The translations under genes were made by a program, and so were the position numbers. Of a DNA stretch of 64,000 nt, positions 1-64,000 are shown in pieces; position 1 is the stretch's first letter, and each line of letters opens with the position of its first letter. The DNA comes from Cloacibacillus porcorum (lineage in GTDB: Bacteria > Synergistota > Synergistia > Synergistales > Synergistaceae). The notes beneath the pieces are model-generated. The model had not been told where the DNA came from, ran no database searches, and was given only the letters and a program-made list of their open reading frames with translations. Location: NCBI RefSeq assembly GCF_001701045.1, contig NZ_CP016757.1:761501-825500 (forward strand), written 5' to 3'.

Positions 1-495
1 CGCCAGACGGGATGTCCGCCCGAGCTGATTTTGGCTGTGATTCAGCAGGAATCCGGCGGAGATCCGGAGGTTACAAGGTATGAGCCGGAATATGAGGAAA
101 GATATAAGGCGCGGTGCGAGGAGATCGCCCGCGCCTGTCGTTTGTCTCCCGAAGTTGTGGCAACTAGCTACGGGCTGATGCAGTTGATGTTGCCTCTTGC
201 TTGGGGGTATATGGGGCCGGATGTGCGCCGTGGCGATGTGGTTGCGGCGCTGCTGGATCCTGAGCAGAATATTCGCCTTGGGGCGGCGCATTTGGGTGTG
301 CTTGTAAGTAAAGAGCTGGCACGGCACAACGACGCAATGAGCCTTGCTCTGGGGCTTAGGAAGGAGATTGACGCCGCAGTTGTCCGTGTGGTCGCGGGTC
401 GTTATAACGGCGGCGGGAGCGGATCAGCTTATGCGCGTAACGTCTGCGCCTTATGGCAGCGGTATGAAAGATATCTGAAGGAGGCCGGTGCTTGA
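1..495 (+). CDS. Phage lytic transglycosylase (SLT-like), 5' end outside window
   Basis: The frame is open to base 1, so the gene starts upstream; the visible part is about 164 residues. It begins with a segment ending in ILAVIQQESGGDP, the soluble lytic transglycosylase motif in which the Glu of QQES is the expected catalytic acid. Later parts (SYGLMQLM, RYNGGG) also fit the goose-lysozyme/SLT fold. The family cleaves the glycan strand of peptidoglycan. In T7-like phages this activity is often fused to the N-terminus of the gp16 ejection protein; here it is a separate gene at the head of a lysis and ejection block. The stop overlaps the next start (TGATG). Confidence 0.8.
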   Translation, partial: RQTGCPPELILAVIQQESGGDPEVTRYEPEYEERYKARCEEIARACRLSPEVVATSYGLMQLMLPLAWGYMGPDVRRGDVVAALLDPEQNIRLGAAHLGVLVSKELARHNDAMSLALGLRKEIDAAVVRVVAGRYNGGGSGSAYARNVCALWQRYERYLKEAGA

Positions 496-869
496 TGGCG
501 ATGGCTCATGACACGAGGAATTTCAAGGCTGCTGAGTTCTCCTGTCGGTGCGGGCGTTTTGATTGTCCGCATCATGCTGTCGATCAGCGTCTTATGGATG
601 CGCTTCAGCAGCTGCGGGATTTAATTGGCGTGCCTATACACGTTAATTCGGGATACCGTTGCCCATTTTGGAATAAACGTGTCGGCGGAGTCAGGAACAG
701 CACTCATGTGCGTGGGATTGCCGCCGATATCAGGTGCGGGGAGCTTACGCCGGCGGAGCTGGCTAGGTTTGCCGAGGAGGTCCCGGCGTTCGCTAACGGC
801 GGGATTGGCGTCTATAAGAGTTGGGTGCATGTGGATGTTCGCGGCAAGCGGGCGCGTTGGAGAGGGTGA
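495..869 (+). CDS. M15-family peptidase, phage endolysin
   Basis: This 124-residue protein has the M15 (D-Ala-D-Ala carboxypeptidase / L-Ala-D-Glu endopeptidase) zinc-site pattern: STHVRGIAAD gives ligands His71 and Asp78, and VHVDVRG gives His112. The SGYRCPFWN segment before it is also typical of this fold. The N-terminus has a Cys cluster (Cys17, Cys19, Cys24) of unknown role. No signal peptide is seen, so export would depend on the holin encoded next. I chose ATG 495 because an AAGGAGG ribosome-binding site lies about 10 bases upstream and the codon overlaps the preceding stop. It likely cuts the peptide part of peptidoglycan during lysis. Confidence 0.85.
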   Translation: MAMAHDTRNFKAAEFSCRCGRFDCPHHAVDQRLMDALQQLRDLIGVPIHVNSGYRCPFWNKRVGGVRNSTHVRGIAADIRCGELTPAELARFAEEVPAFANGGIGVYKSWVHVDVRGKRARWRG

Positions 870-873
870 TGTC

Positions 874-1218
874 ATGTCGCAGACAGAGGTCCGCGATGCC
901 TTTGATTCGCTGAAGGCTATTTTTATGCTCATGATGCCCGGGCTGATTGCTGCCTGTATCACTTCGTCGGTGGATTTTCTGAATAAGCACTGGCTGAAGG
1001 ATAAGTTTTCCTGGAACCGTTTTATCGTCGGACATATTTCTGATATTACGCTCGGAGGGGCAGTCTATTTGGGGCTGTGCGAGATGGGAGTCGGCGAAGC
1101 GGGGAGGCTTGCGGCGGTTTATGTGGCGGTTTCCGCCGGTCGGCCCTGGGTGCGGCGGGTGATCGACGAGAGGCTGGGGGTGAATCACCGGGATGACGGA
1201 AGGAAGGATGTCCGGTGA
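874..1218 (+). CDS. LydA-like phage holin (holin superfamily III type)
   Basis: This 114-residue membrane protein starts at ATG 874 after a GAGAGGG ribosome-binding site. It has hydrophobic stretches at about residues 12-32, 50-68 and 78-90, and a basic, polar C-terminus. Size, topology and position directly after the endolysin match the LydA-type holins (PF16083 from memory). Such proteins form inner-membrane lesions that release the endolysin. The same frame is open back to base 625, but that part is antisense-like overlap with the endolysin and has no ribosome-binding site. Assignment rests on topology and context, so the exact holin class is uncertain. Confidence 0.65.
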   Translation: MSQTEVRDAFDSLKAIFMLMMPGLIAACITSSVDFLNKHWLKDKFSWNRFIVGHISDITLGGAVYLGLCEMGVGEAGRLAAVYVAVSAGRPWVRRVIDERLGVNHRDDGRKDVR

Positions 1219-1481
1219 ACCGGGTGTTTTCATATTTAAACGCTATGCCCTGGACGAAGCCTCTGGCGATTTTAACGTGGGCGGTTAATTTGTCGGTTTT
1301 TGTTCTGGCGTTTGGTTTGGGGCGCGACATTCCTCCGAATGCGAAGGAGCTGGGGATTTATTTCGGCGGCGTGGTTTTTGCGGCGGCGGCCGGCAAGTCT
1401 GGCTACGAAGCCGTGCGCAGCCCTAGGTCACGACGCTATGAAGGAGAGGGAGTGCTGGATGGAGCTGAAAACGATGTTTAA
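1215..1481 (+). CDS. Small phage membrane protein, lysis region
   Basis: This 88-residue protein starts at GTG 1215, overlapping the holin stop by four bases, with an AAGGAAGGA site upstream. It has two hydrophobic segments (about residues 14-33 and 45-60) and a charged C-terminal tail. No family is recognised. Its place between a holin and spanin-like genes suggests a second holin, antiholin or accessory lysis protein. Its 3' end overlaps the next gene by 23 bases. Confidence 0.55.
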   Translation: MNRVFSYLNAMPWTKPLAILTWAVNLSVFVLAFGLGRDIPPNAKELGIYFGGVVFAAAAGKSGYEAVRSPRSRRYEGEGVLDGAENDV

Positions 1482-1830
1482 AAGCCGCTGGCGCTGGTGG
1501 GCGCTGCTGATCGCGGCGATTTTGCTGTTGGCTGCCGGATTTTATCTTTGGCGTTGGGGGCGGGCGCGGATTTATGGGACTGGTGTGCCGGATTTGCCGC
1601 GAGATGAGATGACTGCCGTAGATAACGTTACTGAAAAGTTGAAAAGTGTTATTGAAATGGCTCAAGTTGAGAGAAGCAAACTACCGGAGGTGGTTAAAGG
1701 TGCGAAAGATGATATCAGGCGTGATGTGGCTGGTCTTGGCGATAATGGTATTGCTGGCCGCTGGAACGGTCTGCTGGGGCGATACCGGGAAGATAGAGCT
1801 GCGGCCGAAGGGGTACGCTCTGACGACTGA
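1459..1830 (+). CDS. Rz-like inner-membrane spanin candidate
   Basis: This 123-residue protein has one N-terminal transmembrane helix (about residues 13-31, flanked by Arg/Trp) and then a charged, helix-prone domain. That is the architecture of i-spanins such as Rz, which link the inner membrane to an outer-membrane partner in the last step of lysis. The start at ATG 1459 is chosen because AAGGAGAGGG lies nine bases upstream; an earlier in-frame ATG at 1438 lacks such a site. The 3' third overlaps the next gene in another frame over bases 1700-1830, which resembles Rz/Rz1 nesting. I see no direct sequence match. Confidence 0.5.
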   Translation: MELKTMFKSRWRWWALLIAAILLLAAGFYLWRWGRARIYGTGVPDLPRDEMTAVDNVTEKLKSVIEMAQVERSKLPEVVKGAKDDIRRDVAGLGDNGIAGRWNGLLGRYREDRAAAEGVRSDD

Positions 1831-2146
1831 GGCGTATGTGGTGCCTCTTCGGGATGGGCGCGATACGGTGGAGATGATGGAGTCGCAGGCGGCTGAGCTC
1901 AGGGTCATCAGGAGGTACGTCACTTCGCAGGACGTGGCCTTGGATGCCATTAACGCCGAAATCGCGGCTCTTGAGGCTGCCCAGGCGAAGGAACGGGCGG
2001 CTTGGGAGAGCCGCGTCGAGAATTTACAGAGGTCGAATAAGAAGCTTATGTCGCCCTGGTCGATCGGGGCGTTCGCCGGGTATGACGCGATTCACCGGGA
2101 GGCGTGCGTCGGCGTCGGCCTGGTTTATTCGTTCTGGAGGTTTTAG
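1700..2146 (+). CDS. Exported coiled-coil phage protein overlapping the Rz-like gene
   Basis: This 148-residue protein starts at GTG 1700, which has a GGAGG site nine bases upstream; ATG 1709 is less well spaced. An N-terminal hydrophobic helix (about residues 8-24) looks like a signal or anchor, but there is no good lipobox, so it is not a typical o-spanin lipoprotein. A coiled coil follows (about residues 50-110, many Glu/Ala/Arg heptads), and the end (WSIGAFAGYD, VGVGLVYSF) looks like short amphipathic beta strands. Its first 131 bases overlap the preceding spanin-like gene. Function in lysis is inferred from position only. Confidence 0.5.
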   Translation: MRKMISGVMWLVLAIMVLLAAGTVCWGDTGKIELRPKGYALTTEAYVVPLRDGRDTVEMMESQAAELRVIRRYVTSQDVALDAINAEIAALEAAQAKERAAWESRVENLQRSNKKLMSPWSIGAFAGYDAIHREACVGVGLVYSFWRF

Positions 2147-2150
2147 GATC

Positions 2151-2621
2151 GTGATTTATCTGGTGCGGGCCAGGCGCCGCCATTGTCTGGAGACGGTACG
2201 GGGTATGCGCGAAGCGGACCGGCGCGAGCTGGCGGCATCTTCCGGCGATGTGGAGATGGCGGTGCTGCGCGGGTGGCTCTCTTCTATTTTTTGTTTTGCC
2301 GGCGTCGATGAGGCGGGGCGAACGCTGGGGGTTTTCGGCGTTTTCCGCGAGGACGCGCACTGGTGGTGTCCGTGGCTGGTGGGGACGGATGCGCTGGAGG
2401 AGTATCCCCGCGATGTGGCGAGGCTTTCTGTCTCGCTTTTTCCGCGCCTGCGGGAGCGTTTCCCGAATATGCGTAATTATGTCGATTCGCGGAATGGTAA
2501 GAGTATCCGCTGGCTTGCCAGGCTTGGCTTTAGTTTCAGCGGCCCCGTTCCTCACGGCGTCGCTGGGTTGGATTTTTATATGTTTTGGATCGGGGGCGAA
2601 AATGAATGTGTGATCCGGTGA
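2151..2621 (+). CDS. T7 gp13-like internal virion protein A (DUF2833-type)
   Basis: This 156-residue protein starts at GTG 2151 with GGAGG about ten bases upstream. Its order of features follows the T7 gp13/DUF2833 family, which has a GNAT-like fold: a short aliphatic segment about a host or virion property (GVFGVFRE), then WWCPWLVGTD, and then YVDSRNGKSIRWLARLGF, the counterpart of the T7 segment around YVWVGNTSHIRFLKTIGA. In T7, gp13 is needed for assembly of the internal core. The gene directly precedes gp14-like, gp15-like and gp16-like genes, in the same order as in T7. The 3' end overlaps the next gene by 16 bases. Confidence 0.6.
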   Translation: MIYLVRARRRHCLETVRGMREADRRELAASSGDVEMAVLRGWLSSIFCFAGVDEAGRTLGVFGVFREDAHWWCPWLVGTDALEEYPRDVARLSVSLFPRLRERFPNMRNYVDSRNGKSIRWLARLGFSFSGPVPHGVAGLDFYMFWIGGENECVIR

Positions 2622-3226
2622 CGGCGGTCGTGACTTCGGTCGCTGGAACGCTTTTTTCTGGAGTGTCGCAGATGCAGGCGGCGAAGGAGCAGGCGAAGGC
2701 GGCCGAGATGCAGAGTGAGTATCAGGCCCGTGCCCTGGAGTTTAACGCAGGGCAGGCGAGGGGGGAGGCTGAGGCGGTCTCAAGGCAGGGAGCCGCCGAG
2801 CAGGAGGCGTTAGCCCGCAGGCAGCGCGCGGTTGCCGCTTCGGGGCGCGCGGCTGCCGGCGCCTCTGGGCTGCTGCTGGATTCTGGCACAGCGGCGAATG
2901 TCGAGGCCGGTACGGAGCTGCAGGCGGCGGCCGATAGGGATGTGCTGCGGCAGAATTATCAGCGGCAGCGTTTTGGGCTGGTGAATCAGGCGGTTGGGCT
3001 GGAGCATCAGGCAAATGGCGCGCGGGCTGGCGGGGCGGCTTATGCCTCTGCGGTGGAGAATGCCGGACGTGCCGCTTTGACGGGTTCTCTTTTGACTTCC
3101 GCCGGTACTGTGGCCGCCAAGTGGGATGATATGGCGGTTGGAAGGAATGGCTTGTCTATGTCATCCAAGGAGCAGATGTTTTTGTATCCTGATTTTACGA
3201 CACGCAAGCGTTATGGATTTGGTTAG
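2606..3226 (+). CDS. T7 gp14-like internal virion / DNA ejection protein
   Basis: This 206-residue protein has the gp14-type layout: a short hydrophobic N-terminus (MCDPVTAVVTSVAGTLFSG), a long Ala/Gln/Glu-rich helix (about residues 20-140) and a small Gly/Ala-rich region near residues 140-165. The helical part includes the common phage pattern of repeated A, E and Q with GASGLLLDSGT in the middle, as in many podovirus internal proteins. In T7, gp14 leaves the capsid first and forms an outer-membrane pore of the ejectosome. The gene overlaps the gp13-like gene and lies about 70 bases before the gp15-like gene. Confidence 0.65.
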   Translation: MCDPVTAVVTSVAGTLFSGVSQMQAAKEQAKAAEMQSEYQARALEFNAGQARGEAEAVSRQGAAEQEALARRQRAVAASGRAAAGASGLLLDSGTAANVEAGTELQAAADRDVLRQNYQRQRFGLVNQAVGLEHQANGARAGGAAYASAVENAGRAALTGSLLTSAGTVAAKWDDMAVGRNGLSMSSKEQMFLYPDFTTRKRYGFG

Positions 3227-3295
3227 GCCCGCGGGAACGCACGTGGCACTAACGAAGCGCCGGCATGGTTTTATTGTCTGGAAGGAGGTTTATAG

Positions 3296-5596
3296 ATGAA
3301 GATTAGAGGAGCCGAGAGTCTGCCGGAGGTGAGGGACGCGGGGCCGGTCGCAGTTCGGCGAACGGTTAATGATCCGGCGGCGTCGGGGTTGGAGGCGGCC
3401 GCCGCCGTGAGCGCACGTTTCGGAGGGCAGGTCGCACAGGGGCTGCAGGGGCTTGCTGCCGGTATCGACAAGCTTGCGGCCGACCGCGACCGCGCGAAGG
3501 CTACGGAGGCGCTGAATGAGTACATGAAGAGGAGTTCGGAGCTGCTTTATGATCCTCAGTCGGGGCTTATGCTGGCTCGCGGCGCCGGCGCGGAGGGGCT
3601 TTCTGTCAGAGCTTATGAGGGGCACAAGGAGCTGCAGAGCGAGATCGGCGGGAAGCTTTCCGGACGGCAGCGGAGGTTGTTCGCGCAGGGTATCGTCCCA
3701 TATGACCGTGACGTCGGCTCTCGCGTGATGCGGTATGAGGGCGAGGCGATGGCTAGGTACCGCGCCGACGAGGCGGATAAGCTGATCGCCAATACGGCGG
3801 CTGCCGCCGCGAATGACCCGGACGGTTTTTCTTGGGAGGCGCAGGAGGAGACTGTTTATCAGGCGACTTTGGGAAGGTATGGCGATCAGGGGGCGGAGGT
3901 CAATTTTGAGAATTCAAAGTCTGTGCGGCAGGCGCTGTTGTCGCAGATGGTTCTTAATGTGGCCAAGAGGGATCCTCTGAAGGCGGAGGCTGTTCTTAAG
4001 CGGTTTTCCGGAAGCGGCACGGCAGGCGCCGAGGTTCCCGATTTTTCGGACAGGTATAATACGAAGCTTTCCGCGGATGATGAGGCGGCTTTTCAGGAAT
4101 GGCTTGTCTCCGAGTCCGAGAGGCAGGGGCGCGATGTTTCAAAGGATTTGTTCGATTATGATTTGCGCGGGCTTTTTAAGGAGAGCGGCGGTTTTGGCGG
4201 TAATGGACACGCGACGGACAGGTATAAGAAGCCCAATCATCCGACTTTTTCGAGCGGTTCTATTTATAGCACGGGTGATTCTGTGGGCGGAGAGTGGACG
4301 GAGGATGGCGGGAAGTGGAGTTTTACGCCCTCTGAGACGAATTTAAGGATGCAGTCCGCCGCCGGTCTGCGCGATTATTTTTCACGGAATGAACCTGATG
4401 CGGCGCTTGTGCTGAACGGCGAGGGTAAGGGCGCGGACGCCGTGTTCGAGCCGGCTGTTTATGAGGCGCTGGCGGCGGAGGTGGAGAGGGTGGCTTTGCC
4501 GGTTAAGGCTCAGGCTTTTGCCGGCGATATGCTCAAGAAGCACGGTGTGGACGGGCTTGCATCCGCGATCACAGAGGTGCGGGAAACTTATAAGGGCAAG
4601 GATGAGGATGTCTATCTCGGGTATGTCAATTCGTTATATTCGGATGTACGCCAGGCGCAGCATGCCGAACTTGAATCCGCGAAATTAGAGGTACAAAAGG
4701 CTTTGTATGGCGGCGGTTCATATAGTAAAGTTGCCGGAATTATTGCCTCTTATTCAGAGAAATTTAAAGGCTATGGTACACAGGGCGAAGCGTGGGCGCT
4801 GGGTCTTAAGGTTGACAACGACCGTGTACACGGCACCGGGATCTTTGCTCCGAAACCTAGCGAAGCTCTTACACGCACTCCACTTACAAGGGCCGAGGCC
4901 GTACGTCAGCTCGTCCATTTCAACCCTGAGTTTGCAAATTTGCCGAAGGAAGAACAAGAACGCCTTGTGCGCCAGAGGCTTGGCATCAGCGAAGAACAGC
5001 ACAGCGCGTACTTTACTCAGCTTGGCGAAGCAAAGCTGAGAGGAATGTCCAATGCGGATCTGAACAAAGCCGCCGCAATGGGATATATTACTTACGACGA
5101 AGTTGCCAAAATTATCGAATATGATAAGAATATATCACCTGGCAATAAGGATTATCTCAAAACTAAAGAGAAAAACATCGAACTCTTCTTGAAAAACTAC
5201 AGCGGCAGTATCTTCGGCGGCACGCAAAACCCTGCCAGGAATACGGCAGTATTCTACTTCCGTGAAGAGTGCAGAAAGCTCGACCCGGCGGCTCCGGATT
5301 TCTATAAGCAGGCTGACGAAGCGGGACGGCGTGCCATGCTTCGGGCCATTGAGGAAAAACATCAGTCGGGTATTCCATTGATAGATGAAGGCTGGATATG
5401 GAATAGCGATACAGAACTTGGAACCCTTAAAAAGATCGTAGACGGACTTAAAATCAAGGATACAGTAAGAGATGTCCCTTCACGTCCGTGGAATACATCG
5501 CCACAAGAAAAGGAATCTGAAATTTTACGTGAAGGCGAAGATGAAGTGCAGGACGAACTTAACGAGCTGCTCAAGTTGAATCCAAAGGCTGATTAG
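3296..5596 (+). CDS. T7 gp15-like internal virion protein
   Basis: This 766-residue protein is close to T7 gp15 (747 residues) and in the same gene position. It is mostly helical and soluble. A recognisable phage segment lies at about residues 255-350, running from YNTKLSADDEAAFQEW through YDLRGLFKE to KKPNHPTFS and WSFTP, which recurs in large structural proteins of podo- and siphovirus prophages. In T7, gp15 forms the periplasmic tunnel with gp16 and pulls DNA into the cell. ATG 3296 has an AAGGAGG site. Base composition changes near 4690: the upstream part is G-rich, the downstream part more AT-rich, suggesting a mosaic join inside the gene. Confidence 0.65.
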   Translation: MKIRGAESLPEVRDAGPVAVRRTVNDPAASGLEAAAAVSARFGGQVAQGLQGLAAGIDKLAADRDRAKATEALNEYMKRSSELLYDPQSGLMLARGAGAEGLSVRAYEGHKELQSEIGGKLSGRQRRLFAQGIVPYDRDVGSRVMRYEGEAMARYRADEADKLIANTAAAAANDPDGFSWEAQEETVYQATLGRYGDQGAEVNFENSKSVRQALLSQMVLNVAKRDPLKAEAVLKRFSGSGTAGAEVPDFSDRYNTKLSADDEAAFQEWLVSESERQGRDVSKDLFDYDLRGLFKESGGFGGNGHATDRYKKPNHPTFSSGSIYSTGDSVGGEWTEDGGKWSFTPSETNLRMQSAAGLRDYFSRNEPDAALVLNGEGKGADAVFEPAVYEALAAEVERVALPVKAQAFAGDMLKKHGVDGLASAITEVRETYKGKDEDVYLGYVNSLYSDVRQAQHAELESAKLEVQKALYGGGSYSKVAGIIASYSEKFKGYGTQGEAWALGLKVDNDRVHGTGIFAPKPSEALTRTPLTRAEAVRQLVHFNPEFANLPKEEQERLVRQRLGISEEQHSAYFTQLGEAKLRGMSNADLNKAAAMGYITYDEVAKIIEYDKNISPGNKDYLKTKEKNIELFLKNYSGSIFGGTQNPARNTAVFYFREECRKLDPAAPDFYKQADEAGRRAMLRAIEEKHQSGIPLIDEGWIWNSDTELGTLKKIVDGLKIKDTVRDVPSRPWNTSPQEKESEILREGEDEVQDELNELLKLNPKAD

Positions 5597-5701
5597 GCTG
5601 AGCGCAGTAATAAAGGAGCCACCGTGGCGCTACCGGAGGCTCCCATCTGCCGCGGCTACACACATCACTTGCTGTCAGTGTTATATTGCAGCATATTGTC
5701 G

Positions 5702-5959
5702 TTATTTGTAGTGGCTGCGGCATTGAACTATTATTATTTCCGTCTCGGTCAGTTTATAGACGAGGCGGTGTTCTCCGTCGATGCGGCGACTCCACAGGCC
5801 GGAAAATTCGTGTTTTAACTGTTCCGGCCTGCCCAGTCCTTCATTGCCGTTACGGTCGATATCTTCTATGAGTTGGTTTATCCGCTTGAATATTTTTTTA
5901 TCCCGGGTATGCCAGTCCAGGTATTCATCCCAGGCTTTATCCGTCCATGATTTATTCAT
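5702..5959 (-). CDS. yoeB: YoeB-family mRNA interferase toxin
   Basis: This 85-residue toxin aligns over its full length with Txe/YoeB. All four residues used by E. coli YoeB are present at the same numbers: Glu46, Arg65, His83 and Tyr84, the last two in the C-terminal SHYK. YoeB toxins bind the 50S subunit and cleave mRNA in the ribosomal A site. The start ATG overlaps the antitoxin stop by eight bases, as usual for a coupled TA operon. It lies on the minus strand between phage genes for gp15- and gp16-like proteins, so it is cargo inside a structural block. It appears intact. Confidence 0.92.
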   Translation of the reverse strand: MNKSWTDKAWDEYLDWHTRDKKIFKRINQLIEDIDRNGNEGLGRPEQLKHEFSGLWSRRIDGEHRLVYKLTETEIIIVQCRSHYK

Positions 5960-6212
5960 CGCAAGGTATCAGCTCGTGGCGCGTGATTTTGCCCGCGTTC
6001 ATCTGAGCGACGCTTTCTCTGAGGTGGCGCATGTTGGCCTCGGAGTAGAAGGGGTCGCGAGATATTTCAAATGGCAGTCTATTTTCCCTCAGCATTGCTT
6101 TGAAGAAAAGGTTTACTGCCGTCGAGGGATTCATCCCTACATCGGCGCAGAAAGCCTCTATTTCTCGTTTTGTCTCTTCCTCCACGCGGATCGACATTGT
6201 TGCAAGTGGCAT
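5952..6212 (-). CDS. RelB/DinJ-family antitoxin
   Basis: This 86-residue protein has the ribbon-helix-helix N-terminus of RelB/DinJ antitoxins (TMSIRVEEETKREIEAF, then MNPSTAVNLFFKAML), followed by an acidic, flexible C-terminus (PFEISRDP) that would wrap the toxin. The start at 6212 has an AAAGGAG site eight bases upstream; an ATG six codons earlier overlaps that site and is rejected. YoeB is usually paired with a YefM/Phd-fold antitoxin, but RelB/DinJ-YoeB pairs also occur. It likely represses its own promoter near 6236-6264. Confidence 0.85.
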   Translation of the reverse strand: MPLATMSIRVEEETKREIEAFCADVGMNPSTAVNLFFKAMLRENRLPFEISRDPFYSEANMRHLRESVAQMNAGKITRHELIPCDE

Positions 6213-6235
6213 TATTATCACTCCTTTCAATGAAA

Positions 6236-6264
6236 ATTATAGCATGTTTGTTGATTTATTTGAA
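6236..6264 (-). promoter_or_regulatory. Candidate promoter of the toxin-antitoxin operon
   Basis: On the minus strand a perfect TATAAT (6236-6241) lies 24 bases upstream of the antitoxin start, with a weak TTCAAA (6259-6264) 17 bases further up. The surrounding region is AT-rich. The -10 element is convincing; the -35 element is not. Confidence 0.5.
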
Positions 6265-6348
6265 TACATAGTAATACCATGAATGACGTTGTATTAAATA
6301 TTTAAGGGCCGCCTTTAAGGTAGGTCGTTTATGTCTGGAGGTTTTTTT

Positions 6349-9300
6349 ATGAACGAAGAACTTTTTAAGTTGGCGCAGGATCCGACCTATTCCATAGAGC
6401 GGGGAAAAGAAATGGAAGAGGAGACGATTCTCCCCAGGAATATAAAGCAAGAAGAAAATCTCTCGCGCCTGGCGCAGGACCCGACCTATACGCCAGAACG
6501 AAAAGGGGCTGCGCCAGTAGTCGAGGATTATTTGTTTCTCTCATATCCCAACAAGAAAGAGGCGATAACTGAGGCTCGTGTCAGAGGGTATTCCGACGAC
6601 GTTATTCTTAAACGGCTTGCTCTGTACGAAAAAGACATGCTCTTACGCAAGCAGCCGGCGGATGTCGGCTCTTCTTTTGGACGTACGGATGATTCGGAGG
6701 CCAAACGCAAACGCTATTTGCAAATGAATCGCGTCGGCGCTATCTCCAAAGTTACAGGGCTTGACCCAAAAGAGGTATTCATCCGTATAAAAGAGGCTGA
6801 AGCCGTCGGTGTAAACCCTGAAGCTTTTTTTGCCGACGAGGATTTTTACCGCTTGGCGAAGTCAAGTGGTGTGGTGAAAGAGCGCATGAGTATAGCGCAG
6901 AATGTTATAAACGGCGTGAAGATATCAAAGCTGCGGGACGAACGCGGTGCGCTTTATCATGATAACCTTTTGCGTCCTTCGGACGGTATCACTAAAAGAA
7001 TACAGGAGATAGACAAAGAGATATCGGAACTTATGCCTCCTGCATATAATCCCGGCCTGAATAAGGCGTTCTTTGACGCGGCAAACAGCATGGGGTCTTG
7101 GGTTGATTCGCAGGATCTATGGATGGCGGCCGGAGGATTGGCTTTCGGCGCCCTCGCCGCGCCATTCATCGTCCCCGCCGCTGGTGTGACGCTGGGAACG
7201 GCGGCGATAGGGGCGACTGCTGTTTCCGCGGTGAAGATGGCCTACAACACCTCCATGGTTTCACGCATGTTCCTGCGCGAATCGGCGGAGTTCAACGAGG
7301 ATCTTGTCAAAGAAGGCGTCCCTCAGTACGCGGCGTTGCCGGCTTCTGCCCTTTATGGCGCCGTGTCCGCTGGCATTGAATTCAATATGTTTTCTGGAGT
7401 TCTTTCGTCTTTTGGCAAAAAAATTGGCGGCGACATGATAATGGACTATGTGCGCGGCTATGGCAAACGGGCCATAAAAGGTTTTGCGGTCAATCCCGCC
7501 ATCGCGCCAAGACTCGAAAAACTTACCTCTGTCTTTATGGCAAAGCAGGCTCTGAAATCACCGAGTGTCGCCGGTACGCTAAAGACAGGGCTTATCAGAT
7601 TCATGGGGCATGTATGGGATGAAGACGTCGAAGAAATGATGCAGCAGGCGGCCTCAATAATCATAGGCGAGCCCTTAAAGATGGCGATGCTTCCGGACTA
7701 TAAGCATATGACCCTGAGCGAGGCGCTCGGAAGCATTGCCGACGCAGGCATAGAGGCGCTGCCTTCGCTTACCCTGATGATGGTGCCTGGATCCGCTTAT
7801 TCGACAGCCCGCAATATCGGAGCGGTCAGGAGTTTTCAGAATTCCGGCGAGGGCAAGAGAGTTAAAGCCGCCGAGAACATTCTTACCGACGAAGGCGCTC
7901 CTGTCGCGGAGAACAATCTTGTTTTTCTTGGACAGGACGCCGTCAATGAATTCTTCCAGTCAAATCCCGACATCGCGGATGAAGTTGTAAGCGCACTCGG
8001 TATAACCGAAAGCAACGTCATAGACGAACTCGGCGAAGTCGCGGTGAGAAAAGAAGATTATGAAAAAGCCGCCGCTGCACATCCTTCGTTCGCCAAGTCT
8101 CTTGAAATGGATACTAGGGAAGGTTCCGGCGGTATCACCAAGAGAGAGGTCGCCGAGCGGTTAAGCAAAAAATTACAGGATCCGCTGGAACAAGGCGACG
8201 AATACGCGAAAGAGGCTGTCGAGATACGCCGCAACTTAACCAACGAGCTCTCAGCCGCAAGTAGGGACGACGAGGCGAGCCAAGCCAACGCCGACCTTTA
8301 CAGCCGCTATCTTTATACGCTAGGAAAACGGTTGAAGATAAGCCCGAAAGAGCTGCATAAGATGAGGGTGGAGAAGGCTGAAGGAGGTCGGGCGAATCCG
8401 CTTTATAACCAGTCCGTCTGGCATGGAAGCCCGCACAAGTTCGACAAGTTCGGCCTCGAACATATCGGCTCCGGCGAGGGAGCGCAGGCTTTTGGCTGGG
8501 GGCTGTATTTCGCCGACAATAAAGAGGTCAGCGAATGGTACAGAAAGAAACTGTCGAAAAAGATGACCGAGCAGCCGGCAGAGCGACATGTTTATTTTAA
8601 TGGCAATGAAATATTTTTAGATAATAATATCAACTCTAATATTTTAGATCCTTCGTTAAATGTCAGCACAGAACAATTTGTTCTCAATCGTATTGCCTTT
8701 GATGTAGAGAACAATTACTTCCATGGTTTTAAGGCATTATTACGTTTGTTAAAAGAAGACCTAAAACAAATAGCACAATCTAAGCCAGTTTATGATCCAG
8801 AAAGAGAGAAACTCGTTATCTATCCTGCAAAATACAAGAAAAGGGCGCAAAAAGCTCTGAAATGGATAAATGAAAACGAGGGAAGTATAACTTCTAATCT
8901 TATAGAACCGGACAATGGCCAGTTATTCAAGGTAGATATTCCAGATGAAACGCACAACAACTATCTGCTATGGGACAAGGCGGTACCGGCGGAACAGATG
9001 GAAAAGGTTCTAAAGGTGATTAAAGAACGGGACGTAGCGCTTCCCGCCGACGTGACCTTCAACGGCAGAAGCTTCGCCGGAATGGATTACGGCGAGATGA
9101 TTGACGAACTTGATGAGATCGGCGCAGCCGTTTTCGAGAGGATCAAGACATACGTTTATTATGGCGATTCTTTGGAAGATGCTATCAACCGTGCCCGGGA
9201 GTCTTACGAGCGGGATATTATACTCGCAGGGGACGACGATCTTGACAAACGCTCCAAATATGACGAAGAAATGTTCTCTGAGCAGGCAAGAGTGGCACGT

Positions 9301-12300
9301 GATAAGCTTGTCTGGTTGGAAGCGAACAAGGATAGCCTTTCAACTTCCAGCTATTCCCTTGAAGCTATGGTCAAAACGTGGGGCGAAAAAGGGCGTAATT
9401 TATATGAGGACTTGAGCGACGAGCTTGGATCAGATAAAGAGGCCAGTCTATTACTCCGCGACGCCGGTATCGCCGGGATAAAGTACCTAGACGGCGCCAG
9501 CAGGCACAGGGGCGAGGGCAATTATAACTATGTTATTTTTGACGATCAGGCCGTCAAGGTGTTAGAGACGTATTATCAGCCGATTAACACCGATGTGGAC
9601 TTGAACAGAAAAATTAAAGTTATTTTATCTGCCGAAAAATTCAACGACGAAACTGCCTTGGCGGTAAGGAACGGTGAAGAGCGGCGTAAGTTTGTGTCAG
9701 GTCTTGCCGGTAAGTATCATAACGATTCAACCGGCTGGGAGCTTAGTTTACCGCCAAGCGCCATTAAGCACTCTATCTCAAGCGCCGTCAATAATAAAAA
9801 TGTTGACTATAGAACGTCGATAGAAATTATATCTGAGCTTCCATTAATCATTAAAAACGCCGTCTTGATAGAGTCTCACGACGATGGTAAAAACGCCTCG
9901 AATGTCAAAAAAATCCACAGGATGTTTGCCCCGATATCTTTTAATAACGCAGAGGGCGTATATGTCGTCATGTTGACCGTAAAGGAGATGGACGGTACTT
10001 TTGACATGACCGTTGAAGGGGTTTACAAGGCGCATGATGTCAAAGGAGTAAAGAATATACCCGACACCAAGCCCCTACTACCCGCTCATGAAGAGCTTCC
10101 CGAAGGGAACGTGCCGGATATTGATATAAGTATAGGCGAGATGCTGAGCAATGTCAAAGATAATGACGGCGTTGCATATTTGCAGCGAGGTAAGGGCAAT
10201 CGCGGCGGGATTACCTTTAACCGCAAGACTGGAGAATCATTGGTCACTCTCTTTCGCACTGCTGACAGGAGTACCTTTATCCACGAGATGGGACACCTTA
10301 TACTTGAAGATCTTATAAGATATGGTAATAAGGCAGATCCGGAGACAGAGATAAGCCACGATCTTAAAACTGTCCTTGATTACCTTGAGATTTCAAATAT
10401 GGATATCTCCGATCTAGACAACCTTGATGAGACGCAGCAAGCCCGACTTACGGAGGCTCACGAGAAATGGGCCCGCGCTATGGAGACGTACGTCATGGAG
10501 GGCAACTCCCCTTCAAAGGCGCTGCGTCCGGTCTTGCAAAAGATGCGTATGTGGCTGCTCGATATTTATTCAAATGCGAAGTTTGCCGGAGAAGAGCTGA
10601 CGCCGGAGGTACAAGATGTATTCGACAGGCTGCTTGCAACCCCTCAGGAGATTGACGAATCTTATGTTGCGGAAACCACAATCGGGGATCTTATCAAAGA
10701 AAACGAACTGCTTAAGGAACGGCTTGATAACTTTGAGAAAGAGAAAAAACGGGAGATAAATAACAAATTCCGTCTCGGTGAGGCGCTAGGGTATGACCGG
10801 GGCAAGAGCGAAGGAGAACGCGGCGCTAAATTCAAACGCCCAGGCTTTGACTACAAGACAAAGAGCAAACGGGAGGCGATGTTTGAACGTTTTGAAAAAA
10901 GGAAAGCTCTGCTTAAAGACGTTGAGGCTTTATTGGAAGGCATAAACCACGACGTCAACGATGAAAATGTTATTTGGTCCGTGCAGCAGGAGATGCTTGA
11001 GAAGCTTGCCGAGAGCCGCCAGATCGTCGACCTGCACGATACGGAGCTTGATAGGAAACGTCCAGGCAGACGGCGGCGCAAGTCGAAATTTGCGGCTGTC
11101 TATCCCACTCAAAAGATGAAGATGGCGGCCTCTCTCATGGAGGCCATAAAACAGGATCTTGGTCTCGATTATAGGGAAATAAACCCGGCGGATGCTCCAT
11201 TCGTAAAGCTGATCGAGAAGCTGGAAGCCGCTGGCATGACGCTGAACGACCTGCGGCTTTCCGACGCCAAACTATCCGAGATCGCCGATCTCGCCAAGGA
11301 GATAAGTGAAATCCACGCCAGAGGCCGGAGAGAATATGAGGTGTGGAGGGCCGGCATTGTTGAGCAACGCAATAAGATAAACGCGGAGCTCGTGTCCGCA
11401 CTTGACAAGACCGACGGCAAAGCTAAGCAGGGTCCTATAACCGGTTCCTCCGACCTTTCCAAACAATACGACGGCGTCATGGGAAGAGCGGAGAAGCTAA
11501 AGGATTGGACCTATGCCAATACGTTAGGCGCTATCCGTCTCTTCGACTGGATTGGGCACGGAATGGGAAAGTTCGACAGCGCCTTTTCAAAGTATTGTGT
11601 GGATGAGGTGAACATGGCCTATGACACGAAGCTGAGACACATCCATGAACGCCACGACAAAATGAACGCGAAGATGAAGGCGCTGGGGATAACCCTGCAT
11701 GATCTCAGCAAAAGACGTACGGTTGGAGCCTACAGCTATAGCGTCGACGAACTCTTGTCGATCTATACGGCAACGCAGAATGAGAAGTCGTTACAAGCGC
11801 TCATATTTGGGAATATGAGAGATTTAGTACCAGATTCATGGTTTTTAGATAACGCTAAAAACCATGACGCGCAGCCGCCGGCAGAAGTTCTGACGCACAT
11901 CGGAGACTGCATTAAAGCGCTGACGCCGCAGGAGCGAGAGCTGGCAGATTATGTAATCCAGGAATACGACTCGCATTATGAGCGGATGAACAACATTTTT
12001 ATCGCCACTTTTAACCAGGGCATGATGAAAGAGGAGAACTACACGCCTATGCACAGGTTGGAATACACCTCCAATCACGGGCTGGTAAATGCCGATGAGG
12101 CGGCATACGCCAAAGGCGTCGCAAGTCAAGCGGGAGCGCAAAAGGCCGGACTGGAAAGGGGCTTTTTAAATCCGCGAGTGATTCCCGGCAAAGAAATAAA
12201 CGCAAGGCACCAGGCACCCATGGATCTTGGGTTGCTGTCGATTTGGAATACGCAGGTCGACGCCATGGAACACACAGCCGCTTTTGCGCGGATCGGCCCT

Positions 12301-13551
12301 AATCTTCACGCGGTGTTTACGGAAAATTTCGAGGACCGTACGGGGCGTTCGTACAATATCCCCAAGCTCATCCGCGAGAAGTTTGGTTCGGGAACGTGGA
12401 AAGCCGTACAGGAGTATATCAACCTCGTCAACCGTGACGGGCTGACGGTTGGCAATGATGTATTCAGCCGGATATCCAATACTCTTGGCAAAAATATGGC
12501 ATACACTTATCTTGCGGCAAATATAGCCACTGTCTTGAAACAGACGACGTCGATACCGCGCTTTCTCATTACCGCTGGACCAGCTCAAATCGGCTGCGCT
12601 ATCGGAGAATATTTGCAGCATCCGAAGCAATTCCTGGAAGATATCTACGTGATGGATCCGCAGATGAGAGACCGTGTGCCGAACGTTTTTTTCAGTATAA
12701 ACAAGTATGATCCTACGATAATGGGTGACGCGCAGTATGCCTATAAAAAATCAATTGACACGCTTATCGCACCCATTTCATATATGGATAGGGTCGTAGC
12801 GGCCATCGGTTGGAAGGCTACTTATGAGTCGAATGTAAAACGAGGGCTTTCTCATGACCAAGCGGTACGTGCCGCCCAGCGGGCTGTGCTTCTAACTCAG
12901 CAAACGCCGTCAATCAAAGACGCGCCCATGATATGGAGACAGAGCGGCCTTGCCAGGCTTTTGATGATTTTTACTTCAGACGCAGCCCCTGTACTCGGGA
13001 TGACGGTGTATGACCTTGCGCAATCGATAAAGCGAGGAGATCATCCAGCATCCCTGTGCAACATAGCTGCCTTTATGATAAGCGCGGTGGCAATGAAGGC
13101 GCTCGTGGACGGAATGCCCGACGACGACAATGATGAGAATTGGGGCGAATGGATCATGTCAGCCTTTTCAAGACAGGCGATTGAGTCGATTCCTCTGGTT
13201 GGAAAGGAGTTGATGTCTTTTTGGGAATCTTTCAGCGGGCAGGGCTATAAGGGAACGACCTATTCGGCGTTTGTCGCCCCGCTTTCAAAGCTCGCTCGCG
13301 GCTTTGACGATATGACGGCGGATGATTCGGACGAGATTAGCCCTTACACCGGCATGTCAAAGTTTGAAAGAGGCGCGTGGAACGCGATTGAGGGCATGTC
13401 TTTAATCACCACGCCACTACCGGTTGTAGGTTCAAAAAGGCTGTACCTTGCAACAAACAATGCGGCTGACGGAGACTTTATGAAAGCGCTGCAGGCAATC
13501 ATCGGACAGAGAAAAACGATGAAGAAATACTCTATATCGCCGGAGATATAA
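6349..13551 (+). CDS. Giant gp16-like polyvalent ejection protein with ART and zincin domains
   Basis: This is a 2400-residue protein; ATG 6349 has GGAGG seven bases upstream, better than ATG 6331. In order: two copies of LAQDPTY-x-x-ER (residues 8-18 and 41-51); a hydrophobic segment near 245-350; an ADP-ribosyltransferase-like domain of the polyvalent-protein type (about 685-1074, WHGSPHKFDKF, GEGAQAFGWGLYFAD, and KYLDGASR near its end); an LPD3-like region (about 1090-1250); an HEMGH zincin motif (His1312, Glu1313, His1316); coiled coils (about 1450-1600); and a long C-terminal part with hydrophobic helices near 2190-2260. Position after gp13/14/15-like genes makes it the gp16 equivalent, injected with the DNA. 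The enzymatic domains may act on the host early in infection. Bases about 8590-8900 are clearly AT-rich. Confidence 0.75.
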   Translation: MNEELFKLAQDPTYSIERGKEMEEETILPRNIKQEENLSRLAQDPTYTPERKGAAPVVEDYLFLSYPNKKEAITEARVRGYSDDVILKRLALYEKDMLLRKQPADVGSSFGRTDDSEAKRKRYLQMNRVGAISKVTGLDPKEVFIRIKEAEAVGVNPEAFFADEDFYRLAKSSGVVKERMSIAQNVINGVKISKLRDERGALYHDNLLRPSDGITKRIQEIDKEISELMPPAYNPGLNKAFFDAANSMGSWVDSQDLWMAAGGLAFGALAAPFIVPAAGVTLGTAAIGATAVSAVKMAYNTSMVSRMFLRESAEFNEDLVKEGVPQYAALPASALYGAVSAGIEFNMFSGVLSSFGKKIGGDMIMDYVRGYGKRAIKGFAVNPAIAPRLEKLTSVFMAKQALKSPSVAGTLKTGLIRFMGHVWDEDVEEMMQQAASIIIGEPLKMAMLPDYKHMTLSEALGSIADAGIEALPSLTLMMVPGSAYSTARNIGAVRSFQNSGEGKRVKAAENILTDEGAPVAENNLVFLGQDAVNEFFQSNPDIADEVVSALGITESNVIDELGEVAVRKEDYEKAAAAHPSFAKSLEMDTREGSGGITKREVAERLSKKLQDPLEQGDEYAKEAVEIRRNLTNELSAASRDDEASQANADLYSRYLYTLGKRLKISPKELHKMRVEKAEGGRANPLYNQSVWHGSPHKFDKFGLEHIGSGEGAQAFGWGLYFADNKEVSEWYRKKLSKKMTEQPAERHVYFNGNEIFLDNNINSNILDPSLNVSTEQFVLNRIAFDVENNYFHGFKALLRLLKEDLKQIAQSKPVYDPEREKLVIYPAKYKKRAQKALKWINENEGSITSNLIEPDNGQLFKVDIPDETHNNYLLWDKAVPAEQMEKVLKVIKERDVALPADVTFNGRSFAGMDYGEMIDELDEIGAAVFERIKTYVYYGDSLEDAINRARESYERDIILAGDDDLDKRSKYDEEMFSEQARVARDKLVWLEANKDSLSTSSYSLEAMVKTWGEKGRNLYEDLSDELGSDKEASLLLRDAGIAGIKYLDGASRHRGEGNYNYVIFDDQAVKVLETYYQPINTDVDLNRKIKVILSAEKFNDETALAVRNGEERRKFVSGLAGKYHNDSTGWELSLPPSAIKHSISSAVNNKNVDYRTSIEIISELPLIIKNAVLIESHDDGKNASNVKKIHRMFAPISFNNAEGVYVVMLTVKEMDGTFDMTVEGVYKAHDVKGVKNIPDTKPLLPAHEELPEGNVPDIDISIGEMLSNVKDNDGVAYLQRGKGNRGGITFNRKTGESLVTLFRTADRSTFIHEMGHLILEDLIRYGNKADPETEISHDLKTVLDYLEISNMDISDLDNLDETQQARLTEAHEKWARAMETYVMEGNSPSKALRPVLQKMRMWLLDIYSNAKFAGEELTPEVQDVFDRLLATPQEIDESYVAETTIGDLIKENELLKERLDNFEKEKKREINNKFRLGEALGYDRGKSEGERGAKFKRPGFDYKTKSKREAMFERFEKRKALLKDVEALLEGINHDVNDENVIWSVQQEMLEKLAESRQIVDLHDTELDRKRPGRRRRKSKFAAVYPTQKMKMAASLMEAIKQDLGLDYREINPADAPFVKLIEKLEAAGMTLNDLRLSDAKLSEIADLAKEISEIHARGRREYEVWRAGIVEQRNKINAELVSALDKTDGKAKQGPITGSSDLSKQYDGVMGRAEKLKDWTYANTLGAIRLFDWIGHGMGKFDSAFSKYCVDEVNMAYDTKLRHIHERHDKMNAKMKALGITLHDLSKRRTVGAYSYSVDELLSIYTATQNEKSLQALIFGNMRDLVPDSWFLDNAKNHDAQPPAEVLTHIGDCIKALTPQERELADYVIQEYDSHYERMNNIFIATFNQGMMKEENYTPMHRLEYTSNHGLVNADEAAYAKGVASQAGAQKAGLERGFLNPRVIPGKEINARHQAPMDLGLLSIWNTQVDAMEHTAAFARIGPNLHAVFTENFEDRTGRSYNIPKLIREKFGSGTWKAVQEYINLVNRDGLTVGNDVFSRISNTLGKNMAYTYLAANIATVLKQTTSIPRFLITAGPAQIGCAIGEYLQHPKQFLEDIYVMDPQMRDRVPNVFFSINKYDPTIMGDAQYAYKKSIDTLIAPISYMDRVVAAIGWKATYESNVKRGLSHDQAVRAAQRAVLLTQQTPSIKDAPMIWRQSGLARLLMIFTSDAAPVLGMTVYDLAQSIKRGDHPASLCNIAAFMISAVAMKALVDGMPDDDNDENWGEWIMSAFSRQAIESIPLVGKELMSFWESFSGQGYKGTTYSAFVAPLSKLARGFDDMTADDSDEISPYTGMSKFERGAWNAIEGMSLITTPLPVVGSKRLYLATNNAADGDFMKALQAIIGQRKTMKKYSISPEI

Positions 13552-13793
13552 CAGACTACTGTCCCGTGGTTGTGGCTGATGTTGAGCGGCGGATGGAAGC
13601 CAAAGGAATGAGGTAAGCTTGGCGGGGCTGTTGTATAATGGCAATGCTATGAGCAATAGGGGAGGAATTACGTATTTTTTGTGGTGATTTTAGTCGATAG
13701 GGTTGTTTTTTTGACACTCAAAAAAGCACTCAAAAATAGGGATATTGCTATAAAGTTATTGCTATTACTGTGATTGTTTGAGCAATTCGCGGT

Positions 13794-13808
13794 ATCCACT
13801 CTCCGCCA
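13794..13808. other. tRNA 3'-end-like sequence, candidate attachment site
   Basis: The bases TCCACTCTCCGCCA resemble the acceptor arm and CCA end of a serine-type tRNA, but no complete tRNA lies upstream. A hairpin terminator follows within ten bases, as after a real tRNA gene. A decayed integrase lies just downstream. Together this suggests an att site left by integration into a tRNA gene. The left att copy would be outside the window. Confidence 0.4.
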
Positions 13809-13817
13809 GAGCTTATA

Positions 13818-13856
13818 AAGCCTTGCAAACACTAAGTTTGTGAGGCTTTTTCTGTT
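13818..13856 (+). terminator. Rho-independent terminator at prophage end
   Basis: An inverted repeat (arms about 13818-13831 and 13837-13850, 12 of 14 paired) is followed by TTTTTCTGTTTT. It directly follows the tRNA-like sequence. Confidence 0.7.
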
Positions 13857-13902
13857 TTAAGCCCTTTATACATGCGACCTGTAAAAATAGGAGATTGTAT
13901 GT

Positions 13903-14130
13903 ATGCTAAGTTCACAAAGACAATTACAAGGCGTTTATATATTTCAAAACAGCACTTATCATTATTTCCGTCAGGTAGTACCTATTGACTTACGTCCAGC
14001 CATTAAGCGGACGGAGTTTAGAGTCTCATTAAGAACGGCGGATAAAATCACAGCCAGACGCAAAGCCGGATGCCTGTCCGCGAGAATATAGGATATTTTT
14101 ACAGCATTAGGGAGGGGTGATATCTGTGTA
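13903..14130 (+). pseudogene. Decayed tyrosine-type phage integrase, N-terminal fragment
   Basis: From ATG 13903 (AGGAGA site upstream) the frame encodes about 62 residues matching the N-terminal domain common in phage integrases (DUF6538 type): STYHYFRQVVPIDLRP, then RTEFRVSLRTADKITARRKA. It stops at TAG 14089-14091. Read through that stop, the frame continues DIFTALGRGD, which still fits an integrase, so the TAG looks like a nonsense mutation of a Gln codon. Homology is then lost; the catalytic domain is absent. The prophage therefore lacks an intact integrase at this end. Confidence 0.65.
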
Positions 14131-14219
14131 AACCTTTTTCGGCGGTATTGGAGTTTCCATCTCCGGATAGAAGGACAATTTAATAATTTACAGAGTCTCT
14201 TTCGCAGACTCAAAAAAAG

Positions 14220-14250
14220 AGGGCAGCCGAGCAAAAATAGCTGGGCTGCC
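14220..14250 (-). terminator. Terminator of the 487-residue orphan gene
   Basis: On the minus strand, the GGCAGCC-type stem (arms 14240-14250 and 14222-14232) is followed by a run of seven T. It lies about 40 bases after the stop of the minus-strand gene. Confidence 0.8.
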
Positions 14251-14289
14251 AAAACTTTACACCGTCAACTTGCGCCGCTAACGGCTGAT

Positions 14290-15753
14290 CTATGCTTTAT
14301 CCATTTCTGTCAGTTTTCTGCGCATCGTATTGATGATCTGCCTCTCCTGTCTGTCGGGCTTTTTTTGTTCTGCCCGGTCCAGCCAGTCCCTAGCTGCCTC
14401 TAATTTGTTTTCAACCAGCAGTAGGAGCGCCATATTGCAGCATTGTTCCGCAGAGATGGCTGTTTCATCAATCGTGGATTGTACCACCTGCAAGGCCTCT
14501 TTCAGCGGCAGCAGCCAGGTCGGAAGGCTTACCTTATCCCAAACGGCTTTATTCAGATTGCAGATTAGCACCATGTAATAGGAGGCGGTCAGGTATGCCA
14601 TCTGAACTTGCTGCATTTCGGCATCCTCCGTCTGAAGCAGCTTATCCGCAGCGGGGGCAAAGGCAAGGTTTAGGCTGTCTATGGCTGACGGCAATTTCTT
14701 CAAGAGAAAGCGGCATTGGGCAAGATGCAGATACAGCTGACTCTTAACGGCCACAGAAAATTCCGACTCAGTCAGCTCTATCAATTTCTCCTCCACCTCG
14801 GTCAGCGTCATAATATTGTGCGGCAGAGGCGTGGCGGTTTGCTCTGGTTGGTCGATTTGGGCAGTGTAGAAAGACATAGCGGCGTTGATCCGGCCAAAGG
14901 AGCGGCTGGGTTCGTCCAGACGTCTGGCGATAAAATCCGCCTGACTGTAGTACCCATGGTTAAGCGATGCAATGAACAGTTCCATCTGCTCCTGTTCGGA
15001 AAACTCTGAGTCGGGATACTCCGGAGTATCTTCCGCTTCTTTCTTCCACTGGAGATACGGTTCCGCCCAGTTCGCGAAACAGTCCAGATCCTCGTCCGCT
15101 AAATCAGCCAAATCTTCAAGCTCGGATGTAAGCCACAATATACCGGCCTGTTCAAAGGCTTCCGGGACAGCCGCCATATCACGCAAACGAATAATACGCT
15201 CCTCTTCAACTTGCCCCTCATAGCCGGATACCGTCATCACTGTCGGGAGCAGAGCATACCAGTAGAGGAGAGTACTGACTGCGATTTCTCCATTATCGCT
15301 TCCTGTTTCACGCTGCTGCGCGGCGAGTGAAATCATAATTTCCGCCAGCTGCAAAACATCTATTTGTGGAATATCCCCCATTTGGGGATGTGAGAGAGTG
15401 CCGGCCTCTATAAAGGTATTCCATGACGGGTTTCCATAATCAAGATAGGCCAGACCGGAATCCCCGTCTACATAGACTCCGGAAGGAAGAAAGCCACTGC
15501 CGCCGGTCAGGCGCCGTGCGGCATCACGCTCATTCTGAGGCAGCTTCTCAACGGCAATAGAGGCAAGAAAACCCATACGCTCCAATTCTTTCCGTACTCG
15601 AAGCATAGTGTAGCCGCAATCAAATAGATCCTGAAGCTGATAGAGATGATAGCAAATATCGCGAAGAGATAATCCGTTTATCTCTGAACCTGTGCAGTTT
15701 GACAACATACGCACAGAGTTCTCGATCATATCCTCAATCTGATGCATAGACAT
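14290..15753 (-). CDS. Hypothetical 487-residue helical-repeat (TPR-like) protein
   Basis: I do not recognise this protein. It is acidic, soluble and strongly helical with no signal peptide. The second half (about residues 250-480) contains helix pairs with TPR-like spacing and residues (QLYLHLAQCRFLLKKLPSAIDSLNLAF; LLLVENKLEAARDWLDRAE). The N-terminal 90 residues look like a small globular helical domain. The start ATG 15753 has AAAGGAG about eight bases upstream. It stands alone between the prophage end and the RclA-like gene, with its own terminator. Being next to an integration site, it may be accessory DNA. No function is proposed. Confidence 0.7.
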   Translation of the reverse strand: MSMHQIEDMIENSVRMLSNCTGSEINGLSLRDICYHLYQLQDLFDCGYTMLRVRKELERMGFLASIAVEKLPQNERDAARRLTGGSGFLPSGVYVDGDSGLAYLDYGNPSWNTFIEAGTLSHPQMGDIPQIDVLQLAEIMISLAAQQRETGSDNGEIAVSTLLYWYALLPTVMTVSGYEGQVEEERIIRLRDMAAVPEAFEQAGILWLTSELEDLADLADEDLDCFANWAEPYLQWKKEAEDTPEYPDSEFSEQEQMELFIASLNHGYYSQADFIARRLDEPSRSFGRINAAMSFYTAQIDQPEQTATPLPHNIMTLTEVEEKLIELTESEFSVAVKSQLYLHLAQCRFLLKKLPSAIDSLNLAFAPAADKLLQTEDAEMQQVQMAYLTASYYMVLICNLNKAVWDKVSLPTWLLPLKEALQVVQSTIDETAISAEQCCNMALLLLVENKLEAARDWLDRAEQKKPDRQERQIINTMRRKLTEMDKA

Positions 15754-16022
15754 ATGGGGAACTCCTTTACTCTCAAAATAGAACCGTTAACGGAGGCGAC
15801 GATACCGATACTCAGTTCTTGAAACCTCATATACCGGCTATTCTACCTTGCCCCGCCTGGCCTTTCAATATATTCCAGAAAAAATAAAGACGTTTAAATT
15901 AGCCTCTGCTTTTGCGCCGCGGCGATTCCTTTACAAGGAAAAATTGGAATTGGTGGTATTAGATTCCTTATATATTCTGTTGTTGCGTAAATATAATAGT
16001 TTTAGAAAAAGCTATTTTTTGC

Positions 16023-16071
16023 TTGACATTTTTCTAAATAATAGTATAGACTTATTATTGTAACAATAATA
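16023..16071 (+). promoter_or_regulatory. Promoter with palindromic operator upstream of the RclA-like gene
   Basis: TTGACA (16023-16028) and TATAGA (16045-16050) are separated by 16 bases. Directly downstream is a perfect inverted repeat, TATTATTG-TAA-CAATAATA (16053-16071), which overlaps the expected transcription start. This is a typical place for a repressor operator. The gene starts 30 bases later. The cognate regulator is not identifiable. Confidence 0.7.
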
Positions 16072-16101
16072 GATACATTTAATTTCCGGAGGTGCGGTAA
16101 G

Positions 16102-17469
16102 TTGGAGAGATTCGACGTCATTGTAATAGGTTTCGGTAATGGCGGCAAGTTTCTTGCCGGCTCTCTAGCGGCTCAGGGGCAGCGGGTCGCGTTCGTGGAG
16201 AAGTCGGATATGATGTATGGAGGGACCTGTCCCAATGTGGGCTGCGTACCGACAAAGTTCCTCGTCAACAGGGCGGAGATGGTGCGGATAAAGGGTTTTA
16301 CCAGCTTTGAAGAAAAGGCGGCCTTTTACGGGCAGTCCATCCGCGATAAAAAGGAACTGCGTAAGAGAATTCTAAGTAAGTTGTTTAATATCTTTGGCGG
16401 TAATCCGAATATCACGCTCTACACAGGCACGGCGAAGTTCGTCTCGCCGAAGGAGATAGAGGTCAGCGGCAAAGACTTTACCGCCGCAATCACCGCAGAT
16501 AAGATTATTATAGATACCGGCTCTGCGCCGTTCGTCCCGTCCATCGAAGGACTTAAAGAATGCCGGTGCGCCTATGTCAGCGAGGGCATGCTCGATCTGG
16601 AGCGGCTGCCGAAGCGGCTGGTGGTGATCGGCGGGGGGAATATCGGCCTTGAATTCGCCTCGTTCTACCGTCAGTTCGGTTCGGAGGTAACCGTGCTCCA
16701 GGATCTGCCGGCGTTTTTCCCGAACGAGGATGACGACGTCGCGGCGGTAGTAAAGGAAACTATGGAAGCTCAAGGAATCGAACTTATTGCCGGTGTGAAT
16801 GTGCTCTCGGTAAAGGACGAAGGCGAGGGCGCGGCTGTTAAATATATCGTCGGTGGGGATGAAAAAGAGGTTAAATGCGACGCGGTGCTCGTATCGACGG
16901 GGCGCGTACCCAATACGCGCGAGCTGAACCTTGGAGCGGCGGGCGTGGAGACGACTTCGCGCGGCACGATTGCCGTCGACGAAAGGATGCGCACGACGGT
17001 GTCCGGGATATGGGCCATTGGAGATGTCGCGGGCAGCCCGCAGTTCACCTATATCTCGCTTGACGACGCGCGCATCGTAATGAACGATCTCAATGGCGGC
17101 GGCAGAACGAGCGCGGGGCGCAACGTTCCCTACAGCGTATTCCTCACCCCGCCGCTCTCCCGCGTCGGCCTCACGGAAAAGGCGGCGCTGGCAGAGGGAT
17201 ATAAGATAAAGACCGCCGTGATCCCCGTGACGGGGCTGCCGCGGTCACACGTCCTTGGCAAGTATACGGGGATGCTGAAGGCCGTCGTCGACGCTGATAG
17301 CGGGCTGATCCTCGGAGCTGCCCTCTACTGTGAGGAATCGCACGAGATGATAAATATAGTAGCGCTGGCGATGAATGCAAAGCTCCCCTATACGGTGCTG
17401 CGCGATATGATCATTACGCATCCTGTAATGAGCGAAGCGCTTAATGATCTTTTTGCCGCGGTAAAATAA
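16102..17469 (+). CDS. rclA: RclA-like FAD/NAD(P) disulfide oxidoreductase
   Basis: This 455-residue class I flavoprotein has the FAD-binding GFGNGG (residues 10-15), the redox pair Cys43/Cys48 in GGTCPNVGCVPTK, a second nucleotide-binding GGGNIGLEF near 175, and a C-terminal dimerisation domain with SHEMINIV and THPVMSEALNDLF. The stretch NVPYSVFLTPPLSRVGLTE matches E. coli RclA almost word for word, more than it matches dihydrolipoamide or mercuric reductases. RclA reduces Cu(II) and protects against hypochlorous acid, a host-inflammation oxidant. The start is TTG 16102, with GGAGGT eight bases upstream. It is monocistronic, under a promoter with a palindromic operator. Confidence 0.85.
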   Translation: MERFDVIVIGFGNGGKFLAGSLAAQGQRVAFVEKSDMMYGGTCPNVGCVPTKFLVNRAEMVRIKGFTSFEEKAAFYGQSIRDKKELRKRILSKLFNIFGGNPNITLYTGTAKFVSPKEIEVSGKDFTAAITADKIIIDTGSAPFVPSIEGLKECRCAYVSEGMLDLERLPKRLVVIGGGNIGLEFASFYRQFGSEVTVLQDLPAFFPNEDDDVAAVVKETMEAQGIELIAGVNVLSVKDEGEGAAVKYIVGGDEKEVKCDAVLVSTGRVPNTRELNLGAAGVETTSRGTIAVDERMRTTVSGIWAIGDVAGSPQFTYISLDDARIVMNDLNGGGRTSAGRNVPYSVFLTPPLSRVGLTEKAALAEGYKIKTAVIPVTGLPRSHVLGKYTGMLKAVVDADSGLILGAALYCEESHEMINIVALAMNAKLPYTVLRDMIITHPVMSEALNDLFAAVK

Positions 17470-17574
17470 ATCACCGGAAATCGGCGTTTATAGGTACGGC
17501 TTGTGTCATAAAATAATAGCTCCGAATCTGAGGCTGCCGAAAAAGACCAATAGATAAGAACTGACTAATTTAGA

Positions 17575-17620
17575 GCACCGAGGCGGAAATTTTTCTTTCG
17601 CTTCGGTGTTCGTCTTGTAT
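17575..17620 (+). terminator. Terminator after the RclA-like gene
   Basis: CACCGAGGCG and CGCTTCGGTG pair with one G-T wobble around an A/T-rich loop, followed by TTCGTCTTGTATTTTT. It lies about 105 bases after the stop. Confidence 0.6.
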
Positions 17621-18184
17621 TTTTATACGGCATCTTAATTTCGTTGGTCATCTGTGTAAAAGGTGTGGAATACTTTCTCTAAAATCTTGCTCTGCTCATA
17701 ATCATCCTGAGGCGGCGAATTTTTCGGTATGCGATAGCTGGAAGGATATATCAGCAATATTATCAATGTATCTCCTATCGTAATTTCGTATAAATCTACT
17801 TTTCCTTATTAAAAACATATGTCTCTCAGTTATTATAAAAAATAGGCCAATTTGCTGCGATATGTTTATTATGAAGAAATATTAAGCGTAAGGCTTTTCT
17901 TATAGTGAAAATTATTGAATTTGCCTGGTCTATAAGCAAAATATATTATATGCATATTCTCATCAAGGAGGGCGAAAGGTGGTGGTGTTATGTGGATCTT
18001 GCTTAGTGTATGCCGCGGAATATTGTGGCAGGTGCTCGTTTTTTGAACCTGTATGCTGAATGCCCTGTCGTCTTTGCCGGTACGAAGCAGCGTATGGCGT
18101 AAGGGTCGTAACTGCGGTGCGTAGATTTTGTAAGTCACGATTACTTTCATATAATCCTCGTTAAGATAAGAAAGAAGAAAAAAG
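17621..18184. other. Intergenic stretch without a supported gene
   Basis: About 560 bases, AT-rich. Only short frames are present on either strand, none with a good ribosome-binding site or recognisable product. It must hold the promoter for the chaperone-adhesin pair, but I could not pick one out with confidence. Confidence 0.5.
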
Positions 18185-18664
18185 ATGTATATAGTAAAAA
18201 ACATCCAGCGAATTATCTTCGTTATGTTGCTCTGTGGAATGTTGCTTGCCTCTATTCCCGCCCGCGCGGCGGAGGTAGCTGTGGTAGATATTGTAAGGGT
18301 GATAGATGCAAGTTCTCCCGGTAAAGCGGGGCAGGAATATATTGATAAAGTTAGGGCTGAACTGGATGCCGAATTGAGCAGCTATGTAAAGGGGCTTGGA
18401 AACTCTAAAGAGGCTGCCTCTCTTACCGAGCAGAAGCGCTTGGAGCTTGCGAGACGTTTCGATCAGGAGTTCTTTTATGTTCTGAATATTTTGATGAAAA
18501 ATCTGAAAGAGGTTGCGCATGGCTGGCTGAACAATAATAAGCGCGGCGCAAAGGTGATTGTAGCCGGAGGTTCGGTGCTGGCCGTATCTTCCGGTGTCGA
18601 TGTAAGTGAAGATATATTGCGCCTCTTTAATGAAGTTAAGGTTGATTTTACGAAAGGAAGATAA
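18185..18664 (+). CDS. Skp/OmpH-like periplasmic chaperone
   Basis: This 159-residue protein has a signal peptide (about residues 1-28, cleavage after PARA) and then VAVVDIVRVIDASSPGKAGQEYI, the start of the OmpH/Skp domain, followed by a shorter helical arm than in E. coli Skp and a return strand (AKVIVAGGSVLAVSSGVDVSEDI). Skp proteins hold unfolded outer-membrane proteins in the periplasm. The gene ends 11 bases before a trimeric autotransporter gene, so it is probably a dedicated chaperone for that adhesin. A ribosome-binding site is weak (AAGAAAGAAG). Confidence 0.75.
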   Translation: MYIVKNIQRIIFVMLLCGMLLASIPARAAEVAVVDIVRVIDASSPGKAGQEYIDKVRAELDAELSSYVKGLGNSKEAASLTEQKRLELARRFDQEFFYVLNILMKNLKEVAHGWLNNNKRGAKVIVAGGSVLAVSSGVDVSEDILRLFNEVKVDFTKGR

Positions 18665-18675
18665 AGATAGCTGAT

Positions 18676-20559
18676 ATGGATGTCAGGGATAAAAAATCGA
18701 TATCGTCTGCAGTAAAACGTGTTACGGTATGTTTTATAACCGCCGCGCTTTTTGCTTCCGCTTTTTTCAGTGAGTCTATGGCTGCTGCATATAGCTATAG
18801 CGCTGGTGGAGGCGTTGCTTCGGGGGCGTCTTCTATAGCTATAGGAGATAATAATCCGAAAGATACTACAAAAGCAAGTGGTAGTCAGTCTGTTGCTATT
18901 GGTGTAAATTGTGCTGCAGTGGGCAGATTCTCAACTGCTGTTGGTGGGTTCTCCGATGCAGCATCCGGCGAGTTTGCAACTGCGATTGGCTATCGTGCTG
19001 ATGTTGCTGGTGACTATGGTTTGGCTATTGGAAGTAAATCAGTTGTTACTGTGGGCTATGGTGTAGCTATTGGAGGTAAATCAGTTGCAAACAGGAAAAC
19101 GACGGGGATGTATATCCCTCTTTTGACGAAAGCTAGCGCTGATAATAGAGAGATGATTGGTAATACGGTAAAGGGAACGTATGGCGTTGTCTCTGTCGGC
19201 AATGATGAGAATACGCGACAGATTACCGGTGTGGCGGCGGGAGTAAAGGATACTGATGCCGTAAACGTGGCGCAGCTGAAGGCATTGCGCGATGCGGTAG
19301 ATAGTATGCTTGTCCTGACGTACGAGGCGAACTCACAGAACAGACTGTCGCTGAAAGACGCGGGAACGGGAGTGCGTATCTCAAATGTGGCGGACGGAGT
19401 GGACGATAACGACGCGGTCAACTACGGCCAGCTGAGCGCGGTGAGCGGCGACCTGTCGCTCCTGGACGCCCGTGTGGCCTCGCAGGACAGAAATCTCGCT
19501 GCCCTGCAGTCGTCGGACGGCCTCTCTGTAAAATATGACGATCAGGGCAAGAACGTCGTAACTCTGAACAAAAGAGCGGACGGTACTCTTGGTGACGCGG
19601 TACGGCTTACCAACGTTGCGGATGGCAAAGTATCGCAGGACAGCACGGATGCGGTAACCGGCAGGCAGCTGTGGTCATTGGGCGACTCGATGGCAAAGGC
19701 GCTTGGCGGTACCTTTAAGATTACGCCGGACGGCAAAATTGACGGCTCGTTCGTTGACGGCAAAGGAGAGAAAACGGGTAGCCTTCAGAATATGCTCAAA
19801 GAGGTATCCGAGAATGCGTCAAACAGCGATAACTGGACTCTGTCCGTTAACGGCAAAGAAGAAAAAATCGGCGGCGGCAAGCTGGCGATCGCCGACGGCA
19901 GCAACCTGGATATTAGACGTGGCACCGATGGCACATATACATTCAACGTCAGCGAGACGCCGGAATTCAGAAGCGTAAAAGTTGGGAACATCAATATCCG
20001 TGAAGAGGGTATCAACATGGGCGGCAACTCGATAACTGGTCTGGCAAACGGCGGCGTCTATCGTGGAAGCACGGATGCCGTAAACGGCGACCAGCTATGG
20101 AACGCATACCGGCGTATCAGCGACCTTGACGGAGATATCCAGGCGGTTGGCGCGCACGCGGCGGCGATCAGTGCGCTGCACCCCGTTCCCTACAACCCCT
20201 ATGAACCTACCACAATCTCTGCTGGGATTGGGTTCTATCGCAATGAACAGTCTATTGCGGTAGGCGTATTCCACTATGTGCGTGAAAATGTTCTAGTCAA
20301 CGCCGGAGTCTCGCTGAATACGAGCGGCAGAGATCCGATGGCGCGTGCTGGAATCAGCTTTGCGGTAGGCGCTGGCAGCAAAAAGAAGCGTCCGGTACTT
20401 GCGCGTGATATGGTTGAGATGCAAAGGGTAATGTCAGCTATGCAGGAAAAACTTGAAGAGATCCAAAAGGAAAATGCGGAGATTCAAAAGGAAAATGAAA
20501 AAAATAAGGAGGTGATAAGAGAACTCAAGAAAGCCCTAGTTGTAGAAGAAGAGATGTAG
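18676..20559 (+). CDS. YadA-type trimeric autotransporter adhesin with C-terminal coiled-coil tail
   Basis: The 627-residue protein has a long signal peptide (about residues 1-37), a YadA-like head of SxAIG repeats (about 50-140), neck/stalk motifs of the TDAVN-x-x-QL type (near 195, 235, 318 and 460), and a four-strand YadA anchor (about 510-567). The anchor is unusually followed by about 60 charged residues predicted as coiled coil (MQEKLEEIQKENAEIQKENE). In most family members the anchor is the C-terminus. The tail would lie in the periplasm if the barrel inserts normally. The gene is cotranscribed with the Skp-like gene and followed by a strong hairpin. Confidence 0.88.
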   Translation: MDVRDKKSISSAVKRVTVCFITAALFASAFFSESMAAAYSYSAGGGVASGASSIAIGDNNPKDTTKASGSQSVAIGVNCAAVGRFSTAVGGFSDAASGEFATAIGYRADVAGDYGLAIGSKSVVTVGYGVAIGGKSVANRKTTGMYIPLLTKASADNREMIGNTVKGTYGVVSVGNDENTRQITGVAAGVKDTDAVNVAQLKALRDAVDSMLVLTYEANSQNRLSLKDAGTGVRISNVADGVDDNDAVNYGQLSAVSGDLSLLDARVASQDRNLAALQSSDGLSVKYDDQGKNVVTLNKRADGTLGDAVRLTNVADGKVSQDSTDAVTGRQLWSLGDSMAKALGGTFKITPDGKIDGSFVDGKGEKTGSLQNMLKEVSENASNSDNWTLSVNGKEEKIGGGKLAIADGSNLDIRRGTDGTYTFNVSETPEFRSVKVGNINIREEGINMGGNSITGLANGGVYRGSTDAVNGDQLWNAYRRISDLDGDIQAVGAHAAAISALHPVPYNPYEPTTISAGIGFYRNEQSIAVGVFHYVRENVLVNAGVSLNTSGRDPMARAGISFAVGAGSKKKRPVLARDMVEMQRVMSAMQEKLEEIQKENAEIQKENEKNKEVIRELKKALVVEEEM

Positions 20560-20588
20560 CCTCTGTAATGTAACCTCCATTTTGTACA

Positions 20589-20636
20589 ACGGCGATGGGA
20601 GGGCCGCCCTGCGGGTCCTCCCATCGCCGTTATTGT
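20589..20636 (+). terminator. Terminator after the adhesin gene
   Basis: A perfect 14-base inverted repeat (20589-20602 and 20617-20630, core GGCGATGGGAGG) with a GC-rich loop, followed by TATTGTCT. The T-run is weak but the stem is very strong. Confidence 0.75.
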
Positions 20637-20679
20637 CTATGATACTATAAGGTACGCCTGGTACAGGCGCTATCTGTAC

Positions 20680-21402
20680 TTACAATTCTGCCTCAGCTAC
20701 TCGTTCTATTATAAAATAATTAGTACGTTTGATATTTTTTACCTCTCGTGGAGTGACTTGCAGGAGGCCTCTGAGATTATTATCTTCCGTCATCTTGTGG
20801 TTGGCGATAATAGCCTTTACACCGATAGGTTGATTTGAGGCCCGCACGGTGAATATTTGACCTACTAAAAAGGTCTGGTATTTTAGCATCGATTGGAACA
20901 CCATCGTGACCGTGTCTAGCGCGAATGTTGAGTTTTCAAAAATCAAACGCGTATAAAACGGATTTGTCTGTATATGGCCGCTATATATTTGGGCGCAACG
21001 GCAATTATCGCCCACCGATACGGTATTTAAATAAAGCGTGGCATTCCTGTTGGGATAATCCATCTCAATCATACTGCGGCGGATGCACTTGTATTCGCCG
21101 TCATAATAGTAAAGGTAGAGCAGTGGACAGGAAAATATATCATGGCTGCACGGCGTTCGCTCTGATTCTTCCTGTCGCCGCTCTTCGTTGAAAGGCAGGG
21201 TGATTAGACTGAATATCGATATTCTGAACGCCCTCGCTATTTCGAATAGGGTTTCGATATCAAGTACGATCTCTCCGTTTTCATACTTGGAGAGTGTGGA
21301 CTTGCTCCGATGGACGATATTTCCCAGGTCCTCCAGCGTATAATTTCGGTCTTTCCTGATCTCTCTGATTCTTTTCCCGATAGCGGCACTAACATGTGTC
21401 AT
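20680..21402 (-). CDS. XRE-family helix-turn-helix regulator
   Basis: This 240-residue protein has an N-terminal HTH_3 domain (about residues 8-62: IGKRIREIRKDRNYTLEDLG, then SKSTLSKYENGEIVLDIETL). The C-terminal 170 residues contain a Cys-containing, beta-rich region (CPLLYLYYYDGEYKCIRRS) that could sense a ligand; I do not recognise it. The frame is open 50 codons further up, but the ATG at 21402 starts right before the HTH and has a GAGG site. It faces the adhesin operon and ends about 50 bases past the adhesin terminator, so it could control adhesin expression; that is only a neighbourhood argument. Confidence 0.75.
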   Translation of the reverse strand: MTHVSAAIGKRIREIRKDRNYTLEDLGNIVHRSKSTLSKYENGEIVLDIETLFEIARAFRISIFSLITLPFNEERRQEESERTPCSHDIFSCPLLYLYYYDGEYKCIRRSMIEMDYPNRNATLYLNTVSVGDNCRCAQIYSGHIQTNPFYTRLIFENSTFALDTVTMVFQSMLKYQTFLVGQIFTVRASNQPIGVKAIIANHKMTEDNNLRGLLQVTPREVKNIKRTNYFIIERVAEAEL

Positions 21403-21971
21403 AAGAAAATCAACCTCGTTGATACCTATAGTCAAAAATAGCATATTTATACGCTTCTGCGTTTTTTGCTTTATTGTGTTTTTCTGTACTTTTTTAGTCC
21501 AGTTTAAGTTTATATCTATAATCACCGGATTAGCCGTTGAATACATAGGCAATAAAGATAATTGTCATATTAATAATAAGTCATATTATGTAACATTATA
21601 CCATAAAATCCACTATTACAGAATGGAGGCAATACTGTTTACGGAGATAGCGACTACTATATTAGGCGCATATTATGTGCTAAAGGTATATGATATGTTA
21701 TATTTTTGTATCATATAAATCAAAAAAATAATTAGTTATTGCCGTTAAGATTCATAAAAGAAAACGGTGCCGCTAATAGGTGTATAAAATCTCTTTGTAA
21801 GAAACAACTTGTTTTATAAGTTGATTAATAAGAAATATACCGCGTTTGCCGCTATGAGCGGGACGCTATATAAATATGGCGAAGAACGAGGTGTTGTACC
21901 GCCTGGATTTTAGGAAGGCGGTGTCAACGGCGCGGTATTAATTTTGCTAATGAGCAAGAGAGGTGATTGCT
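21403..21971. other. Divergent AT-rich intergenic region
   Basis: About 570 bases between the XRE regulator and the zinc-ribbon gene. It contains a small hairpin (ACCGCCT/AGGCGGT, 21899-21923). Short frames are present but none is supported by a ribosome-binding site with recognisable protein. Confidence 0.5.
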
Positions 21972-22226
21972 ATGGTTTTGACAAAGTGCCTGAAATGCGG
22001 CAAGGACTTGCCTGCTGGGGCAAAGTCATGCCCTGACTGTGACGGGCCGGCTCCGGAGGAGTTGACGCCCCGCCCAGAATGTCCGATGGTGAAAGGCGTT
22101 GGCGCGGAAAAATGGAGCTATCGGAAGATGGCGGGTAAGGTCGTCTTCATTGTTCTAATTGTCATTGGAGTCTTACTGCTCTTTGCGTTGGCTGGGGCTC
22201 TTGTCCTCTTTCTGACAATTGCGTAA
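21972..22226 (+). CDS. Small zinc-ribbon membrane protein
   Basis: This 84-residue protein has an N-terminal zinc ribbon (CLKCGKDLPAGAKSCPDC, residues 6-23), a short linker, and one strongly hydrophobic transmembrane helix (about residues 58-82) ending the protein. ATG 21972 has an AGAGAGGTG site. Such zinc_ribbon-TM proteins are common in anaerobes and generally of unknown function. It has its own terminator. Confidence 0.7.
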   Translation: MVLTKCLKCGKDLPAGAKSCPDCDGPAPEELTPRPECPMVKGVGAEKWSYRKMAGKVVFIVLIVIGVLLLFALAGALVLFLTIA

Positions 22227-22247
22227 TGATGTAGTATCTTGTCTTGT

Positions 22248-22300
22248 CCCGTCAAAGATGGCCGCAGGTATTTATATGTGGCATCTTTGGCGGGGCTTTT
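22248..22300 (+). terminator. Terminator after the zinc-ribbon gene
   Basis: CCCGTCAAAGATG (22248-22260) pairs with CATCTTTGGCGGG (22282-22294) with one wobble, then GCTTTT. Confidence 0.75.
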
Positions 22301-22343
22301 CTGTATATTATGGCAGACTATTTAACTATTTAGTTGAGGCTGA

Positions 22344-22403
22344 GTATGCGGACAATTATTGGGACTAGGCGGCTATGCCTAGTCCCAATAATTGTCCGCA
22401 TAC
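22344..22403. repeat. Perfect 27-bp inverted repeat, six-base loop
   Basis: Arms 22344-22370 and 22377-22403 are exact complements (core GGACAATTATTGGGACTAGG). The T-run that would mark an ordinary terminator is missing on both sides. It lies between the zinc-ribbon terminator and a small secreted-protein gene. Confidence 0.9.
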
Positions 22404-22491
22404 CCGGCATGAAGCACTATGTCATAATATGCCGAATTGCCAATTTCCGTTATAATAGCAGGACGAAATTTCTAATGTGGAGGATAGACAA

Positions 22492-22854
22492 ATGAAAAAA
22501 CTTACAGCCGCGCTGCTTATAATACTCTGTTTCGCTACCGTCTCTTTTGCCGCCTTCGGCAAAAAGGGAGTGATACCGGAGGGCGACCCGATCACCTATA
22601 AGGGGCTCAAGGTGACGGAGAATGGCGTGAGCATAATACTGATGAATAGAGGCGACAAACCGGTGGTATTTAACGCCGCGCTCGTCTTTCTCAACAACCG
22701 GCGTCAGGAGATCGGTGACGTGTATATAGAAAAGACGACGATCGAGCCTGGCGGCGAGGCGGTCTTCAAGGATCTCTTCCTCAAGGGGGATTATAAGGCC
22801 TGCCGTAAGGCGGAGTCGCTTCGCTGGACGATATACGAACTGGAATTGAAATAG
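22492..22854 (+). CDS. Small secreted protein of unknown function
   Basis: This 120-residue protein has a clear signal peptide (about residues 1-21, cleavage after SFA). The mature part, about 100 residues, looks like a single beta-sandwich (GLKVTENGVSIILMNRGDKPVVFNAALVFL, then EKTTIEPGGEAVFKDLFL), resembling domains that mimic FxLYD or immunoglobulin-like folds. ATG 22492 has a GGAGG site eight bases upstream, and a TATAAT is present at 22451-22456. Monocistronic. Function unknown. Confidence 0.75.
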   Translation: MKKLTAALLIILCFATVSFAAFGKKGVIPEGDPITYKGLKVTENGVSIILMNRGDKPVVFNAALVFLNNRRQEIGDVYIEKTTIEPGGEAVFKDLFLKGDYKACRKAESLRWTIYELELK

Positions 22855-22860
22855 CTTTTT

Positions 22861-22900
22861 GCCCCCACGCCGCCGCTTGCGCGTGGGGGCGTTCTGTTCT
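22861..22900 (+). terminator. Terminator after the small secreted-protein gene
   Basis: GCCCCCACGC (22861-22870) pairs with GCGTGGGGGC (22881-22890), followed by GTTCTGTTCTTTT. Confidence 0.85.
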
Positions 22901-22932
22901 TTTCGTTACTTCGGATAACTTTTAAAAATTTC

Positions 22933-22961
22933 TTGACAAATGAAAACTTAGAGTGTACTCT
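22933..22961 (+). promoter_or_regulatory. Promoter of the kdsB-kdnB-kdnA operon
   Basis: TTGACA (22933-22938), 17-base spacer, TACTCT (22956-22961). The first gene starts 86 bases downstream, leaving a leader of moderate length. Confidence 0.6.
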
Positions 22962-23047
22962 TAGCCTCTAACCAAAATTTGGCAGCCGAGAAAGCCGTTA
23001 ATGACGGCCATACACTGCATAGGCTGCCGGTGAAGGAGGTTAGAGGG

Positions 23048-23770
23048 ATGAAGACCCTTGCAGTGATTCCAGCCAGATATTCCAGTACCAGGCTTCCCGG
23101 CAAGCCAATGATCGAGATTGCCGGCGTTCCTCTCGTTATCCGCGTATTGAATAATGTCTCGGCCTGCGCATCTGTCGACAGGGTGGTCGTCGCCACCGAC
23201 GACGAACGCATTGCCGCGCTGGTCTCGCGCCACGGCGGCGAGGCGGTGATGACGCCGCCGGAGCTTCCGAGCGGCGGCGACCGTGTCGCCTATGTCGCGC
23301 GCGAGATCCCCTCGGACTATGTCCTCAATGTTCAGGTAGACGACCCGCTGGTGGGCGCCGATATGATCGACCCTCTCGTTGCGGCTCTCGACGGAGACCC
23401 CTCTGTGATGCTCGCGCTGCTTGTGAAGCGGATCGAGGATATGGAGGAGGTCCGCGCGAACAATATCGTCAAGGCCGTCTTTGACGGCGGCGGACGTGCG
23501 CTCTATTTCAGCCGTTCGCCGATACCGTACCCGCGCGCCGAGGGCGGCGTGTGGTATAAGCATATCGGCCCTTACGGATGGCGCCGCGGTTTTCTGCTTG
23601 ACTTCGCGGCCTCCGAGCAGACTCCGCTTGAAAAGACGGAGAGCCTTGAGATGCTGCGGGTGATAGAGCAGGGCCACGCGATCAAGTGCGTGACGGCCGC
23701 CCGTGACACGATCGAGATAGACACCCCTGAAGACCTGCTGAAGATAGAAAAATATTTCTCCGGCCTGTGA
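23048..23770 (+). CDS. kdsB: CMP-Kdo (or CMP-8-amino-Kdo) synthetase
   Basis: This 240-residue protein matches KdsB over its length: IPARYSSTRLPGKPM at the nucleotide-binding start, VQVDDPL for the metal-binding acidic pair, SRSPIPYPR, KHIGPYGWRR and PLEKTESLEMLRV. KdsB couples CTP to Kdo for transfer to lipid A. ATG 23048 is used, with AAGGAGG about nine bases upstream; a longer frame to 22979 is open but starts before that site. The next two genes make 8-amino-Kdo in other bacteria, so this copy may be specific for the amino sugar, as in Shewanella. The LQGDEP motif of E. coli is VQVDDP here, a possible sign of altered specificity. Confidence 0.85.
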   Translation: MKTLAVIPARYSSTRLPGKPMIEIAGVPLVIRVLNNVSACASVDRVVVATDDERIAALVSRHGGEAVMTPPELPSGGDRVAYVAREIPSDYVLNVQVDDPLVGADMIDPLVAALDGDPSVMLALLVKRIEDMEEVRANNIVKAVFDGGGRALYFSRSPIPYPRAEGGVWYKHIGPYGWRRGFLLDFAASEQTPLEKTESLEMLRVIEQGHAIKCVTAARDTIEIDTPEDLLKIEKYFSGL

Positions 23771-23867
23771 TTCTCCGCGTCGGCGCGGCGGATGTGACAA
23801 GCAGAGAGGGGCTTTGCCCCCCTTCGGATGTTGGCCTGTTGATTTTTATAAGAGGAGAGATATTACA

Positions 23868-24986
23868 ATGATGAAGATACCCACAGATATGAAGAGCTTT
23901 ACGGAACTTTCCCCATGGTGGCGCACCACCGTGCCGACGGAGATCGTGCTGTCTGGCGACGGAACGGCGGAGTTGCTGGCAAAGCTTAAAGAGCGGGGCA
24001 GAAGGTCCTTCTTTATCGCGGACGGCGCACTCAGGGAGCAGCCTCAGTTCGCGGAGATATTCGCGCAAAAAGATTTATTCGTCTTTGACGCGACCTTTTC
24101 CGAACCGCGTACCGGCGACGTCGATTCGCTGCGCGCGCTGATAAAGGGGCTGGCGGACGAGCCGGATACGGTCGTCGGCGTCGGCGGCGGCGCGACTATG
24201 GATCTTGCGAAGGCGGTCGCCATCTGCCTTGAGAACCCAGAGCCGGCGCAGCGCTATCAGGGCTACGGCCTCGCAATGAAGAAGGGCGCGGATATCTGGG
24301 TGCTGCCGGCGCTCAGCGGCACGGGGGCGGAGATTACCCCGATCGCCGTGCTGCGCGGGCCGGAGAAGAAGCTCGGCATCAATAACCCGTACACAGAGGC
24401 GACCGTCGCGGTGATCGATCCGCAGCTGTCGGCGGGCGCGCCGCACTTTAACCGATTTTTCACGATGATGGACTGCTATTTCCATCATTATGAGATAATG
24501 ATGAGCAGGACGAGCGCCCCCGAGGCGATCGAGGACGCGAAGGACGGACTTGCCCTTTCGCGCGAGGTGCTCTCCCATGACCTCTCGGCGTACGACCTCG
24601 GACTCTCGATAAAGTCGGCGATGGCTTCGGTGCTCGGCGGCAGCAGTACGATCGGCGGCCGCGTCGGCGCGGCGCACGCCATTTCATACGGCCTCAGCAA
24701 CAGCGCGCCGCATCTGCCTCACAGCGTCGCGGTGACCATTTCGATGAGCGTACTCGAGGATATTTACCCTGACGGTTACGCCGACACCCGCCGCTTCCTC
24801 AAGATAAACGGCCTGGAGATGCCGAAGGCCTCGGACTACGGCATCGGCGCGAAGGATATCGAAAAGATGACGCATACGGCGCTCGGCATGGATAAGCTGT
24901 GGCACAGCTGCTTCGGCGACGGCTGGCAGGAGACCGCCACAGCGGATTATATGGAAAAAATCTATCGAAGGATAATAGAGGAGTGA
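23868..24986 (+). CDS. kdnB: Fe-dependent alcohol dehydrogenase family, likely Kdo 8-oxidase (KdnB)
   Basis: This 372-residue protein belongs to the iron-containing alcohol dehydrogenase family. It has the GVGGGATMDLAKA NAD-binding motif (about residues 105-117) and metal ligands typical of the family: Asp and His in MMDCYFHHYE, His in GAAHAISYGL, and His in LPHSVAV. In Shewanella, KdnB oxidises the C8 hydroxyl of Kdo to an aldehyde, which KdnA then aminates. The flanking kdsB and aminotransferase genes make that assignment likely. ATG 23868 is preceded by AGAGGAGAG. It ends seven bases before the next gene. Confidence 0.75.
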   Translation: MMKIPTDMKSFTELSPWWRTTVPTEIVLSGDGTAELLAKLKERGRRSFFIADGALREQPQFAEIFAQKDLFVFDATFSEPRTGDVDSLRALIKGLADEPDTVVGVGGGATMDLAKAVAICLENPEPAQRYQGYGLAMKKGADIWVLPALSGTGAEITPIAVLRGPEKKLGINNPYTEATVAVIDPQLSAGAPHFNRFFTMMDCYFHHYEIMMSRTSAPEAIEDAKDGLALSREVLSHDLSAYDLGLSIKSAMASVLGGSSTIGGRVGAAHAISYGLSNSAPHLPHSVAVTISMSVLEDIYPDGYADTRRFLKINGLEMPKASDYGIGAKDIEKMTHTALGMDKLWHSCFGDGWQETATADYMEKIYRRIIEE

Positions 24987-24992
24987 CGAGTA

Positions 24993-26171
24993 ATGGCAGG
25001 CGCGGAAATTTTTAACAGCGACGAGGTAAGGGCGATTGCGGATGTCATCGAACGTAAGATGATACACCGCTACGGCTCGCACGATTCACGCGGCGGCATC
25101 TACAGGGCGGAGGATTTTGAGGAGAAGGCCAAGGCGCTGACCGGTTCGAAGTACGCGCTGGCGCTTTCCAGCGGTACGGCGGCGCTGATAACGGCGCTCA
25201 AGGGTATCGGCATCAGGCCGGGGGACGAGATCATCACCTCGCCGTTCACCTTCATCGCGACGGTGGAGGCGATCGTCGCCTGCGACGCCGTGCCGGTATT
25301 CGGCGATATCGACGAGACGCTGAGCCTTGACGCCGCCTCCGCGGAAAGGCTCATTACGCCGCGGACGAAGGCTGTAATGCCGGTTCATATGTTCGGCGTC
25401 GCCGCCGATATGGACGCCTTTACGGCGCTCGGCAGGAAATACGGCATTCCCATAATTGAGGACGCCTGTGAGGTGGTCGGCGGCACCTATAAGGGACGGG
25501 CGCTCGGCAGTATCGGAACCTGCGGCACCTGGAGCTTCGACCCCAACAAGACCCTCACCGTCGGCGAGGGCGGCATGGTCTTCACCGACGATCACGACAT
25601 CTGGTACCGGATGGACTGTTATCACGACCACGGCCACATCCACAGCAAGGAACACGACCGCGGCGCTGAGGGCAAGTTCGGCCTCGGCGTCAACTACCGT
25701 ATCAGCGAGGTGCAGGGGGCGCTCGGCGTAGTCGCGCTGGAAAAGATGCCGGCGGCGCTCGCGGCGCTGCGCGCCTCAAAGAAAAAGATCGTCGACGCCG
25801 GAGCGGCGGCGGGGCTGACTCCGCGCCCGATGCACGACGCGGAGGGCGACACCGCGACGCATGTGATATTCATGCTGCCCACCGCGGAGGCGGCGAAAAG
25901 GTTCCAGGCCGCCGCCAAAGAGGCGGGCGCGGGCTGCGCGATCATCGCTGACAACACCTGGCATTACGCGAAACATTGGCAGGCGCTCGCGGAGATGGGC
26001 GGGAGGGAATACTTCGGAAACCGCACTCCATCCTACGCGCCGGAGACGATGGCGCAGGCGGAGTCGCTTCTCTCCCGCGCCGTAATGTTTGGCCTGAACA
26101 TCAGAATGAGCGACGAGGCCGTGGATGGTATCGCGAAGGCCGTGCGGACGGCGGCGAAGGCCTCTCTCTGA
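24993..26171 (+). CDS. kdnA: DegT/DnrJ aminotransferase, likely 8-amino-Kdo transaminase (KdnA)
   Basis: This 392-residue PLP enzyme of the DegT/DnrJ/EryC1 class has SSGTAALITAL (about residues 59-69), Asp157 in IIEDACE, and the PLP lysine Lys186 in SFDPNKTLTVGEGG. In Shewanella, KdnA transfers an amino group from glutamate to 8-oxo-Kdo, giving 8-amino-3,8-dideoxy-manno-octulosonate. It closes the operon seven bases after kdnB and is followed by a strong terminator. DegT enzymes also act on many nucleotide sugars, so the substrate is inferred from the kdsB-kdnB context. Confidence 0.78.
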   Translation: MAGAEIFNSDEVRAIADVIERKMIHRYGSHDSRGGIYRAEDFEEKAKALTGSKYALALSSGTAALITALKGIGIRPGDEIITSPFTFIATVEAIVACDAVPVFGDIDETLSLDAASAERLITPRTKAVMPVHMFGVAADMDAFTALGRKYGIPIIEDACEVVGGTYKGRALGSIGTCGTWSFDPNKTLTVGEGGMVFTDDHDIWYRMDCYHDHGHIHSKEHDRGAEGKFGLGVNYRISEVQGALGVVALEKMPAALAALRASKKKIVDAGAAAGLTPRPMHDAEGDTATHVIFMLPTAEAAKRFQAAAKEAGAGCAIIADNTWHYAKHWQALAEMGGREYFGNRTPSYAPETMAQAESLLSRAVMFGLNIRMSDEAVDGIAKAVRTAAKASL

Positions 26172-26198
26172 TCGGATAAACGGATATTTCAGTTTTTG

Positions 26199-26230
26199 AA
26201 CGCCGGACGGTATGTCCGGCGTTTTTACGT
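26199..26230 (+). terminator. Terminator of the kdsB-kdnB-kdnA operon
   Basis: AACGCCGGAC (26199-26208) pairs with GTCCGGCGTT (26214-26223), followed by TTTA. Confidence 0.9.
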
Positions 26231-26337
26231 CTATGCGGCTTTTTGATTATTATTGGCGCTGTAAAAAACTATTCTTCTGGTATAAAATGGTGGCGAACAC
26301 AAAATAAGTCTTTAAAAAATAGAAATGGGGTGTCATC

Positions 26338-27561
26338 GTGAGCAAAGAACTTCTGACAAAGATCGAGTCGTTGGAGACGCCGATGGTGGAGGCTCTCGGA
26401 GAGATGATCTCCTATCCGGCGATCAGCCCGCTTGACGGCGGCGAGGGAGAGTTTCACAAGGCGCAGTATCTTTTAAAGAAGATCAAAGAACTTGGCTTTG
26501 AGGATGTGAAGGTCTACGCCTCCTCCGACCCGCAGGCCGCCGGCGGCGAGCGTCCGAATATCATCGTACGCTTCCCCGGCAGGAGCGGCCGCCGCCTGTG
26601 GATCGTGGTGCATACCGACGTCGTTCCCGAGGGCGAACGTTCCCTCTGGGAGACCGATCCCTTTAAGGCCGTCGTCAAGGATGGGCGCATCTACGGCCGC
26701 GGCGTGAACGACAACGGGCAGGAGGTCATCGCCTCGCTTTACGGCCTCTTCGCGATCAAGGAGCTTGGCCTTACGCCGGAATATGAGGTCTGCCTTGCCT
26801 TTGTCGCCGACGAAGAGGTCGGCAGCACGCACGGGATAAAGTATCTCATAAAGAAGGGGCTCTTCGATAAGGACGACCTCGTCGTCGTCCCCGATATGGG
26901 AACGGAGGAGGCCGACTTTATCGAGATCGCCGAAAAGAGCATCTGCTGGATGGAGTTCACGGTGGAGGGAAAACAGGTGCACGCGAGCCTGCCGAATCTC
27001 GGCGTCAACGCCTGCCGCGCGGCGAACGGCTTCGCGGCGTCGCTTGACGAGGCGCTCCACGCCGCCTTCCCCGAGACCGACAAGCTCTTTGACCCGGCGG
27101 AGTCGACCTTTGAACCGACGAGACGCCGCGCGAACGTGGCGAATATCAACACCGTGCCCGGCGTGGAGGTCTTCTGTTTCGACTGCCGCGTGCTGCCGAC
27201 TGTGCCGCTTGAAGATGTGAAGAAGGTCGTCGAGGCGGAGATCAAAAAGGCACAGGAAAAGTACGGCGTGAAGATAACCTACCGCTTCCCGCAGTATGAG
27301 GAGGCTCCGGAGCCGACGGCGGAGGACGCCCCTGTCGTGACGGAGCTGCTGGCCGCGGTGAAAAAGGTCTTCCCGAAGGTCGCGCCGAAGGTCGGCGGCG
27401 TCGGCGGCGGCACCTGCGGCGCTTACTTCAGAAGGGCGGGCATCCCCGCCGTCGTCTGGGGGCAGGAATCGGACTGTGCCCACATGCCGAACGAATATAC
27501 GAAGATCGAGCATCTGCTCAACGAGGCGAAGGTCTTCGCGCTGATGATGCTCGGAAGATAA
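26338..27561 (+). CDS. M20-family metallo-hydrolase (ArgE/DapE-like)
   Basis: This 407-residue cytosolic enzyme has the M20 metal site: HTDVVPEG (His and Asp), GRGVNDNGQ (bridging Asp), ADEEVGS (catalytic and zinc Glu), PDMGT (zinc Asp), and a C-terminal His in SDCAHMPNEY. The family hydrolyses N-acyl amino acids, short peptides or succinyl-diaminopimelate; the substrate cannot be told from sequence. Start is GTG 26338, with a weak GGGGTG site. It is monocistronic, between two terminators. It differs clearly from the three AbgA-like M20 enzymes later in the window. Confidence 0.8.
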   Translation: MSKELLTKIESLETPMVEALGEMISYPAISPLDGGEGEFHKAQYLLKKIKELGFEDVKVYASSDPQAAGGERPNIIVRFPGRSGRRLWIVVHTDVVPEGERSLWETDPFKAVVKDGRIYGRGVNDNGQEVIASLYGLFAIKELGLTPEYEVCLAFVADEEVGSTHGIKYLIKKGLFDKDDLVVVPDMGTEEADFIEIAEKSICWMEFTVEGKQVHASLPNLGVNACRAANGFAASLDEALHAAFPETDKLFDPAESTFEPTRRRANVANINTVPGVEVFCFDCRVLPTVPLEDVKKVVEAEIKKAQEKYGVKITYRFPQYEEAPEPTAEDAPVVTELLAAVKKVFPKVAPKVGGVGGGTCGAYFRRAGIPAVVWGQESDCAHMPNEYTKIEHLLNEAKVFALMMLGR

Positions 27562-27584
27562 AAATTTTCCGCGAAGATACAGCG

Positions 27585-27617
27585 GAGGGGCGCGCCGTCT
27601 GGCGGCCCCTCTTTTTT
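27585..27617. terminator. Bidirectional terminator between convergent genes
   Basis: GAGGGGC (27585-27591) and GCCCCTC (27605-27611), with a GC-rich loop that can extend the stem, then CTTTTTT on the plus strand. It separates the M20 gene from the convergent C40 peptidase gene. Confidence 0.8.
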
Positions 27618-28965
27618 ATCGGATGATATTTATATTTGCGATATTATCGATGATCCGGCTGCCGTTCCTTCGTCTCATCTCCATATCGGTGACCGCGACG
27701 CAGTTGAGCACGGTCACGCCATCCGCGCCGCCTGCGTCGGAGGGGGCCAGAGCGTAGACGGAGTGGATGATGTAGGGTTTGCCCTTTATCGTCCCCAGAT
27801 AGAGCATGATGTGTCCCGGCATCTGCACAAGGGTCCCGGCGGGGGAGCCGGCGAGCAGCTTTTCCCTCTCCGCCGCCGTGAGTTTTGCGGCGTCGGTGCG
27901 TTCCGCGGGCGTCAGCGCCTGCTGGAGGGAGTTTCGCGGCAGCTCTATGCCGAAGGTGAGGTAGATGTCGCGTATAAAGGCGCTGCAGTCGCGCGAGCCA
28001 TAGGTGCCGCCCCAGCCGTAGCGTTCTCCGAGCATCTTGAAGGCCTGTCTTATCACGTTGGCCTGTGTATACGGCAGATAGCCGTGCGACAGCTCCGCGC
28101 CGAGTGGGATACGTTCGGCGACGGCGCGCAGGGAGCCGTTCACTCCGCGCTCCGGTACCAGCACGCCGCGGCTGAAGGCCGTGGAGACGCCGCCGACAGA
28201 GACGGCGCCGTCGGCGGCGGGGAGTTTAGTCCCCATGAAGAACTCCCGGCGTCCGGCTTCGGGCTCCGAGGTTCTGATGTCTGTCGTCACGCGGCTTCCC
28301 GTGACCACATAAAAATCACGCGCGGCCAGCTCTTTCAGCGTTTTCTTGTCTGTCAGCGCGACGCCGTCCTTTTTTATCCAGCCCGCGCAGCAGGGGCTTT
28401 CGACGAAGAAGTATTCCCCGTCCGCCGATTCGTGCAGCACCGCCAGCGGTTCCCATATCTTGACGGCGCTCTCCACGTTCATATCGAAGAGGATGTCGTC
28501 CGCGCCGCTGTAGAGGGGCTCTTCGCAGGGCAGCGTTTTAATGAGGCCGTTTTTTACGGCGACGCCAAAGCGGATCATCTCCGTCTCCTTCACCGCGCCG
28601 GTGTCCGCGTTTTCTTCGACCCGCCGCCAGAAGCCCTCGCCGGCCTCCGCCGCGCCTATATACCGCCTGCCCTGGGGCCGTGTGGAGAAGCTTTTCATCT
28701 TTTGCAGAATGAGGCTGCGCGGAAGTATCGCGGGATAGGCCAATATATCGGTGCAGTGTGTGCCGGGAGTGTCCTTGATTTTCCGCGAGAGCGCGGCGGT
28801 CTCTTCCAATGTGAGTATGGTCTGGCGCGCCCTCTTTGTATGCTCTATCCAGTAGTCGGCGCTCAGCATATTGTCTGTCGCGCCGCAGAAATTTTTCGCG
28901 GGCTCCGAGGCGCAGGCCGCCGAGCCGAGCAGAATGAGAATAATTGCCGCGATAAATTTTTTCAC
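27616..28965 (-). CDS. Exported NlpC/P60 (C40) cell-wall hydrolase with SH3 domains
   Basis: This 449-residue protein has a signal peptide (about residues 1-20). Two SH3-like regions follow (about 160-300, with WEPLAVLHESADGEYFFVESP and the YVVTG-x-RVTTDIRT part). The C-terminal NlpC/P60 domain has Cys327 in YGSRDCSAF, His385 in PGHIMLYLG and His401 as the third catalytic position. The type is known as an SH3-containing C40 peptidase acting on gamma-D-Glu-diamino acid bonds of peptidoglycan. A Cys at the signal end (GSAAC) could be a weak lipobox. It is a single gene facing the M20 gene. Confidence 0.85.
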   Translation of the reverse strand: MKKFIAAIILILLGSAACASEPAKNFCGATDNMLSADYWIEHTKRARQTILTLEETAALSRKIKDTPGTHCTDILAYPAILPRSLILQKMKSFSTRPQGRRYIGAAEAGEGFWRRVEENADTGAVKETEMIRFGVAVKNGLIKTLPCEEPLYSGADDILFDMNVESAVKIWEPLAVLHESADGEYFFVESPCCAGWIKKDGVALTDKKTLKELAARDFYVVTGSRVTTDIRTSEPEAGRREFFMGTKLPAADGAVSVGGVSTAFSRGVLVPERGVNGSLRAVAERIPLGAELSHGYLPYTQANVIRQAFKMLGERYGWGGTYGSRDCSAFIRDIYLTFGIELPRNSLQQALTPAERTDAAKLTAAEREKLLAGSPAGTLVQMPGHIMLYLGTIKGKPYIIHSVYALAPSDAGGADGVTVLNCVAVTDMEMRRRNGSRIIDNIANINIIR

Positions 28966-29169
28966 ATCCGAACCTCCGTTTTTTGCCTAGTATAACATGG
29001 TCCCCGCAGTGAAAATCAATAGAGGCGCTTTATGCAAAATATATAAAAAAACATACCATAAAAAGACTATAATAGAGTACAATTAGCGGGCGAAGCGAGC
29101 GGCGCGCGGAAGGACGAAAGAGGGACTTTCGTCCGCCGCCTGACGTAATGGTGAAAGGGGCTGACTGCC

Positions 29170-30042
29170 ATGCAAAACAGCGACAATTACTGGTGGTATA
29201 TAACGATAAGATCCGAGGCCGGGCAGGAGGACAACCTCTTCTCGCTCGCGGATATCTCGGAGAGCATCGGCACGGAGCTGCAGGAGCTTCCCGACGGCAA
29301 CTCGCGTCTGCGCATGTATTATCGGAGCAACGAGGAGATAGCGTTCTGGAAGGGGCGGCTCCTCGAGGCGATGAAAGAGTTTCCCGGAGTCGAAATTGAG
29401 GACTGGGGAAAGATAGAAAACCAGCCGTGGAACGTGGCGGCGGAGGAGGCCTTCCCTCCGCTCCCCGTGGGGCGCGGCCTCGTCGTGCTCGCGCCGTGGC
29501 ACAAAGGCTCCGAGCCATCGGACCGGACGGCGCTCTATATCAATCCCGGCAGCGCCTTCGGCACCGGATATCACGAAAGCACGCAGATCGTGCTTGAGCT
29601 GCTGGAAAAATACATACGTCCCGGCGTCACCACCGCCGACATCGGCACCGGCTCGGGGATACTGACGATCGGCGCGCTCAAGATGGGCGCGGGCCGCGCC
29701 TACGCGCGCGACATCGACCCGACGGTCATCGAAGAGGTGCGCAAAAACTTTGAACTCAACGAGCTTGATCTTGAAAAGATCGACCTCGCCACCGGGGATC
29801 TTCTGAAAGACTTTGGACATACCGCCGACATCCTCACGGCAAACATTCTGCTGGACCCGCTCACGACGATGGTCGCCGACGTTCCCGCCGTCATCGGAAA
29901 AGATGGCGTGGCAATATTCTCCGGCATGCTGGAAAAGGAGAAGCCAGTCTTCCTCAAGGCGCTCGCGGAGGCGAAGATGGCGCCGGTCGAAGAACTTGTA
30001 AGGGGAGAATGGTGGGGTGTCGCTGCCAAGGCTGAGGCTTGA
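29170..30042 (+). CDS. prmA: Ribosomal protein L11 methyltransferase
   Basis: This 290-residue protein matches PrmA: a small N-terminal substrate-recognition domain (about 1-90), then the SAM-dependent methyltransferase core with GTGYHEST (typically GTGxHxTT), DIGTGSGIL at about 157-165 and ANILLDPL near 225. PrmA trimethylates ribosomal protein L11. A TATAAT lies at 29068-29073. It overlaps rsmE by 26 bases, the common prmA-rsmE pair. Confidence 0.92.
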   Translation: MQNSDNYWWYITIRSEAGQEDNLFSLADISESIGTELQELPDGNSRLRMYYRSNEEIAFWKGRLLEAMKEFPGVEIEDWGKIENQPWNVAAEEAFPPLPVGRGLVVLAPWHKGSEPSDRTALYINPGSAFGTGYHESTQIVLELLEKYIRPGVTTADIGTGSGILTIGALKMGAGRAYARDIDPTVIEEVRKNFELNELDLEKIDLATGDLLKDFGHTADILTANILLDPLTTMVADVPAVIGKDGVAIFSGMLEKEKPVFLKALAEAKMAPVEELVRGEWWGVAAKAEA

Positions 30043-30739
30043 GCGCTGCACCTTCGATAACGGCCTGTGGCATATAGACGCGGAGGAGGCGCACCATCTC
30101 ATCCGCGTCCGCCGCTGTTATACCGGCTCTCTCGTCGAGGGGCTGCTGGACGGTGAAAAGATTGAATTAAAGCTCGAATGCCGCGGCGATTCCGTCACCG
30201 CGCGCGAGATATCGCGGGTGCGGGAGGATATCGGCCTTCCCCGGGTCGAGCTGCTGCTTGGCCTGCTGAAGAACGACCAGCTGGACGACGCGCTGCGTTT
30301 CTGCGCCGAGACGGGAGTCTGCGCGGTACATCTCCTGATCTGCGAAAGAAGCGTTCCTCGCTACGAGGGGACGAAGCTCGCCGACAAGATGACGCGCTGG
30401 CGTAAGATACTTGACGAGGCGACCAAGCAGGCGGGAGCGGCGACGCCGCCCGTTCTGCACGAACCGCGGCCCTTTGCCGCGATGGATTTTGAAACGCTTC
30501 CCGACCAGCGTCTCGCCGCGCTGCTTGCGCCTGATACGAAGCGGCTGCGCGAGATAGAGATCGCGCCGCACCTGGCGGTCGCCATCGGGCCGGAGGGGGA
30601 CTGGGCTCCGCGGGAGAGCGAGACGCTGCTCGCAAAGGGGTTCGTCCCCGTATCGCTAGGCCGCCGCATAATGCGCGCAAGCACCGCCGTCGCCGCCGCC
30701 TGTGCCGCCACGGCGATCCTCTGCCGGGATACGAAATAG
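30017..30739 (+). CDS. rsmE: 16S rRNA m3U1498 methyltransferase
   Basis: This 240-residue SPOUT methyltransferase has an N-terminal PUA-like domain (HIDAEEAHHLIRVRR) and the knot-forming C-terminus (AIGPEGDWAPRESE, then VSLGRRIMRASTAVAAACA, close to the usual LGxRILRxETA). RsmE methylates U1498 of 16S rRNA. The start is GTG 30017, inside the end of prmA, giving translational coupling. The usual ILRTETA is IMRASTA here, a mild variation. Confidence 0.92.
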   Translation: MSLPRLRLERCTFDNGLWHIDAEEAHHLIRVRRCYTGSLVEGLLDGEKIELKLECRGDSVTAREISRVREDIGLPRVELLLGLLKNDQLDDALRFCAETGVCAVHLLICERSVPRYEGTKLADKMTRWRKILDEATKQAGAATPPVLHEPRPFAAMDFETLPDQRLAALLAPDTKRLREIEIAPHLAVAIGPEGDWAPRESETLLAKGFVPVSLGRRIMRASTAVAAACAATAILCRDTK

Positions 30740-30777
30740 ATTACTTTCATAATTTTTACAGAGATAAGGTAGTAATA

Positions 30778-31140
30778 ATGAAATACGCAAAACAGATATT
30801 TATCATCTTTCTCGTCACGATGCTTGGCGAACTGCTTAACTTTCTGCTGCCGCTGCCGGTCCCGGCTGGCGTCTACGGACTTTTTATCCTGCTGGCCGCG
30901 CTCTGCTCCGGCCTCGTAAAGCTTCCCGACGTCGAGGACTTCGGCGGCTTCCTGCTTGAGGCGATGCCGATGATGTTCATCCCCGCCGCCGTCGGCCTGC
31001 TCGAACAGTTCAGCGAGATACGCGCGATCTTCATGCCGCTTGTCCTCATCGTCGTCGTCTCTACCGTCGTGGTGATGGCGGCGACCGGGAAGGCGGCGGA
31101 GCTTGTGATCCGGGCGAAGCGGGAGCGTGAAACGAAATGA
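30778..31140 (+). CDS. lrgA: LrgA/CidA-family membrane protein
   Basis: This 120-residue protein has four predicted transmembrane helices and the family signature LLPLPVPAGVYGLFILLAAL, then PDVEDFGGFLLEAMPMMFIPAAVGLL. LrgA/CidA proteins are described as holin-like or as transport partners for pyruvate or glycolate with LrgB. ATG 30778 starts 38 bases after rsmE, and the stop overlaps lrgB by four bases. Confidence 0.88.
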   Translation: MKYAKQIFIIFLVTMLGELLNFLLPLPVPAGVYGLFILLAALCSGLVKLPDVEDFGGFLLEAMPMMFIPAAVGLLEQFSEIRAIFMPLVLIVVVSTVVVMAATGKAAELVIRAKRERETK

Positions 31141-31829
31141 TGGAGTTCCTCTCCTCCTCGTCATACTTCGGCCTCGCGCTCAGCGTCGGCGCCTATATCC
31201 TTGGCTCCGCGGTGCGCAGGCGCTGGAATTACGCCATCCTCAACCCGTTGCTGCTGGCCATCGTCCTCATAATCCTGTTGCTTTCGCTCTGCGGCATCCC
31301 CTACAGGAGCTACGACCGCGGCGCGAAATACCTCAGCTACTTTCTTACGCCGGCGACCGTCTGCCTCGCGCTGCCGCTCTACCGTCAGCTGCACCTTCTG
31401 AAAAAACACGCGGCTGCGATCCTCTGCGGCATCTCGGCGGGGGTGGCGGCCAGCGCCGCGAGCATTTTGGTCATGGTCCGCTGCCTGGGGCTGAGCCATA
31501 CCGTCTATGTGACGCTGCTGCCGAAATCGATCACCACGGCGATCGGTATGGGTGTCAGCGCGGAGGCTGGGGGTATCGTCACCATCACCGTGATATCGAT
31601 CGTCATCACCGGGATACTCGGAAATATCATCGCCGAGCCGGTGACCGGCCTCTTCCGCATAACCGACCCCGTGGCGAAGGGGCTGGCGATCGGCACCAGC
31701 GCCCACGCGATCGGCACGGTGAAGGCCCTTGAAATGGGCGAGGTCGAGGGCGCGATGAGCAGCCTCGCGGTGGCGGTGGCCGGTCTGGTCACGGTGCTCG
31801 TCGTGCCGTTTGCCGCCGGGCTTTACTAA
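31137..31829 (+). CDS. lrgB: LrgB/CidB-family membrane protein
   Basis: This 230-residue protein has about seven transmembrane helices and the LrgB motifs LPKSITTAIGMGVSAEAGG and GTSAHAIGTVKALEMGEVEG. LrgB works with LrgA in control of murein hydrolase activity or in export and uptake of small carboxylates. The start is ATG 31137 (or 31140); both overlap the lrgA stop. A convergent terminator follows. Confidence 0.9.
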   Translation: MMEFLSSSSYFGLALSVGAYILGSAVRRRWNYAILNPLLLAIVLIILLLSLCGIPYRSYDRGAKYLSYFLTPATVCLALPLYRQLHLLKKHAAAILCGISAGVAASAASILVMVRCLGLSHTVYVTLLPKSITTAIGMGVSAEAGGIVTITVISIVITGILGNIIAEPVTGLFRITDPVAKGLAIGTSAHAIGTVKALEMGEVEGAMSSLAVAVAGLVTVLVVPFAAGLY

Positions 31830-31830
31830 A

Positions 31831-31865
31831 ATGGCCGCGCCGCTCTTATCCAGCGGTACGGCCAT
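31831..31865. terminator. Convergent terminator between lrgB and the GntR gene
   Basis: ATGGCCG-x-GCCGCT pairs with AGCGGTACGGCCAT across a short loop. It can serve lrgB on the plus strand and the catabolic operon on the minus strand. Confidence 0.7.
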
Positions 31866-31884
31866 CGTCTTATTGTAAAAAGCC

Positions 31885-32577
31885 TTAACGGGAACCGCCG
31901 GCCTCCTTCTCACCGTCTCTCCGCTCAAAGCAGCGTTCCATACCCTCGAGTATGTGGTTCATATGGTTGTCGAGGGTCGTCAGAAGGTCGGGTGCGTGGT
32001 TCCAGAGCGCGTCTACGATCTTCGCGTGTTCAAGGACGATCTTCTCCGGCTGGCGCTGCTCGTCCATCGCGAAGATTGATATCCGGATGATCTCGTCGGA
32101 GATGCTGCGCCAGATTTTTGTCAGCAGGGCGTTGCCGATGTGTTCGACGATCACGGAATGGAAGCCCACGTCGGCCCTGACGAAGGCGATAGGGTCGTTC
32201 TCCAGCGACGCCATCTTTTTCATTTCGACGTCTAGCTTTCCCGCCAGAGCGCGTCCCTCGCCCTTGGAAAAGGTCTCAGTCAGAGCGTAGTGTTCTATCA
32301 TCATGCGTACCGCGAATACGTCATGGCAGGCGGCGAGATTCAGGTCGCTTATCTTCGTGCGGCAGCGGTCCTCGCCGACGAGCCAGCCTTCCTGCATGAG
32401 GCGCTTTATCGCCTCACGTACCGGTGTTCTGCTGGTATTGTGCTCGGCCGCCACCTGTCGCTCCAGAAGGTATGTGTCCGGTTCGCGCCGCATCTCAATG
32501 ATGTCTTTTTTGATATTTTCGTAGATTATTGTGGATAGATTAACATCTGAGCCCATTCGTGAGCGCCGTCGAAACAT
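31885..32577 (-). CDS. GntR-family (FadR/FCD) transcriptional regulator
   Basis: This 230-residue protein has an N-terminal winged helix (about 15-75; TSRTPVREAIKRLMQEGWL) and a C-terminal FCD ligand-binding domain with the usual metal-binding pattern: Asp in RADVGFH, and His in LEHAKI and DNHMNHI. Such regulators respond to carboxylates. It is the last gene of an eight-gene minus-strand operon and would control it, probably through the palindrome near 39886-39899. Start options are ATG 32577 or ATG 32556. A five-codon in-frame minigene directly precedes ATG 32577. Confidence 0.85.
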   Translation of the reverse strand: MFRRRSRMGSDVNLSTIIYENIKKDIIEMRREPDTYLLERQVAAEHNTSRTPVREAIKRLMQEGWLVGEDRCRTKISDLNLAACHDVFAVRMMIEHYALTETFSKGEGRALAGKLDVEMKKMASLENDPIAFVRADVGFHSVIVEHIGNALLTKIWRSISDEIIRISIFAMDEQRQPEKIVLEHAKIVDALWNHAPDLLTTLDNHMNHILEGMERCFERRDGEKEAGGSR

Positions 32578-32595
32578 TTACGTTATAAACGGCAT
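32578..32595 (-). other. Five-codon leader minigene fused by a stop to the GntR start
   Basis: ATG CCG TTT ATA ACG TAA lies directly before the GntR ATG, in the same frame, and it is this minigene, not the GntR start, that has a strong AGGAGGT site at normal spacing. Ribosomes ending at TAA would restart at the adjoining ATG. Either a natural leader or a nonsense change in a longer GntR N-terminus. Confidence 0.5.
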
Positions 32596-32643
32596 CGCCA
32601 CCTCCTAGAGTATTACTTGTGCGGCCATTTTCGTGACCGGTGT

Positions 32644-33933
32644 CTACAGCAGTCGTCTTATTTTATCTGTTTTCTTAAGAAATAAGGGACTTATGCCCTC
32701 CGCTATATTTATTCTACCTCTTTTTTCCTCTATTTCATTCACCATATTCTCCGATACCTCTATCATTTTCAATTCGGAGGTATTCTTGATATGTATTATC
32801 TTCAACTCTTCCGCTGTGCTCCTACCAAGGGTCATCATCGAAAAGAGAATGACGTCGGCCTCGCTGTTAGCAATCATCGGTATCCGCCCCGCGGCGATGA
32901 CGCCGGCGGTGAGGGCGTTCGTATAGGTCGAAGAAAATTCTATCGACCGGGCCAGCTCCAAGGATATTATATCCGACATGCCGATGCCGATTGCGTTGCC
33001 GCCGGAGCAGGGCGTGATGCCGAGGACGGCGATCTGTTTCGCGGGCGGCGCGGGAAAGCCAGCGGCTCCCGTCGGCGGACGTCCCGTAACGTTGGGGTCC
33101 ATACCTGCGCCGCTGATGTTTTTGCCGATCTCGTCCACGAGCAGAAGGTCGGCCCCGCCTATATAAAGATTTGACTGCCGTTCCTTAGCTATAACCAGCA
33201 GCTCTTTTTCCCGCTTTATAATATCACGCGGCAAAATACATTCTGCGACCGCCAGCTCTTTGTCAGCGTTCTCCACCAGCGCGACGCCGAACAAGATCTT
33301 CCCCGTGCCGATAAAGACCTCCGCGGCCTCGGGCAGAAGGCGTCCGAAGCTGTCCGAGCCGGCCTTATGTACGGTCGCGGCTCCGACATGTTTGCCGAGG
33401 CCGACCATCATCATCTTGCAGAGGCCGCTTTCGTATTCCGCCTTGAAATCGGAATGGGCCTTGACCCGGTTGACGACGACTATATGGTCCGCGGCGAAGG
33501 CCGCGCCGCCGCAGGCGATCTTCACGCCGCTCTTTGTCTCGCCGATGAAGAGCGTCGACATATCGGAGACGATGGGGACTCCCATGCTCTCCTCGGTGAT
33601 GGAATATTCTTCGAGGACCTTTTTCTGTCCCTCCGCGGTGCCGCCTCCGTGGCTTCCCATCGCCGGGACGATAAATACGTTGGCGCCGCGGTCTTTAAGA
33701 AAATCAACGATCAGTTTCGTGACCGTCGTGATTTTAGCGATCCCCCGGCTGCCGGCGGTGACGGCGATCCTCCTGCCCTCAAGCGGCGGAAGCGGCAGCG
33801 CCGCCAGCGCGGCGGTCAGGTGTTCCCCGATATCGCCGATCTTTGAGTCGTCGAAGGACTGCCTCACCTCGCGCATCTGGATGGAGGGCACGCCGGTATT
33901 TTTCACATTATATCCGATAGGACTGAAATTCAT
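32644..33933 (-). CDS. LarA-like (DUF2088) protein, lactate racemase superfamily
   Basis: This 429-residue protein belongs to the LarA/DUF2088 superfamily. Supported segments are VTAGSRGIAKITTVTKLIVD, VPAMGSHGGGTAEGQKKVL and NRVKAHSDFKAEYESGLCKMM with GLGKHVGAA. LarA enzymes use a nickel pincer cofactor to racemise or epimerise 2-hydroxy acids. No larB, larC or larE cofactor genes are in the window, so the cofactor would have to be made elsewhere or be absent. It sits between a D-2-hydroxyacid dehydrogenase gene and the GntR regulator, which fits action on a 2-hydroxy acid. True activity is unknown. Confidence 0.75.
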   Translation of the reverse strand: MNFSPIGYNVKNTGVPSIQMREVRQSFDDSKIGDIGEHLTAALAALPLPPLEGRRIAVTAGSRGIAKITTVTKLIVDFLKDRGANVFIVPAMGSHGGGTAEGQKKVLEEYSITEESMGVPIVSDMSTLFIGETKSGVKIACGGAAFAADHIVVVNRVKAHSDFKAEYESGLCKMMMVGLGKHVGAATVHKAGSDSFGRLLPEAAEVFIGTGKILFGVALVENADKELAVAECILPRDIIKREKELLVIAKERQSNLYIGGADLLLVDEIGKNISGAGMDPNVTGRPPTGAAGFPAPPAKQIAVLGITPCSGGNAIGIGMSDIISLELARSIEFSSTYTNALTAGVIAAGRIPMIANSEADVILFSMMTLGRSTAEELKIIHIKNTSELKMIEVSENMVNEIEEKRGRINIAEGISPLFLKKTDKIRRLL

Positions 33934-33974
33934 GGCCGTTTCTCCCCTTACATATAAATGATCAAAATACGAAT

Positions 33975-34009
33975 GGGCCGGTACGTCTCTTATTTCGTTA
34001 TACCGGCCC
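33975..34009 (-). terminator. Hairpin between LarA-like and dehydrogenase genes
   Basis: GGGCCGGTA (33975-33983) and TACCGGCCC (34001-34009) form a strong stem in a 107-base gap within the operon. The T-run after it is poor, so it may be an attenuator or mRNA-stabilising element rather than a full stop. Confidence 0.5.
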
Positions 34010-34040
34010 GCTGAAACTGCTGTGTGAAAAAAGGCGCCGC

Positions 34041-35048
34041 CTAAAATTTCCGTGGATTGGCGGGGGAGTTGGACTGACCGATAAGCTTATCCCCGTTGAT
34101 GTAATCGACGATCTCCTGCGCGGCGACAGTCCGCGCCTTGCGGTTGGAGCCCGTGCTGTACCACCCCGTATGGGGGGTGAAGATCACCTTGGGGTTGGAG
34201 AAGAGCGGATGGGAAAAGTCTCCCTTTTCCACGTCGAGTTCATATTCGATGACGTCAAGCGCCGCGCCGGCGATCACGCCGTTGTTCAGCGCCTCTTCCA
34301 GGGCGTCCCGGTCCACATGGGGGCCGCGCGCGAGGTTGATCAGATAGGCGTCGCTCTTCATCATCGCGAGGGTCTCCCTGTTGATCATATGCCGTGAATC
34401 CTCCGTCAGCGGCAGGTGGAGGCTCACGATGTCCGCCTGGCGCAGCCCCTCTTCGAGGCTCTCTACTATTTCGACGCCCAGTTCGGCGGCGGCCTTCCTG
34501 TCGGCGTAGGGGTCGTAGGCGATGACCCTGCCGAACAGCGGCTTTATATGCGTGGCAGTGAGGCGCGCTATCTTTCCGAAGCCGACGAGAAAGACCGTCA
34601 TTTCACGCAGGGGTCTCAGCTCAAAGCTCGTGTGGTTCCATATTCTTTCGATCTTGATCTTGTCGTTGTAATAGGGGATCTTGCGCGCCACCGTCAGCAT
34701 CAGGGCGGCGGCGTGCTCCGCCACCTCCGGCGTGCTGCAGTCGGGGACGTTGCAGACCATGATGCCGTTATCTTCGGCATATTTCACGGGGATGTTGTCG
34801 AGGCCGATCCCCTGGCGTGAGATGATCTTGCATTTCTTCATCTTCGCGACCTCATCGACTGAGAGGTCGTTGTTGGCGATGAGAAGCGCGTCGAGCTTGT
34901 CCAGGACGTTCCACAGTCCCTCTTTATCCTGTTCGTCGATGACGACGGCGTCGAACCCATAGGGCTGGAGGATCGGCTTTTCCATCTCCCAGTCGCCGTT
35001 TCTGTTGAACATACTGTAGATACCAACAAGATATTTTGAATTTTGCAT
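34041..35048 (-). CDS. D-2-hydroxyacid dehydrogenase (CtBP/SerA-like)
   Basis: This 335-residue NAD-dependent enzyme has the Rossmann motif FLVGFGKIARLTA (third Gly is Ala) near residue 150, catalytic Arg in INLARGPHVD, Glu in LDVIEYE, and His in FTPHTGWYS. The family converts D-2-hydroxy acids and 2-keto acids. The longer frame to 35081 would begin at TTG inside dctM; ATG 35048 is chosen and lies 25 bases after the dctM stop. Together with the LarA-like and nitrilase genes it suggests a pathway through a 2-hydroxy acid. Confidence 0.85.
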   Translation of the reverse strand: MQNSKYLVGIYSMFNRNGDWEMEKPILQPYGFDAVVIDEQDKEGLWNVLDKLDALLIANNDLSVDEVAKMKKCKIISRQGIGLDNIPVKYAEDNGIMVCNVPDCSTPEVAEHAAALMLTVARKIPYYNDKIKIERIWNHTSFELRPLREMTVFLVGFGKIARLTATHIKPLFGRVIAYDPYADRKAAAELGVEIVESLEEGLRQADIVSLHLPLTEDSRHMINRETLAMMKSDAYLINLARGPHVDRDALEEALNNGVIAGAALDVIEYELDVEKGDFSHPLFSNPKVIFTPHTGWYSTGSNRKARTVAAQEIVDYINGDKLIGQSNSPANPRKF

Positions 35049-35073
35049 GGAGGTCACTACCTTTTCAGTTAGT

Positions 35074-36354
35074 TTAGGCAAAGTACTTTAAAAGTACTGT
35101 CGATATCGCGGGAATATATGTGAACAGCATCAGGTTCACCAAAAGCACGATGATCATCGGCGTCACGGCGGAGATGATCGATTTTATGGGAATGTCCTTC
35201 TGCAGGCTCTGGGCGACGAAGAGGTTGACCCCCAACGGAGGCGTCAGCATACCGATCGCCATGTTGACCACCATCACGACCCCGAAATGAATGAGGTCGA
35301 TGTTGGCCTGCTGCAAAAGCGGCAGAAATATCGGACCGAGGATGATGATCGCGGCGTTGGGCTCCATCAGGCACCCAGTCACCAGAAGCATTATATTCAG
35401 GAAGAGCAGCAGTGAATAGCGGCTCTGCGCCAGGCTGGAGAGCGCCTCGGCGATCATCAGGGGCACCTGCTCGGTGGTCAGTATCCAGCCCATCGCCGTC
35501 GCGGTGGCGATGATGAGCAGTACCATCGCCGAGGTGGTACCGGCCTCGTAGAAGCTGATATAGGTATTTTTTATATTGAGCTCTTTGTAGACGAAGAAGC
35601 CGACGAAGAGGCTGTAGATACAGGCTACGGCGGCCGACTCCGTGGGGGTGAATATCCCGCCGTAGATACCGCCGAGAATAATTATCGGCATGAGAAGGCC
35701 CCAGATCGACTTTTTCAAAGAGGAGAGGAATCCGCGGAAGGTGGGCTTCACGCTGCTCTTCCAGCCGTTTATCCTCGACACTATATAGCAGAACAGCATC
35801 AGGGAGAGTCCCATTATGACGCCGGGGATGATGCCCGCGATGAAGAGCTTGCCGATGGAGGCGCCGATGGAGACCCCGTATGAGACGAAAAGGATACTCG
35901 GGGGGATGATGACGCCGATTATTCCCGCGGCGGCCAGGATTGCGACGGAGAAGGACTTCCCGTAACCCTCTTTAATCATCGCCGGTACCATGATTGAGCC
36001 TATCGCCACCACCGTCGCCGGCGCGGAGCCGGAGATGGCGGCAAAAAACATGCAGGCGAGGATCGAGACGTTTGCCAGTCCGCCGTACATGCCGCCCACG
36101 ACATTCATCGAGAGGTCTATCAGCCTCTTTGATATTCCGCCCCATTCCATGAGCCTTCCGGCGATCATAAACAGGGGGATCGCCAAAAGTGTGAAGGAGT
36201 CGGTGCCGGTGAACATTCTCTGCACCAGCAGAAGCAGCGGCACGCTGCCGTCCATATAGAGGGCGAGGAAGGAGGCCGCGCCGAGACAGATGGCGATAGG
36301 AACGTTCATGATGCAGAGTATCGCCAGGGCGAAGGAGAGTACCTGTACGACCAT
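35074..36354 (-). CDS. dctM: TRAP transporter large permease (DctM-like)
   Basis: This 426-residue protein has about 12 transmembrane helices and typical DctM features: IPLFMIAGRLMEWGGIS near residue 60, a Gly/Pro-rich FAAISGSAPATVVAIG repeat and a later PNAAIIILGPIFLPLL. It is the channel subunit of a Na+-coupled TRAP system. It starts two bases after dctQ. Confidence 0.92.
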   Translation of the reverse strand: MVVQVLSFALAILCIMNVPIAICLGAASFLALYMDGSVPLLLLVQRMFTGTDSFTLLAIPLFMIAGRLMEWGGISKRLIDLSMNVVGGMYGGLANVSILACMFFAAISGSAPATVVAIGSIMVPAMIKEGYGKSFSVAILAAAGIIGVIIPPSILFVSYGVSIGASIGKLFIAGIIPGVIMGLSLMLFCYIVSRINGWKSSVKPTFRGFLSSLKKSIWGLLMPIIILGGIYGGIFTPTESAAVACIYSLFVGFFVYKELNIKNTYISFYEAGTTSAMVLLIIATATAMGWILTTEQVPLMIAEALSSLAQSRYSLLLFLNIMLLVTGCLMEPNAAIIILGPIFLPLLQQANIDLIHFGVVMVVNMAIGMLTPPLGVNLFVAQSLQKDIPIKSIISAVTPMIIVLLVNLMLFTYIPAISTVLLKYFA

Positions 36355-36356
36355 GA

Positions 36357-36872
36357 TTACACCGCCTCTGTCTCTGTTTTGCCGCGCCCCGATATAAGGT
36401 CAGAGAGGCCTACCAGGAACTTTATGAGGTAATGCGCCGCCATCAGCGCGCAGCCGAAGGGGACCGCGGCGTACGCCCAGGTGATCGGCACGCCCAGCGC
36501 CGGAGAGACCGTCCCCGCGGCGGAGAGCTTGAAGATGAAACCGACCCCTATCCAGGTGACGATCACGGAAAAGAGAATCCCCACGATGTCGACGGCGAGG
36601 GTGTCGATCTTCTGCGCCCTTTTGGGGAGTATCTGCACAAAGGCCTCTATGCCGATATGAGCGCCCTTTTTCACCGCGAGGCCGGCGCCGACAAAGGCGG
36701 CCCAGACGCTCAGATAACGGGCAAACTCTTCGACCCACGTAAGCCCCAGCTGGATGACGAAGCGCTCAACCACGGCGACAAATATCGCGATCGTCATGAT
36801 AAAGAGCAATACAGCCACGATACATTCCTCTATCTTCATTAACTTCTCATCGATCTTTCGTAAAAAATCCAT
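36357..36872 (-). CDS. dctQ: TRAP transporter small permease (DctQ-like)
   Basis: This 171-residue protein has four transmembrane helices and the DctQ hallmark TWVEEFARYLSVWAAFVGAGLAVKKGAHI. It forms a complex with DctM. It lies two bases upstream of dctM and 64 bases after dctP; a hairpin fills that gap. Confidence 0.92.
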   Translation of the reverse strand: MDFLRKIDEKLMKIEECIVAVLLFIMTIAIFVAVVERFVIQLGLTWVEEFARYLSVWAAFVGAGLAVKKGAHIGIEAFVQILPKRAQKIDTLAVDIVGILFSVIVTWIGVGFIFKLSAAGTVSPALGVPITWAYAAVPFGCALMAAHYLIKFLVGLSDLISGRGKTETEAV

Positions 36873-36903
36873 ATAATTTCGCTCCTCTCACAACTATAGG
36901 AGA

Positions 36904-36928
36904 GGGGCGGCTAAGGTCCCGCCGCCCC
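36904..36928 (-). promoter_or_regulatory. Intercistronic hairpin between dctP and dctQ
   Basis: GGGGCGGC (36904-36911) and GCCGCCCC (36921-36928) form a strong stem just after the dctP stop, with no T-run on the minus strand. Such hairpins usually stabilise the upstream mRNA, so that the binding protein is made in excess over the permease. Confidence 0.65.
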
Positions 36929-36936
36929 CTGTTCTT

Positions 36937-37950
36937 TTATTTACCCGCTTCGGAGGCGGCGTTCATTACCTTTTTAAGGAAATCCTTGCCGATCTCCTTC
37001 TCTATGAGCGGCAGGGAGCCGGCCTGGGTGACATTCTGGAATTCCGCCAGCTCCGCCGGCGACAGCTCCGTGATCTGCACGCCGTCCTTAGCCATGACCT
37101 CGAGGGATCTCTTTTCGTCTGCGGTGTTGAATACACGCTGTCTCTCGCTCCAGGCCTTTGCGCCGTCTCGGACGATCTGCTGCTGTGCGGGTGTAAGCTT
37201 CTTGAAAATGCCGCCGTTGACGATGAGGACGAAGGGGCTGTAGAAATGTCCGTCAAGCGTCAGGTACTTCTGTACCTCGTGGAGGCGGCTGGACTCCGTC
37301 AGGGAGACGGGGTTTTCCTGCCCGTCGACGACGCCCTGGGAGAGCGCGGTGTAAAGCTCGCCGAAGGGGATCGGCGTCGGCGTCGCGCCCATCGATTTTA
37401 TCATCGCGATGTGCGCCGGGTTTTCCTGGACGCGTATTTTTAGTCCCGCGATATCCTTGGGGGACTTTATCGGCCTGACCCTGTTAGTGAAATGGCGGAA
37501 GCCGTTCTCGCCGTAGGCGAGCATCACCGTACCGGTTTTGGCGCCGAATTCATCGCGGATCTGGACGCCCATCGGGCCGTCAAGGAAGCTGTAGGCCGCC
37601 TTTTTGTTGGCGAAGAGATAGGGGATGTCCATCACGAGCATCTGCTTGTCCACTGTGGAAAGCGTGCCGGTGCTGATAGAGCACATCTGTATCGTCCCCA
37701 TCTGCACGCCTTCAAACTGTTCCCTTTCGTTTCCCAGCTGGTTGTTGGGGAATATCTTTACCTTTATTTCGCCGTTTGACTTATCTTCGACATACTTCTT
37801 AAAGGCCTTACAGCCCTCGTCGTTGGTCGCTCCGACCGCGGGCGTCGGTCCCGAGTGGCTCAGTTTTATTTCGACCGCCGCGTTGGCGCTTACGGAGAGA
37901 GCGAGGACGAGTATCGTTATCATAATAAAAATGCTGGTAATTTTCTTCAT
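36937..37950 (-). CDS. dctP: TRAP substrate-binding protein (DctP-like)
   Basis: This 337-residue periplasmic protein has a signal peptide (about residues 1-24, cleavage after ANA). DctP landmarks are LSHSGPTPAVGATNDEGCKAF, IPYLF, NGFRHFTNRVRPIKSP and GLKIRVQENP, where the Arg normally salt-bridges a carboxylate of the ligand, and GVVDGQENP. The binding of an organic acid is therefore likely, though some TRAP proteins bind other ligands. It is the third gene of the operon after two nitrilase-superfamily genes. Confidence 0.92.
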   Translation of the reverse strand: MKKITSIFIMITILVLALSVSANAAVEIKLSHSGPTPAVGATNDEGCKAFKKYVEDKSNGEIKVKIFPNNQLGNEREQFEGVQMGTIQMCSISTGTLSTVDKQMLVMDIPYLFANKKAAYSFLDGPMGVQIRDEFGAKTGTVMLAYGENGFRHFTNRVRPIKSPKDIAGLKIRVQENPAHIAMIKSMGATPTPIPFGELYTALSQGVVDGQENPVSLTESSRLHEVQKYLTLDGHFYSPFVLIVNGGIFKKLTPAQQQIVRDGAKAWSERQRVFNTADEKRSLEVMAKDGVQITELSPAELAEFQNVTQAGSLPLIEKEIGKDFLKKVMNAASEAGK

Positions 37951-37981
37951 AAGGCTGCCTCCCTGGTTTTATTATTGGATG

Positions 37982-38977
37982 TTAGATATCTTTTTCTTTT
38001 TCGGAGTAAAACTCGACGTGGTTCAGCGGCGTTTCGTTGACATAAAGTTTGAAGATGTCCGGCCTTGCGTAATGGCCGACGGGATCAAAATCTATCCGCG
38101 CCTCCGCGAGCATATTCATGTCGAGGTCAGCGACGAGCACCTCTTCCGAATCATATATCGGCCCCGCGAGATACTCGCCGAAGGGGCTGATGATCGCGCT
38201 GCCGCCGTTCGTAACCGAACCGGCCTCGTTGATGATGCCGGCGGGAATATCCGCCTCGTCGACCCTGGTCTCGATCTCGCTGGAATAGTCGGAGAGTTTA
38301 TAGCAGAGGTTGGCGCTCAAAACGAAGCATCCGCCCTCGCGGGCGATGTGGCGTGCGGTGCAGAGCCATGATTCACGGTAATCGGCGGTCGGCGCCAGAT
38401 ATATCTCGATGCCTTTGCTGTACATCGCCGTGCGCAGCAGCGGCATGTAGTTTTCCCAGCAGATGACGGCGCCGTAGCGTCCGAAGGGGGCGTCGATGAC
38501 GGTGAGGTCGCTGGCGTCGCCCTCTCCCCAGACCACCCGCTCTCCCGCGGTCGGCTTCAGCTTGCGGTGGCGGCCAAGGTATTCGCCGTCCGGCCCGAAG
38601 AAGAGCATCGAGCAATAGAGGGTGCCGTGTCCGCGCTCGCGCTCGATGCAGCCCATCGCCAGATGGACCTTATATTTCGCGGCCGCCTCCGCAAGGGCGT
38701 TGAAAATAGGGCTGCCGACCTCGACCGAATTGTCGTAATACCGCCGCCAGTCGCGGCGTCCCGCCGGCGTCCGCCAGCCGATCACGGAGCCGAAGGTGAT
38801 CGCCTTTGGATAACATGGGATATACGCCTCGGGAAACATCACCAGCTCGCAGCCCTTCGAGGCCGCCTCCTCAATATAAAGCAGGCCCTTCTTCAGGCAT
38901 GCCTCCGCGTCCATCAGTACGGGGGCCAGCTGGACGACGCCCACTCTGACCTTGTTTTGCTCTCGGTTTCTCTTCAT
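37982..38977 (-). CDS. Nitrilase (carbon-nitrogen hydrolase superfamily, branch 1-like)
   Basis: This 331-residue protein has the catalytic triad Glu50 (FPEAYIP), Lys139 (HRKLKPT) and Cys173 (ICWENYMPL), plus the second Glu146 (GERVVW) typical of true nitrilases. The HRKLKPT and ICWENYMPL motifs are those of the nitrilase branch rather than amidase branches. Nitrilases convert nitriles to carboxylic acid and ammonia. ATG 38977 is chosen because AAAGGGG is seven bases upstream; ATG 38983 lies too close to it. It is next to a TRAP transporter, so the nitrile or its product is probably imported. Confidence 0.85.
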   Translation of the reverse strand: MKRNREQNKVRVGVVQLAPVLMDAEACLKKGLLYIEEAASKGCELVMFPEAYIPCYPKAITFGSVIGWRTPAGRRDWRRYYDNSVEVGSPIFNALAEAAAKYKVHLAMGCIERERGHGTLYCSMLFFGPDGEYLGRHRKLKPTAGERVVWGEGDASDLTVIDAPFGRYGAVICWENYMPLLRTAMYSKGIEIYLAPTADYRESWLCTARHIAREGGCFVLSANLCYKLSDYSSEIETRVDEADIPAGIINEAGSVTNGGSAIISPFGEYLAGPIYDSEEVLVADLDMNMLAEARIDFDPVGHYARPDIFKLYVNETPLNHVEFYSEKEKDI

Positions 38978-39038
38978 TTGCATTCCCCTTTCATGAGCTG
39001 TTGAGCGGTTTTTCTGTCTTATAAGTTTTGAAATTTAT

Positions 39039-39857
39039 CTATTTGATGATGTCGTGGTACAGGTGAGGAAGTCTCTTTTCAAATACTTTAAGGAATTGGC
39101 GGTTTTGATTGATGTTGGTGACGTCGATCTCGGAGAATTTGCCGTCCAGCGTTCCCGAGCACTCCGTCAGAACGTCGCCGGTCGGCGAAGATACGAAGGA
39201 GCCGCCGCCGAAATCGATATCTCCCGAATAATCACAGTTGTTGACGGCGACGGTATAGAACATGTTTTCGATCGCGTGGGCCCTGATCATCGTCCTGTAA
39301 AGATCCATGCGCGCCCGCGTCCACTGGCTGCAGATAAAGAGCGCTTCGGCGCCCCTGAGGGCGTATATCCTTATCCATTCGGGGAAACGGATGTCGTAGC
39401 AGATGATGCTGCCGCATTTGATGCCGTCCATATCAAAGAGGCAGGGTTTTTCACCGTGGTCGAAGACGCCGTCCTCGACGGTGATGAAGGGAACGAGGTG
39501 TACCTTGTCGTAAAAGGTGACCAGCTCTCCATGTGGGTTGACGATGAGCGCCCGGTTATAATAATTGCCGCCGCTCTTGGCCATCACGGAGCCGCCGGTG
39601 AACCAGCAGCCGTATCTCTTTGCCAGGCCGGAGAGAAATTCCGTAGTCTCCGCGGCCTCGCCGTCGGCCAGCTTCTCCACGGAATCGAGGGCGTATCCTG
39701 TGTCCCACAGCTCGGGAAGGACCAAAGCCGTCGTGAGTTCGCCGGGGGTGTAGTACCTTTTCATCCAATCCTCGACGGTCTCCATGTTTTTCTTCCTGTC
39801 TCCCAGAACGACGGGAATTTGTACCAAACCGACTCTAAAGGCTTTTTTTTCTTCCAA
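39039..39857 (-). CDS. Carbon-nitrogen hydrolase, amidase type (omega-amidase/Nit-like)
   Basis: This 272-residue protein has Glu49 (LPELWDTGY), Lys118 (YDKVHLVPF) and Cys153 (ICYDIRFPEW), the triad of the nitrilase superfamily in its amidase form, similar to omega-amidase/YafV. It would release ammonia from an amide of a 2-keto or carboxylic acid. It is the first gene of the operon; the start is TTG 39857 with GGGAGAAGG upstream. It is distinct in sequence from the next gene, so two steps or two substrates are served. Confidence 0.85.
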   Translation of the reverse strand: MEEKKAFRVGLVQIPVVLGDRKKNMETVEDWMKRYYTPGELTTALVLPELWDTGYALDSVEKLADGEAAETTEFLSGLAKRYGCWFTGGSVMAKSGGNYYNRALIVNPHGELVTFYDKVHLVPFITVEDGVFDHGEKPCLFDMDGIKCGSIICYDIRFPEWIRIYALRGAEALFICSQWTRARMDLYRTMIRAHAIENMFYTVAVNNCDYSGDIDFGGGSFVSSPTGDVLTECSGTLDGKFSEIDVTNINQNRQFLKVFEKRLPHLYHDIIK

Positions 39858-39884
39858 AATCGCCTTCTCCCTTCATAATTTAAA

Positions 39885-39901
39885 ATTTGGAGTACCAAAA
39901 T
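39885..39901 (-). promoter_or_regulatory. PdhR/FadR-like palindrome, candidate GntR operator
   Basis: TTTGG-AGTA-CCAAA (39886-39899) is palindromic and resembles the TTGGT-n-ACCAA core of FadR/PdhR-type GntR operators. It lies 18 to 33 bases downstream of the -10 box of the operon promoter, where binding would block transcription. The operon encodes a GntR/FCD regulator. Confidence 0.55.
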
Positions 39902-39918
39902 AATTTTAGAGCACACTT

Positions 39919-39947
39919 ATTATAAATTTACTATTTTTGTGTGTCAA
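39919..39947 (-). promoter_or_regulatory. Consensus sigma-70 promoter of the nitrilase-TRAP operon
   Basis: On the minus strand TTGACA (39942-39947) and TATAAT (39919-39924) are both perfect and separated by exactly 17 bases. The operon's first start codon is about 60 bases downstream. Confidence 0.88.
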
Positions 39948-40201
39948 CTATTATTTTTATAAGGTCAATATAAAAACTATAGTTTCTAATATTCGGTTAA
40001 AGTTCTAACGAAAGGGGTAAATGGTGGCTGGAATTTGATTTTTGGTGAATTGCGTCAGCAAAAGTTTGTTGCTTTCGCACAAAAGACGAATCTTACGGCG
40101 GCGCGGCTTGAGGCCGACCGGAGCGCCGTTCATAACGGTGAAACCGTTTTTATGACGTCCGTTCTTTTGTCCCTTATCTGTTCAAAAGCCTGTTCATAAA
40201 A
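39948..40201. other. Intergenic region upstream of the nitrilase operon
   Basis: About 250 bases between the nitrilase promoter and the aminotransferase terminator. It has a small hairpin (AACGGT/ACCGTT near 40134-40148, then TTTTT). One frame on the plus strand stays open for about 70 codons to 40199 but has no acceptable start and no recognisable product. Confidence 0.5.
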
Positions 40202-40227
40202 AAGAGCCTGCCGCGCGGCAGGCTCTT
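40197..40227 (-). terminator. Terminator after the branched-chain aminotransferase
   Basis: AAGAGCCTGCCG (40202-40213) pairs exactly with CGGCAGGCTCTT (40216-40227); on the minus strand six T follow. Confidence 0.92.
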
Positions 40228-40253
40228 ATATGTGCGTTTGCTTTGATGCCGCT

Positions 40254-41321
40254 CTACGCGACGCGCACCGTCCAGCCGAAGCTGTCCTCTGTGCGGCCGA
40301 ACTGCAGGTCTGTGAGCGCGTGATAAAGTTTCAGGGCCAGCGGACCGCTCTTGAAGCCGCCGATGGTGTACTGTTCGTCCTCCGTCGCGAACTCGCCGAT
40401 AGGCGAGATGACGGCGGCGGTGCCGCAGCACCAGGCCTCTTCCACGTCGCCGTTCTTGATCCCCGTGAGGATCTCCTCAAGCGTGACGAGGCGCTCTTCG
40501 ACCTCGATGTTCCACGATTTGAGCATCTCAATGACGGATTTTCTCGTGATGCCCGGCAGCACAGTTCCCAGCAGCGCGGGGGTCACGACCTTGTCCTTGA
40601 TCTTGAACATGATGTTCATGCCGCCGCCCTCTTCGACATATTTTTTCTCCACGCCGTCGAGCCAGAGCACCTGGGCGAAGCCGTTGGCCTCGGCGCGTTC
40701 GCCCGCGCGGAGGGAGCCGGCGTAGTTGCCGCCGCACTTCGCGAAGCCGGTGCCGCCGCGTACCGCGCGCACGTCCTCTTTCTCGATGAATATCTTAACG
40801 GGGTTGACACCCTCGGGGAAGTAGGGGCCGACGGGCGAGAGGATGATCGCGAAGGTACACATCGAGGGCGCGTGCACGCCTAGCTTGGGGTCGGTGGCGA
40901 AGAGGAAGGGCCTGATGTAAAGGGTGGTATCCTCACCGGCCGGCACCCAATCGCTGTCGGTCCTGACAAGAGCCAGCAGTGCCTCCATGAAGAGTTCCGG
41001 GTCTATCTGCGGCAGGCACATGCGCTCCGCTGACCTGTTCATGCGGGCGATGTTTTCCTGCGGGCGGAAGAGCTGCACCGATCCATCCGGCCTTCTGTAG
41101 GCCTTCAGCCCCTCGAATACCTCTGGCGCGTAGTGAAGGACCATCGCCGCGGGCGATATCTCAAAGGGCGCGAACGGTACGATGCGCGGGTCAAACCAGC
41201 CCTTGTCCTTTTCATAATTCATCACAAACATGTGGTCGGTGAAGTATTTCCCGAAAGACAGATTGCCGCTGTCCGGCTTTTCCTTGGGATGCGCCGTTTT
41301 TTCGATTCTGATCTCTGCCAT
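40254..41321 (-). CDS. ilvE: Branched-chain amino acid aminotransferase
   Basis: This 355-residue fold-type IV PLP enzyme has EVFEGLKAYRRPDG (about 67-80), the PLP lysine Lys195 in FAKCGGNYAGSL, and WCCGTAAVISPIGE near the C-terminus. BCAT interconverts Leu, Ile and Val with their 2-keto acids. ATG 41321 has an AAGAGGG site; a longer frame is open to 41597 but has no site. It is a single gene with its own terminator. It borders both the 2-hydroxyacid cluster and the Etf-linked dehydrogenase, which would give the matching keto acids. Confidence 0.92.
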   Translation of the reverse strand: MAEIRIEKTAHPKEKPDSGNLSFGKYFTDHMFVMNYEKDKGWFDPRIVPFAPFEISPAAMVLHYAPEVFEGLKAYRRPDGSVQLFRPQENIARMNRSAERMCLPQIDPELFMEALLALVRTDSDWVPAGEDTTLYIRPFLFATDPKLGVHAPSMCTFAIILSPVGPYFPEGVNPVKIFIEKEDVRAVRGGTGFAKCGGNYAGSLRAGERAEANGFAQVLWLDGVEKKYVEEGGGMNIMFKIKDKVVTPALLGTVLPGITRKSVIEMLKSWNIEVEERLVTLEEILTGIKNGDVEEAWCCGTAAVISPIGEFATEDEQYTIGGFKSGPLALKLYHALTDLQFGRTEDSFGWTVRVA

Positions 41322-41598
41322 TGTGATTTTCCCTCTTTTCATATTATCTGGCGGACGATAGAACGGTAACGCTGACGTCCGCCATGTTTTTGCCGATTCG
41401 CTCCTGCGGAGAGACCTATGCGCCGTCTTTTCCGCCGCCGTCCAATCCACGGCCAAAGCCCAATTTGCCGGAGTGCCGGAGACGCGGGCCTCATTTAGAT
41501 AAGTATACATCTTTTTTGCCAAAGATTTGTAACCGAAGGACACGGATATGCGCCTCCGCGTCCGCTGCCTGCGGACGCGGAAGCCCCGCCGCGTCAAT

Positions 41599-41640
41599 AA
41601 AAAGTGCGCGCCGCCCGCTTGGGGGAGGCGCGCACTTTGG
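41599..41640 (-). terminator. Terminator of the etfB-etfA-dehydrogenase operon
   Basis: AAAGTGCGCGCC (41601-41612) pairs with GGCGCGCACTTT (41627-41638); on the minus strand TTTTTATT follows. The gap from 41322 to here holds no supported gene. Confidence 0.88.
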
Positions 41641-41650
41641 CGTCTAAGTA

Positions 41651-43081
41651 TCAGTCAAGCGGCGAGAACATCTTGCCGGGGTTCATGATGTTGTACGGGT
41701 CAAAGGCCCGTTTGATGCCCTGAAGGAGTTCTATCTCCGCCGGTGATTTGCTGTCCATCAGCACCTTTTGCTTGACGTGGCCGACGCCGTGCTCGCCGCT
41801 GCCTACGCCGCCGAGGGCGATCGCCTCACGGATGAGGGCGGTGAAGAATTCCTCGGCGTAGCGCGCCCAGTGTTCGGGGGTCATATCCGCCGGTTTAAGC
41901 GGTATCGGGTGGATGTTGCCGTCGCCGATGTGCGAGATGATGCCGATCTCGATGTTCCATTCGGCGCTTATCTCTTTTATCCTGCGTATCATCTCGGGCA
42001 CTGAGGAGAGCGGCACCATGAGGTCGCCCGAGGCGCAGGCGTGCGGATCGCGCGCGCGCATTCCCTCCAGCCCGTTCTGGCGCACGTTCCACATCGCCGC
42101 CGAGTCGGTGCGGCTTTCGGCGACGAAGACCTCGAAGGCGCCGCAGTCGAGGCAGATCTTACCGACGGTCTCGTACCCATCTTCAAGCTGCGCCTCCGTG
42201 TCGCCCTCGACCTGTATCAGCAGGTAGCCCTCGCTCCTGTCCTGTTCGGGCAGGGTGCAGCCGAGGTATTCGGTGGTGTATTTGACGAGGTTTTTGTCCA
42301 TAAATTCGCAGGAGATGATGCGCTTGCCCGAGCCGATCACCTTGGCGACGCTCTCTACGAGCTCTTCCAGCGTCGGATAGCAGGCGAGCAGGTTTACCGT
42401 CTTGCCCGGCTTAGGCTCCAGGTTGACGATGAGCTTGGTGACGACGGCAAGGGTCCCCTCGCTGCCGGCTAGCAGGTTTATGAGGCTGTAGCCCCAGGTG
42501 TCTTTGCGGAAACGGCCGCCGAGATTGATTATCTCGCCGGAGGGCAGGACGGCCTCGGCGCCGAGGACGTGGCGGCGGGTGTTGCCGTAGCGGATGACTT
42601 TGCCGCCTCCGGCGTTCGTCGCAAAGTTGCCGCCGATGAAGCTCGTCTCGGTGCTCATTGGATATCCCGCGTAGAGAAAACCCTCCTCCGCGGCGGCGCG
42701 GCAGAGATCGTTGGTGACGACCCCCGGTTCGACGACGGCGACGCGGTTGATCTTGTCTATCTCCAGTATCCTGTTCATACGCTCAAGCGAGAGGACGATG
42801 CCGCCAGCGAGCGGCACCGCACCTCCGTTAAGACCGCTGCCCGCGCCGCGCGGCGTTACGGGGATATGTTCACGGCTGGCGATCTTCATAACCGCCGATA
42901 CCTGCGCGGTATCCGCCGGTTTGACGACCGCCTCCGGCATGTGTCCCCAGATGCGCCCAGCCTGGTCCCAGGCGTAGTTGTCGAGGGCCTCGGAGTCGTT
43001 CATGATGACGCCGCCGGGGCCGACGGCCGCGAGCAGCTCTTGATATATTTCCTCAGTTATTGCGCCGTACTGCTCCATCAA
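41651..43081 (-). CDS. FAD-linked 2-hydroxyacid (lactate-type) dehydrogenase, GlcD family
   Basis: This 476-residue protein has the FAD_binding_4 domain (about 45-190; PRGAGSGLNGGAVPLAGGIV, then ETSFIGGNFATNAGGGKVIRYG) and the FAD-oxidase C domain (about 230-470) with ISHIGDGNIHP and GGVGSGEHGVGHVK. These are features of GlcD/Dld-like enzymes that oxidise D-lactate, glycolate or related 2-hydroxy acids. It overlaps etfA by four bases, as in the Etf-dependent lactate dehydrogenase of Acetobacterium (LctD). Start ATG 43081 or 43078. Confidence 0.9.
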   Translation of the reverse strand: MMEQYGAITEEIYQELLAAVGPGGVIMNDSEALDNYAWDQAGRIWGHMPEAVVKPADTAQVSAVMKIASREHIPVTPRGAGSGLNGGAVPLAGGIVLSLERMNRILEIDKINRVAVVEPGVVTNDLCRAAAEEGFLYAGYPMSTETSFIGGNFATNAGGGKVIRYGNTRRHVLGAEAVLPSGEIINLGGRFRKDTWGYSLINLLAGSEGTLAVVTKLIVNLEPKPGKTVNLLACYPTLEELVESVAKVIGSGKRIISCEFMDKNLVKYTTEYLGCTLPEQDRSEGYLLIQVEGDTEAQLEDGYETVGKICLDCGAFEVFVAESRTDSAAMWNVRQNGLEGMRARDPHACASGDLMVPLSSVPEMIRRIKEISAEWNIEIGIISHIGDGNIHPIPLKPADMTPEHWARYAEEFFTALIREAIALGGVGSGEHGVGHVKQKVLMDSKSPAEIELLQGIKRAFDPYNIMNPGKMFSPLD

Positions 43082-44082
43082 TGACGTTCCTTATATTTTT
43101 TGACGGCCTCGATAAGGGCGTTCAGCACCTCTATCGCGTCGCCCTGGACGCTGAGGTCCGCGACGCGGAAGATGGGGGCCTCGGGGTCCTGGTTGACGGC
43201 GACGATCGTCTCCGCGCCCGACATTCCCGCGATATGCTGTACGGCCCCCGATATCCCGAAGGCGAGGTAGAGCCGCGGGGTGACCGATTTGCCTGAGAGT
43301 CCCACCTGCGCCGAATAGGGCGCCCAGCCGAGGTCCACGGCCATGCGCGAGGCGCCGACAGAGCCGCCGAGAAGGCGGGCGAGCTCTTCCAGCCGCGCGA
43401 AGTTTTTCGCGTTTTTCATGCCCTTTCCGCCCGCGACGATGATCTCCGCCTCCTGCAGCGGCAGTCCGACCGACTGATCGGGGGCGAATTTTATAAATTT
43501 GATAAGGGAGGCGAGGGTGTCTTCTCTTGGCTTGAACTCTATCACTTCGCCTCTGCGCGAGCCGTCCGCGGGCAGGGGGCGCTTCGACTTGGGGCGCACG
43601 GTGCACATCTGCGGGTCGCGTCCCTTTGTCTTGATGTCGGCCATGACGTTGCCGCCGATCGCGGGCCGTGTCTGGATGAGCCGTTTGGTGGCGGGGTCGA
43701 TCGCCATCTCCGTGCAGTCCGCCGTCAGCCCGCAGCCGAGGCGGGCGCTGAGCATCGGCATCACTGTGCGTCCCTGGGTGGTCGCGGAGGCGATGAGGAT
43801 CGTCGGTTTGTATGTCTCGATGAGGTCGGCGAGCGTTGCAACTTCGATGTCCGCCTTAAAGTTTTCAAATTCCGGGGCTTCCGCGACGTATATCTTATCC
43901 GCACCGTAGGCGGCGAGCGCCGCGGCCTGCTCTTTGATGTTGCTGCCGATCACGACGCTGGCCAGCGGCGCTCCGAGCGCGTCCGCCAGTTCGCGTCCCC
44001 AGGCGAGCAATTCGCGCGATACGGGGTGGACCCTGCCGCCGCGAACTTCGGCGAGCGTCCAGACCTCTGCAATATTCTTCAT
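43078..44082 (-). CDS. etfA: Electron transfer flavoprotein alpha subunit
   Basis: This 334-residue protein has the N-terminal Etf domain and the C-terminal FAD-binding domain with GLSGKSVTPRLYLAFGISG, QHIAGMSGAETIVAVNQDPEA and PIFRVAD. It lacks the N-terminal ferredoxin-like cluster found in the alpha subunit of the Acetobacterium LDH/Etf complex, so it is of standard length. It accepts electrons from the partner dehydrogenase. It overlaps both neighbours by four bases. Confidence 0.92.
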   Translation of the reverse strand: MKNIAEVWTLAEVRGGRVHPVSRELLAWGRELADALGAPLASVVIGSNIKEQAAALAAYGADKIYVAEAPEFENFKADIEVATLADLIETYKPTILIASATTQGRTVMPMLSARLGCGLTADCTEMAIDPATKRLIQTRPAIGGNVMADIKTKGRDPQMCTVRPKSKRPLPADGSRRGEVIEFKPREDTLASLIKFIKFAPDQSVGLPLQEAEIIVAGGKGMKNAKNFARLEELARLLGGSVGASRMAVDLGWAPYSAQVGLSGKSVTPRLYLAFGISGAVQHIAGMSGAETIVAVNQDPEAPIFRVADLSVQGDAIEVLNALIEAVKKYKERH

Positions 44083-44897
44083 TTCGTATCGCCTCCCGTC
44101 TCTTCCAGACAGTTCTTTTCTTCCAGCAGATTCATGATTTCTTCTATCGCGGTACCGATGCCGTCGGCGGCGATTATCTTGCGTCCCTGGCGCGTCACCT
44201 TCGGATATGTGACGTTGACGACCTGGGTCGCGGAGCCGGTGAGCCCCGTCTCCGCCGCATCCATCGAAAGGGCCTCCGCCGTCTCCAGCGGTACTTCGGC
44301 CGCCTTGGCGCGGAGTTTGCCGCCCAGAGTGCAGAGGCGCGGGATGTTCATCTCTTTTACGGGTATGACCATCGCGGGCAGCGGCGATTCGACCGTCTCG
44401 TGGCCGCCCTCTACGGCGCGCACGACGCGGATCTTTTCATCGCTGATCTCCTCGATTGCGCTGACGTATGAGAGGACGCTGATCCCCATCAATTCCGCGC
44501 AGGCCGGGCCGACCTGTCCTGTTTCGCCGTCGGTCGCGCGCTCGCCCGCGAAGAGGAGGTCGAAGGGGCCCGCCTTTAGCAGCGCCCGGGAGAGGGTGCG
44601 GGCCGTGGCGAGGGTGTCCGCGCCGCCGAATTTTCTGTCGGAGAGCAGCAGTCCCCTGTCGCAGCCCATCGCGATGGCGTATTTGACGGCCTTCTGTGCC
44701 GCCGCCGGTCCCATGGTCACCGCCGTTATCTCAACTCCCGGCCTGGATTCTTTGATCCTGACCGCCGCCTCGACCGCGTGCAGGTCGAGCGGATTGAGCT
44801 CGGCCTCGACGCCGTCGCGTATCATCGTGCCCGTCGTTTCGTCTATTTTCACCGTGTCCACAGCGGGCACCTGTTTTACCAGCACTGCAATTTGCAA
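44079..44897 (-). CDS. etfB: Electron transfer flavoprotein beta subunit
   Basis: This 272-residue protein has the EtfB start (MQIAVLVKQVPAVDTVKID, LNPLDLHAVEAAVRIKE), VTMGPAAAQKAVKYAIAMGCDRG, and AGERATDGETGQVGPACAE. It binds the second flavin or nucleotide in the heterodimer. The first gene of the operon, it starts at TTG 44897 with an AAAGGAGGAAGG site; a small palindrome lies upstream. Confidence 0.93.
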   Translation of the reverse strand: MQIAVLVKQVPAVDTVKIDETTGTMIRDGVEAELNPLDLHAVEAAVRIKESRPGVEITAVTMGPAAAQKAVKYAIAMGCDRGLLLSDRKFGGADTLATARTLSRALLKAGPFDLLFAGERATDGETGQVGPACAELMGISVLSYVSAIEEISDEKIRVVRAVEGGHETVESPLPAMVIPVKEMNIPRLCTLGGKLRAKAAEVPLETAEALSMDAAETGLTGSATQVVNVTYPKVTRQGRKIIAADGIGTAIEEIMNLLEEKNCLEETGGDTK

Positions 44898-44925
44898 ATT
44901 ACCTTCCTCCTTTGAGGAATTTAAA

Positions 44926-44942
44926 ATATCTTAAAAAGATAT
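44926..44942. promoter_or_regulatory. Palindrome in the etfB leader, candidate operator
   Basis: ATATCTT-AAA-AAGATAT is a perfect inverted repeat, 29 to 45 bases upstream of etfB. A place for a repressor of the etfBA-dehydrogenase operon; no regulator is identified. Confidence 0.5.
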
Positions 44943-45224
44943 ACGCAATGCGCTGTTGCGTCAAGGTTTTGCGTCGCGCGGGCCTCTCTTTGTTACGTAT
45001 CCGCGGCTTAATGTCCGCCACGGCCAGTCACGCTGTGTAAACGCGGAAAAATGCCAACACCCGGCGGCGCGGGATGCACGATATTTCCCGCGTTTCGTGG
45101 ATCGCGGGGAAATTTATATACCACAGATAAAGTTTGGATGAATTTCTCATATTGTGCCGCCGGTGATGAGAAAAATGAGCCTTTCGCCTCATTGCCATTG
45201 TGGGTAGTAAAATTGCCTACCGTA

Positions 45225-45240
45225 ACACCATATATAGTGT
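45225..45240 (+). promoter_or_regulatory. NrdR box 1
   Basis: ACACCATATATAGTGT fits the NrdR-box consensus (acaCwAtATaTwGtgt) at all but one position. It directly precedes a TATAAT (45241-45246). Confidence 0.9.
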
Positions 45241-45254
45241 TATAATTTTCTAGC

Positions 45255-45270
45255 TGAACATATATAGCGG
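45255..45270 (+). promoter_or_regulatory. NrdR box 2 (weaker)
   Basis: TGAACATATATAGCGG shares the CATATATAG core with box 1. The centres are 30 bases apart, about three helical turns, as expected for paired NrdR boxes, and the pair brackets the candidate -10 element. Confidence 0.75.
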
Positions 45271-45285
45271 TTGGAGGAATAAATA

Positions 45286-45762
45286 ATGAGATGTCCCGTT
45301 TGCGGTGCCCCTGAGACAAGAGTGATAGAGACACGCAGTTCCGACGAGGGGCGCGTCAACCGCAGACGGCGGGAATGTCCCGAATGCCAGAGCCGCTTCA
45401 CGACGTACGAGCGGCTGGAGGAAAAAAGTTACCTCTGGGTTGTTAAGAAGGACGGCAGACGGGAATCATTTGACAGGGATAAACTCATCCGCGGCTTTCA
45501 GCACGCCTGCGAGAAATTGCCGGTGGCGCTGGAGACTATCGAGGCCGCGGCCGCGCGCATCGAGGAGCGTGTACGCGCCTCGGGGCAGGGTGAGATATCG
45601 ACGACGGTGCTTGGAGAGATGGCGGCGGAAGAGCTGCGCGGGATAAACAAGGTCGCCTATGTGCGATTCGCTTCGGTTTATAGGGAATTTACGGATATAT
45701 CGAGCTTCACGAACGAGATATCGAGGCTTTTGGACGACAAGGAGGCACACCGCAATGGCTGA
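45286..45762 (+). CDS. nrdR: NrdR, transcriptional repressor of ribonucleotide reductase
   Basis: This 158-residue protein has the zinc ribbon (Cys3, Cys6, Cys31, Cys34; MRCPVCG and ECPECQSRF) and an ATP-cone domain (about 49-139; VVKKDGRRESFDRDKLIRGF). NrdR senses dATP/ATP and represses RNR genes. Here it heads the operon with nrdD and nrdG and lies just downstream of two NrdR boxes, so it should regulate itself and the RNR. Its end overlaps nrdD by eight bases. Confidence 0.97.
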   Translation: MRCPVCGAPETRVIETRSSDEGRVNRRRRECPECQSRFTTYERLEEKSYLWVVKKDGRRESFDRDKLIRGFQHACEKLPVALETIEAAAARIEERVRASGQGEISTTVLGEMAAEELRGINKVAYVRFASVYREFTDISSFTNEISRLLDDKEAHRNG

Positions 45763-47878
45763 TGAACTTATTAATAATTTTGGCAGGCAGGGACATCTGT
45801 TTGAAAATCCGGGAGAATCTACGGACCTGGCCCTGATGGTCGACGCGCTCGCGCAGGAGGAACGCTCCCCCTGGGACGCGAGCAGGATTCGCGACGCGCT
45901 TATCATAGAGGCGGGAACCGACCCCGCCACCGCGGAAGGTATCGCCCTCGAGGTGGAGGACGATCTTCTTAAATACGGGCGTTCAAATGTGACGACCTCG
46001 ATCATCCGCGAGATGGTCAACGTTAAACTTTTCCAGCGCGGACTTGGCGCGAAGCTGGCGGACCATTCGCGTATCGGCCTTCCCGTCCACGACCTCGAAA
46101 CGATGATGTTCAATAAAAATAAGGAGAACAGCAATACAAGCCATAACCCCGAATCGATCAACCTGTCGATCGCGGAGATGGTGCTCAAGGAGTACGCGCT
46201 GACGAAGGTCTTCACCAAAGACGTCGCCGACGCGCACCTTAGTGGCGACATCCACCTTCACGACCTCGGCATGGTGAACCGCCCCTACTGTTCCGGGCAG
46301 AGCGTAGCCTACACGGCGCGCTACGGCCTAAACATCCCATCGATAACGAGCGTCTCTAACCCTGCGAAGCACGCCGACGTCCTCCTCGCGCATATGCTGA
46401 AGATGACCTCCGTGCTGCAGAACCATTTCGCCGGCGCCATTGGCTGGGACGCGGTGAATATGTACTTCGCCCCCTATACGGTCGGCTGGGACTACGACAG
46501 GTACCTCCAGCTCGCGCAGCAGCTGATCTTCGAGTTCAACCAGCTTGCCGGCGGCAGGGGCGGCCAGGTGGCCTTCACCGACGTGAACCTCTATTACGAG
46601 ATACCGAACCACTTCCGCGACGTTCCCGCGATCGGGCCGGGCGGCAAGTTCACCGGCAAAACCTACGCCGAATATGACAAGGAGTCGAAGATGTTCCTCA
46701 AGGCGCTCTTCGACGTCTACATGAGGGGCGACAGCCGCGGGCAGCCGTTCTTCTTCCCGAAGCCGCTGCTCCACATTACCGATTACTTCTTTAAGGAAGA
46801 GGGCTGGGAGGAGTGTCTTGACCACGCCTGCCGCCTCTCCTCCGAGAAGGGCAACACCTATTATGTCTTCGACCGCGGCGGGGTGGCGAAGCTCTCTGAA
46901 TGCTGCCGCCTCTCCTTCGAGCTTACGCCGGAGGACCTCAACGAGGCGAAGCATCCCTGGAAGATGCGCTACTGCGCCCTTCAGAACGTCACGCTGAATC
47001 TGCCGCGCGCCGCCTATAAGGCCAACGGCGACGACGAGATGCTATTCGATATCATCGACGCGGAGATGGAGCTCGCCGCCAAGGCGCACCTCCAGAAGCG
47101 CGCCTTTATAAAGAATATCCTTGACCTCGGGGAGAAGGGGCCGCTCGCCGCGCTCTGCGTCTCGCACGACGACGAACCATATCTGCGCATGCGTAAGGCG
47201 AGCCACCTTATCGGCATCCTCGGCCTTAACGAGATGGTGCAGGCGATGACGGGGGCGCAGCTTCACGAGAGCGAAGAGGCGGAGACCCTCGGGCGCGCCG
47301 TCATTCAGTATATGGACCTCAAGTGTCAGCAGCTCTCCGAGCGTTACGGCCTCAAGATCGTGCTCGAGCAGACGCCGGCCGAGAGTACGGCGCTGCGTTT
47401 CGCGAAGCTCGACCTGCGGGCCTATCCGGACGTCGCGAAGAAGTACATCAAGGGGTGCTTCGACACCGGCGAGATATACTACACGAACAGCACGCATCTC
47501 AACTACAAGCTTGTGCAGGACCCCATCGACAAGGTGACGCGCGAGGGCGAGCTTCATCCGATGATCAAGGCGGGAGCTATCACGCACGTCTGGATGGGCG
47601 AGCACAAGCCGGACCCGAAGGCGCTGGCCTCCTTCGTGATGAAGACCTTCAAGCATACGGAAAACGCGCAGGTGGCATTCAGCCCCGAGTTTACGATCTG
47701 CAACGAGTGCAGCCACATGGAGCGCGGCCTTTCAGACCACTGCGAACTCTGCGGCTCCGAGGATGTCGACGGCATTACGCGCGTTACTGGATATTTCACA
47801 CGCACCTCTTCGTGGAACGCCGGAAAGCGCGGCGAACTTAAAGACCGCGCGCGCCGCCCCGTTGAAATGCCCGCGTAA
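45755..47878 (+). CDS. nrdD: Anaerobic (class III) ribonucleoside-triphosphate reductase
   Basis: The 707-residue protein starts at ATG 45755, with AGGAGG upstream. It has a short N-terminal ATP-cone-like region, the NrdD catalytic core, a C-terminal zinc site (CNECSHMERGLSDHCELCG), and the glycyl-radical motif RVTGY with Gly679. Class III RNR makes dNTPs with formate or thioredoxin as reductant and only works without oxygen. It is the only RNR in the window. The nrdG activase follows four bases later. Confidence 0.96.
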   Translation: MADELINNFGRQGHLFENPGESTDLALMVDALAQEERSPWDASRIRDALIIEAGTDPATAEGIALEVEDDLLKYGRSNVTTSIIREMVNVKLFQRGLGAKLADHSRIGLPVHDLETMMFNKNKENSNTSHNPESINLSIAEMVLKEYALTKVFTKDVADAHLSGDIHLHDLGMVNRPYCSGQSVAYTARYGLNIPSITSVSNPAKHADVLLAHMLKMTSVLQNHFAGAIGWDAVNMYFAPYTVGWDYDRYLQLAQQLIFEFNQLAGGRGGQVAFTDVNLYYEIPNHFRDVPAIGPGGKFTGKTYAEYDKESKMFLKALFDVYMRGDSRGQPFFFPKPLLHITDYFFKEEGWEECLDHACRLSSEKGNTYYVFDRGGVAKLSECCRLSFELTPEDLNEAKHPWKMRYCALQNVTLNLPRAAYKANGDDEMLFDIIDAEMELAAKAHLQKRAFIKNILDLGEKGPLAALCVSHDDEPYLRMRKASHLIGILGLNEMVQAMTGAQLHESEEAETLGRAVIQYMDLKCQQLSERYGLKIVLEQTPAESTALRFAKLDLRAYPDVAKKYIKGCFDTGEIYYTNSTHLNYKLVQDPIDKVTREGELHPMIKAGAITHVWMGEHKPDPKALASFVMKTFKHTENAQVAFSPEFTICNECSHMERGLSDHCELCGSEDVDGITRVTGYFTRTSSWNAGKRGELKDRARRPVEMPA

Positions 47879-47882
47879 AGAT

Positions 47883-48572
47883 ATGGAACAAATAGAAGAG
47901 ATGAGGGCGGGGGGATATCTCCCCGCCTCTTTTTTAGACTGGGAGGGCCATGTCGCGGCGGTGATCTTCACCTGCGGCTGCAATTTCCGCTGTCCCTGGT
48001 GCCACAACGGCGAACTGGTGACGGCGGGCGGGGGCGAGCTGTCGGTGAAAAAGATTATCGCCGACATAAAACGGCGTGCAAAATTCCTCGACGGCGTCGT
48101 TGTCAGTGGAGGCGAGCCGACGCTCTGGCCCGGGCTGCGTCCGCTTCTGGCAGAGCTTAAGGAGCTGGGGCTCGCCGTCAAACTTGATACGAACGGTACA
48201 AACCCGGAGCAGCTGCGGGCCCTTATCGACGAGGGTCTCGTGGAGCATGTCGCGATGGATATAAAGGCGCCGCTAGATGCCATATCGTACGCGCGGCTCA
48301 CGGCGGTGCCGGTGGATATCGCGAAGATACATGACTCGGTGCGGATCGTCAAGGAGCGCGCCCGCTCCTACGAGTTCCGCACCACCTTTGTGCCCGCGCT
48401 TCACTGTCCGGAAGATCTGCCCGCGATACGCGAACAGCTAAACGACGACGCTCATTGGGTGGTGCAGTGCTTTAAACCCACCGGCTGTCTTGACGGAAGG
48501 TTTCTATCATATACCGCCGCCAATCCGGCTGAGTTGGAGAGATTGTTTCCTGGTATAAGCATTCGCGGCTAA
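47883..48572 (+). CDS. nrdG: Anaerobic ribonucleotide reductase activating protein
   Basis: This 229-residue radical SAM enzyme has the cluster motif Cys33-x3-Cys37-x2-Cys40 (CNFRCPWC), VSGGEPTLWPGL and LDTNGTNPEQL. It uses SAM and a 4Fe-4S cluster to form the glycyl radical on NrdD. The longer form in the NrdG2/PflA-like group is used here. It is cotranscribed with nrdR-nrdD. Start ATG 47883 is chosen; upstream codons in the frame overlap nrdD. Confidence 0.95.
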   Translation: MEQIEEMRAGGYLPASFLDWEGHVAAVIFTCGCNFRCPWCHNGELVTAGGGELSVKKIIADIKRRAKFLDGVVVSGGEPTLWPGLRPLLAELKELGLAVKLDTNGTNPEQLRALIDEGLVEHVAMDIKAPLDAISYARLTAVPVDIAKIHDSVRIVKERARSYEFRTTFVPALHCPEDLPAIREQLNDDAHWVVQCFKPTGCLDGRFLSYTAANPAELERLFPGISIRG

Positions 48573-48670
48573 AATTTTTAGTTTATGCGTTTTTTATAAT
48601 AAATAACTGTAAATATTTGTGTGAGAGTATATAATCGTACACATAATTTTTATTTCAGCGGGGGAAGGCT

Positions 48671-49987
48671 ATGATGGAAAAAACAGAATTGAAAAAATTG
48701 CTTTGTGACGCCGTAGACTCCGTAAGATGCGAAGTCGGGGCATTTGCGGAAGATATCGCGGCGCACCCCGAGCTGGGCTTTTTTGAGAGGCGTACGTCAC
48801 GGAAGCTGAGCGAAGCGCTGAGTGGACTGGGGCTTGATGTGAAAGAGGGATTGGCTCTCACCGGGCTGCGCGCTGATCTTGACGGAGGCGCTCCGGGGCC
48901 GTGCGTGGCTCTGATCGGCGAGCTGGACGGTATCGTCTGCCGCCAGCATCCACAGGCTGATCCTGAGGATGGGGCCTCCCACAGCTGCGGCCATAATTTG
49001 CAGATATCCGCGGTCTACGCGGCGGCGGCGGCGCTGGTGAAGAGCGGGCTGATGAAGGAGCTCGCCGGTTCCGTCTCCCTTATCGGAGTTCCGGCGGAAG
49101 AATTTATCGAAGTCGGGCGGCGCACTGAGATGCGCGAGCGTGGTGAGATCGTCTACTACGGAGGCAAACAGGAGCTCGTGCGGCTTGGGGTCTTTGACGA
49201 CGTGGACATGGCGATGATGGTTCACGCCGGGGACAACCAGCCGAAACCCTCGTTCGTAATACCGGAGGGAGGCAACGGCTTCCGTATCTTCATGCTGCGC
49301 TACGAGGGACGGCAGGCGCACGCGGCGGCGGCTCCGCATCTTGGCGTGAATGCGCTGTACGCGGCCGTCGCGGGCATAAACGCCGTTAACGCTTTGCGTG
49401 AGACCTTCCGTGACGAGGATCATATCCGCGTTCACTACATCATCACGAAGGGCGGCGATTCAGTGAACAGCGTGCCGGACGACGTCCGTCTCGAAGGATA
49501 TGTCCGCGCGGGCAATGCGGACAAAATAGACGAGACCTTCGACAAAGTCATTCGCGCCTTTAGGGCGGGCGGCGAAGCGCTCGGCGCTAAGTGCCACGTT
49601 AGGAGCATCGCCGGATATATGCCCCTTGATACCTCCAAAGAGCTGAACGGGATATTCGCGGAAAACGCAGACTCCCTTGTTGGCGCGGACAACGTCACCC
49701 GCGGAGCCTATTTCTCTGCCTCAACTGACTTGGGAGATCTGGCCCATCTGCTGCCGGCGATACAGCCGATGGCGGGAGGAACCGTGGGCGCACTGCACTC
49801 AAAGGACTTCAAAGCCGTTGATTTTGACGCGGCAGTCCTGCTCCCGGCCAAGGCCATGCTCATGACCGCGGCAGACCTTTTATTCGACGGCGCGAAGCTG
49901 GCGAAGAAGGTCTCAGGGAACTTCAAACCCGTCTATACAAAGGAAGAGTACCTTGCGGTGCTGAACCGCAAATTCTTTTCCGAGTAA
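48671..49987 (+). CDS. M20 amidohydrolase (AbgA-like)
   Basis: This 438-residue protein of the M20 family has HPELGFFERRTSRKL, the metal-binding GELDGI and SHSCGHNLQ segments, GVPAEEFIEVG, and GRQAHAAAAPHLGVNAL. The pattern is that of AbgA/HipO-like aminoacylases and aminobenzoyl-glutamate hydrolases, which split N-acyl amino acids or folate fragments. It starts an operon with two membrane proteins, suggesting that a transported conjugate is hydrolysed in the cytoplasm. A TATAAT at 48630-48635 may be its promoter. ATG 48671 has a GGGGGAAGG site. Confidence 0.85.
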   Translation: MMEKTELKKLLCDAVDSVRCEVGAFAEDIAAHPELGFFERRTSRKLSEALSGLGLDVKEGLALTGLRADLDGGAPGPCVALIGELDGIVCRQHPQADPEDGASHSCGHNLQISAVYAAAAALVKSGLMKELAGSVSLIGVPAEEFIEVGRRTEMRERGEIVYYGGKQELVRLGVFDDVDMAMMVHAGDNQPKPSFVIPEGGNGFRIFMLRYEGRQAHAAAAPHLGVNALYAAVAGINAVNALRETFRDEDHIRVHYIITKGGDSVNSVPDDVRLEGYVRAGNADKIDETFDKVIRAFRAGGEALGAKCHVRSIAGYMPLDTSKELNGIFAENADSLVGADNVTRGAYFSASTDLGDLAHLLPAIQPMAGGTVGALHSKDFKAVDFDAAVLLPAKAMLMTAADLLFDGAKLAKKVSGNFKPVYTKEEYLAVLNRKFFSE

Positions 49988-50021
49988 TAGAAAATATATT
50001 TAAGGAGGGAATTTTCTCGTC

Positions 50022-50846
50022 ATGGATATTGTCGATAAGGCAATACGTAACTGGAAGCTCCATGGGCTGGCGTTGCTCTTTGTGATCATCGCCGAACTCA
50101 TAGGGGCGAAAAAGTATCAGCTTGGCCCTGGGCTCATCGTTCTTGTTCCTCTGCTTTATTCTTTTGCCCTGGGTGCGCTGTGCGGAATCAAAAAGCTTAA
50201 TATCCTCTCCCGCGACGACATGGTCGAAGCCTCTTCGCTTGTCGGTGTGACCTTCTTTCTGCTGATGGCGCGCTACGGCACGCTTGTCGGACCGAACTTT
50301 TGGAAGGTTGTGGAGACCGGCCCTGCCCTTGTCCTACAGGAATTCGGCAACATCGGGACCGTATTCTTCGGAGTTCCGCTCGCGGTTTTCCTTGGCCTTC
50401 GGCGCGAGGCGATCGGTGCGGCCTTTTCTAACGCACGCGAGCCGAATATCGCCATCATCGGGGAAAAATACGGTCTTGACACTCCCGAAGGGCGCGGCGT
50501 CATGGGCGTCTATATCACGGGAACGATCTTCGGCGCGGTATTTTGCAGCCTTCTCTCTTCTATGATTGCTTCGACCGTATCCTTCTTCAGCCCCCAGGCG
50601 CTGGCGATGGCGACGGGAACCGGGAGCGCCGGCATGATGACCGCCGCCCTCGCCCCTCTTCTTGAAATGTACCCCGATATCAAGGACGAGCTCACGGCCC
50701 TCGCGGCGGCAAGTAATATGCTTTCGGGTCTTGACGGCGTTTATCTGTGCGTATTCCTGAGCCTGCCGCTGTCAAACTGGCTGGTCAAAAAACTCGGCGT
50801 CAACGACCCGCCCAGCGTGCCGCCGGAAAAAAAGTCGAATGCGTAA
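50022..50846 (+). CDS. DUF3100-family membrane protein
   Basis: This 274-residue integral membrane protein has about seven or eight hydrophobic helices. It fits the DUF3100 family by its ELIGAKKYQLGPGLIVLVPLL start and a central MARYGTLVGPNFWKVVE and NAREPNIAIIGEKYGLDTPEGRG. DUF3100 proteins are often found beside M20 hydrolases; no biochemical role is known to me. It lies 34 bases after the M20 gene with an AAGGAGG site and precedes a small membrane protein, so a two-component transporter is likely. Confidence 0.72.
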   Translation: MDIVDKAIRNWKLHGLALLFVIIAELIGAKKYQLGPGLIVLVPLLYSFALGALCGIKKLNILSRDDMVEASSLVGVTFFLLMARYGTLVGPNFWKVVETGPALVLQEFGNIGTVFFGVPLAVFLGLRREAIGAAFSNAREPNIAIIGEKYGLDTPEGRGVMGVYITGTIFGAVFCSLLSSMIASTVSFFSPQALAMATGTGSAGMMTAALAPLLEMYPDIKDELTALAAASNMLSGLDGVYLCVFLSLPLSNWLVKKLGVNDPPSVPPEKKSNA

Positions 50847-50864
50847 GGAGGCTCGGATAATATT

Positions 50865-51338
50865 ATGAAATATCGTCAGATGGTGTCATTCCTATTGATC
50901 TACGGCTTCCTGTCGCTTGTCGGCAACATGATCGCCGCACGAGCCTATCAGGGCGGAGCCGGTTCGGCGGTCTTGGCTATGATCGAGGCGCTGCCTGGAT
51001 TTTTCTCGCTGTTCGCGATCATCGCGGGCGGCGTGATCATCGCCCATTTCATGCCATGGAAGGGGCTTCCGGCCGTCGCCTACATCGTCACTCTGGGATG
51101 CCTGGTCACTGTTCCCGGCTTCCCCGGCGCGGAGCAGATAACCGCCTGGGTCTCTAAAGTCAGCTTCATTGGCCTCTGTACGCCGATACTTGCCTATGCC
51201 GGACTCGCGGTTGGCAAAGACTTCGGAGAGCTCAAGAAACAAGGCTGGAAGATTGTCGTCGTCGGGTTATTCGTCTTTGTCGGGACTTTCGTCGGTTCGG
51301 CTGTCATCGCCGAAATCATCCTGCGCATGATGCACTAA
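50865..51338 (+). CDS. Small five-helix membrane protein, partner of DUF3100 protein
   Basis: This 157-residue protein has about five transmembrane helices and few charged residues (GAGSAVLAMIEALPGFFSLF; AYIVTLGCLVTVPGFPGAE; LAYAGLAVGKDFGEL). No family name is recognised. It follows the DUF3100 gene by 18 bases with AAGGAGG upstream. The pair could be halves of one carrier, since the second protein is too small for a usual secondary transporter. Confidence 0.65.
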   Translation: MKYRQMVSFLLIYGFLSLVGNMIAARAYQGGAGSAVLAMIEALPGFFSLFAIIAGGVIIAHFMPWKGLPAVAYIVTLGCLVTVPGFPGAEQITAWVSKVSFIGLCTPILAYAGLAVGKDFGELKKQGWKIVVVGLFVFVGTFVGSAVIAEIILRMMH

Positions 51339-51433
51339 ATAAACCGTGACCGGCACTGTGATGTCGGTATTTTCGTAAACTGCCGGCAAACGTGTGCCGC
51401 GTTGGGAATTCTCAGCCTCGGGGCATCCGGGGG

Positions 51434-51475
51434 CTAAGTGGTTGAGACGGTTTTAAAACCGTCTCAACCACTTAG
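51434..51475. repeat. Perfect 42-base palindrome without loop
   Basis: Arms 51434-51454 and 51455-51475 are exact complements (CTAAGTGGTTGAGACGGTTTT and its mirror). The central TTTTAAAA makes a zero-base loop. It lies between the M20/DUF3100 operon and livJ, and could act as a terminator, but no T-run follows. Confidence 0.92.
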
Positions 51476-51606
51476 GCTGTTCGGCTTCCATCAAAAAGCT
51501 CAGGTCGTTTGCCCTCTTTCCGGGGAAACCGGTCGTTAATCCCGAAAATTAAGAAAAATGTCGCCGCATTTTAATATTTGTGACTGATATTTGATTCAAT
51601 TTACGA

Positions 51607-51612
51607 TATAAT
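51607..51612 (+). promoter_or_regulatory. Candidate -10 box of livJ
   Basis: TATAAT 49 bases before the livJ start, in an AT-rich stretch. No clear -35 partner was found. Confidence 0.5.
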
Positions 51613-51660
51613 GTTTTTAGCGTTTATTTTAATAAAGTAAATAAGAAGAGGTGTAGTGGA

Positions 51661-52800
51661 ATGAAGTTAACCAAGAAATTGGCAGTGGCTTTTTCATTGG
51701 TGCTCGTCACGGCAGGAATGGCGATGGCGGCGGAGACGGTGAAGATCGGCGTTTATCTTCCCATTACCGGCGGAAACGCCATCGGCGGACAGCTTGAACT
51801 CGACGGAGTCAAGCTCGCGCATCAGCAGTACCCGACGGTGGACGGCAAGAAGATCGAACTCGTCGTCGTTGACAACAAGAGCGATAAGGTTGAATCGGCG
51901 AACGCAGTCAAGCGCCTCATTGAGAAGGACAAGGTGCGTGCGATAATCGGAACCTACGGATCGTCCCTCGCGATGGCCGGCGGCGAAGTGGCGGAGAAGG
52001 CCGGCATCCCGATGGTCGGTACCTCATGCACGAACCCGCTCGTAACGCAGGGGAAAAAATATGTCTTCCGCGTCTGCTTTATCGACCCCTTCCAGGGCGC
52101 GGGCGCCGCTGACTACGCGCTCAAGGAGCTGAAGGCGAAGAGCGCCGCGATGCTCATCGAGGTTACCGAGGACTACAGCGTCGGACTCGGCAACTTCTTC
52201 AAACAGAACTTTACGAAGAACGGCGGCAAGATCGTCTCCGTGATGAACTACCAGAAGGGCGACCAGGACTTCACCGCGCAGCTGACGGAGATCATCAGCA
52301 AAAATCCCGACGTGCTTTACATCCCCGCTAACTTCGCGGAGGGCGCGATCATCATGCGCCAGGCGCGCGAACTCGGCGCTAAGTTCAGCATCCTTGGCGG
52401 CGACGCGATGGACAACCCCGAAATGGTCAAGATCGGCGGAGAATCTGTCGAAGGTTTCAGCTACACGTCCTTCGCCTATTCGCCCAACATGCCCGAGAAG
52501 CTCATGAGCCCCATTCAGAAGCAGTTCACGGCGCAGTGGCGCAAAGCCTTCCCCGGCAAAGATCCCGCGGCTCTCACCGGATGCGGCTATGACGCCTATC
52601 TGCTCATCTACAACGCGATTAAAAACGCTAAGAGCACCGATCCCGAAAAGATCACGGCCGCCATCGCCTCCACGAAGGATATGCCCGGCGTAACGGGAAC
52701 GACGACGATCAACAAGACGCACGACGCCGAAAAATCGGTCGGTATCATCAAGATCGAAAATGGCAGGCAGGTCTTCCACGCGATCGTCAACCCCAAGTAA
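51661..52800 (+). CDS. livJ: Branched-chain amino acid ABC transporter, binding protein
   Basis: This 379-residue periplasmic protein has a signal peptide (about residues 1-23, cleavage after AMA). It is a type I periplasmic binding protein of the LivJ class: KIGVYLPITGGNAIGGQLELDGVK, VDNKSDKVESANAVKRLI, and GTYGSSLAMAGGEVAEKAGIPMVGTS. Ligands in this class are Leu, Ile, Val and other amino acids or amides. It is the first gene of the liv operon; a hairpin separates it from livH. Confidence 0.92.
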   Translation: MKLTKKLAVAFSLVLVTAGMAMAAETVKIGVYLPITGGNAIGGQLELDGVKLAHQQYPTVDGKKIELVVVDNKSDKVESANAVKRLIEKDKVRAIIGTYGSSLAMAGGEVAEKAGIPMVGTSCTNPLVTQGKKYVFRVCFIDPFQGAGAADYALKELKAKSAAMLIEVTEDYSVGLGNFFKQNFTKNGGKIVSVMNYQKGDQDFTAQLTEIISKNPDVLYIPANFAEGAIIMRQARELGAKFSILGGDAMDNPEMVKIGGESVEGFSYTSFAYSPNMPEKLMSPIQKQFTAQWRKAFPGKDPAALTGCGYDAYLLIYNAIKNAKSTDPEKITAAIASTKDMPGVTGTTTINKTHDAEKSVGIIKIENGRQVFHAIVNPK

Positions 52801-52903
52801 TATCAACGCTGCGGCCTGGGCGCACGACCCACGTCATGACTTGCTCCGGCCGGCACTGCGGTAAACGCTTCCGCACGTCTGGCTGCAAACGGTATCATAC
52901 CGC

Positions 52904-52924
52904 GTCCGCCCTCAAAGGGCGGAC
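52904..52924 (+). promoter_or_regulatory. Hairpin between livJ and livH
   Basis: GTCCGCCCT (52904-52912) and AGGGCGGAC (52916-52924) with a three-base loop, in a 274-base gap with no gene. It probably protects or attenuates the mRNA so that more binding protein than permease is made. Confidence 0.6.
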
Positions 52925-53074
52925 AGCGGTCTTACGTACGGGCATATGCCTCCGGAGGCCCGAGCCCAGCCATTTAGCGGTTTGCACGCCTGCGCCGCGG
53001 CTCTGTTCCGCTTTTTCTGAAAATCAAATAAAATGCCTTTCTGACAACGGGAGGATAAGTAAGAGGGGAAAAAG

Positions 53075-53968
53075 ATGACTTTTGACATGATGGTCCAGCA
53101 TTTTTTCAACGCGCTGATGCTGGGCAGCCTTTACGGCCTTATCGCCATCGGTTATACGATGGTTTACGGCATTCTGCGCCTCATCAACTTCGCCCACGGC
53201 GATATCTTTATGATCAGCACCTATTTTGTCTTTCTTGCCATCACGGTCATGCACCTGCCCTGGATACCGGCGGTGCTGCTCTCTATTTTGGCTACCGCGA
53301 TATTTGGGGTCATGATCGACCGCGTCGCCTATCAGCCGCTGCGCAACGCGCCGCGCATCTCGGCGCTCATCTCGGCGATCGGCGTCTCCTTCTTCATTGA
53401 AAATCTCTGCCTGGTTATCTTCACGGGCGTGCCGAAGCCGATGCCGCGCTTTGAGCCGCTTGTCCGCGTTATGACCCTGGGCAACGTCCGCATCCTGCCG
53501 CTCGCGATATTTGTCCCGATAATCTCCTTCATCCTCGTCGGCGCCCTGCTCTGGATGCTCTACCGCACGAAGCCGGGGCTCGCGATGCGCGCCATCTCGC
53601 GCGACATTGAGACGACACGCCTCATGGGCGTCAAGGTCGACCGCATCATCGCGCTCACCTTCGCCATCGGCTCGGCGCTCGCGGCCTGCGCCGGCATCAT
53701 GTGGGCGCTGCGTTATCCGCAGATACACCCCTTTATGGGCGTTTTCCCCGGCCTCAAGGCCTTCATCGCCGCGGTCCTCGGCGGCATCGGCTCCGTACAG
53801 GGGGCGATGATTGGCGGCCTTCTGCTGGGGTTCATGGAGATCATGCTCGTCGCCTTTTTCCCGGCGCTCTCCGGCTACCGCGACGCCTTCGCCTTCGTCC
53901 TGCTCATCCTGATACTCTTCTATAAGCCGACCGGGCTGATGGGCGAGAAGCTGGAGGATAAGATATGA
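53075..53968 (+). CDS. livH: Branched-chain amino acid ABC transporter permease LivH
   Basis: This 297-residue membrane protein has about eight helices and LivH landmarks: GSLYGLIAIGYTMVYGILRLINFAHGD, RAISRDIETTRLMGVKV and GLKAFIAAVLGGIGSVQGAMIGG. It forms a heterodimer with LivM. It ends four bases into livM. Confidence 0.93.
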   Translation: MTFDMMVQHFFNALMLGSLYGLIAIGYTMVYGILRLINFAHGDIFMISTYFVFLAITVMHLPWIPAVLLSILATAIFGVMIDRVAYQPLRNAPRISALISAIGVSFFIENLCLVIFTGVPKPMPRFEPLVRVMTLGNVRILPLAIFVPIISFILVGALLWMLYRTKPGLAMRAISRDIETTRLMGVKVDRIIALTFAIGSALAACAGIMWALRYPQIHPFMGVFPGLKAFIAAVLGGIGSVQGAMIGGLLLGFMEIMLVAFFPALSGYRDAFAFVLLILILFYKPTGLMGEKLEDKI

Positions 53969-55029
53969 TGAAAAATTCAACGAAGCTTATTCTTAACGCG
54001 CTCTCTCTCGGCCTCCTCGCCCTCTTTCTCTGGTGGGCGCAGGGGAACCTCGACGGCTATAAGATACAGGTGCTGAACCTCATCGCCGTCAACGCGATAC
54101 TGGCGATCAGCCTTAACCTCATCTATGGCTTCACCGGTATGTTCTCGCTGGCCCACGCTGGCTTCATGGCCATCGGCGCCTATGTGACGGCGATCCTCAT
54201 CCTGCCGGCGGCGCAGAAGGAGATGATGTACATCCTGGAGCCGATGATGTGGCCCTTCTCCGTGATGCACGCCCCCTTCTTTATCGCCGTTATCGCGGGC
54301 GGCCTTGTCGCGGCCTTTGTCGGCCTGCTGATGGCGCTTCCCTGCCTCAAGCTCGGCGGCGACTATCTCGGCATCGCGACGCTTGGCTTCGGTGAGATAA
54401 TCCGCGTCCTCTTCACGAATATGACGCCGGTCACCAACGGCGCGCTTGGCCTCAAGGGCATTCCGGCCTACGCCAACCTGGGTTGGAACTACTTCTGGTG
54501 CGTCCTCACCTGCTACGTGATCATCAAGCTGCTCTCCAGCAACTTCGGCAACACCCTGCGCGCCGTCCGCGACGACGAGGTCGCGGCGAAGGCGATGGGG
54601 ATAAATACCTTCCGCACCAAGACGATATCCTTCGTCGTCGGCGCCTTTTTCGCGGGCGTGGGCGGCGCGCTGATGGGCAGCCTCATCACCACGATCGACC
54701 CGAAGATGTTCAACTTCCAGCTGACCTTCAACATCTTGATGTTCGTTGTCGTCGGCGGCCTCGGCTCGATAACCGGCTCCCTCATCGGCACGGTGGTCAT
54801 CACCGTGCTGCTTGAATGGCTGCGTTTCGTCGAAGACTCCATAACGATCGGCTCATGGGAATTCGCGGGGATACCTGGCATGAGAATGCTGATCTTCTCA
54901 CTGCTGCTGCTCTTCATCATCCTCTACCGCCGCGAGGGTATAATCGGCGGCTATGAATTCAGCTGGGACAGCGCCTCTCGCTTCGCGAAGCGCATCTTCA
55001 AGGGAAAGGGGGCGCGCGCAAATGGCTGA
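53965..55029 (+). CDS. livM: Branched-chain amino acid ABC transporter permease LivM
   Basis: This 354-residue membrane protein has about nine helices with the LivM segments NLIYGFTGMFSLAHAGFMAIGAY, GDYLGIATLGFGEIIRVLF, LRAVRDDEVAAKAMGINTFRTK and VVVGGLGSITGSLIGT. It overlaps livH by four bases and livG by eight. Confidence 0.93.
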   Translation: MMKNSTKLILNALSLGLLALFLWWAQGNLDGYKIQVLNLIAVNAILAISLNLIYGFTGMFSLAHAGFMAIGAYVTAILILPAAQKEMMYILEPMMWPFSVMHAPFFIAVIAGGLVAAFVGLLMALPCLKLGGDYLGIATLGFGEIIRVLFTNMTPVTNGALGLKGIPAYANLGWNYFWCVLTCYVIIKLLSSNFGNTLRAVRDDEVAAKAMGINTFRTKTISFVVGAFFAGVGGALMGSLITTIDPKMFNFQLTFNILMFVVVGGLGSITGSLIGTVVITVLLEWLRFVEDSITIGSWEFAGIPGMRMLIFSLLLLFIILYRREGIIGGYEFSWDSASRFAKRIFKGKGARANG

Positions 55030-55873
55030 TACGATACTGAAGACCGAGGACGTCATGATCAAGTTCGGTGGCCTCACCGCCGTCAGCGGCTTTACAATAG
55101 AGGTTGAACGGGGCTCGATAACGAGCCTGATCGGCCCCAACGGCGCGGGTAAGACCACCTGTTTCAATATAATCACCGGCTTCTATAAGCCGACCTCCGG
55201 ACGCGTGATCTTCGACGGCGAGGATATCACGCCGCTGGAGCCGCATATCGTCTGCAAGACCGGCATCGCGCGCACCTTCCAGAACATCCGCCTCTTCACC
55301 GGCGGCACCGTGCTGCAGAATGTCATGACCGCCTGCTGGGTGCGGCAGAAGGCTCCCTGGTGGAGCGCGCCGCTCTACCTGCCGATATTCCGCCGCGAGG
55401 AGCGCGAGATACGCGAGCGTTCCATGGAGCTGCTTGAGGCGGTGGGGCTTGACAAGCTTGCGGGTGAGATCGCCACGGGGCTGCCATACGGCGCGCAGCG
55501 GCGGCTGGAGATAGCGCGCGCCCTCGCGACCGGCCCTAAGCTGCTGCTGCTCGACGAACCGGCGGCTGGCATGAACCCGCAGGAGAGTCAGGAGCTGATG
55601 GATTTTATAAGAAGTATACGTGACCGGTTCAAGGTCACTATCCTGATGATAGAACATGACATGAAGGTCGTTATGGGCGTCTCCGAATGGATACGCGTGC
55701 TTGACTATGGCCAGCTTATCGCCGAGGGGACGCCGGCGGAGATACGCGCCAACCCTAAAGTCATCGAGGCCTATCTCGGCAAAGAGGCCGTAGCGGGAGG
55801 CGAAGGCATCCGCGTGCCGGACCCCGAAGGTAATCTGGAAACTACGCCTGACGGCGAAGCGGAGGAAAAATAG
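55022..55873 (+). CDS. livG: Branched-chain amino acid ABC transporter ATPase LivG
   Basis: This 283-residue ATPase has Walker A (GPNGAGKTT), a signature LPYGAQRRLEIARALA, Walker B LLLLDEPAAGMNP and an H-loop MIEHDMKVVM. ATG 55022 is chosen; the frame is open further up inside livM. The signature LPYGAQRRLE is the LivG form of LSGGQ. Confidence 0.93.
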   Translation: MADTILKTEDVMIKFGGLTAVSGFTIEVERGSITSLIGPNGAGKTTCFNIITGFYKPTSGRVIFDGEDITPLEPHIVCKTGIARTFQNIRLFTGGTVLQNVMTACWVRQKAPWWSAPLYLPIFRREEREIRERSMELLEAVGLDKLAGEIATGLPYGAQRRLEIARALATGPKLLLLDEPAAGMNPQESQELMDFIRSIRDRFKVTILMIEHDMKVVMGVSEWIRVLDYGQLIAEGTPAEIRANPKVIEAYLGKEAVAGGEGIRVPDPEGNLETTPDGEAEEK

Positions 55874-55874
55874 T

Positions 55875-56579
55875 ATGCTAAAAGTAGAAAACCTCTCCGT
55901 AAATTATGGCGGCATACAGGCGCTGCGCGGCATATCCCTTGACGTGCCGGTGGGCAGGATCGTCACGCTGATCGGCGCAAACGGCGCGGGCAAGAGCAGC
56001 ACGCTGCGCGCGATCGCGGGGCTGGTGCGGAACAAGAGCGGCAGCGTCACCTGGAAGGAGAAGCACCTGCTGGGGCTCAACCCCGAACACGTCCTTGAAC
56101 GCGGCATCGCGCTCTGTCCCGAGGGACGCCGGATATTCCCGCATCTCACCGTGCTGGAGAACCTCAAGCTCGGCGGCTACAGCTGCAAGAACAGGGAAGA
56201 GGAAGATGCCGGGATCGAACGCGCCTTCTCCCTGTTCCCGCGCCTGCGCGAACGCTCCTGGCAGAAGGGCGGAACCCTCTCCGGCGGAGAACAGCAGATG
56301 CTGGCCGTCGGACGCGCGCTGATGAGCGATCCGGAGCTGATAATGTTCGACGAGCCCTCGATGGGGCTTGCGCCGATACTTGTCGAAGAGGTCTTTGACA
56401 TTATCGAACGCATAAACAAAGAGGGAAAGACGGTGCTGCTCGTCGAGCAGAACGCCTTCGCGGCGCTCAAGATCGCCGACTACGCCTATGTTCTTGAGGT
56501 GGGGGAGATCACCCTTCAGGGCCCCGGCGAAGAGCTGCTCCGCGACCCGCGCGTCGTCAGCGCCTACCTAGGCGGATAG
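55875..56579 (+). CDS. livF: Branched-chain amino acid ABC transporter ATPase LivF
   Basis: This 234-residue ATPase has Walker A (GANGAGKSS), the signature LSGGEQQMLAVGRAL, Walker B ELIMFDEPSMGLAP and H-loop equivalent VEQNAFAAL. It starts one base after the livG stop, with GGAGG upstream, and is the last gene of the operon. Confidence 0.93.
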   Translation: MLKVENLSVNYGGIQALRGISLDVPVGRIVTLIGANGAGKSSTLRAIAGLVRNKSGSVTWKEKHLLGLNPEHVLERGIALCPEGRRIFPHLTVLENLKLGGYSCKNREEEDAGIERAFSLFPRLRERSWQKGGTLSGGEQQMLAVGRALMSDPELIMFDEPSMGLAPILVEEVFDIIERINKEGKTVLLVEQNAFAALKIADYAYVLEVGEITLQGPGEELLRDPRVVSAYLGG

Positions 56580-56602
56580 ACGGACAATAAATTTTTTCAT
56601 AA

Positions 56603-56645
56603 AGAGGAGCCTCCGCCGGTGACCGGCGGGGGCTCCTCTGTCTTT
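56603..56645 (+). terminator. Terminator of the liv operon
   Basis: AGAGGAGC(C)-TCCGCCGGT pairs with ACCGGCGG-GGCTCCTCT, a long stem near 56603-56639, followed by GTCTTTT. Confidence 0.9.
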
Positions 56646-56676
56646 TGCCGTGTGTTCCCTTAAGCGCGGCTTGACG

Positions 56677-58710
56677 CTACCAGAGAGCGACCCTCTCTTC
56701 CGGCGCGAGGTACATGCCGTCGCCGGGCTTGACGCCGAAGGCGGTATAGAACTCAGGTATCTGCTGGACATTTACATTTGTGCGCAGATAGGAAAGCGGG
56801 TGGACGTCCTCTTTTATCCGTTGTTCCTCAGCCTCCTTGGTCTTGCGGTTGCGCCACAGTCTGGCGTAGGCTTTGAAAAACTTTGAAAAATCAAATCCCG
56901 GTACGCCTCGGCCGATTGCCGTCACGCAGGAGAGGCCGCCAAGGTCGGCGATCGCCTCGCTGAGTACCAGCTCGCCGTCGGCCTTCACTCCTGGCATAAC
57001 CTCCAGCGTGGAGAAGTAGTCGCTGATCTTCTTCGAACGTTTATCGAAGGCTTTGCGGTCCGCCTCCGTCCACCAGTTGACGAAGTTGCCGTTTTCGTCG
57101 AACTGTGAGCCGTTTGTGTCGAAGGCGTGGGTTATCTCATGCCCGATCACCATGCCGATACCTCCGAGCAATTCCTCTTCGCCGCCCTTGGGTGAATAGA
57201 AGGCGCCTCCAAGGATGCCGGCGGGGATGTTGATCGAGTTGTCAGAGGGTGAATAGTAGGCGTTGACCTCCTGAGGATCGGCGAGCCACTTGCTCCTGTC
57301 AACCTTTGTATTTACCAGCTTGACGTCGCGCAGGCGTTCAAAATCGGCGATGGCGGCGACAGCTTCCACGAGATTGCCGCCCTCTTTCGTATCCTTAAAG
57401 TCCAGCGCCGAAAAATCCTCCCACTTATCGGGGTAGGCTACGCGCACCGTAAGATTGTCGAGCTTGGTCACCGCCTTGTTTCGCGTGCTCTCCGACAGCC
57501 AGCTTTCGCCGTGCAGCATGTTCCGGTAATACCCGACCACCTTCGCGATAAACTCTTCGATCCGGGCCTTTGTCTTGGGGTCGGCGTATTTTTCCGCGTA
57601 TAGTCTGCCGAGCGGTTCTCCGAGATAGGCCGAGACCATTTCGTAGGCGTACTTGTCGTCAGGTATCGCGCCGCTGCTGCCCATCACGGCGTTTCCGTGT
57701 TCCACGGCCCAGCCGCGCGTCTCACGGTCCAGCAGGTTTGCCGTTGAAAGCAGCGTCCTGATGATGAGGTAACTTTTTATATCTTCAAGGTTCTCCGGGC
57801 GGTAGAGTTCGTTCAGCGAATTGAGCCATTTAGGCTCCATGAGGACGAACTCGCGGCTGTCGCCGTAACCCAGCGAGTCAATTACCGCCGTAAGCGGAAA
57901 ATTGGCCGAAGCCTTGGTAAGCTGTTCCTTTGTCCGTACGTTGTAAATGGCGGCCTGTGCTGCCGGCGAATAGATCTCCTTAAGTCCCATCGCCCGTTCC
58001 GCGAGTTTATTCTCGACGCGGAAGAGCCCCTCGTTCATCGTTTCGGCCTGTTTTCGGTCGTATCCCGCCTTTTGCAGCAGCTTAACTATGTATTCATCGT
58101 TAGCCGCCTTGCGGCGCTTTGCGTATGGGCTTAGCTCTTTTGCCCTGTACTCGTCGGCGTCCGTCAACAGCAGCCCCGTCGTGGCGATCGCCACCGTGTT
58201 GTTTGTCGCGTCGCGGCGGTCTGCCATCACGCCGATATCGAAGAGCTGAGAGCCTAGATGCGGATCGCGGCTGTCTGTCAGGTATGCCGTCAGCCCCTCC
58301 ATGTCTTTGATGGCCTCGATGCGTTTGACGTATGGTATCACAGGCTCCATGCCGAGACGGTCACGGCTCTTCCAGTCGCGCAGCATGCCATGGAATTTTT
58401 GCACCAGCGCCGCCTCGTGGCTGTTCAGCGAACGGTCTTTGAATAGTTTCTTTATCTGTGCCTCTACCTCGTCCGACCTCTCTGAAAAAGAATCGATGCG
58501 AACCTCGCCCTTGCGTATTTTAGCCTTCGATAGCCAGTCGTGGTTCACCGAGCGGTGAAAATCGTCGTGGTATGCGGGCGCCTTCGCGCCGGCGGGGAAA
58601 TCGGCGATATCCGAATTGACCCACGCCGCCTCTGCGCCGCCGGCAGCGCCGAAAAACGCGACTGCAAGCAACGCAGCGCATTTAAATACGCCGGTCCATG
58701 ATCTGATCAT
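56677..58710 (-). CDS. M13-family (neprilysin/PepO-like) zinc endopeptidase, exported
   Basis: This 677-residue protein has a signal peptide (about residues 1-28, cleavage after AEA). It shows the M13 features: the substrate-binding NAYYSPSDNSINIPAGIL (about residues 495-512), HEITHAFD with its zinc ligands, and the third ligand Glu in LSEAIADLGGL. The C-terminus, ERVALW, replaces the typical CRVW, so the terminal Cys is absent. PepO-type enzymes cut peptides shorter than about 40 residues and fit peptide scavenging in an amino acid fermenter. Confidence 0.92.
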   Translation of the reverse strand: MIRSWTGVFKCAALLAVAFFGAAGGAEAAWVNSDIADFPAGAKAPAYHDDFHRSVNHDWLSKAKIRKGEVRIDSFSERSDEVEAQIKKLFKDRSLNSHEAALVQKFHGMLRDWKSRDRLGMEPVIPYVKRIEAIKDMEGLTAYLTDSRDPHLGSQLFDIGVMADRRDATNNTVAIATTGLLLTDADEYRAKELSPYAKRRKAANDEYIVKLLQKAGYDRKQAETMNEGLFRVENKLAERAMGLKEIYSPAAQAAIYNVRTKEQLTKASANFPLTAVIDSLGYGDSREFVLMEPKWLNSLNELYRPENLEDIKSYLIIRTLLSTANLLDRETRGWAVEHGNAVMGSSGAIPDDKYAYEMVSAYLGEPLGRLYAEKYADPKTKARIEEFIAKVVGYYRNMLHGESWLSESTRNKAVTKLDNLTVRVAYPDKWEDFSALDFKDTKEGGNLVEAVAAIADFERLRDVKLVNTKVDRSKWLADPQEVNAYYSPSDNSINIPAGILGGAFYSPKGGEEELLGGIGMVIGHEITHAFDTNGSQFDENGNFVNWWTEADRKAFDKRSKKISDYFSTLEVMPGVKADGELVLSEAIADLGGLSCVTAIGRGVPGFDFSKFFKAYARLWRNRKTKEAEEQRIKEDVHPLSYLRTNVNVQQIPEFYTAFGVKPGDGMYLAPEERVALW

Positions 58711-58798
58711 TTATTCTACCTCCATCGTGTCTGCTCTCTCCCTCCGCGCCGCCAACAGTCGGTACTCACGGAGGGCTGCTGATATTGTAGCATGAGAG

Positions 58799-58831
58799 AC
58801 GGAGCCGTCAGCCTGGACCGGCTCCGTTTTC
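58799..58831 (-). terminator. Terminator after the M20 gene
   Basis: ACGGAGCCG (58799-58807) pairs with CGGCTCCGT (58819-58827); TTTT follows on the plus side. It lies between the ends of the M20 gene and the start of the M13 gene, both on the minus strand. Confidence 0.65.
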
Positions 58832-58848
58832 ATATGCATGCTTTAAAG

Positions 58849-60039
58849 TTATCTCTTTGCCGCCTCGAATTCCGCTTTTATCTTTTTTCTCAGATCGTCG
58901 TCGGTGAATACCTTCAGACAGATATCGGCGATGACGCGCGCGCCTTTGACGAGAGCCTCGTGTCCCTCCTCAGCGGTGGTCGCCGCGGCGAATTCCCGCG
59001 TGTGGAGATCAAGGCTGCGCGGCGTTATCGCGAATTCCGGCTGTATCGCGGGGCAGCGGTATGAGACGTTGCCGACGTCGGTAGAACCGGTCGCGGGGTG
59101 TCCCTTTGTGCAGATGATGCCATATTCCGCCATCGTCTCCTCTGCCAGCTTTTCTGCCGTGAGGTTCGGCAGCATCGGCGCGAAGCTGCCCTCGAAATTC
59201 TTCCAGCTTACTTCGGTGCGCGTCGCGATCGCCGCGCCGCGCGCGCATTCCAGCACGGCGGCGGTCAGCTCGCGCTGTATGCTCTGCTCCGGGGCGCGCG
59301 CCTCGACGCGGCATACGGCGCGGTCAGGGATGATGTTCACCGCGCCCTTGACCTCCGTAATGTAGGCGGCGAGACGGCAGTAGTCGTGCATATGGATGCG
59401 CAGCATATTCAGCGCGTCGATGAAGAGCAGCATCCCGCTCTGGGCGCTTCGGCCGCGCCAGGGGGAGGCCGCCGAGTGCGAGGTCTGACCCGTAAAGGTG
59501 AAGTCCAGCCCGTCGATGCCGAGAGAACGGTAGTCGGCGAAACTCTCTCCCGCGAAGGAGTGGAACATGACAGCGAAATCTACGTCGTCAAATACGCCCT
59601 CGTCGGCCATACGTATCTTCGCGCCGTCAGTCTCCTCCGCCGGGGTACCGACGACGCGCAGCTCGCCGACGAGGTCCCCCATTGCTTCGCCTACCGCCAT
59701 GCCGGCGTAGAGCGCCATTGTGCCGTGCAGATTATGGCCGCAGGCGTGTCCGATCTCCGGCAGCGCGTCATACTCGACCATCACCGCGACTACCGGCCTG
59801 CCGGCGGCGGACTCTCCGTCGGGAGAGGTCTTCTTCCCGATAAAGGCGGTGGGCAGTCCGAGATATGGGTATTCGACGGCAAATCCCGCCTCGCGGAGCT
59901 TGTCCGCCATCATGCGGCTTGTCTCATATTCCTCTTCCGACAGCTCGGGATGAGCCGCGAGATAATCGGAGAAAGCCGCCATCTCTCCGGCTTTCTCCGT
60001 GATATAGTTTTGCGCCAGGCTGAATGCCTCTTTTGACAT
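58849..60039 (-). CDS. M20 amidohydrolase (AbgA/HipO-like), copy A
   Basis: This 396-residue enzyme has AHPELSEEEYETSRMMADKL, the metal site EYDALPEIGHACGHNLHG, GTPAEETDGAKI, and FHSFAGES with TSHSAASPWRGRSA. It is a close paralogue of the product of 61665-62855 (most motif residues identical). The start is set at 60039 by analogy with the other copy, MSKxAF; ATG 60048 is also possible. The two copies flank a YfcC-type transporter, so together they look like one peptide or N-acyl-amino-acid salvage cassette. Confidence 0.85.
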   Translation of the reverse strand: MSKEAFSLAQNYITEKAGEMAAFSDYLAAHPELSEEEYETSRMMADKLREAGFAVEYPYLGLPTAFIGKKTSPDGESAAGRPVVAVMVEYDALPEIGHACGHNLHGTMALYAGMAVGEAMGDLVGELRVVGTPAEETDGAKIRMADEGVFDDVDFAVMFHSFAGESFADYRSLGIDGLDFTFTGQTSHSAASPWRGRSAQSGMLLFIDALNMLRIHMHDYCRLAAYITEVKGAVNIIPDRAVCRVEARAPEQSIQRELTAAVLECARGAAIATRTEVSWKNFEGSFAPMLPNLTAEKLAEETMAEYGIICTKGHPATGSTDVGNVSYRCPAIQPEFAITPRSLDLHTREFAAATTAEEGHEALVKGARVIADICLKVFTDDDLRKKIKAEFEAAKR

Positions 60040-60158
60040 CGGTATCATCTGCCTTAACAAGTATTTTTCTTATTTTACCATTATTAAGACTGATACAACT
60101 GAATATTCAGACGGAACAAATTTTATATAGGAGCCGGAGCCTCTGCTCCTCCTTTTTG

Positions 60159-61559
60159 CTACCGATAGTCGATCATTATCGCGATAACTATCAGAGCGGC
60201 TTGAATGCAAAAGATGATGCAGAACCTTGGAATAAACCATTTCATCCATTTGGCGTAGGGAATATTTGCCACGCCGCAGAATACGGCGGCAAACGCCGTC
60301 GGCCACAGAATATTTGAGAGGCCGTCTCCAAACTGGAAGGCGAGTACGGCGACCTGGCGTGATATCCCCAGTAAGTCTGACAGCGGCGCCATGATCGGCA
60401 TTGTCGTAGCGGCCTGTCCCGATCCCGAGGGGATGAAGAAGTTGATAAGCGTCTGTACGAACAGCATACCGATCCCGGCGAGCCATTTCGGCATTGTCGA
60501 AAGCGGGATGAACATCCCGTTGATGACGGTGTCTACGATATTTCCCTGCTGCAGGATGATCAGAATTCCTCTCGCGATGCCTATCATCATCGCGCCGTAG
60601 GCGATATCTTTGAACCCCGCCGCCATTGTCTTAGCGATCTTGTCCGGTCCCCAGCCGGCTATGAAGCCGCATAATATTCCCATACCCAGGAGAAGTCCCG
60701 CAAGTTCGTCGAGATACCATCCCCACTTGAGGACAGAGATGACCATAATGACGATCGTGGCGCCCCCTGTGAGGAGTATCAGCTTGTGACGCCCTGTCAT
60801 TTCGAGGTTTGCGAGATGGGACTGGTCCAGCCCGAAGTCGCCGCATTCGATGCCGTATACGGCGCTTGACTGGGGATTCCTCTTTACCTTTATGGCATAG
60901 TGCATAATGAGGGCGACACTTGTCGTGCACATCACAAACCAGCAGAATAAGCGGTATGCGATGCCGGAGAAGAGAGGCAGCTCCGCAAACTGCTGTGCGA
61001 TACCGACATTGAAGGGGTTGGTGAACGAACCGCTGTAACCGAGTCCGACGCCCATCGCCACGATCGCCATCCCAGTCACCGCGTCATAGCCAAGGGCTAT
61101 CGCAAGTCCTACAAATATGGGGGTGAAGCTGAGCGCCTCCTCAAACATGCCGTATGTTCCGCCGGCAAACGCGAAGAGGAATACAAATATAGGGATTATG
61201 AAAATACGGTATTTATCACGCGTCATCTGGAGCATTCTCGAGATACCGGCGTGGATGGCTCCGGAGGCGATGATTATCATCAGCGAGGCATAGGAGATAA
61301 ACACGAAAAATACGGTGCTGGCGGCGTTTATCAGCCCTTTTTCCACGGCTATCAGCGTATCGAACGGCATTACAGGCGTCTGTGCGATGTTGTGATATGT
61401 CCCCGGTATTATTGTAAGCCGGCCCGCGGCGTTCTCCGTCCGCTGAAATTCTCCTGCCGGAAGGAGCCACGAGGCCAGCGCCGCCACTAAAATTATGAGG
61501 AAAAGCAATACATATGTGTCAGGTACCTTAAGTTTGAACTTCATTGATGATTTTGTCAT
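60159..61559 (-). CDS. YfcC-family (C4-dicarboxylate/amino acid) transporter
   Basis: This 466-residue membrane protein has about 12 helices and the YfcC/DcuC-type motifs VLLFLIILVAALASWLLPAGEF, FAFAGGTYGMFEEALSFTPIF, GVGLGYSGSFTNPFNVGIAQ, and INFFIPSGSGQAATTMPIMAP. YfcC relatives are described as carriers for C4-dicarboxylates, arginine/ornithine or acylated amino acids. ATG 61559 has an AGAGAGGTG site. It lies between two M20 genes on the same strand. Confidence 0.88.
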   Translation of the reverse strand: MTKSSMKFKLKVPDTYVLLFLIILVAALASWLLPAGEFQRTENAAGRLTIIPGTYHNIAQTPVMPFDTLIAVEKGLINAASTVFFVFISYASLMIIIASGAIHAGISRMLQMTRDKYRIFIIPIFVFLFAFAGGTYGMFEEALSFTPIFVGLAIALGYDAVTGMAIVAMGVGLGYSGSFTNPFNVGIAQQFAELPLFSGIAYRLFCWFVMCTTSVALIMHYAIKVKRNPQSSAVYGIECGDFGLDQSHLANLEMTGRHKLILLTGGATIVIMVISVLKWGWYLDELAGLLLGMGILCGFIAGWGPDKIAKTMAAGFKDIAYGAMMIGIARGILIILQQGNIVDTVINGMFIPLSTMPKWLAGIGMLFVQTLINFFIPSGSGQAATTMPIMAPLSDLLGISRQVAVLAFQFGDGLSNILWPTAFAAVFCGVANIPYAKWMKWFIPRFCIIFCIQAALIVIAIMIDYR

Positions 61560-61664
61560 AAGAAACACCTCTCTTTGTCCCAAATGTTTATTTTTTTACT
61601 AAAAGCCGGCTCTTTCACTATGCACGGAAACGGCTGAATAAATTATCTGTGCGGTTTCTGCGGC

Positions 61665-62855
61665 TCACAATGCGGAGATCTTTGACTCGAATTCCGCGCG
61701 GATATCTTCTCTCAAGCTTTGGTCTGTAAGTACCTTCAGGGCGATGTCCGCCATTATGGCCGCACCTTTGACGAGGGCGGAATGTCCCTCTTCGCTGGTC
61801 GTCGCCAGAGCGAACCCGCGCGTATGGAGGTCAAGCTTTTCTTCCGTTATTGCAAGCTCGGGCTGTATGGCCGGACATCTGTAGGAGACGTTACCGACGT
61901 CTGTCGACCCTGTGGGGAGGTGGTTTTTCGTACATATGACGCCATATTCCGCCATAGTCTTCTCAGCGAGCAGCTCAGCTGCGAGGTTCGGCAGCATCGA
62001 GTCAAAGCTTTTCATAAATTTCTTCCACGATACCTCCGTATTTACAGCGGCGGCGCAGCTCTTCGCACAGTTGATCACCGCTTCGGTCAGCCCGGCAAGC
62101 ATCGCCTTATCAGGAGCCCTCGTCTCGACCTGACACACTGCGAGGTCCGGGATTATATTCACGGCGCCTCTGACCTCTTTTATTATGGCGTGCATTCTGC
62201 AGTAATCATGCATATGCAGCCGGAGCATATTGAGGCCGTCCATAAAGAGAAGCATCCCGTTCTGCGCGCTTCGCCCCTTCCACGGTGACGCCGCGGAGTG
62301 GGAAGTCTGTCCGGTAAATGTAAATTCAAGCCCGTCGATGCCAAGCGCCCTATAATCGGCGAAGCTCTCACCGGCGTAGGAATGGAACATAAAGGCAAGG
62401 TCGACATCGTCAAAGATTCCGGCGTCCGCCATTTGGACCTTTGCTCCGTCAGTCTCCTCGGCGGGCGTACCGATGACGCGGATCTCTCCCGCTGTTTCGC
62501 CGATCGCCTCCCCAACGGCCAACCCCGCGTAGAGGGCCATCGTACCGTGGAGATTATGCCCGCAGCCGTGGCCGATTTCCGGCAGCGCGTCGTACTCCGC
62601 CATAATTGCGACCACAGGCTTTTTTTGCGCGCAGGCGGGCGAAGCCTTTACGGCTTTGAAAGCGGTAGGCAGCCCCAGGTAGGGATACTCCACGGAAAAT
62701 CCGGCGCTGATTAATTTTTCAGCCATCAATCTGCTGGATTCATACTCCTCCTGTGACAGCTCCGGATGGGCCGCGAGATAATCGCTGAAGGCAGTCATCT
62801 CTGCCCTTTTTTGAGAAAGATAGCAATGAGCCTTTTCGAACGCCTGTTTTGACAT
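61665..62855 (-). CDS. M20 amidohydrolase (AbgA/HipO-like), copy B
   Basis: This 396-residue enzyme has HPELSQEEYESSRLM, EYDALPEIGHGCGHNLHG, GTPAEETDGAKV and TSHSAASPWKGRSA, with almost the same spacing as copy A. The start ATG 62855 has AAAGGTGG eight bases upstream. It is the first gene of the M20-YfcC-M20 cassette; copies A and B probably arose by duplication. Confidence 0.87.
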   Translation of the reverse strand: MSKQAFEKAHCYLSQKRAEMTAFSDYLAAHPELSQEEYESSRLMAEKLISAGFSVEYPYLGLPTAFKAVKASPACAQKKPVVAIMAEYDALPEIGHGCGHNLHGTMALYAGLAVGEAIGETAGEIRVIGTPAEETDGAKVQMADAGIFDDVDLAFMFHSYAGESFADYRALGIDGLEFTFTGQTSHSAASPWKGRSAQNGMLLFMDGLNMLRLHMHDYCRMHAIIKEVRGAVNIIPDLAVCQVETRAPDKAMLAGLTEAVINCAKSCAAAVNTEVSWKKFMKSFDSMLPNLAAELLAEKTMAEYGVICTKNHLPTGSTDVGNVSYRCPAIQPELAITEEKLDLHTRGFALATTSEEGHSALVKGAAIMADIALKVLTDQSLREDIRAEFESKISAL

Positions 62856-62889
62856 TTTGACTACCACCTTTTATATGATGTTTTTTATC

Positions 62890-63021
62890 TCAGTACATTA
62901 AGCAGCCCCATAAAGAAAATAGGGAAATATCTAAAGAGCGGCAGAGAGAGACCCTCGCATAGGCTACGGCCTCTCCCTGTTCGCCGTGCAGCATACCAAG
63001 CTGATCCTTTGTTAGCTCCAT
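62890..63021 (-). pseudogene. Remnant of an aconitase-X-like gene
   Basis: The frame from ATG 63021 (a GTGAGGATA site precedes it) reads MELTKDQLGMLHGEQGEA-VAYA, which matches the N-terminus of aconitase X catalytic proteins (xLTxEExxMLxGExGEAxxKA). After about 23 residues the match stops and the frame ends at 62890. The rest of the gene is absent, so this looks like a truncated relic left by a deletion next to the M20 cassette. It is too short for certainty. Confidence 0.5.
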
Positions 63022-63207
63022 TATCCTCACTGCTTTCTCTCGGTAGATTATGATTTCTTGTTAAAATAAAAAATTAAAAATATATTTCAATATATAGATA
63101 GTAATAGGTGAATGTAATTGGTTTATCAAATTTTACTGAGAGTAATCTGATATTTTGAATATGATATTGATGTAATTTTGATACCGCAGGATAGATTTGA
63201 GAAAAGA

Positions 63208-63260
63208 ATGAAAGACACGGCCCTCTTTCCGGCAAAAGGGGCCGTGTCTTTCATCTCTAT
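63208..63260 (-). terminator. Terminator of the antiporter gene
   Basis: ATGAAAGACACGGCCC (63208-63223) pairs with GGGCCGTGTCTTTCAT (63239-63254). It lies about 50 bases after the stop on the minus strand; the T-rich part is weak but the 16-base stem is exact. The 62868-63305 gap otherwise holds only the AcnX remnant and an AT-rich stretch. Confidence 0.8.
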
Positions 63261-63305
63261 ACAGCGGCAGGGAGGAACAAAACCCGCCTGAAGAGACTAT
63301 ATTGA

Positions 63306-64000
63306 TTAATAAAGGACCAAAGCTCCAACCATCGCGGCGATGAATATCGGGATATTATAATGCAGGAACGTCGGTACGCAGGTGTCCCATATGTGGTTGT
63401 GCTGTCCGTCCGCGTTCAGTCCCGCCGTGGGACCGAGCGTCGTATCGGAGGCGGGAGAACCGGCGTCTCCCAGCGCGCCGGCGGCGGCGATGAGACAGGC
63501 TGTCGCTCCGACAGAGAAACCGAGCTGCATTGCGAGCGGGCAGTAGATGGCCGCGATTACGGGGACCGTGCCGAAAGAGGTCCCGATTCCCATCGTAACG
63601 AGCAGCCCAACGGCCAGCATGAGGAAGGCCCCCCAGAACTTGCTTCCGCCGACCAGCGATACAACGCTGTTTACAAGGTGCTCAACGGATTTAGTCTCTC
63701 TGAGGACCGTGCCGTAACCGGCGGCGATGAGCATTACGAAGGCTATGAGTCCCATTATTTCAAGCCCGCCGAGAAAACTTTCGTCAATATCTTTGAATTT
63801 CAACACCCCGGTGACGATCATGACGAGGAGCGCCACAAGCGCTCCCAGCGGCATTGAGCCTGACCATAGCTGGGCGGCGAAGGCCGCAATTATCGCCACC
63901 ATCGTCAGATAGTGCGTCTTTGTAAAGGTGCTTGGCATATCCTCCGCCGAACCGCCGATTATCGGTTTATCCTCGTAGTGTCTCGGGCGGTTATAGGTTA
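63306..64000 (-). CDS. Na+/H+ antiporter family protein (YuiF/NhaC-like), 5' end outside window
   Basis: The frame is open to the right edge, so the start is outside; about 231 residues are visible. They include TYNRPRHYEDKPIIGG before an in-frame Met, about six helices, and the family end GALGDAGSPASDTTLGPTAG with NHIWDTCVPTFLHYNIPI. This end is typical of YuiF-type Na+/H+ antiporter-family proteins, sometimes called histidine transporters. It has its own terminator. Confidence 0.85.
   Translation of the reverse strand, partial: TYNRPRHYEDKPIIGGSAEDMPSTFTKTHYLTMVAIIAAFAAQLWSGSMPLGALVALLVMIVTGVLKFKDIDESFLGGLEIMGLIAFVMLIAAGYGTVLRETKSVEHLVNSVVSLVGGSKFWGAFLMLAVGLLVTMGIGTSFGTVPVIAAIYCPLAMQLGFSVGATACLIAAAGALGDAGSPASDTTLGPTAGLNADGQHNHIWDTCVPTFLHYNIPIFIAAMVGALVLY

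Follow-up and report, generated by a model that had tools for sequence, protein, structure and literature searches.

NIT4 nitrilases are familiar from the detoxification of cyanide, and omega-amidases from the transamination of glutamine and asparagine. With 3-cyanoalanine, on which NIT4 acts both in plants and in a cyanide-degrading Pseudomonas, these enzymes yield the acid as well as the amide; Pseudomonas nit4 sits in the cio cyanide cluster (PMC8567248). The usual substrates of the Nit2 family, whose members belong to the nitrilase superfamily and carry an E-K-C triad, are the omega-amides of C4 and C5 acids. Human Nit2 acts on 2-oxosuccinamate and 2-oxoglutaramate but also converts L-2-hydroxysuccinamate into L-malate; plants produce 2-hydroxysuccinamic acid (PMC5485471). 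A further group of described systems, the TRAP-linked clusters for the catabolism of hydroxy and sugar acids, combines the transporter DctPQM with a D-2-hydroxyacid dehydrogenase and a GntR/FCD regulator. For group 22 of the LarA superfamily of nickel-pincer (NPN) isomerases, we know of no activity, and none was found published.

Here we describe a locus in which these elements stand side by side. It belongs to Cloacibacillus porcorum, a bacterium of gut type with a genome of a single contig of 3,585,187 bases. The window, which is the whole stretch of DNA analysed, is 64,000 nucleotides long. The cassette within it shares DctPQM, the dehydrogenase and the GntR/FCD regulator with the TRAP-linked clusters and adds two nitrilase-superfamily hydrolases to them. 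All of its parts belong to known families, and their combination looks undescribed; a limited open-access literature search found no pathway with it, as a sequence-only reading of the locus had supposed.

Gene content and transcription signals

The locus comprises eight consecutive genes on the minus strand (39857–31885), all of them open reading frames (Table 1). Families were assigned by Pfam profile search, with each match above the cut-off, and by NCBIfam/TIGR profiles with curated cut-offs. The co-directional catabolic cassette that the sequence-only reading had proposed is borne out in its content: a transporter of its own, with DctP, DctQ and DctM encoded together, two distinct and intact nitrilase-superfamily enzymes, a hydroxyacid dehydrogenase and a GntR/FCD regulator, all on one strand.

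Table 1. Features of the cassette and its surroundings (window positions)
Feature	Position	Strand	Remarks
Sigma-70-like promoter TTGACA-17-TATAAT	39919..39947	-	12/12 consensus match
Candidate regulator site TTTGGTACTCCAA	39887..39899	-	just 3' of promoter; core TGG-ACTC-A also upstream of G169 operon
Nit2-like (omega-amidase-like) carbon-nitrogen hydrolase	39039..39857	-	Pfam CN_hydrolase; triad E49/K118/C153
NIT4-related true nitrilase	37982..38983 (probable start 38977)	-	Pfam CN_hydrolase; best PDB match 6i00
TRAP solute-binding protein DctP	36937..37950	-	PF03480; TIGR00787 and NF037995 above cut-off
Stem-loop, dctP/dctQ intergenic	36880..36936	-	-24.9 kcal/mol, z -1.9
TRAP small permease DctQ	36357..36872	-	PF04290
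TRAP large permease DctM	35074..36354	-	PF06808; TIGR00786 above cut-off; 83% to G169
D-2-hydroxyacid dehydrogenase, phosphoglycerate-dehydrogenase-like	34041..35048	-	PF02826/PF00389 (2-Hacid_dh_C/2-Hacid_dh); R241, E270, H293
Stem-loop, dehydrogenase/larA-like intergenic	33965..34040	-	-25.4 kcal/mol, z -3.0
LarA-like nickel-pincer isomerase, group 22	32644..33933	-	Lar_N; NF052515 454 bits, cut-off 400; accessory
GntR/FCD transcriptional regulator	31885..32577	-	PF00392 and PF07729; 58% to G169 operon regulator
8.4-kb island	31831..40256	.	missing from the corresponding site in G137

The promoter upstream of the amidase gene is the only site of its kind on the minus strand of the region. 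Inside the operon no comparable minus-strand promoter was found; a 9/12 match lies at 32738, 5' of gntR. The motif that follows the promoter has one match within the window against 0.08 expected, which is weak evidence for its being a regulator site. The two stem-loops, one after dctP and the other ahead of the larA-like gene, suggest that larA-gntR may be transcribed more weakly or on a separate transcript. The upstream genes etfBA–glcD–aminotransferase were considered as members of the operon and rejected, as a strong terminator at 40227–40202 closes the gene upstream and the aminotransferase gene keeps its place in an island-free relative, G137.

Conservation and mobility of the cassette

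Among 188 Synergistota genomes, close relatives of the nitrilase (90% identity), of DctP (71%) and of the full-length dehydrogenase (74%) are found only in G169, which belongs to a different genus of the same family. The order there is Nit2–NIT4–DctP–DctQ–DctM–hydroxyacid dehydrogenase–GntR. Similarity to the window begins and stops with the cassette genes, and the flanks are unrelated. The G169 locus has no LarA-like gene, and its regulator and dehydrogenase genes adjoin. The same two genes are also adjacent at a contig end of G136, a genome that is 65% complete (62% and 70% identity, respectively), again with no LarA between them. Since G169 keeps the order without a LarA-like gene, the heritable unit is, as judged from gene order, the seven genes nit2-nit4-dctPQM-hadh-gntR, with larA excluded; the recurrence of this order also places the association of the genes, on the same comparison, far beyond chance.

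The gene order is thus shared with another genome for seven genes, but not for larA. Racemisation of a 2-hydroxy acid, which the sequence-only reading had included as a step, is rejected as a core step, as larA is absent from the orthologous G169 cassette and from the G136 dehydrogenase–regulator junction, is preceded by a stem-loop and falls in group 22, for which no activity was found published; of that earlier pathway, the content of the catabolic cassette stands and the racemisation step does not. It could be argued further that the locus falls into two functional parts, the first an operon of nitrilase, amidase, TRAP and dehydrogenase genes and the second, LarA with GntR, belonging to another hydroxy-acid pathway. 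Such a division would fit the stem-loop, the larA-free cassette of G169, the weak promoter match 5' of gntR, and another LarA22 copy of the C. porcorum genome (L035), which lies directly beside a GntR gene of its own. We consider it very improbable: the regulator gene directly follows the dehydrogenase gene in both G169 and the G136 fragment, so that the regulator belongs to the core and only LarA is detachable.

In G137, a member of the same genus, the genes that flank the island here, lrgB (85%) and an aminotransferase gene (92%), lie 181 bp apart, and similarity to the window ends at 31830 and restarts at 40257. The GC content is 0.55–0.56 within the block and about 0.61 on both sides of it. 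The cassette and larA together are one 8.4-kb block that is either present or absent. Because the block is absent from G137 and the flanks in G169 are unrelated, the cassette has probably moved horizontally, the alternative being loss in G137.

The distribution of the cassette is narrow, with the window and G169 the only two known examples of the complete set. When the genome contigs of 84,980 species were searched with the nitrilase alignment, none of the best 80 loci listed outside Synergistota exceeded 54% identity, and none of these joins amidase, TRAP and dehydrogenase genes. In a plasmid collection the nitrilase relatives reach at most 52%, and the three neighbourhoods examined have no TRAP or hydroxyacid dehydrogenase genes.

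The nitrilase

By sequence, the larger hydrolase is a true nitrilase, akin to NIT4 of plants, the beta-cyanoalanine nitrilase. The alignment of homologues gives a complete Cys-Glu-Lys-Glu tetrad (E52/K141/E148/C175 in the numbering of the open reading frame). Translation from the second Met (38977), which is better spaced from AAAGGGG, makes these residues E50/K139/E146/C173, and the triad Glu50/Lys139/Cys173 reported earlier is correct on that start. The best PDB match is plant NIT4 (6i00) with 326 bits, followed by one with 187. Like NIT4, the cassette nitrilase has all four active-site residues as well as an Arg (R71) that aligns with the helix-interface Arg of NIT4 (PMC6214922), although this residue is Arg in 95 of 96 relatives and hence not discriminating. 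A quick maximum-likelihood tree, built from 98 sequences, unites the enzymes of the window and of G169 in a single clade (support 100), the stem of which measures 1.45 changes per site. Plant NIT4 and enzymes mainly from proteobacteria join this clade (SH-aLRT 93), with the other Synergistota nitrilases placed elsewhere; as the stem is long and the tree a quick one, the placement with NIT4 is provisional. The protein scores 206 bits against the 502.6 required for the Nit6803 family TIGR04048, and both hydrolases fall short of every NCBIfam equivalog cut-off.

Unlike plant and bacterial NIT4, the cassette clade departs from columns conserved in more than 90% of relatives, the changes G61A, P90G, G157A, T159D, Q226L and P234S falling in columns conserved in at least 94%. 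The substrate of NIT4 therefore cannot be transferred to the cassette enzyme. No other cassette protein is as well conserved between C. porcorum and G169 as the nitrilase (90%; the others reach 58–83%), which suggests strong constraint, and we read the two features together as a changed specificity under that constraint.

The kinship with NIT4, which acts on 3-cyanoalanine in plants and in cyanide-degrading Pseudomonas (PMC8567248), and the occurrence of plant-toxin degraders among Synergistota (PMC12366334) would be in keeping with detoxification instead of catabolism: the nitrilase would clear nitriles of dietary plants, such as beta-cyanoalanine, and the acids so formed would be dealt with by the TRAP transporter and the dehydrogenase. 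This appears improbable, given that a dedicated importer and a GntR/FCD regulator of its own are more in line with uptake for growth than with defence, that the island has no cyanoalanine synthase or cyanide-related gene, and that the nitrilase diverges at conserved residues. Whereas Pseudomonas nit4 lies among cyanide genes, the cassette nitrilase is accompanied by TRAP, amidase and dehydrogenase genes.

The amidase

The triad of the smaller hydrolase is exactly that given by the sequence-only reading (Glu49/Lys118/Cys153), and with it the enzyme shares the E-K-C arrangement and superfamily of the Nit2 omega-amidase. The cassette differs from the Nit2 pathway in having no transaminase, in the molybdenum-hydroxylase clusters in which near relatives of its amidase occur in Synergistota, and in the missed NCBIfam cut-offs. 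The amidase is 76% identical to that of the G169 operon, and a second copy lies elsewhere both in the C. porcorum genome (83%) and in G169 (79%). The second copy of C. porcorum and the 74% copies of relatives occur together with genes that encode molybdenum hydroxylase subunits of the Xdh type and a transporter of the BenE type; the copy in G163 additionally has YqeB, PreA-like reductase and DUF2848 proteins nearby. Because these close copies (74–83%) sit in molybdenum-hydroxylase/BenE clusters in which no nitrilase is present, the amidase is probably a general tool of the lineage for removing amide nitrogen, and not specific to nitriles.

Transporter, dehydrogenase and LarA-like protein

The predicted model of DctP aligns to the solute-binding proteins of organic-acid TRAP systems with Z up to 34.7, and the protein thus resembles, at the level of the model, receptors for sugar acids and other organic acids. 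The nearest structures are 4PDH, 4PDD, 4P9K/4PAK and 4NQ8, whose ligand we take to be D-erythronate or pantoate, as a lead only. The dehydrogenase has the NAD-binding domain and the catalytic Arg-Glu-His residues, and its homologues of 39–45% identity neighbour TRAP, aminotransferase and amidohydrolase or aldehyde dehydrogenase genes.

These relationships bear on a further possibility, namely that no nitrile is involved, the substrate being an amide or a plain hydroxy or sugar acid and the reaction of the "nitrilase" having changed, for example to that of an amidase. The ligands of the DctP relatives and the neighbours of the dehydrogenase homologues are compatible with this, as are the isolated long branch of the nitrilase and its loss of near-invariant residues. 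The intact C-E-K-E residues and CWEN motif argue against it, as does the strong constraint implied by 90% nitrilase identity across two genera, and on balance we regard it as rather unlikely.

The LarA-like protein passes the group 22 profile, but its gene is not conserved in the cassette. R63, H95, H160, K173 and H189 are invariant in the group 22 alignment, their register against R75, H108, H174, K184 and H200 of LarA coming from a weak match to the Mar2 profile (E 0.12), and the C-terminal half of the predicted structure is of low confidence. Genes for LarE and LarC, of NPN biosynthesis, are present in the genome, with profile matches above the cut-off. No LarA more than 50% identical to the window copy was found in the phylum; G169 has a group 22 LarA outside the cassette. 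Since other group 22 genes adjoin TRAP or dehydrogenase genes, the protein may plausibly act on a 2-hydroxy acid, though the cassette can do without it.

Proposed pathway

An organic-acid TRAP receptor, a 2-hydroxyacid dehydrogenase and two hydrolases would, as a set, suit a short 2-hydroxy acid that ends in a nitrile or amide group. The reading that we favour, though it falls somewhat short of an even chance, is that the seven-gene cassette is a regulated scavenging unit, probably horizontally moving, for a nitrile- or amide-bearing acid. The TRAP transporter would import a short organic acid whose carboxylate has a 2-hydroxy (or 2-oxo) group beside it and whose other end bears a nitrile or amide. 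The NIT4-type nitrilase would then convert the nitrile into an acid/amide mixture and so supply the amidase with its substrate; this bifunctional step, like the direction of flow, is our supposition. The Nit2-type omega-amidase would cleave the amide, all nitrogen leaving as ammonia, and the dehydrogenase would interconvert the 2-hydroxy and 2-oxo acids, yielding a dicarboxylate for central metabolism. The LarA-like accessory may open the use of the other enantiomer.

At the level of families, that an acid bearing a nitrile or amide is taken up and deaminated is a tentative proposal to which we give slightly less than even weight. Candidate substrates would be 2-hydroxysuccinamate and 3-cyanolactate, which corresponds to beta-cyanoalanine as its 2-hydroxy analogue; malate or oxaloacetate would be formed from them, but these named C4 compounds are long shots. 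The action of human Nit2 on L-2-hydroxysuccinamate (PMC5485471) would link the amidase and the hydroxyacid dehydrogenase chemically. A more specific version, in which the cassette is a mobile anaerobic pathway devoted to a naturally occurring 2-hydroxy acid that carries a nitrile, proceeding by TRAP uptake, nitrilase and then omega-amidase, and D-2-hydroxyacid oxidation, is distinctly unlikely; if true, it would mean a so far unrecognised nitrile nutrient of the gut, handled by a neofunctionalised NIT4.

The gene set is small and directly testable, with the island and the larA-free copy in G169 defining the relevant genes. A cassette in which NIT4 and an omega-amidase work with a TRAP importer and a hydroxyacid dehydrogenase would be a sign that Synergistota feed on an acidic nitrile or amide that occurs in nature.

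Additional loci

Biogenesis of the nickel-pincer (NPN) cofactor of LarA-type isomerases includes a nickel insertion step that is mediated by LarC, whose two halves match the source genome at sites about 880 kb apart, the first adjoined by LarE. The same genome harbors another LarA of group 22, the group to which the window's LarA-like protein belongs. Its gene is placed between those for a TAXI-type TRAP transporter, for a second D-2-hydroxyacid dehydrogenase and for what, by eye, resembles a complex of the glycine/betaine-reductase type.

Beside the cassette, the etfB-etfA-glcD-aminotransferase run, closed by a strong terminator, may encode a hydroxyacid dehydrogenase unit of the electron-confurcating kind. 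Toward the left end of the window, GC is lower (0.48-0.50), and an open reading frame of 2406 aa with small phage-like neighbors in this stretch suggests a prophage.

Close copies of the cassette's Nit2-like amidase cluster with an XdhCAB-type molybdenum hydroxylase, YqeB, a PreA-like reductase, a BenE transporter and DUF2848 proteins at three loci, in one of which (L163) a second set, GntR-DUF2848-cupin-Nit2, comes after the first. Such clusters look like anaerobic N-heterocycle degradation.

Coordinates of the additional loci
Feature	Location
Group-22 LarA with neighbors	L034 1539-17610
etfB-etfA-glcD-type FAD oxidase-branched-chain aminotransferase-like run	window 40254-44897
LarC, two halves (sequence matches)	G000:C1:294812-295690 and 1176843-1177244
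Amidase-copy cluster	L163 141-14146
Amidase-copy cluster	L164 289-9481
Amidase-copy cluster	L161 663-9294
2406-aa open reading frame and small phage-like genes	window 6331-13551
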